Source of the DNA: Kiritimatiellia bacterium
Lineage (GTDB): Bacteria; Verrucomicrobiota; Kiritimatiellia; RFP12; UBA1067
NCBI GenBank assembly: GCA_017520845.1
Contig: JAFXEU010000109.1
Location: 1 to 38,337 of the forward strand
Direction of reading: 5' to 3'
DNA: 38,337 nucleotides
The position numbers and the translations under genes are program-made. The number at the start of each line of letters is the position of its first letter. Positions within the stretch are counted from its first letter, which is position 1. Below, in pieces: positions 1 to 38,337 of the stretch. The notes beneath the pieces were generated by a model. The model saw only the letters and a program-made list of their open reading frames with translations. It did not search any database and was not told the origin of the DNA.

Positions 1-339
1 GCCGCACCGACTCTCGACCGAGTTCGCGGCGCGGTCTCGGTCAGATATCGCTCGTCGGACAAGGCATCAGCACAATATCTCTTTGATGTGCTTACGCTTG
101 ATCGCCGTATAGACATCTGCCCCGGGAAAAAATTGGGTGATATGGAACACCTGGATGTCTATGTCGTTACGGACGAGGTTAAGAAAGGCGATGTCGCCCA
201 AATGGAGTATTTCATCTCAAGAGGCGGCAGAGTCGTGATTGTTGCCGACACTGAAGCTGAGCGGCAAGCCGCGAAGAAAGTAAAAGACGCTCTTATGCTG
301 GATTCGTATGACGCTGTTGTAGATGCGATATTGAAGTGA
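1..339 (+). CDS. Partial CDS, 3' end of an unrecognised protein
   Basis: The frame is open from the first base of the window to a TGA at 337-339, so this is the C-terminal 112 residues of a gene that begins upstream. A GTG at 88 is possible as a start, but the open frame before it has ordinary codon use, so a partial gene is more likely. The visible part is mixed alpha/beta: a hydrophobic strand (VYVVTDEV), a helix, a second strand after GGR (VVIVADT) and a C-terminal helix. I do not recognise a family. A good terminator follows at 414-438, so it ends its transcription unit. Confidence 0.55.
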   Translation, partial: AAPTLDRVRGAVSVRYRSSDKASAQYLFDVLTLDRRIDICPGKKLGDMEHLDVYVVTDEVKKGDVAQMEYFISRGGRVVIVADTEAERQAAKKVKDALMLDSYDAVVDAILK

Positions 340-413
340 CGCTATGATGATATTCTTCTTACATTGAGATTAGAAACAACCTAAACAACTGGTAAAAACA
401 ACTTTGAAGAGGT

Positions 414-438
414 GCGCGGGCAACTCGCCCGCGCTTTT
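414..438 (+). terminator. Rho-independent terminator
   Basis: A perfect 8-bp GC stem (GCGCGGGC / GCCCGCGC) with a 5-nt loop AACTC is followed at once by TTTT. It lies 75 bp after the partial first gene and before the helicase promoter. Confidence 0.8.
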
Positions 439-471
439 CTATCTCCTACATATCGTAGTCGACGGATTTTT

Positions 472-479
472 GATATAAT
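472..479 (+). promoter_or_regulatory. Extended -10 promoter for the helicase gene
   Basis: TGATATAAT-type extended -10 with TATAAT at 474-479, preceded by a T-rich stretch; no clear -35. The helicase ATG is 68 nt downstream. Confidence 0.5.
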
Positions 480-547
480 TGTGCCAATACATGAAAAATG
501 CCGATTTATTGTAATAAGCAGTGTTAAAAATCTAAAACGGTTTAAAA

Positions 548-2701
548 ATGACAGATTTTTCGAAACTTCTCAACCCAGAGCAGTGCGCCGCCGCGACAAC
601 GGGCGATGGCCCCATGCTCGTTCTGGCCGCCGCCGGAACGGGTAAAACCCGCACGCTCGTCCACCGCGTCGCGTATCTGATCGAAAAGGGGGTACCCGCC
701 GAAAGAATCCTTCTTCTGACGTTCACGAACAAGGCGGCGAAGGAAATGCTCGAGCGGGCGAGGCAGGTTGTAGGTCCGTCGGTTGAAACGATCTGGAGCG
801 GAACCTTTCATTCGATATGCGCGAAGTTTTTACGGCGATACGCCTCCCTCATCGGCTATCAGCCGGGCTTTCAGATTCTCGACGAGGACGATCAGAAAAA
901 ACTCGTCGGCGATATAATAAAGAAGGTCGCCAAGGATCCCAAGGATTTCATTAAAAAGGAGATTGTCGCGAAGATGATTTCCGAGGCCGCGAACGAGCAG
1001 AAGCCGATTCAGTTTATCGCGTCGCGCTATCTCACAAAAGTCGCCGGTGTCGTCCCTGAAGAGATTCAGATGGTCGCCGATAAATACAAGGCGCGCAAGC
1101 TTGAATTGGGAGCGATGGACTTCGACGATCTTCTGGTTAACGGACTCAGGCTTCTAAAGGAAAAAGATTCCGTCAGGGAATTTCTGCAGGAGCATTTTCT
1201 CTACGTGCTCGTCGACGAATATCAGGATACGAACGGTATTCAGGCCGAGTTTACCGACATTATCGCCGCGAAACACCGTAACATCATGGCCGTTGGCGAC
1301 GACTTTCAGTGCATTTACACCTGGCGCGGAGCGCAGATTGAAAACATCATGGAGTTTCCGAAGCGCTGGGAGGGCTGCAGTGTTGTTAAGCTCGAGCGCA
1401 ACTATCGCTCTCAGTCGGGCGTTCTCGATGTCGCCAATACGGTGATGAAAGACGTCCCCGCGCAGTTTCAGAAGGTCTTAAAGCCTGTACGGACGGCGTC
1501 GTACGCGAAGCCGACTCTTTGTAAGGGCGGCGACAGCAAGTCTCAGGCGCAGGAGATTCTTCGCCTCGTAAGACAGGCGAAGGAGGCGGGCTACGGTTAC
1601 AGCGACATGGCGGTTCTTTACCGCAGCCACTTTCAGTCGATCGACGTTCAGATGACTTTGGCGCGCATGAAGATTCCCTACCGCATCACTTCGGGAGTCG
1701 GCGTGTTCGAGCAGATTCACGTTAAGGATACTCTCGCCTATCTGCGGCTTCTGGTCAATCCGATGGATGAACTTTCGTTCCTGCGTTTTGTTTCGCTCCT
1801 CCCTGGAGTCGGTGAGGCGACGGCGCGGAAATACTGGGATAAGCTCGGGAGGCAGTTCGATCCCAAGCGACGCGAAGATCGCGATGCATTGGGCGGACTT
1901 CTCGGCGCCAAGGCGAAGAGCGTCTGGTCGCCTCTTGTAAAAGCGATGGAGAGCGCGGAGGAACATCTTAAAGAGCAGGCGGTGGGCGAGCTTGTTGATG
2001 ATTTCATCGACTTTTTCTATGAGGATTACTTGAGAGAGGAATGGGAAGAGGCTGATGCCGAAGATCGTCTTCAAGACGTAAAAGAGTTGGCTGTTCAGAT
2101 AGCCGATTCCCCCGATGGGCTTGAAGGGTTCCTGTCTGACGTGGCGCTTATGACGAATCTCGATGCCAGGAAGAATAACATTTCGGCAGATAGAGTTACG
2201 CTCTCGACGATCCATCAGGCCAAGGGTATGGAGTGGCCTGTTGTTATGGTGCCGTGGTGCAGCGAGGGGTTGTTCCCTTCGGCGAAAGCGGCCGAGGAAG
2301 GGCGTCTCGACGAGGAGCGTCGTCTTTTCTATGTTGTGGTGACGCGCGCGAAAGATGAGCTTTACATGTTCTCGCCCGCGATGCGTAAGTCGGCCGACGG
2401 CGGAATGTTCCCCGTCGAGCCGTCTGTATTTGTGAAGGGGATACCAGACAATCTGGTAAATTTGCGCCGTTTGATGTTTACGCCCGATCCGTTTACGCAA
2501 CGCCCTGGCGGATGGGGACAGTCCCCTCGCGGCGGATACGGAGGTGGATACGGCGGCGGCTACGGCGCGGGACGCGCGGGTTACGGCGCCGACCGTCCCC
2601 ATTACACTTACGGCCAATGGGGACAGTCCCCCCGCGGCGGCGGAGGAGGAAAGTCGGGCTCGGGCGGCGGTTATATAACTAAAACTACATGGAGACGTTA
2701 A
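548..2701 (+). CDS. uvrD: UvrD/Rep/PcrA-family ATP-dependent DNA helicase
   Basis: 717-aa superfamily 1A 3'-5' DNA helicase, expected to unwind DNA in repair and at stalled forks. All signature motifs are present: Q-motif region LLNPEQCAA (about 7-15), Walker A AAAGTGKT (27-34), GTFHSI (motif Ia), DEYQDT (motif II, Walker B), GDDFQCIYTWRG (motif III), LERNYRS (motif IV), STIHQAKGMEW (motif V) and EERRLFYVVVTRAK (motif VI). Family length is usually 650-750 aa. UvrD, PcrA and Rep cannot be separated with confidence from sequence alone. The last 60 or so residues are a Gly/Tyr-rich tail with WGQSPRGG twice, each encoded over a GGGGACAGTCCCC palindrome. The start ATG has no clear Shine-Dalgarno. 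Its own promoter lies at 472-479. Confidence 0.93.
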   Translation: MTDFSKLLNPEQCAAATTGDGPMLVLAAAGTGKTRTLVHRVAYLIEKGVPAERILLLTFTNKAAKEMLERARQVVGPSVETIWSGTFHSICAKFLRRYASLIGYQPGFQILDEDDQKKLVGDIIKKVAKDPKDFIKKEIVAKMISEAANEQKPIQFIASRYLTKVAGVVPEEIQMVADKYKARKLELGAMDFDDLLVNGLRLLKEKDSVREFLQEHFLYVLVDEYQDTNGIQAEFTDIIAAKHRNIMAVGDDFQCIYTWRGAQIENIMEFPKRWEGCSVVKLERNYRSQSGVLDVANTVMKDVPAQFQKVLKPVRTASYAKPTLCKGGDSKSQAQEILRLVRQAKEAGYGYSDMAVLYRSHFQSIDVQMTLARMKIPYRITSGVGVFEQIHVKDTLAYLRLLVNPMDELSFLRFVSLLPGVGEATARKYWDKLGRQFDPKRREDRDALGGLLGAKAKSVWSPLVKAMESAEEHLKEQAVGELVDDFIDFFYEDYLREEWEEADAEDRLQDVKELAVQIADSPDGLEGFLSDVALMTNLDARKNNISADRVTLSTIHQAKGMEWPVVMVPWCSEGLFPSAKAAEEGRLDEERRLFYVVVTRAKDELYMFSPAMRKSADGGMFPVEPSVFVKGIPDNLVNLRRLMFTPDPFTQRPGGWGQSPRGGYGGGYGGGYGAGRAGYGADRPHYTYGQWGQSPRGGGGGKSGSGGGYITKTTWRR
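2514..2631 (+). repeat. Two GGGGACAGTCCCC palindromes in the helicase tail
   Basis: The odd palindrome GGGGACAGTCCCC occurs at 2514-2526 and 2619-2631, both in the same frame and both encoding the WGQSPRGG segment of the Gly-rich C-terminal tail. Confidence 0.7.
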
Positions 2702-2734
2702 GGCTTCGCCGTGTTTAAATTTAAAACATGAAAT

Positions 2735-2742
2735 GATATAAT
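2735..2742 (+). promoter_or_regulatory. Extended -10 promoter for the beta-mannosidase gene
   Basis: TGATATAAT with TATAAT at 2737-2742, about 48 nt before the chosen start codon. No clear -35. Confidence 0.5.
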
Positions 2743-2789
2743 CAATTTTGACGGGATTCAGTTTAAAATCAGACGGAGGTAATGAAGTT

Positions 2790-5246
2790 ATGAATAAGAA
2801 AAAGCTCGGTTCGTTATTTTTTGCGTTGTCCGCTTCGTTCGCGTGGGGAGCTGAAACGGTTGATCTCGCCGGAGAGTGGCGTCTTGAGCCGGTAGGCGAG
2901 AGCTCTGTTCCGCCGTGCGCGGCAACAGTTCCGGGCGACGTATATTCCGCGCTTTATGCCGCCAAGCAGATTCCTGATCCTTATTGGGGCTGCAATGAGA
3001 CGAATGTGCAGTGGGTCGCTAAAATGGATTGGACATTTTCGCGTTCGTTCGAGATAGACGAGGATTTTCTTGCGAAAAAGCGCATTGTTCTTGAAATCGA
3101 AGATGCCGACACGTTCGCGGACATTTATTTGAACGGCGTTAAAATCGGTGCTCTTTCCAATCGCTTCGCCCGCTGGACGCTTGATGCGAAGAAGGCCCTG
3201 AAGGTCGGGCGCAACGAAATCCGCGCCGTTTTTAAAAGTTCCTGGCGCGAGGCCGACCTCCGTAGAGCCGCGCTCGGCCGCAAATTCTCAATGTCGAACG
3301 TTCCGTGGGCCAAAAACCAGGCTCTAATACGTAAGCCCGCCTGCCACGCAGGTTGGGACTGGGGTCCCGCTCAGATGACGACGGGATTCTGCGGACCTGT
3401 CAAACTTATCGCTCACGATACGGCGAAGATTGAATACGTTTACACCGCCCAGGAATTTAACGACGACTTTTCGCGCTGCGATCTGACCGTATTTGCGGAT
3501 GTGACCGAGGCGGACGGAACGGAACATACGATTACCAACCGCATCGTCGTTGAGAATCCTCCGCTCTGGTGGCCGAACGGCGCGGGCGAGCAGAAGTTTT
3601 ACGAGTATTCAGTCAAGATCGGCGATGAAATCATCAAGCGCAAGATCGGCCTTAGAAAGGTAGAGATCGTGACGAAGGGCGGCTCAATGGCGTTCAAGGT
3701 GAACGGGCGCGAACTTTTCATGAAGGGCGCGAACTGGATTCCCTGCGACGCGTTCGAGAACCGCCAGACGCTTGAGCGTTACCTCAATCTCCTTGAAAGC
3801 GCGGCGGTCGCCAACATGAATATGATCCGCCTTTGGGGCGGCGGCCAGTACGAGAAGGATGCGTTTTACGATCTCTGCGACGAGCTCGGCATTCTCGTCT
3901 GGCACGATCACATGTTCTCGTGCGCCGTTTATCCCGCCGACGAGGCGTTTCTCTCGGAAGTCGAAATGGAGCTTTCCCATCAGCTGCGCCGTCTCAGGGA
4001 TCACGCGTCGATCGCGCTTTGGTGCGGCGACAACGAGTGCATCGGAGCTCTTAGATGGTTCAAGGAGGCGCGCAAGCTCGAGCCCGAGTATTACAAGGGT
4101 GCGCTGATCAAGCGTCATCAGCTTCAGGATAAGATGATCGCGAAATATGATCCCACGCGCATGTTCTGGCCGAGCTCGCCGTGCGCAGGTCCCGGCAGTT
4201 TCGCCGATAACTGGCAGAACGATGCCGAGGGCGATATGCACAACTGGCAAGTGTGGCACAAGAACCGTCCCTTCGACGCGTATTATTCCTACCGTCCGCG
4301 TTTCTGCAGCGAGTTCGGCTATCAGAGCTTTCCGTCGATGGAGGTCGCCGAGACGTTCGCCACGCGCGAGCAGATTCTTTCGCGCGCTCCCGAGTTCGAA
4401 TGGCATCAGAAGAACGACGGCGGCAATGCGCGGATAAGAGAGACGATGCTCCGCTACTTCAATCCCCCGAAGGATGTCGAGGCTGAACTTCTCCTGTCCC
4501 AGTTCCAGCAGGGCATAGCCATCAAGATGGGTGTGGAAGGCTGGCGTGCGCAGCGTCCACGCTGCATGGGTACTCTCTACTGGCAGCTCAACGACAATTG
4601 GCCCGTCGCCTCGTGGAGTTCTCTCGAGTACGGCGGAAAGTGGAAGCCTCTGCATTATATGGCGAAGCGTTTCTTCGCTCCCGTCGCAGTCGTCGCCCAG
4701 CCCGAAATCAACAACGGCGAGGCCAACATAAAGAAGGGCGATATCTACGCGCTTAACGATACGGCAGAGACCTTAACGGGCGAGCTTTTAGTTGAATACT
4801 GGACGTATGACGGTAGGATAGTCTCGTCCGAAAAGAGCGCCGTGACGCTTTCTCCCGACAGTTCGACCCGTGTCGGTTCGTTTGCGCAGCCTGTCGATTC
4901 TGATGAGCCTGTCTTCCTTCATCTGACGCTTACGACTTCAAAGGGTGTCGGCAGGAACGACTGGCATTTCGGTTTTTACAAGGATATGCCGCTTGCGGAC
5001 GCGAATGTGAGCGTTAAGCTCGACGGCAATAAACTTACTCTTTCGTCGGATAAGCCCGCCTTTTTCGTCTGGGCGAACGTCTATGGGAGGAAAGGAGAGT
5101 TTGACGACAACTCGTTTACGCTTCTACCCGGTCGTCCGAGAACGTTAGAGTGGAAGTTATCGTGGAAGTCGTTGTCGAAAGACGACGGTTGTATGCCCGC
5201 CGAGGCGTTGACGGTTTCGCACCTTAAAACATGCAGCCGGAAGTAG
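2790..5246 (+). CDS. Secreted glycoside hydrolase family 2 beta-mannosidase
   Basis: 818-aa exported GH2 enzyme expected to release mannose from beta-mannosides (mannan or glycan breakdown). I place the start at the ATG at 2790, because GGAGGT lies 9 nt upstream and it opens a signal peptide (basic MNKKK, hydrophobic core, cleavage near AWGA); the TTG at 2748 has no such support. The N-terminal jelly-roll sugar-binding domain and immunoglobulin-like domain precede the TIM barrel. The acid/base Glu is in WCGDNE (E416) and the nucleophile Glu in CSEFGYQS (E508); SEFGYQS closely matches the beta-mannosidase subgroup and differs from beta-galactosidases and glucuronidases. WQLNDNWP near residue 595 is also typical. 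It stands alone with its own promoter, followed by a heptamer array. Confidence 0.9.
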   Translation: MNKKKLGSLFFALSASFAWGAETVDLAGEWRLEPVGESSVPPCAATVPGDVYSALYAAKQIPDPYWGCNETNVQWVAKMDWTFSRSFEIDEDFLAKKRIVLEIEDADTFADIYLNGVKIGALSNRFARWTLDAKKALKVGRNEIRAVFKSSWREADLRRAALGRKFSMSNVPWAKNQALIRKPACHAGWDWGPAQMTTGFCGPVKLIAHDTAKIEYVYTAQEFNDDFSRCDLTVFADVTEADGTEHTITNRIVVENPPLWWPNGAGEQKFYEYSVKIGDEIIKRKIGLRKVEIVTKGGSMAFKVNGRELFMKGANWIPCDAFENRQTLERYLNLLESAAVANMNMIRLWGGGQYEKDAFYDLCDELGILVWHDHMFSCAVYPADEAFLSEVEMELSHQLRRLRDHASIALWCGDNECIGALRWFKEARKLEPEYYKGALIKRHQLQDKMIAKYDPTRMFWPSSPCAGPGSFADNWQNDAEGDMHNWQVWHKNRPFDAYYSYRPRFCSEFGYQSFPSMEVAETFATREQILSRAPEFEWHQKNDGGNARIRETMLRYFNPPKDVEAELLLSQFQQGIAIKMGVEGWRAQRPRCMGTLYWQLNDNWPVASWSSLEYGGKWKPLHYMAKRFFAPVAVVAQPEINNGEANIKKGDIYALNDTAETLTGELLVEYWTYDGRIVSSEKSAVTLSPDSSTRVGSFAQPVDSDEPVFLHLTLTTSKGVGRNDWHFGFYKDMPLADANVSVKLDGNKLTLSSDKPAFFVWANVYGRKGEFDDNSFTLLPGRPRTLEWKLSWKSLSKDDGCMPAEALTVSHLKTCSRK

Positions 5247-5255
5247 GCTTTTAAC

Positions 5256-5311
5256 GATTAGTGATTAGGCGTTAGTCGCTAGTGACTACTCGCTGGTCGT
5301 TAGTGATTGAC
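5256..5311. repeat. Heptamer tandem array, eight degenerate 7-bp units
   Basis: Eight consecutive 7-mers fit the pattern (C/G)(G/A)(T/C)TAGT: GATTAGT, GATTAGG, CGTTAGT, CGCTAGT, GACTACT, CGCTGGT, CGTTAGT, GATTGAC. The array fills the gap between the beta-mannosidase gene and the rpoD promoter. It resembles the short tandemly repeated heptamers known from cyanobacteria. Confidence 0.75.
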
Positions 5312-5388
5312 GCTTCCGACTGACACTAGGTGGAGACTTGTGTGCGCAAAATTTTTGTAGAAAAAATCACACAACGACATATTTTTAT

Positions 5389-5396
5389 GGTATAAT
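5389..5396 (+). promoter_or_regulatory. Extended -10 promoter for rpoD
   Basis: TGGTATAAT... context preceded by ATTTTTA; TATAAT at 5391-5396. The rpoD ATG is 50 nt downstream. Confidence 0.5.
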
Positions 5397-5446
5397 AAGC
5401 AGACATTTGACAAAGTGCAAATGGGTGAATTGTATACTGGAGAAAT

Positions 5447-7504
5447 ATGGCCACAGTAAAAAAACCGGCGAAAAAACAGTCGAAAAGCGTTTCTAAGGCA
5501 AATTCTGCGAAGAAAACGCCTAAAAAAAGAACGACCAAAACGGAAGAATCCGAGGAAGTCTTTGGGATTGACGATGATGTTCCCAACGATTTCAATTTTG
5601 AGGATAAGCCTTCTAAATCCGGTCGCCGTCGCAAAAAAGGCGACGAGTCCGAGTTGGATTCTCTCGACGATTCCGAGCTTGACGTCGATCAGCTCGACGC
5701 CGATAAATTTGCTGCCGAAGTTGAACAGAAGGAAGGCGGCGAAGAGTCCGCCGAGGGGGAGAGCGACGCCGATCTGGATGCCGCCGAGCCGCTGCCGAGT
5801 TTCGTCGGAGATGAAGACGAAACCGCTATCGACGCCGATGCCATTCTTCCTTCGATGGAGGGTATGTCGATTCTCCGTGAGACCGAACTCAACGACGTGA
5901 TCAATGACGTTAAACACCGCAGCGAGGCGAACGGCGGTTATATCACGTACGAAGAGTTGAATCAGATTCTTCCGTCCAATATCGTCGACGCCATCCAGTC
6001 CGACAGATATCTTAAAATTCTCGAGGCGCTCGGAGTTCAGGTTCTGCGCGAGGAAGACGTGAAGAAATTCGTCGACGCTAAGGATCAGAAATCGGCGAAA
6101 GCCCATCCTTCCGAAATAATCGAGGATCCCATCCGTATGTATCTGCATCAGATGGGTCAGGTTCAGCTTCTTTCGCGCGACGAGGAGGTTTCGATCTGTC
6201 AGACGATCGAGGACGCCGAGGTTAAGACGCGCGAAATGTTCAACCGGTTCCTCTTTACGCCTCCGATGTACATGGGGCTTCTCGATAAGCTGGAGGGTCA
6301 GAGCGAGCGATTCGACAGAATCGTAACGGACAGCTTCGAAGAGAAGCGTAACGATTACATGGAGCTGATTCCCGGCTTCCGAAAGCAGATCAAGGATGTC
6401 GACAAGCGCCTTCACGATGCGAGCGCGAAATATCTGGCGATCATCGCCAGATCCGACACCTCGGCCGCCCAGCTCCGCGGAGCGGAGAAGACGCTCTTCA
6501 ACGCCCGTGCGGCCCTGAAGCAGACATTCTTCGATCTGAATTTCAAGCAGAAGGTTCTTGAGACGTTGTGCGCGGAAGCCGACGAGAGGTATTATCTTCC
6601 CTACCGTCAGCTCGTCTCAAAACTTTCCACAGCCCAGAAGTCCAAGGCGTCTAAGAAGCGCGACAACGAAATCGCGGCCATCCGCGAGAAGATGTCGTCG
6701 TACGAAGCTCTTTTCGGAATGCCTCCGGATGAATTTCTGACGACGTTCGGCGAACTGCGCAAGGTCCTTAAATCCGGCCAGGTCGCCAGAACGAAGATGG
6801 TAGAGGCGAATTTACGTCTCGTGATATCCATCGTCAAGAAATACATGAACAGAGGCCTTTCGTTCCTCGACCTGATTCAGGAGGGCAACACCGGCCTCAT
6901 GAAGGCGGTCGAGAAGTTCGAGTACAAGCGCGGCTACAAATTCTCCACGTACGCGACGTGGTGGATCCGTCAGGCCGCGACCCGCGCCATCGCAGACCAG
7001 GCGCGCACGATACGCATTCCGGTGCACATGATCGAAACGATCAACAAACTGATGCGTGTCCAGAAGAAACTTATCCAGAGGTTGGGTCGCGAACCTACCG
7101 AGGCCGAACTTTCGGCCGAGATGGGTATACCTCCGGCACAGGTCAGAACCGTAAAACGCATGGCTCAGCAGCCGATTTCGCTTCAGTCGAAGGTCGGCGA
7201 CAACGATGACGCGCATTACGGCGACTTCATTCCCGACGTGACGAGCGAAAATCCTTTCGAGGTTACAGAGGGGCACCTGCTGAAGGAAAGGCTGCGTGAC
7301 ATTCTTGAGACGCTCACCGACCGCGAGCGCCAGGTTGTCGATTTTCGTTTCGGCCTTACCGACGGCTACAGCCGTACGTTGGAGGAGGTCGGCCGCCTCT
7401 TCAACGTCACGCGCGAACGTATTCGCCAGATCGAGGCGAAAGCATTAAGGAAACTGCGTCACCCCAGCCGTATGAAGTCGCTCGGGGATTTCCGCAGCAT
7501 GTAA
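5447..7504 (+). CDS. rpoD: Primary RNA polymerase sigma factor RpoD (sigma-70)
   Basis: 685-aa housekeeping sigma factor that directs RNA polymerase to promoters. The N-terminus is a Lys-rich, then acidic, low-complexity stretch, followed by a region 1.1-like segment ([13 protein letters not shown], about 162-174). Region 1.2 starts at [10 protein letters not shown] (about 228). The long non-conserved region 1.2-2.1 insert is typical of group 1 sigmas. Core region 2 (450-530) contains [26 protein letters not shown] and [14 protein letters not shown], which bind core enzyme and melt the -10. Region 3 has RIPVHM. Region 4 ends with [23 protein letters not shown], the -35-binding helix-turn-helix. 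Start ATG follows CTGGAGA. The repeated TATAAT promoters in the window fit a conventional sigma-70. Confidence 0.97.
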
Positions 7505-7554
7505 GATAAAGGCGGCCAAAAAAGAAAAAGAAGAAGAAAGAAAGGTAAAATAAA

Positions 7555-8013
7555 ATGGATAAAATCATCCAGTTGTTCAAGGGCGACAGTCTTGTTCCCA
7601 CGCTGATTGTCGTGATCGCTGCGTTTGTCGCAGGTCTCATTGTAGAGATGCTTCTCTGCAGACTCTGCTCATCATCACGGAAACCTAAGGCTCAAGGCGC
7701 GAAAAAGAACGTAAGAGGCGATTTCCAGAAGTTTGAAAAGCGTCACCCCGCTCCCGCCGACGGTTCGATCGAGATTTATGTCGGCAACTTGAGCTACGAT
7801 CTTACCGAGGATGTCCTTCGTAAGGAATTTGAAGCTTACGGAAAGGTCAACTCCGCCAGAATCATCACGAACCGTTTCAACAACAGGTCGAAGGGCTTCG
7901 GTTTCGTCCACATGCCCAATAAGGCCGAGGCGGACGCCGCGGTCAAGGCTTTGAGCGACAAGGAGATTCTCGGCCGCAAGCTCAAATGCAACGAAGCTAA
8001 AAACGTAATCTAA
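7555..8013 (+). CDS. Membrane-anchored RRM RNA-binding protein
   Basis: 152-aa protein with one hydrophobic segment near the N-terminus (about residues 14-36, VPTLIVVIAAFVAGLIVEMLL) followed by a basic linker and a single RNA recognition motif (about 71-150). RNP2 is IYVGNL and RNP1 is KGFGFVHM, both canonical. RRM proteins of this size occur in cyanobacteria and several Gram-negative phyla, usually as soluble proteins, so the TM anchor is unusual. It lies 50 bp after rpoD with a purine-rich leader (AGAAAGAAAGG) and may be cotranscribed with it. RNA binding is well supported; the RNA target is unknown. Confidence 0.85.
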   Translation: MDKIIQLFKGDSLVPTLIVVIAAFVAGLIVEMLLCRLCSSSRKPKAQGAKKNVRGDFQKFEKRHPAPADGSIEIYVGNLSYDLTEDVLRKEFEAYGKVNSARIITNRFNNRSKGFGFVHMPNKAEADAAVKALSDKEILGRKLKCNEAKNVI

Positions 8014-8028
8014 AAAAGAGGTGTTGTC

Positions 8029-8595
8029 ATGCCTATGCCCGTCGCGGTCGTCTTTCTTGCAGAAGGCTTTGAAGATATCGAAGCGGTGACTGTCATCGAC
8101 GTTCTGCGTCGCGGCGGGGTTGCTGTGACAACCGTTTCTGTCGGCGGCTCTCTCGGCGTTAAAAGCGCCCACGGTATCGAGATGCGCGCCGACAGACTTT
8201 TGGAAAATCTCGGAGAAGGCGTATGGGACGCGGTTATTCTGCCCGGCGGAATGCCCGGAACCGAGAACCTCTCCAAATCCCCCGGCGTGATTGAAATTCT
8301 GAAGCGCCACGCCGAAGCTGGGCGTCTTATCTGTGCCATCTGTGCCGCGCCCACGATTCTTTCGTCTGCGGGTATCCTGCCTTCGGGTACGCACGTGACA
8401 TGTTATCCGTCATGCGCGGTCGATCTCGATCGTCCTTCCGCCAATGTTCCCGTCGTGGTCGACGGTAATTTCATAACCGGTCAGGCGCCGGGTTCGGCGA
8501 TGCTTTTTTCGTTGGTTGTTCTCCAGTCTCTTATCGGCGAGGAAGTCGCGTCTAAAATCGCCCGTGGAATGGTAACGAACGTTCTCGATCTCTGA
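8029..8595 (+). CDS. DJ-1/PfpI family protein
   Basis: 188-aa DJ-1/ThiJ/PfpI-fold protein, closest in pattern to the DJ-1/YajL branch that acts in oxidative and carbonyl stress. The nucleophile-elbow Cys is C105 in AICAAP, and the conserved acidic residue that activates it is E15 in AEGFEDIE. PGGMPGTENL is the usual loop. Length and domain limits match the family with no extra regions. It begins 15 bp after the RRM gene with GAGGTG upstream, so it is probably in the same transcript. Substrate cannot be read from sequence; glyoxalase, deglycase or chaperone roles have all been proposed for relatives. Confidence 0.88.
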   Translation: MPMPVAVVFLAEGFEDIEAVTVIDVLRRGGVAVTTVSVGGSLGVKSAHGIEMRADRLLENLGEGVWDAVILPGGMPGTENLSKSPGVIEILKRHAEAGRLICAICAAPTILSSAGILPSGTHVTCYPSCAVDLDRPSANVPVVVDGNFITGQAPGSAMLFSLVVLQSLIGEEVASKIARGMVTNVLDL

Positions 8596-8629
8596 GTTTC
8601 TTTAATATTTGGAAAAGGCGTTGCGTTTT

Positions 8630-8637
8630 GGTATAAT
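8630..8637 (+). promoter_or_regulatory. Extended -10 promoter for glgB
   Basis: GTTTTGGTATAAT with TATAAT at 8632-8637; the glgB ATG at 8667 is preceded by AAAGGA. Confidence 0.5.
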
Positions 8638-8666
8638 ATTACCATTAAGACGAAAGGAACGCCAAG

Positions 8667-10664
8667 ATGCCTAAACTGTTAGACGATGTATATTTAAAGC
8701 CGTTTGAAAATGCGATACGCGGAAGAGCGGAAAACGCATTCAGAAGGGCACGAGAGCTGACATGCGGCAAATCTCTTTCGGAATGGGCGAGCGCACATAA
8801 TTTTTACGGACTTCACCGCACCAAGAATGGTTGGGTTTTTCGCGAGTGGGCTCCTAACGCTACCTCGATGTGGCTCGTCGGTGATTTTTCCGGGTGGAAA
8901 ATAAACCCCGATTTCGAGCTTTTCCGTATTCCCGGAACGGATACATGGGGGCGTGAATTTTCTGAAGACGCGATAAAAGACGGCGACAACTACCGCCTCG
9001 AAATGCGCTGGGAGGGCGGACACGGCGAGCGCATTCCCGCATACGCCCGTTATGTCGTCCAGGATCCGCAGACGAAGCTTTACTCGGCCCGCGTTTACGA
9101 GCCCGCTAAAAAATACGTGTGGAAGAACCCGGCTCCCGCGAAGCGCCCGGGTTTCAGGCCGTTTATTTACGAGGCCCATGTCGGGATGGCGAGCGAAGAA
9201 GGCAAGGTGGCAACATACACCGAATTCCGCGACAATATTCTTCCTCGCATCAAGAAGGCCGGATACAACGTCGTTCAGCTTATGGCGATAATGGAGCATC
9301 CGTACTACGGCAGCTTCGGATATCATGTAAGTTCCTTCTTCGCCGCGTCATCGCGTTTCGGCACGCCCGATGAGCTTAAGTCTCTTATCGATACCGCGCA
9401 CGGGATGGGTCTTAGGGTGATTATGGATATCGTCCATTCCCATTCGGTTAAGAACGAGCGCGACGGTCTTAGCCGCTTCGACGGAACGGAATGGCAGTAT
9501 TTCCATTCCGGCGCCAAGGGCTGGCACAGGGCGTGGGACAGCCGTTGCTTTGATTACGGTAAGACGAACGTCATTCATTTCCTTCTTTCAAACTGCAAGT
9601 TCTGGCTCGAAGAATATCATTTCGACGGTTACCGCTTCGACGGCGTCACCTCGATGCTCTTCTGGGATCACGGGCTCGGAGATTCGTTCACGAATTACGG
9701 GATGTATTTCAACGGTTCGATGGACGACGACGCGTGGTGCTATCTCCAGCTCGCGAACCGCGTCATCCATGAGGTTAATCCCGACGCCATCACGATAGCC
9801 GAGGACGTTTCCGGAATGCCGGGGTGCGCGTCTCCCGTCAAGGATTTCGGAATGGGCTTCGACTACCGCATGGCGATGGGCGTTCCGGATTTCTGGTTCC
9901 GTCTCGCCGAGAAGGTCCGTGACGACGATTGGCCGATGGGCGGAATCTACTACGAGCTTACAAACAAGCGCGCCGAGGAGAAGGTCGTCAGTTACGTCGA
10001 GTCCCACGATCAGGCTCTCGTCGGCGGAAAGACGTTCTTCTTCCAGCTCGCCGACGCCGCGATCTACTGGGGTATGGCGAAAGATCAGCACGGGCTCGAG
10101 GTCGAGCGCGCGATCGCGCTTCACAAAATGGCGCGCCTCGCGACGGCGGCGCTGAGCGGAGGGGCGTATCTCAATTTCATGGGCAACGAGTTCGGCCATC
10201 CCGAATGGATTGATTTCCCGCGCGCCGAGAACGGCTGGGATTATTCCCACGCCCGCCGCCAGTGGTCGCTTCGGGACGATCCGGGGCTCAGGTTCAAGCC
10301 GCTCGCCGACTTTGATGAGATGATGATTTCCGCTCTCGCGGCTGACCGCAAACGCTCGCGGCCCATTCATCTTCTCTCGAACGAGCCGGACAAGGTTCTC
10401 GCTTTCATTCGCGGAGATCTGATGTTCGTCTTCAATTTCCATCCGTCGAATTCGTATACGGATTACGGCGTTATCGTGCCGCCCGCGACGAAGTGGAAAC
10501 ATTACTTCGATTCCGACGAGGAACGCTTCGGCGGCCAGGGGCGTATCGCCGCGGGGCAGGATTATGAGCCGCAGCTGGTTGAAGATAAATCCGAACTTGT
10601 TCAGCAGGTTAAGCTTTATCTTCCCGCGCGTACGGTTACAGTTTTAAAGCACAATAAAAAATAA
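8667..10664 (+). CDS. glgB: 1,4-alpha-glucan (glycogen) branching enzyme, GH13
   Basis: 665-aa enzyme that introduces alpha-1,6 branches in glycogen. A CBM48 domain (FREWAPNATSMWLVGDFSGW, about 58-77) precedes the GH13 barrel. The catalytic nucleophile is D325 in GYRFDGVTSM, the acid/base E379 in TIAEDVSG and the transition-state Asp D448 in ESHDQ; the first conserved region is DIVHSH. Sequence features such as YEAHVGM, SSRFGTPDELK and FMGNEFGHPEW resemble the eukaryotic GBE1-like type rather than the E. coli GlgB type, a form found in some Bacteroidota and PVC bacteria. Length suits this shorter type. It has its own promoter. No other glycogen gene is next to it. Confidence 0.93.
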   Translation: MPKLLDDVYLKPFENAIRGRAENAFRRARELTCGKSLSEWASAHNFYGLHRTKNGWVFREWAPNATSMWLVGDFSGWKINPDFELFRIPGTDTWGREFSEDAIKDGDNYRLEMRWEGGHGERIPAYARYVVQDPQTKLYSARVYEPAKKYVWKNPAPAKRPGFRPFIYEAHVGMASEEGKVATYTEFRDNILPRIKKAGYNVVQLMAIMEHPYYGSFGYHVSSFFAASSRFGTPDELKSLIDTAHGMGLRVIMDIVHSHSVKNERDGLSRFDGTEWQYFHSGAKGWHRAWDSRCFDYGKTNVIHFLLSNCKFWLEEYHFDGYRFDGVTSMLFWDHGLGDSFTNYGMYFNGSMDDDAWCYLQLANRVIHEVNPDAITIAEDVSGMPGCASPVKDFGMGFDYRMAMGVPDFWFRLAEKVRDDDWPMGGIYYELTNKRAEEKVVSYVESHDQALVGGKTFFFQLADAAIYWGMAKDQHGLEVERAIALHKMARLATAALSGGAYLNFMGNEFGHPEWIDFPRAENGWDYSHARRQWSLRDDPGLRFKPLADFDEMMISALAADRKRSRPIHLLSNEPDKVLAFIRGDLMFVFNFHPSNSYTDYGVIVPPATKWKHYFDSDEERFGGQGRIAAGQDYEPQLVEDKSELVQQVKLYLPARTVTVLKHNKK

Positions 10665-10682
10665 TTAAGGAGTAGATATAAA

Positions 10683-11630
10683 ATGAAAAAGTTGTTGTTG
10701 GGTCTGATACTTGCAGCCTTTGCCGGATGTTCTTCTTTTGAATATGCTAAAAATTTTGAATATGCCAAAAAATCTGATGATTCGTTTGTGATTGCCTCTT
10801 ACAACATTCGCTGTCCGTACGATAAAGGTGATAACAATTGGCAACTTCGCATTCCTCGCCTCGTGGAGGTGATTGAAAAATATGAGATGGATATCTTCGG
10901 CGTTCAGGAAGCCGTTAAATATATGGCCGATACGCTTCAGGCTGAATTGGATGGTTTTCGCCGAATCGGCTGCGGCCGCGAACTGGCTACCGACGGCGAG
11001 AGCAATTTCATCTTTTATAACGAGAAACGTTTCGAGTGTCTTGATTACGGAACGTTCTGGCTTTCGAATACGCCGCTCGTTTCCGGGAGCCGTTACAAGG
11101 GAGCCGGTTGTCCGAGAACCTGCACCTGGGGCCGCTTTAAAGATCTGAAGACAGGCAAGGTCTTTACTTACTATAACACTCATTTGGATCACATCTCGTC
11201 CAAGGCTCGTCTGGACGGTGCTAAAGTCTTGTTCGATAACGGCCTTAAAGAATCTCTCGCCCGAGGAGAGACGGTGTTTCTTACCGGCGATATGAACGAG
11301 ACTTTGTCTAAAGTTGCGGATGCCAAGAGCTTAACCAAAATAAACGGTCCTCGCTTGGCTGACGCTTCTAAGAAGGGCAATACGCCGGATGTCAATCCCA
11401 TCGCGTTTTTCGAGTCGATACTTAAGGACTCTTACGCGACGAGTGAGACTGCCCATGAAGGTACGAGCGAGACTTTCCACGGATATAAGCCTGTTAACAA
11501 ATGCCGCATCGATTATGTGTATACCTCGAAAGGCGTCAGGGTCTTATCCCATCTGACGGCCAATGATAGACCTCGAGGCAAATATCCGAGCGATCATGAT
11601 GCCGTAATCGCCGTTGTTGAAATCCCCTGA
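10683..11630 (+). CDS. Endonuclease/exonuclease/phosphatase-family lipoprotein
   Basis: 315-aa protein of the EEP (exonuclease III/sphingomyelinase/inositol-phosphatase fold) superfamily. The N-terminus MKKLLLGLILAAFAGC is a lipoprotein signal with the acylated Cys at 16, so the enzyme should sit on a membrane facing the periplasm or exterior. EEP motifs are present: SYNIR (metal-site Asn), GVQEA (metal Glu), YNTHLDH, TGDMNE and C-terminal DYVYTS and PSDHDAV (catalytic Asp-His). A phosphodiesterase or phosphatase function is well supported but the substrate (nucleic acid, phospholipid or sugar phosphate) is not. The start follows AAGGAG. It is 18 bp after glgB. Confidence 0.85.
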   Translation: MKKLLLGLILAAFAGCSSFEYAKNFEYAKKSDDSFVIASYNIRCPYDKGDNNWQLRIPRLVEVIEKYEMDIFGVQEAVKYMADTLQAELDGFRRIGCGRELATDGESNFIFYNEKRFECLDYGTFWLSNTPLVSGSRYKGAGCPRTCTWGRFKDLKTGKVFTYYNTHLDHISSKARLDGAKVLFDNGLKESLARGETVFLTGDMNETLSKVADAKSLTKINGPRLADASKKGNTPDVNPIAFFESILKDSYATSETAHEGTSETFHGYKPVNKCRIDYVYTSKGVRVLSHLTANDRPRGKYPSDHDAVIAVVEIP

Positions 11631-11643
11631 CCGGGCGTTTCGG

Positions 11644-12468
11644 ATGGATGCGATAATAGATGAGTGGCAGCGCGATACGGATTTAGTGTCGCCTGAGATT
11701 TATCGCGAATATCTCCGTGACGGCGATACCCGCTCGCTCGTTTCTCTTGAAAAACTGGAGTCCGGGTTTGAACGCGTCATTCGCGAAATCGCGGAAACCG
11801 ATATTGTAGACGCTCCCGCTGTGTGGAGCGTCTACAATATGGGCTATGTCGTTAAAACGCGCGAGTCGCTTTTTTCGATTGATCTGGTGCATCGTCGTGC
11901 AGTGGAGCTCGCCGACAAACTTGATTTTGCGCTGATAACCCATAACCACGGCGATCACTGCAGTTCAGAACTTTACAGCGCGCTCAACAAGGCCGGTAAA
12001 ACCGTAATATCGAATTTTCTCGATAATTACGGAGCGACCGGGAAAGGGGCTAAAAATCCCGTAGGGGGCGGTTTTGTCGTCGGCGAGAAGATTTTCAAAA
12101 TAAAGGATGTTGAAATTTCGACTTCTCTTGTCGATCACAATAAATATCTTTTGGATTTTACGACGGCGTTCGAGATTCGCGTCGGAAATTGGAAGCTCTA
12201 TCATTCCGGTGACTGCGGTATAGCGGACAAACTGAAAACCAGGTGGGGTCGCCCCGATGTCTGGACGTTCTTTCCGGGCTGCGGAATCAATGTCGCCGAC
12301 GCCGTTAAAAAGATAAATCCCCGTAAACTTGTGTTCGGTCACATGTGGGAGTTGAATCATCTGTCGGGGCGGTTGAACGCGCGCTTGATAAAAAGCGCCA
12401 TAGAAAAAGCTAAGAGTGTAAACGCGAATGTCCATTTGGCCTTTTGGGGCGACAGAGTGGACGTCTGA
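11644..12468 (+). CDS. Metallo-beta-lactamase superfamily hydrolase
   Basis: 274-aa protein. I prefer ATG 11644, 14 bp after the preceding stop, over the upstream TTG at 11614, which overlaps the EEP gene; neither has a good ribosome-binding site. The metal-binding signature THNHGDHC puts ligands at H100, H102, D104 and H105. YHSGDCG supplies the later Asp of the second metal site, and VFGHMWEL a candidate final His. The pattern is like UlaG-type or other broad MBL hydrolases rather than beta-lactamases. No signal peptide. Substrate unknown. Likely cotranscribed with the EEP lipoprotein gene. Confidence 0.8.
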   Translation: MDAIIDEWQRDTDLVSPEIYREYLRDGDTRSLVSLEKLESGFERVIREIAETDIVDAPAVWSVYNMGYVVKTRESLFSIDLVHRRAVELADKLDFALITHNHGDHCSSELYSALNKAGKTVISNFLDNYGATGKGAKNPVGGGFVVGEKIFKIKDVEISTSLVDHNKYLLDFTTAFEIRVGNWKLYHSGDCGIADKLKTRWGRPDVWTFFPGCGINVADAVKKINPRKLVFGHMWELNHLSGRLNARLIKSAIEKAKSVNANVHLAFWGDRVDV

Positions 12469-12499
12469 AATCCATCCGGGAAGGGGCGTTGAAATGAAT

Positions 12500-12576
12500 T
12501 GGTCGGAGCGGAGGGATTTGAACCCTCGACCTTTTGCTCCCGAAGCAAACGCGCTACCAGACTGCGCTACGCTCCG
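12500..12576 (-). tRNA. tRNA-Pro (anticodon CGG)
   Basis: Read on the minus strand, the sequence forms a complete cloverleaf of 77 nt. The acceptor stem is CGGAGCG / CGCTCCG, the discriminator is A, and CCA is encoded. The D arm contains GCGCAGTCTGGTAGCGC. The anticodon stem TTTGC/GCAAA carries loop TTCGGGA with CGG at the complement of 12540-12542. The T arm has GGTTCAAATCC. C at position 1 with A73 suits tRNA-Pro. A consensus-like promoter lies upstream on the same strand. Confidence 0.95.
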
Positions 12577-12624
12577 ACATGAACACGTCTTAATCAAGAC
12601 GCTTAGGGATGCAAAACGAAAGAT

Positions 12625-12653
12625 AGTATACTATTTTTCTTTTGTATAGTCAA
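12625..12653 (-). promoter_or_regulatory. Promoter of tRNA-Pro
   Basis: On the minus strand: TTGACT (12653-12648), 17-bp spacer, TATACT (12630-12625), about 49 bp upstream of the tRNA 5' end. Confidence 0.75.
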
Positions 12654-12658
12654 TGCCC

Positions 12659-12688
12659 TTGACAAAATAACGGAAGATTAGATATACT
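12659..12688 (+). promoter_or_regulatory. Promoter of rplU-rpmA
   Basis: TTGACA at 12659-12664, 18-bp spacer, TATACT at 12683-12688. It is divergent from the tRNA-Pro promoter, with the two -35 boxes nearly back to back. Confidence 0.75.
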
Positions 12689-12755
12689 ATGCTTTCCAGC
12701 TTTTCGTGGAGAAGTTTCTTACCACAAGGAAAGCGGAATAAAAAAGGAAAAAACA

Positions 12756-13070
12756 ATGGAAGCATACGCAGTACTCGAATCCGGCGGCAAGCAGACGCTT
12801 GTCAAGGTCGGTGACAAGATCGAGATTGAAAAGCTCTCGGTCGAAGTTGGCCAGGAAGCGGTCCTGGATACCGTTTGCGCCGTCAGCGACGGCACGACGC
12901 TCAAGGTCGGCGCCCCCTACGTTGAGGGAGCCAAGGTTACTCTCGTCATCGACGGGCTTAAGCGCGGCAAGAAGGTTTTGAACTTCAAGGCCAAGCGCCG
13001 TAAAGGTTATCGTCGTCTCGTCGGTCATCGTCAGTCGATCACCGTCGCCACCGTCAAGGCTATCGCGTAA
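12756..13070 (+). CDS. rplU: 50S ribosomal protein L21
   Basis: 104-aa L21, binding 23S rRNA in the large subunit. The N-terminus YAVLESGGKQTLVKVGD and the C-terminal basic block FKAKRRKGYRRLVGHRQ are diagnostic, and length matches the family. The start follows AAAAAGGAAAAAAC. It is followed by rpmA after 15 bp, and then obg, the usual rplU-rpmA-obg order. Confidence 0.97.
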   Translation: MEAYAVLESGGKQTLVKVGDKIEIEKLSVEVGQEAVLDTVCAVSDGTTLKVGAPYVEGAKVTLVIDGLKRGKKVLNFKAKRRKGYRRLVGHRQSITVATVKAIA

Positions 13071-13085
13071 GGGAGGTAATTCAAT

Positions 13086-13322
13086 ATGGCTAGCTCCGCA
13101 TCTGCACGTAACGGCCGCGACTCCAACCCGAAGTATCTCGGCGTTAAGGCTTACGACGGCCAGACTCTCAAGGCCGGCTCCATCATCGTCCGCCAGCGCG
13201 GCACGAAGATCCACCCCGGCAAGAACGTCGGTCAGGGTCGTGACTTCACCCTCTTCGCCCTCAAGGACGGCAAGGTGAAATTCGTTAAGGACGGCAAGGT
13301 CGTCACGATCGTTGAAGCCTGA
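13086..13322 (+). CDS. rpmA: 50S ribosomal protein L27
   Basis: 78-aa L27, whose flexible N-terminus reaches the peptidyl transferase centre. [19 protein letters not shown] and [19 protein letters not shown] are the family signatures. GGGAGGTAA precedes the ATG. A strong terminator follows 27 bp after the stop. Confidence 0.97.
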
Positions 13323-13349
13323 TTAAAAAGGTTTAAGCGAAGTAAGAAG

Positions 13350-13377
13350 CCGCTCCGAAAACGGGGCGGTTTTTTTT
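13350..13377 (+). terminator. Rho-independent terminator after rpmA
   Basis: 8-bp stem CCGCTCCG / CGGGGCGG (one G-T pair), AAAA loop, then eight T. Its T-tract runs directly into the obg promoter. Confidence 0.85.
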
Positions 13378-13379
13378 AT

Positions 13380-13387
13380 GGTATAAT
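13380..13387 (+). promoter_or_regulatory. Extended -10 promoter for obg, close to the start codon
   Basis: ATGGTATAAT with TATAAT at 13382-13387. The ATG of obg is at 13395, so the expected transcription start falls at or next to the A of the start codon. Confidence 0.5.
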
Positions 13388-13394
13388 ATAGGCG

Positions 13395-14558
13395 ATGAAA
13401 GCTAAAACATTTATTGATCAGGTTGTTGTTCAGGTTCGCTCCGGTCGCGGCGGAGACGGCTCAATGTCGTTTCGCCGCGAGGCGCTCGTCGAATTCGGCG
13501 GCCCGGACGGCGGTGACGGCGGTCGCGGCGGTGATGTCGTATTCAAGGCGAGCGAACATGTAAACTCGCTTCTTTCGCTCTACTACGATCCTAAGTGCAT
13601 CGCTCAGGACGGTGGTCCCGGCCAAGGTCAGAAAATGTTCGGCAAGCGCGGCAAGGACCTCGTCGTAAACGTTCCGCTCGGGACTGAGGTATATGATGAA
13701 GATACCGGGCTTATGGTCGCCGACATCACCGAGGTCGGCCAGAAGGTTGTCGTCGCAAAGGGCGGCGCGGGAGGCTTCGGCAACGTCCACTTTAAGTCGT
13801 CCGTCAATCAGGCTCCTACCGAGCATACTCCGGGCGGAGAGCCTGAAGAGCGCCGTTTGAGGCTCGAGCTAAAGACGATCGCGGACGCGGGCTTTCTCGG
13901 TTTCCCTAACGCGGGCAAGAGCTCTCTCTTAACGGTTCTTTCGTCGGCGACGCCTAAGATCGCGAGCTATCCGTTCACGACTTTGAATCCTATCGTCGGA
14001 ACTCTCGTGTACGACGATTGGGCGAAGGTTACCCTTGCGGACGTTCCCGGTATCATCGAAGGCGCGGCGAAAGGCGTCGGATTGGGCCTTGCGTTCCTCA
14101 AGCATCTCGAGCGCTCCAAGGTTCTCGTTTACATTATCGACATGGCGGGAACGGACAACCGCGAGCCGTGGAAGGATTACGAAGTTTTGAAGAAGGAAAT
14201 CGACGAGTATTCGGCAGAGCTCGCTTCGCGTCCGTATCTCGTCGTGGCGAATAAAATGGACGTCGAGTGCTCGAAAGAGAATCTCGAGCGCTTCATCAAG
14301 GAAACCGGCATCGAGCCTATCGCGATTTCGTGTGATTCACGCGAGGGTATCGAGGAGTTTAAGTCGGCATTGCGCGATATCGTAAAGCCGAAATCGAAGT
14401 TCCATCATACCCACGAGGATCACGGGCTCGATCTTTCCCAGATGCCCGATACGACCGGCGACGAGATTCCCGCCGAGGCGCTTAAGTTCGCGACTTTCTT
14501 AAAACTTGAAAAGCCTAAGGCAAAGAGTCATCCGAGCCGCGGCAACATCCATCAGTAA
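13395..14558 (+). CDS. obg: GTPase Obg/CgtA
   Basis: 387-aa GTPase involved in 50S maturation and stress control. The Gly-rich Obg fold comes first (about 5-160; SGRGGDGSMSFRRE, GGPDGGDGGRGGDV, GKRGKDL, VPLGTEVYD), followed by the G domain: G1 GFPNAGKSS, switch I region SYPFTTLNP, G3 DVPGIIEGA, G4 NKMD and G5 SCDSREG. The C-terminal region is short. There is no Shine-Dalgarno, and the -10 box ends only 7 nt before the ATG, so a leaderless mRNA is plausible. It sits after rplU-rpmA as in most bacteria but is separated by a terminator and its own promoter. Confidence 0.96.
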   Translation: MKAKTFIDQVVVQVRSGRGGDGSMSFRREALVEFGGPDGGDGGRGGDVVFKASEHVNSLLSLYYDPKCIAQDGGPGQGQKMFGKRGKDLVVNVPLGTEVYDEDTGLMVADITEVGQKVVVAKGGAGGFGNVHFKSSVNQAPTEHTPGGEPEERRLRLELKTIADAGFLGFPNAGKSSLLTVLSSATPKIASYPFTTLNPIVGTLVYDDWAKVTLADVPGIIEGAAKGVGLGLAFLKHLERSKVLVYIIDMAGTDNREPWKDYEVLKKEIDEYSAELASRPYLVVANKMDVECSKENLERFIKETGIEPIAISCDSREGIEEFKSALRDIVKPKSKFHHTHEDHGLDLSQMPDTTGDEIPAEALKFATFLKLEKPKAKSHPSRGNIHQ

Positions 14559-14574
14559 CCGGGGGAGAGTCAAG

Positions 14575-15348
14575 ATGAAGAAGTGGAACGTGGCGAGCGT
14601 TCGCGCCGCCAAGGGGGTTCAGAAACTCGGTTGCTGCACGGCTTACGACGCCTGTTTCGCGCGTCTCGCCGACGAGTCGGGCGTGCCGATTATTCTTGTA
14701 GGCGATTCGATGGGTATGACGGTTCTCGGTTACGGGACGACTCTCCCCGTAAAGATGGAGGAAACTCTTTCTGCGACAGCGGCCGTCGCCCGCGCCGCGA
14801 AAAACGCGATGGTCGTCGCTGATCTTCCTTTCGGCAGCTACCAGTGCGGCGATGATATCGCGATGAAAAACGCCGTCGACTGCATAAAGGCGGGCGCGGA
14901 CGCCGTAAAGCTTGAAGGCGGCGCGAGAGTTTCGAATCTCATAAAGCGCATGACCGAGGCGGGCATTCCTGTTCTCGCCCATGTCGGAATGACGCCGCAG
15001 AGCGTCAACGAATACGGTGGATTTAAAAAACAGGGTAAGACCGCCGCCGCCGCCCATCAGATACTCGTCGACGCCGAGAAGGTTGAAGCCGCGGGAGCGT
15101 TCGCCGTGACGCTCGAGTGCATTCCTTCGGAACTCGCGGCGGAAATTACGGGTAAACTTTCAATTCCGACGATCGGCATCGGCGCGGGGCCGGACTGCGA
15201 CGCGCAGTGGCTCGTCATGCACGATCTTCTCGGGCTTAACGAATCGGCTCCGTCGTTTGTCAAGCGTTACGCCGATCTGGCTGGCGAGGTCCGCCGCGCG
15301 TTTTCGGCGTACGTCGAAGAAGTCGCCTCTGGTCAGTTTCCGTCATGA
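14575..15348 (+). CDS. panB: 3-methyl-2-oxobutanoate hydroxymethyltransferase
   Basis: 257-aa ketopantoate hydroxymethyltransferase, the first step of pantothenate (coenzyme A) synthesis. I take ATG 14575 because GGGGGAGAG lies 5-13 nt upstream and the family begins near K-W-x-V-A-S-V-R; the upstream ATG at 14506 lies inside obg. Family motifs: CTAYDACFARLADESGVP, VGDSMGM, DLPFGSY, KLEGG, HVGMTPQSVN, and the GIGAGPDCDAQ loop. Catalytic Glu is in ALECIP-like TLECIPS. It overlaps queH by 4 bp (ATGA). Confidence 0.96.
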   Translation: MKKWNVASVRAAKGVQKLGCCTAYDACFARLADESGVPIILVGDSMGMTVLGYGTTLPVKMEETLSATAAVARAAKNAMVVADLPFGSYQCGDDIAMKNAVDCIKAGADAVKLEGGARVSNLIKRMTEAGIPVLAHVGMTPQSVNEYGGFKKQGKTAAAAHQILVDAEKVEAAGAFAVTLECIPSELAAEITGKLSIPTIGIGAGPDCDAQWLVMHDLLGLNESAPSFVKRYADLAGEVRRAFSAYVEEVASGQFPS

Positions 15349-15896
15349 AAGTCCTCCTTCATACCTGCTGCGGTCCGTGCGCATCGGCATGCGTGCCGAG
15401 GTTGAAGGACGGCGGGCATGAAGTGACGATGTTCTATTCGAATTCGAATATCGATACGCGCGAAGAGTTCGATAAGCGGGCGGTCGAGGCGAAAAAGCTC
15501 GCCGAGGCCGATTCCGTCGAAATCGCATTTGACGATTACGACCACGATCGTTGGCTGAAGGAAGTCGCCGAGGGTTATGAAACCGAGCCGGAGAAGGGTA
15601 GGCGCTGCGAGCGCTGCTTCAGGTTCAATCTTGAACGCGCCGCGCGTTATGCCGCCGAGAACGGCTACGACGCGTTTACGACATCTCTTTCCGTAAGCCC
15701 TCATAAACCGAGCGCGCTCATTTTCGCGGCTGGCGAAGAAAAGTCGTCGGATACCGTCAAGTTTCTGCGCGAAGACTTCAAGAAAAAGGAAGGTTTTAAA
15801 ATTTCCGTAAAACGCGCTTGCGAACTTGGTCTCTACCGCCAAAGCTATTGCGGCTGCGAATTTTCGCGAATCAGACGGTGTGCGGATATGATATAA
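15345..15896 (+). CDS. queH: Epoxyqueuosine reductase QueH
   Basis: 183-aa QueH (formerly DUF208), which reduces epoxyqueuosine to queuosine in tRNA using an iron-sulfur cluster. Conserved cysteines are in HTCCGPCAS (C8, C9, C12), GRRCERCF and YRQSYCGCEFS. EMEA-type DYDHDRW and TTSLSVSPHK also match. Length is slightly short of the usual 200 or so. The start ATG overlaps the panB stop (ATGA), implying translational coupling. The -10 box for the next gene overlaps its stop codon. Confidence 0.93.
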   Translation: MKVLLHTCCGPCASACVPRLKDGGHEVTMFYSNSNIDTREEFDKRAVEAKKLAEADSVEIAFDDYDHDRWLKEVAEGYETEPEKGRRCERCFRFNLERAARYAAENGYDAFTTSLSVSPHKPSALIFAAGEEKSSDTVKFLREDFKKKEGFKISVKRACELGLYRQSYCGCEFSRIRRCADMI

Positions 15897-15897
15897 T
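15890..15897 (+). promoter_or_regulatory. Extended -10 promoter for the first kinase gene
   Basis: TGATATAAT with TATAAT at 15892-15897, overlapping the queH stop codon; kinase ATG is 25 nt downstream. Confidence 0.45.
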
Positions 15898-15922
15898 ACT
15901 TACAATTCGCAGGTAAGCATAC

Positions 15923-18900
15923 ATGAATTCCAACACAATGAATAACGATTTGACGATGGCGGGAGAGTCCGAAAGGGCGCTTCTCGCGAATCGTTATCGC
16001 ATTGTCATGCAGCTCGGTCAAGGCGGAATGGGTTCTGTATGGCTTGCCGAAGATACGCAGCTTGACGGTAAGCTCTTCGCGATTAAGATGCTTCCGAGTA
16101 TTCTTGTTTCAAACAAGCGAGCATATCAACAGCTTAAGGCAGAAGCGCTTGTTGCGATGAAGCTCGTTCATCCCAATATCGTTCAGATACGAGCGTTCGA
16201 AGAAAATGACGGCAATCCGTTTTTGGTGATGGATTACATCGACGGTGAGACGCTGGATGATTGGTTAGGGGAACGGGGAATTGGGAATGGGGAAGGGGAT
16301 ATTATCCGCCTTCTTAAGCCGATCGCCGAGGCGCTTGATTATGCGCATTCGGAGGGCGTCGTTCACCGCGATATAAAGCCCGCGAACGTGATGATCCGCA
16401 AGGACGGGCGCCCGTTTATCATGGATTTCGGCATTGCCCGCGAGATTCAGGAGACGATGACGCGCGTAACGGGCAAGATGTCGTCTGGGACATTGATGTA
16501 TATGTCGCCGGAGCAGCTTAACGGCGATGTTCCAAAGCCGGCGCAGGATGTCTATAGTTTCGCTGCGATGGTGTATGAGTGTCTGAAAGGCGAACCGCCG
16601 TTCTGCCGCGGTAATATCGAGTTTCAGATAATGAATAAGGAGCCCGAACCGTTGACCGGTGGGAGGTATGGCTCGGACGAAGTCCGCTTTGCGGAGCAAA
16701 GTCGCAAGAGACCTGCGAGCGTCCTCGCGAGCCGTGTTCAGGAGTCAGGGGGCCAGGAATTAGGGACCATCGCTTTCTCTGTTATGTCTGGTCTTGCGAA
16801 AAAGCCAGAGGAACGGCCTAAAAGTTGTAAAGCTGTGTTAGGAGTTCTGCATTCTACGGTGAATCGCATAAAAGAATCGCCGAATAGAATAAGTTTTTCT
16901 CTTAACTCTCCTTTGTCGCGCAATATGGGGCGGACCGTTCATCTTGACGCGGATGTCTATCTTCTGGAGGAAGAGGCGAAGCAATTATTTACGCAAAAAA
17001 TACAAGAAATACCGGATTCCGGATGTAAGGAGTTGGACGATGACCTGTTAAAAGTTAAACGTATATATCGAGCAGCTGTTAATGCCATGTCCTTGGGAGA
17101 CGGCGTGGCCGCGAAGAATTTGTTTTCCGAGTTCTTGAAATATCCGTCGGCTCGTAGGGCGATGGCTACATCCATTGCAAATGATGCATTCAAGGCGGAA
17201 AATTGGAAGCGCGGATTGGCTGCGGCTCCGTATGCGGATGAAGGTGATTCAAATATTTTGTTTTGGAGAGGTTATTGTTCGGATTTGGGGCTTGCATGTT
17301 CTAAAAACGAGGCGGACGCAGTTGGTTTTTATCAGCGGGCTGCGGATTTAGGTCATGTTACCGCCAAGTTTAATTTAGCGGTAAAGTTTGAAAACGGTCA
17401 GGGATGCGACAAAGATGTCGGTAAGGCTGTTGCTCTTTACCGCGAGATTGCTTCTACCGGCGCTGTAGATGCGCAAAAGCATTTAGGGGATATTTATTAT
17501 TCAGGGCAAATCGTTTCCAGAGATTTTAAAGAGGCTTTTAAATGGTATCTAGCGGCTGCAGAGAGCGGTGATGTTTCATCATTGTCTATAATTGGTTCTT
17601 TTTATAGATATGGGTATGGTGTTGAGAAAAATCTTGATGAAGCTAAGAGATGGTATATAAAGGCGAAAAATCTGGGTGATCAGACGGCGGCTAAACAGTT
17701 GAAAGGAATCATCGCAGCCGAGGAAGCCAAAAGAGCCGAAGAGGCGCGTAAGGCAGAGGAAGCTCGTAAAGCCGAAGAGGCGCGTATGGAGGAGGAGGCT
17801 CGCAAGGCACGTGAAGAAAAATTGAGACTGATACGCGAGTCATGGAATCGGGAAGAGTCAGAACGAAAGACTGCAGAGAAGAAATATAAAGAAAAAATAA
17901 AATCTCTATATAAATTGCCAGAAAAATCATCTGATGTGCAGGATTTGAATTTGGATGAAAGAGAAGGCGAGCGTCCTTCTGAATCGTCGGCAGGGAGTAT
18001 TGTCCCTAATGCGCATAGTGGGGGCGTAAGAACGAGGCGTATTACCGTTGCGATTATTGCATTGTTCGCTATTCTTGGCATTGGCGCGGGAGTTTGGTAT
18101 TGGCAGGATGCGAAGGCGAAAGAAACGGCAAGAATCTCGGCAGAGGCGAGAGAGGAATCGAAGCGTAAGGCGGATGCGGATCGAAAAGCAAAAGAAGAGG
18201 CGGAGCGCGTTGCCGCATTGAAGAAGGCTGAAGAAGAACGGCGAGCGCGAGAGGAGGCGGCTCGCAAGGCAAAGGAAGATGAACTTCGCAAGGCTCGCGA
18301 GGAGGCGGAGCGCGTTGCCTCATTGAAGAAGGCAGAAGAAGAACGACGAGCGCGTGAGGAGGCGGCGCGCAAGGCAAAGGAAGAGGAACTTCGCAAGGCT
18401 CGCGAGGACGCTCGCCCTCCCCAAAACATCGTCCTCGCGAGCCGTGAAGATAAGGAATATACAGGTCCGCGGCGTGGCGACCGTAAAACCTTGACGCTCC
18501 CTGGCGGTGCGACGATGACTATGATATATGTGGCTCCCGGTTCATTTATGATGGGAAGCCCAAGCACGGAGAAAGGGCGTGAAGACGATGAGACTCAGCA
18601 TCACGTAACTTTAACAAAGGGGTATTGGCTCGGCGAGACGGAAGTTACCCAAGCGCAATGGGTGAGTGTAATGGGTTATAATCCGTCACGCTTTAAAAGT
18701 GCGACACGCCCAGTTGAGAATGTATCGTGGGAAGATTGCCAGGAGTTTATCGCTAAGGTCAACCGCGAAGCTCAGCGCCAATTAGGAGGTGAAGCTCGCC
18801 TTCCGACTGAAGCGGAGTGGGAATATGCTTGCCGAGCAGGGAGTAGGACAGCATTATCAAATGGGAAGTTGACAATCAAAGGTAAGAATAATGGACCAGA

Positions 18901-19561
18901 ATTAGACGAAGTAGCATGGTACGGAGGAAATTCATCTGTAGGATTTGAACTCTCGAATGGGTATGATTGTTCAGGATGGCCTGAAAAACAATATGAAGGA
19001 ACAAAAGCGGGAACGCATCCGGTAGCAAAGAAAACTAAGAACCCTTGGGGGTTTTATGATATGCACGGTAATGTATGGGAGTGGTGTCAAGATTGGTATG
19101 GGAAGGATTATTATATCAATAGTTCAAGGTTAGATCCTAAAGGTCCAGCATCGGGCGATAGCCGTGTCTTGCGCGGGGGCAGCTGGTACCACTACGCCAG
19201 GTTCTGCCGCTCCGCCTTACGCGGCAGGGGCGGGCCCGGCGACCGCAGCGACCGCTTCGGCTTCCGCCTCGCTTGCTCCGAAGAAGTAGTTGGTGGTGCT
19301 GCCGCATTGAAGAAGGCCGAAGACGAACGTCGTGCTCGTGAGGAGTCTGCGCGTAAGACTCCTATCAAGACAGAGAATAAAGGTGGTTCTAGTGTAATTA
19401 ACGGAGATGATGATCTTAATCAACTTTTAGAGGACCTGGAGGCAGTAGACAAAAAAAATAAAAAAGTCAATTTCTGTCGCCATTGTGGTCTTTCATTAAA
19501 ACATTTGCAACCTACTCCATCGAAGTGTTCATTCTGTGAAAAAAGCCTTTTGAGAAAATAG
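15923..19561 (+). CDS. Ser/Thr protein kinase with Sel1 repeats, TM, FGE domain and zinc ribbon
   Basis: 1212-aa multidomain membrane kinase. After the motif NNDLTM (7-12), a PknB-type kinase domain runs from about 25 to 310: LGQGGMGSV loop, K55, HRDIKPAN (catalytic D150), DFG (D168), GTLMYMSPEQ. Two repeat-derived segments interrupt it: a heptamer-encoded GERGIGNGEG loop (about 114-123) and a 73-bp palindromic repeat in the C-lobe (about 247-270). Sel1-like repeats follow (about 446-592), then a charged helix, one TM (about 708-728), a long Ala/Glu/Arg/Lys coiled coil with a 35-aa tandem repeat, an FGE-sulfatase domain (about 855-1117; MIYVAPGSFMMGS, RLPTEAEWEYACR, MHGNVWEWCQDWYG, RVLRGGSW, GFRLA) and a terminal CxxC-CxxC zinc ribbon. 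The kinase should be cytoplasmic and the FGE module outside. The GC-rich C-terminal segment looks like a diversification region. Confidence 0.9.
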   Translation: MNSNTMNNDLTMAGESERALLANRYRIVMQLGQGGMGSVWLAEDTQLDGKLFAIKMLPSILVSNKRAYQQLKAEALVAMKLVHPNIVQIRAFEENDGNPFLVMDYIDGETLDDWLGERGIGNGEGDIIRLLKPIAEALDYAHSEGVVHRDIKPANVMIRKDGRPFIMDFGIAREIQETMTRVTGKMSSGTLMYMSPEQLNGDVPKPAQDVYSFAAMVYECLKGEPPFCRGNIEFQIMNKEPEPLTGGRYGSDEVRFAEQSRKRPASVLASRVQESGGQELGTIAFSVMSGLAKKPEERPKSCKAVLGVLHSTVNRIKESPNRISFSLNSPLSRNMGRTVHLDADVYLLEEEAKQLFTQKIQEIPDSGCKELDDDLLKVKRIYRAAVNAMSLGDGVAAKNLFSEFLKYPSARRAMATSIANDAFKAENWKRGLAAAPYADEGDSNILFWRGYCSDLGLACSKNEADAVGFYQRAADLGHVTAKFNLAVKFENGQGCDKDVGKAVALYREIASTGAVDAQKHLGDIYYSGQIVSRDFKEAFKWYLAAAESGDVSSLSIIGSFYRYGYGVEKNLDEAKRWYIKAKNLGDQTAAKQLKGIIAAEEAKRAEEARKAEEARKAEEARMEEEARKAREEKLRLIRESWNREESERKTAEKKYKEKIKSLYKLPEKSSDVQDLNLDEREGERPSESSAGSIVPNAHSGGVRTRRITVAIIALFAILGIGAGVWYWQDAKAKETARISAEAREESKRKADADRKAKEEAERVAALKKAEEERRAREEAARKAKEDELRKAREEAERVASLKKAEEERRAREEAARKAKEEELRKAREDARPPQNIVLASREDKEYTGPRRGDRKTLTLPGGATMTMIYVAPGSFMMGSPSTEKGREDDETQHHVTLTKGYWLGETEVTQAQWVSVMGYNPSRFKSATRPVENVSWEDCQEFIAKVNREAQRQLGGEARLPTEAEWEYACRAGSRTALSNGKLTIKGKNNGPELDEVAWYGGNSSVGFELSNGYDCSGWPEKQYEGTKAGTHPVAKKTKNPWGFYDMHGNVWEWCQDWYGKDYYINSSRLDPKGPASGDSRVLRGGSWYHYARFCRSALRGRGGPGDRSDRFGFRLACSEEVVGGAAALKKAEDERRAREESARKTPIKTENKGGSSVINGDDDLNQLLEDLEAVDKKNKKVNFCRHCGLSLKHLQPTPSKCSFCEKSLLRK
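16265..16299 (+). repeat. Heptamer repeats inside a kinase domain
   Basis: Five 7-mers of the type AA(T/C)GGGG (TTAGGGG, AACGGGG, AATTGGG, AATGGGG, AAGGGGA) lie in frame between the hinge segment DDWL and the helix before the catalytic loop. Confidence 0.75.
16661..16733 (+). repeat. 73-bp palindromic repeat, copy A, inside a kinase gene
   Basis: Starts GGGAGGTATGGC and ends GTCCTCGCGAGCC. It contains hairpins GGAC-GAA-GTCC and CTTTGC-GGA-GCAAAG. Compared with the other copies the second stem carries paired changes. It is translated as part of the kinase C-lobe. Confidence 0.8.
18200..18409 (+). repeat. Tandem 105-bp repeat in the coiled-coil region
   Basis: Two exact-length units, 18200-18304 and 18305-18409, each encode 35 residues starting AERVA(A/S)LKKAEEERRAR. 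A partial third copy lies at 19301-19357, after the FGE domain. Confidence 0.8.
18397..18443. repeat. 14-bp inverted repeat just before the FGE domain
   Basis: GGCTCGCGAGGACG (18397-18410) is the perfect reverse complement of CGTCCTCGCGAGCC (18430-18443). The first arm is part of the 25-bp module 18397-18421. A near-identical hairpin lies at the same protein position in the kinase gene at 36431. Confidence 0.75.
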
Positions 19562-19572
19562 GAGTTATATAA

Positions 19573-20238
19573 ATGAGAAAAGTTTTAAAGTGTATTCTTT
19601 TGGTTGTTTTTGTTTCCGTCGTTTATAATGCGTCCGCGCAGGCCAGCCTTGCTGTAAGTGATATGTCTACGGCCCTGTGTAGTAAATGTGGTGAAAGGGT
19701 ATCGGAAGGTAAATTCTGTGAAAATTGCGGAGAAAATCTTACAATATCAGAATCTCCCAAAGAATCTCAATCTCCAAAGGAATCCTCAATAGGGTACTAT
19801 TCAAATAAGGTTTATTTGTTAAAATTGTCTCTTGGAGATTCGACAACCGCTAAAGATGATATGTGTATTTTTGGAAAAAAAGATTCGAATATTTACGGAT
19901 TAGATTTAACGCTTTTTCTTTCGCGCAATCATCGTTTATATGGTGTAGGATTTGCATTGGGTTCAGATGTTAGTGAAAAAATGGGAGGAATTCAAGTTGG
20001 AGGTTTGGGAAATAAGACAGGAGAGGTGTATGGTTTTCAAATTGGCGGTTTGTTTAATGGGGCAAGAGAGGTGTATGGTTTTCAAATTGGCGGCTTATTT
20101 AATCAAACTGAAACGGTGTTTCGAGGACTTCAAATAGGATTATTTAATGACGCGCCCAAGGATTCTAAGGGTTTTCAATTTGGTTTGTTTAATAATATTG
20201 GTAATAGGTTAATGCCCATTTTTAATATGAACTTTTAA
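19573..20238 (+). CDS. Exported protein with zinc ribbon and G-QIG-L-N repeats
   Basis: 221-aa protein with a signal peptide (MRKVLKCILLVVFVSVVYNASAQA, cleavage near ASA/QA). A CxxC-CxxC zinc-ribbon motif follows (CSKCGERVSEGKFCENCG, about 36-53). The C-terminal half has at least four short beta repeats of the form GFQIGGLFN or GLQIGLFN, as in the LA_2272-type surface repeat family first named from Leptospira. A cytoplasmic-type zinc ribbon on an exported protein is odd. It starts 11 bp after the 1212-aa kinase and 43 bp before the next kinase, so it is likely cotranscribed. A protein with the same repeat (34815) also sits near a kinase. Function unknown. Confidence 0.7.
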   Translation: MRKVLKCILLVVFVSVVYNASAQASLAVSDMSTALCSKCGERVSEGKFCENCGENLTISESPKESQSPKESSIGYYSNKVYLLKLSLGDSTTAKDDMCIFGKKDSNIYGLDLTLFLSRNHRLYGVGFALGSDVSEKMGGIQVGGLGNKTGEVYGFQIGGLFNGAREVYGFQIGGLFNQTETVFRGLQIGLFNDAPKDSKGFQFGLFNNIGNRLMPIFNMNF

Positions 20239-20281
20239 TATTATTATGGTCTGTAGGCTGAGATAAAAGAATATCAATATA

Positions 20282-23200
20282 ATGAACAACGATGTAACAA
20301 TGGGCGCAAATCTTTTTAGCGGAGGAAATGTCAATCGTCCTCGCGAGCCGTTATCAATGAACAACGCGGTGACGATGCGTCCTGATGTGGGCGCGTCTCT
20401 CGATCGCATCGACCAGTATGAGCTTATCCGCGAACTTGGCGGAGGCGGATTCGGCTGCGTATATCTCGCGCGTGATACGGTCGCGGGGATCGAGGTCGCG
20501 GTAAAGGGCTTGCCGCCGCTCGTACGCCTAAACAAGGAAGAGCTCGAAAATGTTCGAAAGAATTTCGCTTTAGTTTCTCGTCTTCATCATCCGAATATCG
20601 CAGCGGCGCTTCATCTGCAGAAGGTTGAAAAGGCGTTTTATGATGACAAGTCTGACGCTGAAAAACTGCGCGTTTTCGGCGGTGATACTCTTGTTGTAAT
20701 GCAGTACGCACCAGGCGTTACGTTATCGCAATGGCGTAAGCAATTCCCTGATGGTAAAGTTCCCTTAGATAAAGCTTTAGAAATTACGCGGCAGATCGCT
20801 TCTGCGCTAGATTACGCGCACGAAGAGAAGATTCTTCATCGAGATATTAAGCCTGCGAATGTGATGATAGAGACAGGGGGAGATGGCAAAATTACCGCAC
20901 GCGTTCTCGACTTCGGTCTCGCCGCTGAAATCCGCTCATCGATGAGCCGTGTATCGCAGAGTGTTACCGATACGTCGGGAACTCGCCCCTATATGGCACC
21001 TGAGCAGTGGTTGGGTGAAGATCAGGGGAAGGAAACTGATTTGTACGCGCTCGCTGTACTTTTTAATGAACTTGTTACTGGTAAAGTTCCATTCGCTTCT
21101 GTGTTCGATACGGGCGATCCTGTATTGATGATGAATGTAGTTGGCAATAGAGAGTTTAATCCGCCTTCGGAACTGCCGAAACTCATTCGTCGCGCACTTA
21201 TCCAAGCATTAGCCAAGAAGCGCGAAGACCGCTTCGCTTCATGTCTTGAATTTGTTGACGCGCTAGAGGGAGGTATGGCCCGGTCGAAGACCGCTTCGCG
21301 TAGCGAAGTCGCTAGAGGCCTGCGAGCGTCCTCGCGAGCCTTTATATTTACCGCCGTTGCCACCCTTGGTCTTGCTATCGGCGGCGTATGGTATTGGCAG
21401 GGTACTCATGAAAACGTGGTCGTGTCTGATTCGTTGATTCCAGCAAAGCCGTCTGCTAAAACAAATCCGCCGCCTCCGCCGCTTCCGCCGTCAGGTCCAA
21501 CGGAATTGGATGTGACGGAGATAAAGGTAGAGTCTTCAGTTCAAAAAGAGCGTATTGGCAGAATTGACGATGCTGACGGCTTTAAAGTCAGAAAAGACGG
21601 ATTGTCGGATTTATATATCAAAGCCGTTGCCTACGAAAACGCAAAAAGTTGGAGTAATGCTGCGATTAATTATACGAATTATGTAGAAGGTTGTAATGCT
21701 CTGCTCGCTCTTAATAATGAGAGAAATCTCGCGGACAAGAACAGGAAGATAGCCGAAGCGGCGAAGGTTGGGGCTGAGGGGGCGGATTCAGCGAAGTATG
21801 TATCTGTGCAATGGAATGAGGCTCTTGCAAATGCCAAAATCGCAGGAGAAAAATTTGCAGCTATGGAATTTGCAAAAGCATCTCATCTGTATGAGAATGC
21901 GGCAGGCCAATTTTTAAAATGTGAGCTGAATGCAAAAAAAGAAAGTGAGCGATTGAAAAAGGAACAAGAACAGCGAGAAGTGGCGTTGCGTGAAAAAGAG
22001 CGGCTTGCAGCGGTTGCCGCGCGGAGTTTTGCGCTTAAAGAATCCAAGCGCGCGGAAGAGGAAGGGGCTAAACAATATGCGGTAGATTCGTGGAATCGAA
22101 TTGTGGCTGATTGGAAAAGTGCTGACGATTTACTGAAAGAGAAACGATATGCGGAAGCAAAAAATAAATTTGATGAAATTGCGAAAGCGTACGCGGATTG
22201 CATAGAAGAGACTCAAAGAGCGAAGATTGCACGTGAGCGTCAGGTGCTTGAGGCGCTTGCCACAAATCCAGGTAAGGTTTTAAAAAAGGATCTTTTTACA
22301 CCGAAATTAAAGAAGTATGAATGGATTTATACGGAGATTCTTCGTGTTCAAGGCGAGTTATCGGCGCTCTTGGGCACATTTACAGAAGAATTTTCTGAAG
22401 TGCAAGAAAAGCGAAAGGAATTTAATGAACTTCTTGAACAGTTTGTTGAGTTGATGGAGAAGGATGGGTTAGGCGATAAAGCTCGAAAGGCATTGAAAAG
22501 TTGGGCAGGTTCGGAAGGCGTTATTAAAGAGCCATCGTTTGATGAGCCCTCGTATTTTATCTACGAGGTGAAGAGTGGGGATAGCCTAGCTAGAATTGCT
22601 CAAAAATATCAGATAACAGTCACCGAAATTATCAAAGTAAATAAAATACGGCCTAATAGATTGTGGGTTGGTCAAAAATTAAAAATTCCAATTAATAAAT
22701 CTGTTTCTAATAAATCCGTTTCTAAAGTTCAACTTTGGGAAGGCGGCCCATATTGGGCGACTAAGAATATTGGTGCCGAAAAACCAGAGGATTATGGTTA
22801 CTACTTTTGGTGGGGTGATACAGTTGGATATAAGAGAGAGGGTGATAACTGGGTCGCGAGTGATGGATCGGATTCTAACTTTTCGTTTAGTCTAGATAAT
22901 ACGCCGACATACGGCAAAAGTATTTCTGAATTGGAGAGTAAAGGGTGGATTGAAAAGAAGAATGGTACGTATGTTTTAACTTCTAAACATGATGCGGCGC
23001 AGGCGCATTGGGGAGGTGCGTGGCGCATGCCTACAAAAGAGGAATTGGATGATCTTTTCTCAAAGTGCGATTGGACTCGGACGACGAGGAATGGTAAGAA
23101 TGGACATGTAGTTCGCGGCAAGGGTAATTATGCGTCTAAGAGCATATTTCTTCCATGTGCCGGCGATGGGCGTGGGATTTCGCTCAACGGTGCCGGTTCG

Positions 23201-23347
23201 GGAGGCCACGTATGGTCGTCTGTGCCGTACCCAGGCATCTCCTACGCTTATCTATTGAACTACTTCTATTCGGGTTTCCGCTACACGTGCAACTTTGGTC
23301 GTTCCCGCGGGCAGTGCGTTCGCCCAGTTCAAGGGTTCACCAAATAG
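20282..23347 (+). CDS. Ser/Thr protein kinase with TM, LysM and Fibrobacter-type paralogous domain
   Basis: 1021-aa membrane kinase. The N-terminal motif appears twice, MNNDVTM (1-7) and MNNAVTMRP (26-34); the second ATG at 20357 is an alternative start. Kinase domain about 46-330: LGGGGFGCV, AVKGLPPL (catalytic Lys), HRDIKPAN (H186, D188), DFG and GTRPYMAPEQ. A 73-bp palindromic repeat encodes the linker just before the TM (about 353-374). Outside the membrane lie a Pro-rich segment, a long coiled-coil region, a LysM domain (about 760-803, VKSGDSLARIAQKYQ), which in other proteins binds peptidoglycan or glycans, and a Fib_succ_major-type C-terminal domain (about 814-1019) ending in FLPCAGDGRG, VWSS and CVRPVQ. 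The latter region is a candidate variable segment. No good Shine-Dalgarno precedes either ATG. Confidence 0.88.
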   Translation: MNNDVTMGANLFSGGNVNRPREPLSMNNAVTMRPDVGASLDRIDQYELIRELGGGGFGCVYLARDTVAGIEVAVKGLPPLVRLNKEELENVRKNFALVSRLHHPNIAAALHLQKVEKAFYDDKSDAEKLRVFGGDTLVVMQYAPGVTLSQWRKQFPDGKVPLDKALEITRQIASALDYAHEEKILHRDIKPANVMIETGGDGKITARVLDFGLAAEIRSSMSRVSQSVTDTSGTRPYMAPEQWLGEDQGKETDLYALAVLFNELVTGKVPFASVFDTGDPVLMMNVVGNREFNPPSELPKLIRRALIQALAKKREDRFASCLEFVDALEGGMARSKTASRSEVARGLRASSRAFIFTAVATLGLAIGGVWYWQGTHENVVVSDSLIPAKPSAKTNPPPPPLPPSGPTELDVTEIKVESSVQKERIGRIDDADGFKVRKDGLSDLYIKAVAYENAKSWSNAAINYTNYVEGCNALLALNNERNLADKNRKIAEAAKVGAEGADSAKYVSVQWNEALANAKIAGEKFAAMEFAKASHLYENAAGQFLKCELNAKKESERLKKEQEQREVALREKERLAAVAARSFALKESKRAEEEGAKQYAVDSWNRIVADWKSADDLLKEKRYAEAKNKFDEIAKAYADCIEETQRAKIARERQVLEALATNPGKVLKKDLFTPKLKKYEWIYTEILRVQGELSALLGTFTEEFSEVQEKRKEFNELLEQFVELMEKDGLGDKARKALKSWAGSEGVIKEPSFDEPSYFIYEVKSGDSLARIAQKYQITVTEIIKVNKIRPNRLWVGQKLKIPINKSVSNKSVSKVQLWEGGPYWATKNIGAEKPEDYGYYFWWGDTVGYKREGDNWVASDGSDSNFSFSLDNTPTYGKSISELESKGWIEKKNGTYVLTSKHDAAQAHWGGAWRMPTKEELDDLFSKCDWTRTTRNGKNGHVVRGKGNYASKSIFLPCAGDGRGISLNGAGSGGHVWSSVPYPGISYAYLLNYFYSGFRYTCNFGRSRGQCVRPVQGFTK
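20336..20349 (+). repeat. Partial 25-bp module at a kinase N-terminus
   Basis: The terminal 14 bp CGTCCTCGCGAGCC of the dispersed module occur between the two NN-VTM motifs of this kinase. Confidence 0.6.
21268..21340 (+). repeat. 73-bp palindromic repeat, copy B, inside a kinase gene
   Basis: GGGAGGTATGGCC to CTCGCGAGCC. Stems are GGTC-GAA-GACC and CTTCGC-GTA-GCGAAG. The first stem differs from other copies by a paired A-T to T-A change. It is translated in a different frame from copy A and encodes the juxtamembrane linker. Confidence 0.85.
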
Positions 23348-23419
23348 CGAGCATACGCGAGCGCATTCAATTCTTTAATTCTTCAAATCTTTAAATGGCT
23401 CGCTCTCCCGCGTCATATT

Positions 23420-23454
23420 CCCTAACTCCTAACCCCTAACCACTGACTCCTAAA
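23420..23454. repeat. Heptamer tandem array, five units
   Basis: CCCTAAC, TCCTAAC, CCCTAAC, CACTGAC, TCCTAAA in a row, directly before the palindromic repeat cluster. Confidence 0.75.
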
Positions 23455-23457
23455 ATC

Positions 23458-23636
23458 GGCTCGCGGGGACGCTCGCAGGTCTCTAGCGACTTCGCTTCGC
23501 GAAGCGGACTTCGTCCGGACCATACCTCCCATGCGCGGGGACGCTCGCAGGCCTCTAGCGACTTCGCTACGCGAAGCGGACTTCGTCCGGGCCATACCTC
23601 CCGTGCGCGAAGCGGACTTCGGTCGGGCCATATCTC
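23458..23636 (-). repeat. Cluster of three palindromic repeats (73, 70 and about 34 bp)
   Basis: Three head-to-tail copies in minus orientation: 23458-23530 (complete), 23533-23602 (first few bases missing) and 23603-23636 (only the inner hairpin and the ATGGCCC end). They fill most of the 407-bp gap between the 1021-aa kinase and the ATPase gene. The rest of the gap holds a heptamer array and the ATPase promoter; no gene is apparent. Confidence 0.85.
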
Positions 23637-23661
23637 TTAAATCTGGGAGTTAGAGTATTCA

Positions 23662-23710
23662 ACTTATAATCGAATAAAAATTGATTTTTGCTTGTAATTC
23701 GATTATAAGT
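23662..23710. promoter_or_regulatory. 14-bp inverted repeat over a promoter (possible operator)
   Basis: ACTTATAATCGAAT (23662-23675) and ATTCGATTATAAGT (23697-23710) are perfect inverted arms separated by 21 bp. A plausible promoter TTGATT (23681-23686), 17-bp spacer, TATAAG (23704-23709) lies inside, so the right arm covers the -10. The ATPase ATG is 45 nt after the right arm. Confidence 0.55.
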
Positions 23711-23754
23711 TTAGTAAAATGCATTGTGTTTAATGTGGAAAGAGGACAAGAAAC

Positions 23755-24957
23755 ATGATTAAAAGAACGGATTTTCTTGAAAAAGTCAGGCCGTTTATCG
23801 GTTTAGACATAATAAAGGTAATCACAGGTTTAAGGCGAAGCGGGAAGTCTGTTTTGATGAAGCAGATTCGTGATATGATTTTGTCGGAGATTGATCCTTC
23901 AGGAAAGTGTATATATGTAAATCTAGAGGAATCTGAAAACGCGCGTTTTGTTTCTCCAAGTGCTCTTCATTCGTATGTATCGGAAATCGCAAAAGTAAAT
24001 GAACCTGCGAAAACTTATGTTTTTCTTGATGAAATTAGTGAAGTTGAGGAATGGGAAAAGACCGTCAATTCGCTTAGGGCCAAAGAAAACATCGATGTGT
24101 ATGTTACCGGATCTAATTCCAAACTGTTGTCCGGTGAGCTTGCAACACATTTGACGGGGCGATTTGTTGAAATAAAAGTGACGCCTTTTTCGTTTCGGGA
24201 ATTTATGGCCGTTACCGGGGCGAAAGATAAAGAATCCGCCTTTGATACATATATGAAATTTGGCGGGATGCCGTTTCTCGCGCATTTGAATTATCTTGAG
24301 TCGCCTTCAAGAGACTATTTATTGGATTTATACTCTTCGATATTGCTAAAGGATATTGTAAAACGCCATAAAGTGCGCGATGTTGAACTTCTTACGCGTA
24401 TTATCGGATATGCAATGAGCGAATCGGGACACGTTATTTCAGCGGCCAGTATTCAGCGATACCTTAAGAGTGAATGCCGATCCATAGCTTTTGATACGGT
24501 TATGAATTATCTTCAATTTGGCGAGGAGGCGTATCTCTTTAATCTGGTGACGCGGGAAGATTTAATCGGTAAGCGCATTTTGGCGGTGGACGAAAAGGTT
24601 TACGGGGTCGATCATGGAATGCGCAATGCGATTGTCGGCGGGAATGTTGTCAGAGACATTGAAAGAACGCTTGAAACAATCGTTTATTGGGAATTTGTTC
24701 GAAGGGGATATGATGTCAGAATCGGTCGTTTGAAGGATAAAGAAGTTGATTTCGTCTGCAAGAAAAATGGAGAGCCGATCTATGTTCAGGTTTGTTATGT
24801 GATGGAAAGCGAATTGACGCGTGAGCGGGAGTTTTCGGCATTACTGGGGATACCTGATCAATATCCTAAAATGATTCTTTCGCTTGATCGTATTGATTTT
24901 TCCAGTACCGGTATTCAGCATAAAAGAATTCCCGATTTTCTTTTGGAGGATAAATGA
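23755..24957 (+). CDS. AAA ATPase with DUF4143 C-terminal domain
   Basis: 400-aa protein of the widespread AAA_14/DUF4143 family. Walker A is GLRRSGKS (about 24-32), Walker B is YVFLDEISE, with ATPase loop VTGSNSKLL and ELATHLTGRF. The C-terminal domain ends in a PD-(D/E)xK-like stretch, KDKEVDFVCKKNGEPIYVQVCY. Function of the family is not established; genes often occur alone, in many copies, in anaerobic gut bacteria and have been suggested as mobile or toxin-related. Base composition is more AT-rich than neighbours. The stop overlaps the start of the following kinase remnant (ATGA). Confidence 0.85.
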   Translation: MIKRTDFLEKVRPFIGLDIIKVITGLRRSGKSVLMKQIRDMILSEIDPSGKCIYVNLEESENARFVSPSALHSYVSEIAKVNEPAKTYVFLDEISEVEEWEKTVNSLRAKENIDVYVTGSNSKLLSGELATHLTGRFVEIKVTPFSFREFMAVTGAKDKESAFDTYMKFGGMPFLAHLNYLESPSRDYLLDLYSSILLKDIVKRHKVRDVELLTRIIGYAMSESGHVISAASIQRYLKSECRSIAFDTVMNYLQFGEEAYLFNLVTREDLIGKRILAVDEKVYGVDHGMRNAIVGGNVVRDIERTLETIVYWEFVRRGYDVRIGRLKDKEVDFVCKKNGEPIYVQVCYVMESELTREREFSALLGIPDQYPKMILSLDRIDFSSTGIQHKRIPDFLLEDK

Positions 24958-25247
24958 ACGAGAATTCATTGAACAATGCGGTGACGATGGCGGGGAGGGC
25001 GAGCGTCCTCGCGAGCCATGTTCAGGATTCATGCTCTATCGCCTCCTCCGTCATGGCGGGCCTTGCGAAAAAGCCCGAGGATCGTCCGAAAAGCTGTGTC
25101 GCGGTGCTGGAAGGAATTTATGCGAAGAAGGAAGAGGTAGAAGAAAAGAGCGAAAAAGGAGAGCTCGGGAGAGAAGATAAGAAAGATGGTGGCGTGCCTG
25201 CTTCTGGCAATAAGCGGGTGTCTTCGCGATCTGTTGTTATTCTTTAG
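24954..25247 (+). pseudogene. Kinase remnant: N-terminal motif joined to kinase C-terminus
   Basis: 97-aa reading frame. The N-terminus MNENSLNNAVTMAG matches the start of the kinases, and SIASSVMAGLAKKPEDRPKSC (shown as two parts: SIASSVMAGLA, KKPEDRPKSC) matches the very end of the kinase domain of the gene at 29543. The whole catalytic core, about 230 residues, is absent. The junction is exactly a copy of the 25-bp module (24993-25017). The tail is charged and unlike anything else here. It could still make a small protein, as the ATG overlaps the ATPase stop and TTGGAGG lies upstream, but it cannot be an active kinase. Confidence 0.7.
24993..25017 (+). repeat. 25-bp module at the kinase remnant junction
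   Basis: GGGAGGGCGAGCG followed by TCCTCGCGAGCC. It separates the N-terminal motif from the kinase C-terminal fragment. Confidence 0.75.
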
Positions 25248-25316
25248 AGAGAGGTGGAAAGAGATAATTCATATTAGACGTAAACAAATATAAACAAAAA
25301 ATACTAAACGAGGCGA

Positions 25317-25345
25317 TTGACAAGAAAAATTAAAAGTGATAAAAT
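25317..25345 (+). promoter_or_regulatory. Promoter of the ESCRT-like operon
   Basis: TTGACA (25317-25322), 17-bp spacer, TAAAAT (25340-25345), 35 nt before the first ATG. The surrounding 130 bp are AT-rich and contain no gene. Confidence 0.75.
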
Positions 25346-25380
25346 AACATCATCAGAATTCAATTAAAAAGGTAGATGTT

Positions 25381-25719
25381 ATGGCTAATGAAATTGAATA
25401 TATGAGTCTTGAAGAGGTCGCCGATATGCTCGGCGTCACGTATCAGCTTATTTACAGACTGGTTCGGGCCGGTGAATTGCCCGCTGTCCGTCTCGGTAAA
25501 CTTTATCGCGTTTCCCGCGCTGATCTTGATGCGTATCTGGAATCGAATAAAAACGCGACCGCTCAGGGCGGCGTATGCAGCGTGTGCGGTACAACATACA
25601 AGACGCGCGATTCTCTTAAGCAGACATGCACAGAGAACGAGTGTGAAGAGCCGATCTGCTTCGATTGCTGGACGCGGCTTGGAATTCGCAAATGTCCTCA
25701 ACATTCTAAAACCAAATAA
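25381..25719 (+). CDS. Excisionase-type HTH protein with Cys-rich zinc domain
   Basis: 112-aa protein. Residues 7-55 form an HTH_17/excisionase-type DNA-binding domain (SLEEVADMLGVTYQLIYRLVRAGELPAVRLG, wing LYRVSRADLDAYL). The rest is a Cys-rich zinc-binding region with CSVC (66-69), further cysteines, CFDC and CPQH. It is the first gene of the operon, so it may be its regulator or a DNA- or protein-binding adaptor; HTH_17 domains are not always repressors. It is followed after 17 bp by the SPFH gene. Start ATG follows AAAAAGGTAG. Confidence 0.8.
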   Translation: MANEIEYMSLEEVADMLGVTYQLIYRLVRAGELPAVRLGKLYRVSRADLDAYLESNKNATAQGGVCSVCGTTYKTRDSLKQTCTENECEEPICFDCWTRLGIRKCPQHSKTK

Positions 25720-25736
25720 TATTAAGGAGGGTTAAG

Positions 25737-27335
25737 ATGGGTATTTTCTTTGATGAGTGCAGCGTTTGTCATAATAAGGTTCGAAAGACGGCCCGTTTCT
25801 GCAATCATTGCGGAACGGCGGCGCCGGGCGGATGGTGGAAGTGCCCGTCGTGCAAAAAATGGATCGGTAATGATTCTCAGTACTGCCCCCATTGTAATAC
25901 GCCGCTTTATCCCGAGCAGCGAGCCGATCTTGCGGGCGGCATCTGGCAGAAAGAACATACCCGTTTCGCCGAGCGTTTTGAAGTCGGCGACGTGAAGCGT
26001 ATTTTAGTCGACGGTCTTCAGATTCAAGAGGGTACTGTTGCGATACTGCTTGACGCCGGCAGTGTAGGTGATATTCTTTCTGCGGGCCGTCATGCTCCTG
26101 ACGGCGTCTTACGGAAAATCAACTGGTTCGGCAATCCTCCTCCGCGCAGCGTTGTTATGATTGATGCGGGTGAAATCGCCGTTCCTGTTTCGGTCGAGGG
26201 GCTTCGTACGGCGGACCCGTTCCCGATTGAATTTTACGGCGAGGTTATCGTACGCTTCAAAGGAGATAAAGATGCGGCAAGAGCGTTCATCTCCAATTTC
26301 ATGAAAGAGAACCGTACTTTAGAATACGCCGATATTTCAAACAGGATTCAGCCGCACGTGATGACCGCATTGAGCGATATGTGCGCGACAACGACGCTTG
26401 AGGACCTTGTGCGCGATCCGGAACGCCGCATTCGCCTTCATGAGCGCATGACGACGGAGCTTAAGTCGGAGTTTGAAGCCTGCGGCATAAAAGTCGTTCG
26501 CGTTTCGTCCGCCGAATTTACGGGCGATGAATATGAGGATTTTATTGAGAAGCGTTCTGAACTTGATATTGAGCGCCGCGCTATCGAGTATCGCACCGAG
26601 CTTCGCAAAATGACAGATCAGGAATCCATGTCTCAATATAAGGATATGGACGCTCTTCGTCAGTACAAGGAGACGATCGATCACGAGTATCGCGTTTCCG
26701 ACGAGACGCGCAAGCGCGAGTTTGAGCTTTTAAAGCGCGAGTGGGAGCATGACGATATCCGCCATAATTATCTTCTTGAGCTCGAAGCTCAGGAGCATAA
26801 GCACGCTGTTGAAAAGAACGAAACCGATCATAAGATTTTAATCAACAGGCTTGAAGCCGAGGCCAGATGGTGGGAGCAGGTGGGAGACGCCGAGACTGCC
26901 GCCAAGGTCCGTGAAATCGCCTCTCGGCAGCAGATTAAGGAAGAAACGGATTGGCTTGAAGTCAAGCGTCTTAAGCAGGACCTTGAAATGCAGCGCAAGG
27001 CGAAGTCGGCTGAAATCATAAAATCGATGACCTTCGAGCAGATGCTGGCGTTTGAAGACGACCCTGAAAAACGCGAAGACCTGATTAAGCTTCACCACAT
27101 GCAGCTCCAGTCCAAGATGTCGGCCCAGCAGATTCTGGCGACATTGGGTAAGAGCGATCATAACGACGAATATGTCGCGAAGATGGCTGAGTTGTACCGT
27201 GAGACCGCCGATCGCGCCGACAAGAATTTCTCGCGGATCGTCGATCCTCTGCGCGTGGGCGTAGGCGGCAATATTTTCAGAGACGATCGCAATACCGCAT
27301 ACGAAAATAAGAATCAGCCCAATTTCAGACCGTGA
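25737..27335 (+). CDS. SPFH/Band 7 protein with N-terminal double zinc ribbon
   Basis: 532-aa protein. Two zinc ribbons open it: C8-x2-C11, C22-x2-C25 and C36-x2-C39, C50-x2-C53. An SPFH (stomatin/prohibitin) domain follows (about 75-290; GTVAILLDAGSVGDIL, IDAGEIAVPVSVEGLRTADP, FYGEVIVRF, CGIKVVRVSSAEF). Residues about 290-470 are a long charged coiled coil. It resembles the zinc-ribbon SPFH proteins that accompany PspA homologues in Bacillus (YdjI type), which organise membrane domains and recruit PspA. There is no clear TM segment, so peripheral membrane binding is likely. Strong AAGGAGG before the ATG. The stop overlaps the next gene by 4 bp. Family assignment is good; its role here is inference. 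Confidence 0.8.
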   Translation: MGIFFDECSVCHNKVRKTARFCNHCGTAAPGGWWKCPSCKKWIGNDSQYCPHCNTPLYPEQRADLAGGIWQKEHTRFAERFEVGDVKRILVDGLQIQEGTVAILLDAGSVGDILSAGRHAPDGVLRKINWFGNPPPRSVVMIDAGEIAVPVSVEGLRTADPFPIEFYGEVIVRFKGDKDAARAFISNFMKENRTLEYADISNRIQPHVMTALSDMCATTTLEDLVRDPERRIRLHERMTTELKSEFEACGIKVVRVSSAEFTGDEYEDFIEKRSELDIERRAIEYRTELRKMTDQESMSQYKDMDALRQYKETIDHEYRVSDETRKREFELLKREWEHDDIRHNYLLELEAQEHKHAVEKNETDHKILINRLEAEARWWEQVGDAETAAKVREIASRQQIKEETDWLEVKRLKQDLEMQRKAKSAEIIKSMTFEQMLAFEDDPEKREDLIKLHHMQLQSKMSAQQILATLGKSDHNDEYVAKMAELYRETADRADKNFSRIVDPLRVGVGGNIFRDDRNTAYENKNQPNFRP

Positions 27336-28927
27336 AGATAACTTGCTCCAGTTGTGGACGGAAGGTGCCTGAAGGCGGTTTCTGTGAGCGTTGCGGCAGT
27401 CCTTTGTCGAAGGAGGGCGCGCCGGTGGATGTTGCGGGCATACCTGAACGGGCGGCGCAGGTTTATCCTCCGCGCGACGCGTACGAATCCGCTCCGACCG
27501 TCCAGGCGCAAAGGGCTCCGATTTTTACTCCTCCCGCGTCTGCAGTACCGTTCCGTCCGCAGTCTCCGTCCGCGCCGGTTCAGCCGCAGTCGTATGCGGC
27601 GTCATTCCCCGGGCAGCAGTATGCCTCGCCGTATCAGCCAGAACCGCCTGCTATGGCGCGGCAGCAGGCGTATGCGCCGTACGAGCCGATGACTCCGGCG
27701 CCGTCGGCATTTGACGACTCGCAGCCTGGTCTGGAAGTAGATATGCTTTGCGTCCTTTTCGAGAGGTTGCCGGGGTTGATGCGCTTTAATTTCAATCCGC
27801 GAAATTCACGCGACGGGCTTCAGAATATCCGTTTTCTCTTCGAAAATCAGCTTACTGGAGAGCGTGTCGTAACCCGGCCGATTCGCCATCTTAATCGCCC
27901 CGTCCAGATTCCGGTTTCTTTCCCCGCTCAGGAAGCGGGCGCTCTTGCGTGGAACGTTACGGTCGAATACGAGTGCCGTGCCCGTCGCCGTGTTCTGGAA
28001 GGGGCTGTACAGATGGTGGTTGTTCATCCTAAGGAGCCTCAACGCGCCGCCGAGAATCTTGCAATCAATATAACCAACACCATCAACAACGGCAATGCGT
28101 CCGACGTTCACGTTTCGCAACGCGCGCTTGAAGATCTCGTAAAACTTTCCCAGTCTGAAAATCCGTCGGACGAGTTAAGGCGTATTGTCTCCGGCGGCGC
28201 GCGGGCCTGGTCTACGGTCGAGCTGTTCGACGCGGACGAACTGGAACTTTTCCCGCCGATGCCTCCTGAGGCCCGTACCGATCGCGTTACGCTCGATCTC
28301 GGCGTTCATCGGGTTACTTTTTTTGCTGGACGGACGGTTACGTTCGGACGTATGCATGAACTTAACGATATCGTTTTACGTCCTCCGTCCGACGCGTCTG
28401 AAGATGAGAGCATACCGTATCGCAAGATAAGCCGTGCCCATTGTCATTTTGAACACAGGGGGGAAACGGTGGTGATTTGCGACGGAAGCCGCGATCAGAA
28501 CCGTATCGTCAAGCCTTCAATGGGCGGAACATACTGGAACGACCGGTGTATTTCCGGTTTCGTAAAACTTTCCCAGGGCGAGAGCGGTGTCGTTTCGTTT
28601 GCCGGCCCATGCAGCACGGGTGCCATTTCGATGAATGTAACGGCTTGTGCGCCCTCATCGGATTGCAGAAACTGTCCTTATGTGAATAAGACATGGTGCG
28701 GAGACGGAGCCCGACCTTCGCTTATGCTGAAGCGTCGCGACGGATTTCCCGAGATGTTCGTCGCCGTGTGGAGCTGCTTCTCTCTCGAAAACGCGGATCC
28801 TTCGCTGAAGGGCGTTGTGATATTCCGCAAGGACGGCGGTTTCGCCTGGCGAAAGGGCCGCAGGTGCGGCTGGATAGTTCCGGGTACGAAACAGCATACG
28901 GATTTTGGTGTTGTCACAGTAAGTTAA
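27332..28927 (+). CDS. Zinc-ribbon protein with FHA (phosphothreonine-binding) domain
   Basis: 531-aa protein starting at GTG 27332, overlapping the SPFH stop (GTGA). An N-terminal zinc ribbon (C5, C8, C18, C21) is followed by a Pro/Gln/Ala/Tyr-rich linker, a beta-rich middle domain (about 130-250), and an FHA domain (about 320-410). FHA landmarks are FGR with R340, SRAH (S367-H370) and GGTYWND, matching the phosphothreonine-binding residues. A C-terminal domain contains several cysteines (CAPSSDCRNCPY). FHA domains read Thr-phosphorylated partners of PknB-type kinases, and two such kinases are in this operon, so it is a likely phospho-dependent scaffold. Partners are not shown by the sequence. 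Confidence 0.82.
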   Translation: MKITCSSCGRKVPEGGFCERCGSPLSKEGAPVDVAGIPERAAQVYPPRDAYESAPTVQAQRAPIFTPPASAVPFRPQSPSAPVQPQSYAASFPGQQYASPYQPEPPAMARQQAYAPYEPMTPAPSAFDDSQPGLEVDMLCVLFERLPGLMRFNFNPRNSRDGLQNIRFLFENQLTGERVVTRPIRHLNRPVQIPVSFPAQEAGALAWNVTVEYECRARRRVLEGAVQMVVVHPKEPQRAAENLAINITNTINNGNASDVHVSQRALEDLVKLSQSENPSDELRRIVSGGARAWSTVELFDADELELFPPMPPEARTDRVTLDLGVHRVTFFAGRTVTFGRMHELNDIVLRPPSDASEDESIPYRKISRAHCHFEHRGETVVICDGSRDQNRIVKPSMGGTYWNDRCISGFVKLSQGESGVVSFAGPCSTGAISMNVTACAPSSDCRNCPYVNKTWCGDGARPSLMLKRRDGFPEMFVAVWSCFSLENADPSLKGVVIFRKDGGFAWRKGRRCGWIVPGTKQHTDFGVVTVS

Positions 28928-28937
28928 GGAGGTAAAA

Positions 28938-29519
28938 ATGGGATTCCTTTTTTTCAAGACCGCTAAGGAAAAAGAACGCGCTGAACGTCGCGAGAGACGT
29001 CACGCTCTCCGCAAAGCCGAGGGAGCCGTCGATGAAGTGACCGAGCGCATCAGGAAAATGGAAAAAGACGCCGAGGCCGAGTGGGCGCGCGCCAAGGACG
29101 CCGCCAAGGAAGGTAAGCAGGCGGCTGCTCAGCGTGCGCTTACGAGCTACAGATCGGCTCAGGTGCTTATTACTAAGCTCGAACAGAAGAAGTGGGTTTT
29201 CAAGCAGGTTCTGATGAAGCTCGAAACGGCGGGGACCGATGCCGAGTTCGCCAAGGCGCTCGGGATGATGAACAAGGTTACGAACATAAATCCCGAGTTG
29301 GTCGAAGACGTTTTCGACGAGGCTAATGAACTTTTGGCCGAGTCCGGCGATACCGATAAACTCTGGGCTCAGATGTACAGCAAGGAGGTTGAAGGCTCCA
29401 AGGAGGCTCTTCAGGATCACATTCCTTCGATGGAAGACCTAGAGCGTACGCTCAACGAAGAGGTCGCCGGTAAGATAGCGGGCGGTGTCGACCCTTCGGC
29501 GCTTGAAAAGGAAATCTGA
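28938..29519 (+). CDS. ESCRT-III (CHMP/Snf7)-like helical protein
   Basis: 193-aa, almost entirely helical, charged protein. The N-terminus MGFLFFKTAKEKERAERR resembles the hydrophobic-then-basic start of CHMP proteins (MDLLFGRRKTP in CHMP2A, from memory). The long alpha1-alpha2 hairpin spans about 20-95, with the turn-type segment AKEGKQAAAQRAL where CHMPs have AKxGxxxxA. ALGMMNKVTNINPELVEDV corresponds to the alpha3-alpha4 region, and FDEANELLAES to the following acidic helix. MEDLERTLNEEV near the C-terminus is a weak candidate MIT-interacting motif. PspA/Vipp1 are bacterial members of this superfamily, but this protein looks closer to eukaryotic and archaeal forms. AAGGAGG precedes the ATG. 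A Vps4-like ATPase lies two genes on. Fold assignment is by eye. Confidence 0.6.
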   Translation: MGFLFFKTAKEKERAERRERRHALRKAEGAVDEVTERIRKMEKDAEAEWARAKDAAKEGKQAAAQRALTSYRSAQVLITKLEQKKWVFKQVLMKLETAGTDAEFAKALGMMNKVTNINPELVEDVFDEANELLAESGDTDKLWAQMYSKEVEGSKEALQDHIPSMEDLERTLNEEVAGKIAGGVDPSALEKEI

Positions 29520-29542
29520 TTCTCAATAGGCCAGCTTACGAA

Positions 29543-31150
29543 ATGAACGGGAATACTATCAACAACGATGTGACGATGGATGGTAGGGCGAGCGTCCTCG
29601 CGAGCCGCTATCGCATTATCCGTCAGCTTGGGGCCGGCGGAATGGGTTCCGTGTGGCTCGCCGAAGATACGAAGCTCGATAACAAGCTTTTCGCGATTAA
29701 GATGCTTCCCAGTATTCTCGTTGCCAACAAGCGTGCGTACAATCAGCTGAAAGAAGAGGCGCTTTTGGCGATGAAGCTTGTTCACCCCAATATCGTTCAG
29801 ATCCGCGCGTTTGAAGAGAATGACAATAATCCGTTTCTCGTGATGGATTATATCGACGGCGAGACGCTTGATGATTGGTTAGGGAATGGGGAATTGGGAA
29901 TGGGGAAGGGGGAAGGGGATGTTGTTCACCTTTTAAAACCTATTGCCGAGGCGCTCGACTATGCGCATAGTGAAGGCGTCGTTCATCGCGATATCAAGCC
30001 CGCGAACATTATGATCCGCAAGGACGGACGTCCGTTCGTGATGGATTTCGGAATTGCCCGCGAGATTCAGGAGACTATGACCAGGATGACGGGCAAAATG
30101 TCGTCGGGGACATTGATGTATATGTCGCCGGAGCAGCTGATCGGTTCTCGGCCCGAAAAAGAGCAGGATGTTTATTCGTTCGCGGCGATGGTTTATGAAT
30201 GTTTGAAGGGAGAACCACCATTCTGCAGAGGTGATATAGAATATCAGATACTTCATATAGAGCCCGAGTCGTTGCCGAAAGATATTTCAATCGCTTCGTC
30301 CGTTATGGCGGGTCTCGCGAAGAAACCTGAAGACCGCCCTAAATCGTGTCTTGAGGTTTTGGGATCGGGTGAGTTAAGCCGTGTAGAACGTGTAGAGCGT
30401 GCAGAAGTAGAGTGTGCAGAATCTGATATAGATGTTGGCGACTCTGAGGCAGTCAATCATACGATGCACTCTTCGTTTAAGGTTGATAATCCCATTGTGC
30501 CTGATACTCCTTTGCCGAACTTAGATATTTCAAAACATAAAATCAGACGGAAGGGTCTGAAGGGATTTTGGGGAAAACTTCCACTACTAATCATTTTTAT
30601 GCTGATTGCGTTAATAGGTTGTGGTGTTTGTGTGACGTATCATCACTATTATTGGTATAAAGAGGATTTGCATTGGTTTCTTGAGCACGGTTACGACTGG
30701 ATTCATCATTTACATAGGTCAGAGGAACACTATATGCTGATGGTTCGTACACTCTGTGGTGTAGGTTTATGTATTATTGGTTTAATAGTTGTTATAATAT
30801 TCTACAGACGTATACTCCTTAGACATATACTACTTAAACGAACTCAAAAACTTTTAACGGACTTTTCTCGCGGGAATTGGAATAGCGCGATGAATGCTAA
30901 AAACGTGTATATGCGAGATTCGTTTGTGCTTTATTATTTAGGGGTCGCCAATCTCTATATTCAGCAAAATTACGCCAATGCGGAAAAACTTTTTTCCGAA
31001 TCCGCGGAATGCGGAGTTCCTGAAGCGTTAATCGGGCTTGGATGGATGGCCGAGAATGGATGGGGGAAGCCGAAGAACATGTTGCTCGCTCAGAGGCTTT
31101 ACCGCGAAGCCGAAGAACAAATGCAGAAACGCATTGAAGATAAAAAGTAA
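29543..31150 (+). CDS. Ser/Thr protein kinase with two TM segments and Sel1-like C-terminus
   Basis: 535-aa PknB-type kinase. The N-terminus has NNDVTM (7-12), followed by a 25-bp module encoding GRASVLAS. The kinase domain (about 23-275) keeps LGAGGMGSV, K53, HRDIKPAN (D150), DFG and GTLMYMSPEQ, so it should be active. A heptamer-encoded GNGELGMGKGEG loop sits at the same place as in the gene at 15923. A linker follows, then two TM segments (about 347-366 and 403-423) with a short His/Tyr-rich loop between, and a C-terminal Sel1/TPR-like region (YYLGVANLYIQQNYANAEKLF, ALIGLGWMAENGWG). It sits between the ESCRT-III-like and Vps4-like genes with 23-bp gaps on both sides and no evident Shine-Dalgarno of its own. 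It is a natural candidate to phosphorylate operon partners. Confidence 0.88.
   Translation: MNGNTINNDVTMDGRASVLASRYRIIRQLGAGGMGSVWLAEDTKLDNKLFAIKMLPSILVANKRAYNQLKEEALLAMKLVHPNIVQIRAFEENDNNPFLVMDYIDGETLDDWLGNGELGMGKGEGDVVHLLKPIAEALDYAHSEGVVHRDIKPANIMIRKDGRPFVMDFGIAREIQETMTRMTGKMSSGTLMYMSPEQLIGSRPEKEQDVYSFAAMVYECLKGEPPFCRGDIEYQILHIEPESLPKDISIASSVMAGLAKKPEDRPKSCLEVLGSGELSRVERVERAEVECAESDIDVGDSEAVNHTMHSSFKVDNPIVPDTPLPNLDISKHKIRRKGLKGFWGKLPLLIIFMLIALIGCGVCVTYHHYYWYKEDLHWFLEHGYDWIHHLHRSEEHYMLMVRTLCGVGLCIIGLIVVIIFYRRILLRHILLKRTQKLLTDFSRGNWNSAMNAKNVYMRDSFVLYYLGVANLYIQQNYANAEKLFSESAECGVPEALIGLGWMAENGWGKPKNMLLAQRLYREAEEQMQKRIEDKK
29582..29606 (+). repeat. 25-bp module at a kinase N-terminus
   Basis: GGTAGGGCGAGCG followed by TCCTCGCGAGCC, in frame between NNDVTM and the first kinase strand. 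Confidence 0.75.
29879..29919 (+). repeat. Heptamer repeats inside a second kinase domain
   Basis: TTAGGGAATGGGGAATTGGG and following AATGGGGAAGGGGG-type units, about six 7-mers, at the same kinase position as 16265-16299. Confidence 0.75.
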
Positions 31151-31173
31151 AATTTGCAGAAGAGGAATGATTT

Positions 31174-32310
31174 ATGCAATCGATGACAGATAAGAAGAAA
31201 GAGCGAGAAGCGGCATGCCAGGCGGCGGTGAACGCCCGTGATTTCGCCGTCGCCGCGAAAGCCGCCGCCGATGTTGCCGATTGCGCCGAAATTCTCGCCT
31301 CGCGCACAACGGGGGTGATCGCCGAGGCGTATTTAAAAGAGGTCGAGTCGTGGCGGGCGCTCGCGAGGAAGTTGGAGGCGCGGAAGGGAAGCGCGGCTCG
31401 CGGTTCTGGAAAACGGGGAATGGGGAACGGGGAACAGGGAACGGGGAATGGAGAACGGGGAACGGATGGCGACGAGTGGCTTGTCGGCGAGAAGCCGAAT
31501 ATTACGTTCGATGATATCGCGGGGATGGAAGACGCGAAGCGAGTCATCGACGAGATGGTTTTGTACCCGATGAAGTCGCCGGAAAAGGCGCGCGCATTGG
31601 GGCTTAATCCCGGCGGCGGCGTATTGCTTTTCGGGCCTCCCGGTACAGGTAAAACGATGCTCGGCAAGGCTATCGCCGGGGCTCTCGACGCGCCGTTTTA
31701 TTACGCGTCAGGCGCGGATCTGCGCTCTAAATGGTATGGAGAGTCGGAGCAGAGGCTTTCGCAGCTCATGAACGCCGCCAAAGCGCAAAGCGTAGCCGTA
31801 GTCTTTCTCGACGAAATCGAATCGCTTCTTCCCAAGCGGACCGAAAGCTCTCATGCCGCCGACAACCGCGTCGTCACGCAGTTTCTTTCCGATCTCGGAG
31901 GATTTAAGGATTCCGACAATCTTCTGCTCGTCTTAGGCGCCACAAATAAACCGTGGGCAATCGATGAAGCCGTGTTCCGTACTGGCCGCTTTGACGAAAA
32001 GGTTTATATCGGGCCGCCCGATAAGGCGGCGCGTATGAAGATTCTCGAGCTTAATCTTAAAAATGCGGCTGTCGCGGACGATGTCAATCTCGACGAGTTG
32101 GCTGAAAAGCTTGACGGATGCTCCGGGTCCGACTGCGCCGCGATAGTGTCAGCGGCGAAACGGTCGGCTCTCGGTGCCGCGATCCGCACTGATTCCGATC
32201 CTGTCATTACCGCCGATGATTTTGAAGATGCCCGTCGCCGTATCCCTTCGAGCATAACGGCCGATATTCTTGCACCTTATGAACGCTTCATGGAAGAGAG
32301 GTTTGACTGA
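31174..32310 (+). CDS. Vps4-like AAA ATPase with N-terminal MIT-like domain
   Basis: 378-aa ATPase. Residues about 1-70 form a three-helix, MIT-like bundle by pattern (AACQAAVNARDFAVAAKAA, VADCAEILA, YLKEVESWRALARKLEARK). A Gly/Asn linker encoded by heptamer repeats follows (about 78-100). The AAA domain opens with ITFDDIAGMEDAKRVIDEMV, Walker A GPPGTGKT (154-161), pore loop SKWYGESE (W187, Y188), Walker B FLDEIES (D213, E214), sensor 1 LGATNKPW and FRTGRFDEKVYI with arginine fingers. SKWxGESE and the DIAG start are typical of the Vps4/katanin/spastin clade. The C-terminal ILAPYERFMEERFD resembles the Vps4 terminal helix. Vps4 pulls ESCRT-III subunits through its pore to disassemble filaments. 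Neighbouring ESCRT-III-like genes support this role. Confidence 0.8.
   Translation: MQSMTDKKKEREAACQAAVNARDFAVAAKAAADVADCAEILASRTTGVIAEAYLKEVESWRALARKLEARKGSAARGSGKRGMGNGEQGTGNGERGTDGDEWLVGEKPNITFDDIAGMEDAKRVIDEMVLYPMKSPEKARALGLNPGGGVLLFGPPGTGKTMLGKAIAGALDAPFYYASGADLRSKWYGESEQRLSQLMNAAKAQSVAVVFLDEIESLLPKRTESSHAADNRVVTQFLSDLGGFKDSDNLLLVLGATNKPWAIDEAVFRTGRFDEKVYIGPPDKAARMKILELNLKNAAVADDVNLDELAEKLDGCSGSDCAAIVSAAKRSALGAAIRTDSDPVITADDFEDARRRIPSSITADILAPYERFMEERFD
31412..31467 (+). repeat. Heptamer repeats encoding the AAA ATPase linker
   Basis: Eight 7-mers: AACGGGG, AATGGGG, AACGGGG, AACAGGG, AACGGGG, AATGGAG, AACGGGG, AACGGAT. Three units make 21 bp, so the protein shows a 7-residue period (NGEQGTG, NGERGTD). 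Confidence 0.85.
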
Positions 32311-33272
32311 TGACCGGTAACAATATTAAATGCTGCGTGTGCGGGATTAATCTTCCGAACAAATGGGCTGTCGCAAAGAGCGAAAACGTCGACGGAGTTG
32401 AGCTTTGTTATTGCCATCTCCACGCTAATGAATCTTATGCGAAGAAATTGAAAGATAAAAACACCGAACTGGAAGTCGGTGAAAAAAAAGAACGTCAAAA
32501 CGAAGAAACTGAAACTCAAGATAGGAAGGAGAAAGGAGATTCTATGGATCAAGGTAAAGAGAAGCCGAAAGATGCGTCTGCGAAGGAGCAGGAAATAGTA
32601 AAGAACGCTTCCGGAGATCTTGTTAAAAAGGCCTGGAACGAATGCGCTTCGCTGGTAGGCAAACTGGGAGGGGGGATAAAGGCGCTTTGGTCTAAGATAA
32701 ATCCCGACCGTTCTCCCGCGGCGATGCTTGAAGTTCTCAATAAGGACCTTGCCGTTAATGCGACGCGCCTTGAAGAGATGAAGCCCCAGCTTGACCAGGT
32801 CTACAGTCAGATCGTAGCCAAGAAGAAGGAATATCAGTCCGCTGCGCCGGTGCGTCAGCGCCTCTTGAAAATCGAACTCCAGACCTTAATGGCCAGATAC
32901 AAGGGCCTTGAGCGAGAGTTTACGATCCTTTCGGAAAACGAGCGCTCCATTGAAATGGTCAAGAGCCGTTTTCTTGAGGTGCTCGCGTACGGCAAGCGCG
33001 GCAAACTCGATGTGTCGATGGTCGATCGACTTACGGATGATATCGAGGATAAGGTTGACGATGCCGAAGATATACAGGACGCGCTCGGCGATTTGGAGAA
33101 TGCCGGCAGACGCAAGGATCGCTCAAGCGACGATTTCGACTCGGAGCTTGCCGGTTTTGACGGAGAGCTCGGGCTTTCCGAAACCGACGAATTTACAGAT
33201 ACTACAACAGAAAAGGAGACACAAAATGAAGAAATTGATGATATTGTCCGCGGCGGCGACATTATTGCTTAA
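32310..33272 (+). CDS. Second ESCRT-III-like coiled-coil protein with Cys-rich N-terminus
   Basis: 320-aa protein whose ATG overlaps the ATPase stop (TGATG). Residues 1-40 hold a small Cys/His cluster (C8, C9, C11, C33, C35, H36, H38), probably zinc-binding. An acidic/basic linker follows. From about residue 130 the sequence is a long helical hairpin (LNKDLAVNATRLEEMKPQLDQ, VRQRLLKIELQTLMARYKGLE) and then LDVSMVDRLTDDIEDKVDDAEDIQDAL, which resembles the alpha4-alpha5 part of CHMP4/Snf7, and an acidic tail. A strong Shine-Dalgarno (AAAGGAG at 32533-32539) stands 5 nt before an in-frame ATG at 32544, so a 242-aa form lacking the Cys domain may be made. Superfamily assignment is by eye and could instead be PspA-like. 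Confidence 0.55.
   Translation: MTGNNIKCCVCGINLPNKWAVAKSENVDGVELCYCHLHANESYAKKLKDKNTELEVGEKKERQNEETETQDRKEKGDSMDQGKEKPKDASAKEQEIVKNASGDLVKKAWNECASLVGKLGGGIKALWSKINPDRSPAAMLEVLNKDLAVNATRLEEMKPQLDQVYSQIVAKKKEYQSAAPVRQRLLKIELQTLMARYKGLEREFTILSENERSIEMVKSRFLEVLAYGKRGKLDVSMVDRLTDDIEDKVDDAEDIQDALGDLENAGRRKDRSSDDFDSELAGFDGELGLSETDEFTDTTTEKETQNEEIDDIVRGGDIIA
32533..32546 (+). promoter_or_regulatory. Internal ribosome-binding site and in-frame ATG
   Basis: AAAGGAG followed by ATTCT and ATG (32544), in frame with the 32310 gene. It is the best ribosome-binding site in that gene; the annotated upstream ATG relies on TGATG coupling. Confidence 0.55.
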
Positions 33273-33909
33273 TACTTTCGCCGGAGAGCGCGAGTTTTCC
33301 GACGCGATAAAGGACGCTGCTGAAAAAACGGTCGCTTCAATCGCCGGCGATTCGCGCGCTTCATCCGTGAAGTCCATCGCGTTTGTCAGGTTGAACGCAC
33401 CAGATTCAAAGGGCGTTTTGCCGTTGGGCAGTAACGTTTCGCAGATTTTCGAAACCACGCTTTTGGCTAAGCCGGAGAGGTTCACGTTCGTTACCCATTC
33501 TTCCCATGTCGAGGAATGGAAACTGATAGATGAAATCTTCGATCAGGCTGAAGATTTTGAATCGTACGATCCGAAGACTCATCCCGAACTCAATAAGCTT
33601 AAGCTCGCCGATGCGCTTTTGATCGGTCAGATAATCGATGCGAAGGAAGATGAACGTAAAAACGAAACTGAATATTCGGTCCGTGTCGTGATGCGTCTTA
33701 TTAAGGTTTCGACGGGTGAACAGATCTGGGGGCAGGTCATCGACGGGCGGCATCTCGTTAAAATCGATCGTATCAACGAAATGAAAGAGGAGGCAAAATC
33801 ATATCTCACTCTTTCCAATATGCTCAAGCTTGCCGGCTATGTCGCCGGCGGTATAATCGGACTTATATTGCTTATCATTCTTCTTAGGCAGATGATTCGC
33901 GTACGCTAA
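33226..33909 (+). CDS. Exported CsgG/LpoB-like protein with C-terminal TM
   Basis: 227-aa protein. I take ATG 33226, preceded by AAAAGGAG, because it opens a signal peptide (MKKLMILSAAATLLLNTFAGE); longer in-frame starts upstream lie inside the preceding gene in another frame. It overlaps that gene by 47 bp. The middle part has the pattern of CsgG/LpoB/FlgO-type periplasmic proteins (VKSIAFVRL, ADALLIGQIID, VRVVMRLIKVSTGEQIWGQVIDG). The last 30 residues form a TM helix (YVAGGIIGLILLIILL) with a basic end. It should be anchored in a membrane with the domain in the periplasm. Role unknown; it provides an envelope component for the operon. Confidence 0.7.
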   Translation: MKKLMILSAAATLLLNTFAGEREFSDAIKDAAEKTVASIAGDSRASSVKSIAFVRLNAPDSKGVLPLGSNVSQIFETTLLAKPERFTFVTHSSHVEEWKLIDEIFDQAEDFESYDPKTHPELNKLKLADALLIGQIIDAKEDERKNETEYSVRVVMRLIKVSTGEQIWGQVIDGRHLVKIDRINEMKEEAKSYLTLSNMLKLAGYVAGGIIGLILLIILLRQMIRVR

Positions 33910-33930
33910 AAAAGAAAGGAATGTTATAGT

Positions 33931-34797
33931 ATGAAAAAAATCATCGTAATTTTAGGTGTCGGCGCGGTTGTCGCGGGATGCGTCAATACCAAATATATCG
34001 AGCCGGATCCTCAGCCTCCGCGCACGGTGGCTGAAGTAAAAAAAACGCCGAAAGCGCCAAAGCGCCAGAAGGTCGTTGTCAACAACGGCAAGAACGCGGT
34101 TAAGCCGAGTCAGGCTGAGATAAAGGGAAAGGCCACGGCCTTGGCAAAGCCGCTTCGAGTTCTCGTTTCGCTCGATGACGGACTTGATCCTCAAAAGCCC
34201 TCGACCTTGAAGCGCACGCTTTTTACCAACGTAGAAGGTAAACTGGCTTCGTCCGGATTTAAGGTTGTTTATGCCAAACCTGCCGAGATTCTCGTCTATG
34301 GATCGCTTCGCGCTCAGAAGATGAACCAGCGCGGAAGTCGTGTCTCCTGGAAGGGGGATGTGACGGTCGAGGTCACTCGCGCTCCGGAGGTCAATTCCGT
34401 CAATGGGCAGACCATGCGCGACGTTGTCGCTAAAAAACGGTTCGACGTAAAAAGCGGCGATGCCAGAAACGATGACGAGGCATTAGTTAAACTTTCCGAC
34501 CGCGTGGGTGCTGACGTGGCTGATTTTGCGGGTAAAGCCGTCAACAAGGTGGCTAAAAAAATGAAGCTTGCCGAAATAGTCGTATCAAACGCCTGGCAGC
34601 CCCAGGACGCCGCCGGTTATCCCACGCTCTTCGCCGAGCGCGTTTCACGGATGGATGGAGTCTATTCATGCCGCGTTGTCGCCACCGACAATGCAAACCG
34701 CACGATGAAGGCTGAAGTCATCTATGATTCTGAAATGTTTCCCGACGGTTTCGTAAACCGTCTTTATATCACACCTGAACTTAATATTGCGCGCTAA
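33931..34797 (+). CDS. Lipoprotein, unrecognised, possibly CsgG/LpoB-related
   Basis: 288-aa protein with a lipoprotein signal peptide (MKKIIVILGVGAVVAGC, acylated Cys 17) and a Pro/Lys-rich linker up to about residue 75. The folded part (LRVLVSLDDGL, LASSGFKVVYA, EILVYGSLRAQKM, GDVTVEVTRA) resembles periplasmic proteins that pair an alpha/beta domain with a VYGxL strand, as in LpoB/CsgG relatives, but I do not place it in a named family. The end has FAERVSRMDGVYSCRVVATDN. It follows the CsgG-like gene after 21 bp with AAAGGAATG upstream. Likely an outer- or inner-membrane lipoprotein partner of it. Confidence 0.6.
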   Translation: MKKIIVILGVGAVVAGCVNTKYIEPDPQPPRTVAEVKKTPKAPKRQKVVVNNGKNAVKPSQAEIKGKATALAKPLRVLVSLDDGLDPQKPSTLKRTLFTNVEGKLASSGFKVVYAKPAEILVYGSLRAQKMNQRGSRVSWKGDVTVEVTRAPEVNSVNGQTMRDVVAKKRFDVKSGDARNDDEALVKLSDRVGADVADFAGKAVNKVAKKMKLAEIVVSNAWQPQDAAGYPTLFAERVSRMDGVYSCRVVATDNANRTMKAEVIYDSEMFPDGFVNRLYITPELNIAR

Positions 34798-34814
34798 GAT
34801 AAGGAGAATAATCC

Positions 34815-35345
34815 ATGAAGAAAGTTTTATTTGCAGCTGTCTGCGTCTGTGCTACGCTCGGTTTTGCCCAGGCTCGTGAATTGGTTCGGCCCGGAGATGC
34901 CGGCTTGAAGCGCGAGGTTCCGCCAAAAAAACTCGTTCCCGCCTCGCCTGATCGTCCGCAGGAACCCATTGCGGTTTACAGCACGCCGTTCGCGGTAAAT
35001 TTCTGCTCGCTTTCTATTCCGTCGGCACCTCAGCTTGACGTCTACGGGATGCGTCTTAATATCACGGTTCCGTTCGCTACCCCGGATAATCTGAATGTTC
35101 TCGGGTTTGATCTCGGTCTTTCCGGAGAGGCTTTCGGGCACGTCGGCGGCGTCGCGATCAATGTTTTCGACAACGTCAGCGATTCTTTTTCGGGCGGAGC
35201 CGTAGGTCTTGTAAACGTCACCGGTGAGTTGCGCGGTGTTCAGATCGGCCTTGTTAATGTGGCCAAGACGGGTGCAGGTCTTCAGATCGGTTTGTGGAAC
35301 CATTCCGACAATTTCACTTGCCCGATTATCGGCGTTGTCTGGTAA
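34815..35345 (+). CDS. Exported protein with G-QIGL-N surface repeats
   Basis: 176-aa protein with a signal peptide (MKKVLFAAVCVCATLGFAQA). After a linker, beta-rich repeats occur: GGVAINVFDN, GGAVGLVNVTG, GVQIGLVNVAK, GLQIGLWNHSD. This is the same repeat class as the protein at 19573. It is probably periplasmic or on the cell surface. TAAGGAGAA precedes the ATG. Its presence in the operon, and that of a relative between two other kinases, points to a shared role with kinase-based systems. The function is unknown. Confidence 0.65.
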   Translation: MKKVLFAAVCVCATLGFAQARELVRPGDAGLKREVPPKKLVPASPDRPQEPIAVYSTPFAVNFCSLSIPSAPQLDVYGMRLNITVPFATPDNLNVLGFDLGLSGEAFGHVGGVAINVFDNVSDSFSGGAVGLVNVTGELRGVQIGLVNVAKTGAGLQIGLWNHSDNFTCPIIGVVW

Positions 35346-35354
35346 GGAGTCGAT

Positions 35355-36431
35355 ATGAACCGTAAAGATATTCTTAAGGCACAGCACGAAAAGAAATATT
35401 CAGAAGGAGGGTTCGGGGCGTCAACGACGCCCCGGCCTCAGGATTTTCGTCGACTTCCCGTGCGAAAAGGGATAATGGGAAAAGTTGTTCTTTTACTCAT
35501 AGTTGCTTCTTTGGCGGTTCTTTGCTGGTGGAAGCTTGACGTCATCAGGGGGTATCTAAAATCGGATACGGCAGCTGATGTGGATAATAAAAATACGCCG
35601 ACAGCGGAGATTCGAACGCCTGCCGGCGTTCGCGCATCCAACGGAACGGTTGCGCGTGAAATTACCGTTGCGGATATAAAATCGTATCTTACGCCTTCAA
35701 ATGCCGAAATTGAACAGCTTTACACTTATGTTGTAAATTCCCCTTTTTTGAAGGAGAATCTTCAATATGTCGACAGAATGAAAAGCGTCGATTTTCTTTA
35801 TGTATCGACCAACGATACGGTAAACGCGTTTGCCGGTCGCCGCGTGGTGGAGAACGACGGTAAAAAGCAGCTTGCCTTTCATACTGTAGTTTTTGGCGGA
35901 GCTGCCAGATACGCAAGACTCGTCGGTTTGGCGGCCGCGATAGAGGATGGCGGCAGCGATGGTATGCTGAAGAAATTCGTAGAAGCGATGCCCAAGAGTT
36001 TCTGCGGCAGCTGCAGTGAGGCGGAGTGTGTTAAATTCATTCAGGATAACGGTCTTGACAGAGCTTTGGCGAATGAATCCATCCGTCAAAAAGCCGTCTC
36101 TTATTCTTCTGGTACGATTGTAAGCGTTCTCGCCCATGAGACAGGTCATCACGCCCTTGGACATCTCCTGTCGGTAGCCGAAAAGCGCAATCTCGAAATA
36201 TCGCGCAATCAGGAGCGAGAGGCCGATTCCTTCGCGTCTTCGATTATCAGCACGTCGCCTTTCGGTGAATATATTTTCGCGGGAACGCTCTTTTGGCATT
36301 ATGCAATCGCCACACAGGCGGATGCCGCCAGCGACACGGCAAGCGATCATCCTCTTTCGAAGGAGCGCTTTGAGAATTTTGTCCGCGCAAATGCCGAGAA
36401 GGCGTCCGCAATGGGTATATCGATTAATTGA
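35355..36431 (+). CDS. Membrane-anchored M48-family metalloprotease
   Basis: 358-aa protein. One TM segment near residues 41-58 (VVLLLIVASLAVLCWW) follows a basic N-terminus, so the catalytic domain is likely periplasmic. The zinc site is AHETGHHALGH (H261, E262, H265), and the third ligand is E289 in NQEREADSFAS, as in M48 (HtpX/BepA/Oma1-like) peptidases. A segment FAGRRVVENDGKKQLAFHTVVFGG before the site may be a substrate-binding strand. Cys-rich CGSCSEAEC occurs about 20 residues before the active site. M48 proteases are usual in membrane and envelope quality control. The TGATG at its end couples it to the kinase gene. Confidence 0.85.
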   Translation: MNRKDILKAQHEKKYSEGGFGASTTPRPQDFRRLPVRKGIMGKVVLLLIVASLAVLCWWKLDVIRGYLKSDTAADVDNKNTPTAEIRTPAGVRASNGTVAREITVADIKSYLTPSNAEIEQLYTYVVNSPFLKENLQYVDRMKSVDFLYVSTNDTVNAFAGRRVVENDGKKQLAFHTVVFGGAARYARLVGLAAAIEDGGSDGMLKKFVEAMPKSFCGSCSEAECVKFIQDNGLDRALANESIRQKAVSYSSGTIVSVLAHETGHHALGHLLSVAEKRNLEISRNQEREADSFASSIISTSPFGEYIFAGTLFWHYAIATQADAASDTASDHPLSKERFENFVRANAEKASAMGISIN

Positions 36432-38218
36432 TGAACGAAAATACAATAAACAACGATGTGACGATGAACAATGCGGTGACGATGCGCCCTCAAGCGGTCG
36501 ACTCGCTTGGGCGTATTGACCAGTATGAACTTATCCGCGAGCTCGGCGGTGGCGGGTTCGGCTGCGTGTATTTAGCACGTGATACTGACGCCGGAATTGA
36601 GGTCGCGGTAAAGGGGCTTCCTCCGCTCGTACGTTTAAATAAGGAAGAGCTTGAGAATGTTAAAAACAATTTCGCTTTAGTTTCTCGCCTTCATCATCCT
36701 AATATCGCCGCTGCGCTGCATTTCCAAAAGGTACAAAGCGCCGTTTATAACGATGACGACGTAAAAGAGAAACTTCGCGTATTTAAAGATGATCCTCTCG
36801 TCGTGATGCAGTATGCCCGCGGCGTTACACTCTCGCAATGGCGTAAGCAGTTCCCCGAAGGTAAAGTTCCGCTAGATAAGGCTTTAGAAATCACGCGGCA
36901 AATTGCATCCGCGCTCGATTACGCGCACAAAGAGAGAATTATACATCGCGACATAAAGCCCGCTAATGTGATGATAGAGACATTGCCCGATAGAACGGTA
37001 ACGGCGCGTGTTCTTGACTTCGGGTTGGCTGCGGAAATCCGCTCTTCTATGGGGAGGCTGTCTTTAAATGTGACCGATAAATCGGGAACGCGTCATTATA
37101 TGGCGCCGGAACAGTGGAGCGGCAAGAAGCAGAGCAAAGAGACCGACCAGTATTCCTTGGCGGCATTGTTTTACGAGTTGATTTTAGGGGAAGTCCCGTT
37201 CGCATCGGTATTTGATACAGGTGATACGGTATTGATGAAAACGGTAGTGGAGAACGATTCTCCCGAAATCCCGCACTATTTGCCGAAACCTGTCCGCCTT
37301 GCGCTCGCCAAGGCATTGGCGAAAAAGCGCGAAGACCGTTTCGCGTCATGTATCGAATTTGTTGATGCGTTGCAAGGTGGGGCGGGTATCGGGAGGGTGA
37401 GCGTCCTCGCGATCCATGCCAGAGGCCTGCGAACCGCCATCTTCGCCGCCGTCGCCGCCCTCGGTCTCGCCGGTGCCGGCATCTGGTATTGGCAACAAGG
37501 ATCTTCTGAACCGGATGGGAATGCGGCTCGCGGGGACGCTCGCAGGCCTCTAGCGACTTCGCTACACGAAGCGGACTCTGTCCGGGCCATACCTCCCGTA
37601 AATGTGGCTCGCGAGGACGCTCGCCCTCCCAAAAACATCGTCCCCGCGAGCCGTGAAGATAAAGAATATACAGGTCCAAAGGATGGTGAGTGTAAAACTT
37701 TTACGCTCCCTGGCGATGTTACGATGGAGATGGTATATGTTGGTCCTGGTGAATTCATGATGGGTAGTGAAGGTGGTGATAACGACGAAAAGCCAGTTCA
37801 TTCCGTGCGAATCTCCCAAGGCTATTGGATTGGTAAATACCCGGTTACCCAAAAACAATGGAAAGCCCTGGTTAAATCCAACGATATAACCTTTGATAAT
37901 GGTCAACCTGTAGCGTGCTTCAGCTCTCACGGTAGCGGTAGTGAAATTGTGGCAGGCATTGACACGTCAGACTTTCCGATGGAAAGCATTAGTTGGGATG
38001 ATTGCAATAAGTTGGTAGCGGCGCTGAACAGAAAAGAAAAAACTTCAAGAAGATGGATGATTCCAACAGAAGCGCAATGGGAGTTTGCAGCGCGAGGTGG
38101 TAGCAAATCTAAAGGTTATAAATATTCTGGTGGCGATAATATGAGCGCTTTGGGTTGGTATTATGAGAATTCACTACCATCCCATAGGCGGGATGGCACC
38201 TTTCTTTTGTTTGAGTGA
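36431..38218 (+). CDS. Ser/Thr protein kinase with TM and truncated FGE domain
   Basis: 595-aa kinase starting at ATG 36431, which overlaps the M48 stop (TGATG); the TTG three bases upstream is less likely. The N-terminal motif occurs in tandem, NNDVTM (7-12) and NNAVTMRP (13-20). Kinase domain about 33-310: LGGGGFGCV, AVKGLPPL, HRDIKPAN (H172, D174), DFG, GTRHYMAPEQ. It is closely similar to the kinase at 20282. A TM segment (about 335-357) is followed by a palindromic repeat-encoded linker and an FGE-sulfatase domain (about 418 on; MVYVGPGEFMMGS, YWIGKYPVTQKQW, IPTEAQWEFAARG). The domain stops after ALGWYYEN with an unrelated 13-residue tail; the normal NVWEW and GFR blocks are missing. It may be disrupted by an insertion or rearrangement at about 38171. 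Confidence 0.85.
   Translation: MNENTINNDVTMNNAVTMRPQAVDSLGRIDQYELIRELGGGGFGCVYLARDTDAGIEVAVKGLPPLVRLNKEELENVKNNFALVSRLHHPNIAAALHFQKVQSAVYNDDDVKEKLRVFKDDPLVVMQYARGVTLSQWRKQFPEGKVPLDKALEITRQIASALDYAHKERIIHRDIKPANVMIETLPDRTVTARVLDFGLAAEIRSSMGRLSLNVTDKSGTRHYMAPEQWSGKKQSKETDQYSLAALFYELILGEVPFASVFDTGDTVLMKTVVENDSPEIPHYLPKPVRLALAKALAKKREDRFASCIEFVDALQGGAGIGRVSVLAIHARGLRTAIFAAVAALGLAGAGIWYWQQGSSEPDGNAARGDARRPLATSLHEADSVRAIPPVNVAREDARPPKNIVPASREDKEYTGPKDGECKTFTLPGDVTMEMVYVGPGEFMMGSEGGDNDEKPVHSVRISQGYWIGKYPVTQKQWKALVKSNDITFDNGQPVACFSSHGSGSEIVAGIDTSDFPMESISWDDCNKLVAALNRKEKTSRRWMIPTEAQWEFAARGGSKSKGYKYSGGDNMSALGWYYENSLPSHRRDGTFLLFE
37391..37415 (+). repeat. Degenerate 25-bp module after a kinase domain
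   Basis: GGGAGGGTGAGCG followed by TCCTCGCGATCC, in frame at the kinase-TM junction. Confidence 0.55.
37525..37597 (-). repeat. 73-bp palindromic repeat, copy in the third kinase gene
   Basis: In minus orientation relative to copies A and B: begins GGCTCGCGGGGACG and ends CCATACCTCCC. Inner stems CTTCG-CTACA-CGAAG and GGAC-TCT-GTCC are kept. It is translated (as ARGDARRPLATSLHEADSVR) in the periplasmic linker. Confidence 0.8.
37606..37652. repeat. 25-bp module and hairpin before the FGE domain
   Basis: GGCTCGCGAGGACG (37606-37619) faces CGTCCCCGCGAGCC (37639-37652), a 14-bp inverted repeat with one mismatch. It is at the same position relative to the FGE domain as 18397-18443. Confidence 0.7.
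38177..38196. repeat. Hairpin at the truncation point of the last kinase
   Basis: CCATCCC (38177-38183) and GGGATGG (38190-38196) with a 6-nt loop, followed by a T-rich stretch. It lies a few bases after the FGE homology ends and could be a terminator or the end hairpin of a mobile element. Confidence 0.45.
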
Positions 38219-38337
38219 ATGATATCACATCCTGACGTTTTTCGTCAACCCTGTAAATTGCGTTATTTGCAATAAATTACCCCCCCCCCCCCTAACTTTT
38301 TGACACATTATACAAAGCGCGTGTTGTTTTGGTATCA
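38219..38337. other. Non-coding end of window with C13 homopolymer
   Basis: The last 119 bases are AT-rich with no gene. They contain a small hairpin TGACG-TTTTT-CGTCA (38233-38247), a run of 13 C (38280-38292), and an isolated TTGACA at about 38300. The final GTTTTGGTATCA resembles the start of the extended -10 promoters seen elsewhere, but it is cut by the window end. Confidence 0.4.

Follow-up and report, generated by a model that had tools for sequence, protein, structure and literature searches.

A bacterial operon encoding a Snf7-family ESCRT-III homologue and a Vps4-like ATPase with a predicted MIT domain

The window, a 38,337-nucleotide stretch of a contig from a Kiritimatiellia bacterium, carries an operon in which a gene for a protein that is, by sequence, an ESCRT-III homologue of the Snf7 family (at 28938) lies close to a gene for an AAA ATPase (at 31174) whose N-terminus is predicted to have the MIT fold. 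We consider it likely, with a probability of roughly three in four, that these two proteins act as ESCRT-III and Vps4 do in eukaryotes and archaea, and the operon is likely to be a kinase-controlled membrane-shaping machine. Reviews and published surveys describe the ESCRT-III/Vps4 pair as absent from bacteria. An earlier note, made from the sequence alone, knew of no described bacterial locus with this combination of genes, and no such bacterial ESCRT-III/Vps4-like system was found in the literature searched.

Operon architecture

Eleven genes, all on the + strand, extend from 25381 to 36431, with gaps between the window ORFs of −47 to 23 bp (from the first gene to the eleventh: 17, −4, 10, 23, 23, −1, −47, 21, 17 and 9 bp). 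The ORFs and their spacing thus bear out the run of at least eleven same-direction genes, with gaps below 25 bp or overlaps, from which the earlier note had started. The promoter-like site that it had placed ahead of them was also found, and is the best of 16 sites within 25000-38337; a shuffled-sequence control for this search gave a mean of 10.3 sites with at least nine matches. A further gene (36431-38218) overlaps the stop of the eleventh by one base and encodes a second Ser/Thr kinase, so that only one of the two kinases lies wholly within the interval given in the note (25317-36431). The features are:

25317-25345, +, promoter-like TTGACA-17-TAAAAT, matching 11 of 12 consensus positions
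25381-25719, +, HTH protein of excisionase type with a C-terminal zinc-binding cluster (Pfam HTH_17, 2.1e-17)
25737-27335, +, SPFH/Band 7 protein (Pfam Band_7, 2.5e-14; DZR)
27332-28927, +, zinc-ribbon and FHA protein (Pfam FHA, 6.6e-4)
28938-29519, +, ESCRT-III (Snf7-family) protein (Pfam Snf7, family profile, AF2 model and Foldseek)
29543-31150, +, Ser/Thr kinase (Pfam Pkinase, 1e-42) that has a Sel1 repeat besides its two TM-like segments
31174-32310, +, MIT-AAA ATPase, Vps4-like, MIT predicted (Pfam AAA, 6e-38)
31174-31404, +, predicted MIT domain (predicted structure, Foldseek)
32310-33272, +, zinc-finger and long-helix protein, possible second ESCRT-III-like subunit (family profile)
33226-33909, +, LpoB/CsgG-like exported protein with a C-terminal TM-like segment (Pfam LpoB)
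33931-34797, +, lipoprotein (lipobox)
34815-35345, +, small secreted protein (signal-like N-terminus by eye)
35355-36431, +, M48-type metalloprotease, membrane-anchored (Pfam M48, HETGH, TM-like 36-65)
36431-38218, +, second Ser/Thr kinase (Pfam Pkinase, 2.2e-41), which also contains part of an FGE-sulfatase domain (FGE positions 4-138 of 255)

The Snf7-family protein

The 28938 protein matched Pfam Snf7 at 29.0 bits (cut-off 27.3, E 1e-6). Its family alignment, A3, comprises 24 members, taken from 18 of the 23 related GTDB loci, five database proteins and the window, and every one of them matched Snf7 at E ≤ 0.1. In a divergent set of the same family (A7), 12 of 15 members matched at E ≤ 1, and the profile built from this set found yeast SNF7 at E 6.7e-9 in an alignment of nearly full length. 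The AF2 model (pLDDT 67) has helices at residues 9-57, 61-97, 101-115, 122-135, 139-148 and 165-181, and so predicts the ESCRT-III layout of a long α1-α2 hairpin followed by α3-α5. When this model was searched with Foldseek, the first 12 rows were all ESCRT-III chains (best E 0.026) rather than unrelated coiled coils; in the VIA comparison, BAR domains tied.

A region of the form IPSMEDLxxxLxxEVA is conserved in the family. A tail helix of the type RxxxGxxRVxxLL occurs in 14 of the 24 A3 members and is absent from the window copy and its close relatives. We take the tail and IPSMEDL segments to resemble the MIT-interacting motif (MIM).

The AAA ATPase and its predicted MIT domain

The translation of 31174 contains the pore loop RSKWYGESE, the Walker A motif GPPGTGKT and the Walker B motif FLDE, and its N-terminus was modelled as three helices (4-20, 24-43 and 47-75; pLDDT 90), in agreement with the AAA ATPase with SKWYGESE pore loop and helical N-terminus read earlier from the sequence. 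The MIT fold suspected there is predicted as well: rows 1, 2 and 4 of the Foldseek list for the N-terminal model were MIT domains (E 0.47-1.1), and the best VIA match was the MIT domain of human VPS4A. Pfam MIT was found in 0 of 18 and 0 of 11 ATPase N-termini (two being common to both sets), hhalign against one archaeal MIT gave no MIT match, and a PDB profile search with the ATPase alignment A6 did not find MIT; it is the predicted structure that clearly supports the domain. Alignments A4 and A6 hold the ATPases of 17 loci and the window, leaving out a fusion and one AAA cut by a contig end. Since Vps4_C was not matched by the window AAA in Pfam at E ≤ 0.1, we call the 31174 protein Vps4-like and not Vps4.

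It might be argued that the ATPase has a TPR-like N-domain and is an unfoldase of the Cdc48 type, with the 28938 protein as a structural coiled-coil adaptor, the pair serving kinase signalling or protein quality control with no membrane remodelling. The best NCBIfam model for the 31174 AAA is indeed CDC48 (221 bits), followed by CdvC (205), and the GRFD motif is retained; MIT is unseen by Pfam; a second ATPase profile, A8, found the MIT domain of VPS4B/SKD1 at E 0.21-3.8, ranked below TPR and designed repeat proteins; and the A7 match list for the 28938 family also holds two TPR-repeat chains (1e-7 and 8e-5). Against this, the similarity to Snf7 reaches statistical significance and extends over nearly the full length when the divergent profile is used, and the 2-4 ESCRT-III paralogues found in some related loci suit a filament system. 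In the tree, moreover, 31174-type AAA domains fell on the side of Vps4 and a Chloroflexota AAA, apart from CDC48/FtsH (support 98/95); they formed a group of their own (98/93) that is not nested among the three Vps4 sampled, two of them archaeal. We regard the unfoldase and adaptor as an unlikely explanation of the locus.

The tree was made without the second AAA domains of L064 and L069. The ATPase of L065 yielded no core-profile domain and so is not in it; by eye, its core resembles another AAA type.

The second helical protein

The earlier note had named two CHMP-like long-helix proteins. This was borne out for 28938; for 32310, a candidate second member, the matches are weak ones of sequence: the best PDB rows of the family profile were CHMP4b (E 0.08) and SNF7 (0.21), 3 of 14 family members matched Snf7 (best E 0.038), and comparison of the A3 and A5 profiles gave a probability of 0.8%, that is, no link between the two families. 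The 32310 protein is weakly ESCRT-III-like. A homologue occurs in 14 of the 23 related loci; A5 is built from 13 loci and the window, without L026, whose start is uncertain, and L033, which contains masked bases.

Distribution and linkage

The same 15 of 387 genomes of the phylum, our own counted, hold both the Snf7 and the MIT-AAA genes, and neither profile matched any genome outside these 15. Some matches were built in, as eight of the 15 genomes gave rows to A3 and eight to A8 (our own included each time); the linkage is nevertheless informative because each profile also found genomes that are not among its own source rows. The AAA gene lies beside an ESCRT-III gene in 18 of 23 loci and in 7 of 7 divergent loci. 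Such placement beside ESCRT genes is criterion ii for Vps4 in PMC10936438, and it is what was found for the MIT-AAA. The earlier note would have taken a gene order unique to this contig as a refutation; the Snf7/MIT-AAA linkage is also seen in MAGs of Kiritimatiellae, Lentisphaerae and Verrucomicrobia, with SPFH, FHA and Ser/Thr kinase genes as frequent companions. Related loci were collected by a GTDB scan with two short peptide patterns, which reaches close relatives only.

Some of these loci have a tandem-AAA motor, and in one genome an ESCRT-III-like half is fused to an AAA (P0121). The Snf7-like half of this fusion gave a match of 28.6 bits (29% identity, E 2.1e-6, residues 6-108); Pfam listed AAA for it, and Snf7 was not among the matches listed (25 of 26 families). 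A Chloroflexota plasmid carries two helical genes with a MIT-like AAA and a kinase, and suggests, if the ESCRT-III/Vps4-type reading is right, that the system extends further. As candidate Snf7 proteins, the small proteins encoded 5' of the Snf7 gene in L036 and L038 and the two helical Chloroflexota proteins were rejected, being not Snf7 by Pfam.

The patchy presence of the system (6 of 58 near relatives and 15 of 387 genomes in the phylum, our own in both), its excisionase-like HTH protein and its kinases could point to anti-phage or inter-bacterial defence, acting by ESCRT-III membrane sealing or by phospho-triggered membrane disruption. PADLOC matched the kinase, the HTH protein (MAD1) and the AAA (IetA). 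However, the domains matched (kinase, HTH, AAA, peptidase) are common to many proteins, and the Snf7, SPFH, FHA and 32310 proteins had no PADLOC match at E ≤ 1e-5. The full component set of any PADLOC system was not found among the ten operon proteins scanned, which comprise all but the 34815 secreted protein and the 36431 kinase. Nor was an obvious effector seen, and tblastn with the Snf7 protein gave 0 matches in 50,697 phage and 72,556 plasmid records; no Snf7 relative was found on viral contigs. A defensive role is about as improbable as the unfoldase.

We do not claim recent horizontal transfer from archaea, because the G+C content of the operon (51.6%) is not distinct from that of window positions 1-25000 (50.9%) and because the archaeal Vps4 sampled do not enclose the AAA in the tree.

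Comparison with known systems

ESCRT-III and MIT-AAA genes are common to this operon and to archaeal ESCRT loci (CdvB/CdvC of TACK; the euryarchaeal Main, Halo_FHA and Meth_adaptin loci). According to PMC10936438 (section 5), many archaeal loci have additional ESCRT-III proteins and some encode STK, FHA or zinc-ribbon SPFH proteins, so that SPFH, FHA and Ser/Thr kinase companions are shared with some of them. The present operon differs in its bacterial host, in an AAA not nested with the two archaeal Vps4 sampled, in its added exported lipoprotein, LpoB-like and M48 genes, and in having no CdvA or adaptin-like family in the Pfam lists of its proteins. With eukaryotic ESCRT-III (SNF7/CHMP4, CHMP3) and VPS4 it shares the Snf7 family and a SKWxGES-type pore loop, and, as predicted here, the helical layout and the MIT fold. 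Unlike in the eukaryotic system, fold alignments of the 28938 model with ESCRT-III chains have mostly 13-20% identity, neither MIT nor Vps4_C (E ≤ 0.1) is seen by Pfam, and tandem-AAA and fusion forms occur among bacterial relatives.

Bacterial PspA/Vipp1/IM30 with YdjI shares the ESCRT-III superfamily fold and an SPFH partner (PMC10936438, PMC8281802). That the locus is an offshoot of this membrane-stress system and not Snf7/Vps4-type ESCRT is highly improbable: an SPFH protein does lie beside an ESCRT-III superfamily protein, and Vipp1 and PspA do appear further down the Foldseek list for 28938 and with tied Z in the VIA list, but the 28938 protein is Snf7 by Pfam, PspA_IM30 is absent from its Pfam list (E ≤ 0.1), the 24 A3 members matched 19 families of which PspA_IM30 is not one, the genome has no PspA over the cut-off (best 13.3 bits, cut-off 33.9), the linked gene is instead a MIT-AAA, and some genomes have several ESCRT-III paralogues.

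Proposed mechanism

In the ESCRT-III/Vps4-type reading, the Snf7 protein would form polymers at the inner membrane. The ATPase would dock through its MIT domain, presumably by binding the tail, and pull subunits out, so that polymer and membrane are remodelled. The SPFH protein may be a membrane platform or recruiter, by analogy with YdjI for PspA, and the 32310 protein a second filament subunit or a capper. Phosphorylation by the TM kinase, with the FHA protein as phospho-reader, could switch assembly; the exported lipoprotein may, together with the LpoB-like and M48 proteins, couple the machine to the state of the envelope. Most likely, the machine would repair or remodel the cytoplasmic membrane upon a phospho-signal. 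We also think it rather probable, with less assurance than for the pair itself, that the Verrucomicrobiota/Kiritimatiellae/Lentisphaerae group owns a complete kinase-gated ESCRT-III/Vps4-type machine, with multi-subunit filaments, MIT-AAA, MIT-AAA-AAA and ESCRT-III-fused ATPases and an SPFH platform.

If this is true, ESCRT-III/Vps4-type machinery is present in each of the three domains of life, and the phyletic history of ESCRT would have to be revised to include bacteria in which a Snf7-type ESCRT-III is genetically tied to a MIT-AAA. So compact a system would allow filaments to be studied at once for their control by kinases, their recruitment by SPFH and their disassembly, and its tandem-AAA and fused forms could reveal how the ATPase engages the filament.

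Accessory genes

The SPFH, FHA, M48 and two envelope proteins of CsgG/lipoprotein type reported earlier were all recovered. A pair of zinc ribbons lies at the N-terminus of the SPFH protein, which lacks any TM-like segment. The FHA match of the 27332 protein (20.5 bits) is just below the Pfam cut-off of 20.7. The Sel1 match of the 29543 kinase (2.7e-4) is below its own cut-off; this kinase has HRDIKPAN and DFG motifs and TM-like segments at 339-369 and 396-432. Both the LpoB match of 33226 (2.5e-5, 24.6 bits, cut-off 22.3) and the M48 match of 35355 (21.6 bits, cut-off 20.3) pass the Pfam cut-off, the former protein having a signal-like N-terminus and a TM-like segment at 198-227. No Pfam family matched the small secreted protein at E ≤ 0.1. 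Among the 23 related loci, SPFH was present in 15, an FHA-protein match in 12 (some partial), an HTH match in 10 (one partial, one on the opposite strand), a lipoprotein homologue in six and an M48-type homologue in five.

Operon organisation

The eleven plus-strand genes at 25381-36431, together with the promoter-like site ahead of them, had been placed by the earlier note, and all of these positions were borne out by our reading of the window. The genes run in a single direction and are as tightly packed as had been claimed, with intergenic gaps of -47 to 23 bp. Their products are as follows, the domains from HTH_17 to AAA and the LpoB-like and M48-like assignments coming from domain searches:

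HTH gene: HTH_17
SPFH gene: zinc ribbon and Band_7 (SPFH)
FHA gene: zinc ribbon and FHA, the FHA score slightly below cut-off
28938 gene: Snf7, score above cut-off
TM kinase gene within the operon: kinase, with a weak Sel1 match
ATPase gene (31174): AAA
32310 gene: zinc-finger/long-helix protein, unassigned by the domain searches
LpoB-like gene: LpoB-like
Remaining genes: lipoprotein; small secreted protein; M48-like

A second kinase gene (36431-38218) overlaps the stop of the last operon gene by 1 base. Its FGE-sulfatase domain is partial (4-138 of 255 covered), and its frame stops 119 bp short of the contig end.

Linkage of the Snf7 and MIT-AAA genes

The operon joins a gene with Snf7 homology to one with AAA motifs, and the linkage of the two is conserved. 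The earlier note had pointed to related genomes as a check, and there the pairing recurs, in 18 of 23 loci from a GTDB scan and in 7 of 7 divergent loci from a phylum search. The scan, with family A2 against 84,980 species genomes, gave loci of which two share one MAG; 19 have source titles of Kiritimatiellae/Kiritimatiellia, Lentisphaerae/Lentisphaeria or Verrucomicrobia, and 4 are titled 'bacterium' or 'uncultured bacterium' only. Where an AAA gene was found (by tblastn), it lay on the same strand at most 3.7 kb away, once truncated by a contig end. The five loci without an AAA match (L017, L019, L022, L024, L030) reach a contig end 0.1-2.6 kb downstream. Over the 23 loci, partial matches included, a kinase domain was present in 16, SPFH in 15, the 32310 family in 14, FHA in 12, HTH in 10, lipoprotein in 6 and M48 in 5.

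The Snf7 profile (A3) matched 15 of 387 phylum genomes, our own among them. Of thirteen loci taken from this search, six were already among the GTDB loci, whereas the other seven (L061-L067) are new and divergent. Each of these seven has a gene for a MIT-like ATPase at a distance of 25-91 bp from a Snf7 gene (profile coordinates), the AAA core match in L065 being weak (30 bits). The MIT-region profile (A8) returned the identical 15 genomes. These two sets are not fully independent, because 8 of the 15 genomes supplied rows to A3 and 8 to A8; each profile also recovered the genomes that had given it no rows, and none beyond the 15. Among the 387 genomes, neither a Snf7 gene without a MIT-AAA gene nor the reverse was found with the two profiles. 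Most of the genomes that have a source title are MAGs; contamination is argued against because the linkage repeats in many of them and our own genome is low in contamination (0.48%, 92% complete).

At the level of sequence, ESCRT-III membership of the 28938 protein is well supported. The ATPase appears Vps4-like from its predicted fold, linkage and tree, and an ESCRT-III helical layout and a MIT fold are predicted. As to function, we infer a system in which the SPFH protein would bring ESCRT-III to the membrane, the kinase and FHA protein would toggle its assembly, the ATPase would take the assembled form apart, and exported partner proteins would signal envelope state.

The 32310 protein had been proposed as a further CHMP-like protein. 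By eye, the spacing of its helical half does resemble ESCRT-III, but its profile gave weak matches in the PDB (CHMP4b, rank 1, E 0.08; SNF7, rank 2, E 0.21), and comparison of its family profile with that of the 28938 family gave no link. Snf7 was matched by 3 of 14 family members (best 0.038). The protein is a possible second ESCRT-III-like subunit.

Variant architectures

In one relative (G298) there are four ESCRT-III paralogues along with two MIT-AAA genes; two others (G191, G409) have two ESCRT-III paralogues each. Beside the ESCRT-III genes of L061, L063 and L066 are MIT-AAA-AAA tandem ATPases of 796, 1006 and 741 aa, respectively. The C-terminal end of the L063 frame matches the M48 profile (25 bits), a match that would link the operon's M48 gene with the ATPase. 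Papain-like protease genes lie close to the tandem ATPases of L061 and L063. In genome G002, a single open frame (L015:9298-10848) encodes an N-terminal half that is Snf7-like and closes with the motif PSIDEMMEKL, followed by an AAA core, without MIT. The ATPase adjoining Snf7 at L065:9894-10991 keeps a MIT-like N-terminus; its core, hardly a match to the family profile, may belong to another AAA type.

On a plasmid of Candidatus Chlorohelix allophototropha (NZ_CP128401.1; L080:1-4655), two helical proteins of ~200 aa precede an AAA ATPase and then a Ser/Thr kinase. By eye, the N-terminus of the ATPase is MIT-like; the protein also bears the motif GATNVPW...SRFERKIYVPLPD. This may be another bacterial ESCRT-like locus, belonging to a different phylum.

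Relation to known systems

Accessory genes of archaeal ESCRT loci (PMC10936438) parallel those of the present operon: STK and phosphatase genes occur in many loci of the Main clade, FHA in those of Halo_FHA, and Meth_adaptin loci have an SPFH protein that combines a coiled coil with a zinc ribbon. The same paper describes YdjI as an SPFH protein needed for PspA localisation, and ESCRT homologues as present in archaea 'but not in bacteria'. According to other papers, a clear Vps4 homologue is absent from bacteria (PMC7615534), the bacterial branch is PspA/Vipp1 (PMC8281802, PMC11804906), and ESCRT-III-like proteins such as Vipp1 are mentioned for bacteria (PMC7618577). No published report of a bacterial Snf7/MIT-AAA pair was found by title and abstract start, a scope outside which preprints and most subscription papers fall, so that a report elsewhere is possible.

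Other features of the window

Just upstream of the operon, a short ORF (24954-25247) shares with the operon kinase domain its start and a piece from its C-terminal part, without the kinase core; judged from its sequence, it is a kinase gene remnant. A repeated coding element (24993-25016 and 29582-29605) lies within kinase N-termini; one frame gives GRASVLAS, others give GERPREP. It occurs in other frames too, at 24884-25180 (+) and 37047-37679 (-), and has the look of a dispersed repeat. G-rich repeats of the GGGAATGGGGA type, similar to each other, form low-complexity insertions in the kinase domain (29882-29920) and the MIT-AAA linker (31411-31470). Further upstream are an AAA_14/DUF4143 ATPase (23755-24957) and a second kinase cluster (15923-23347) of a kinase-Sel1-FGE protein (1212 aa), a zinc-ribbon protein and a kinase-LysM protein (1021 aa).
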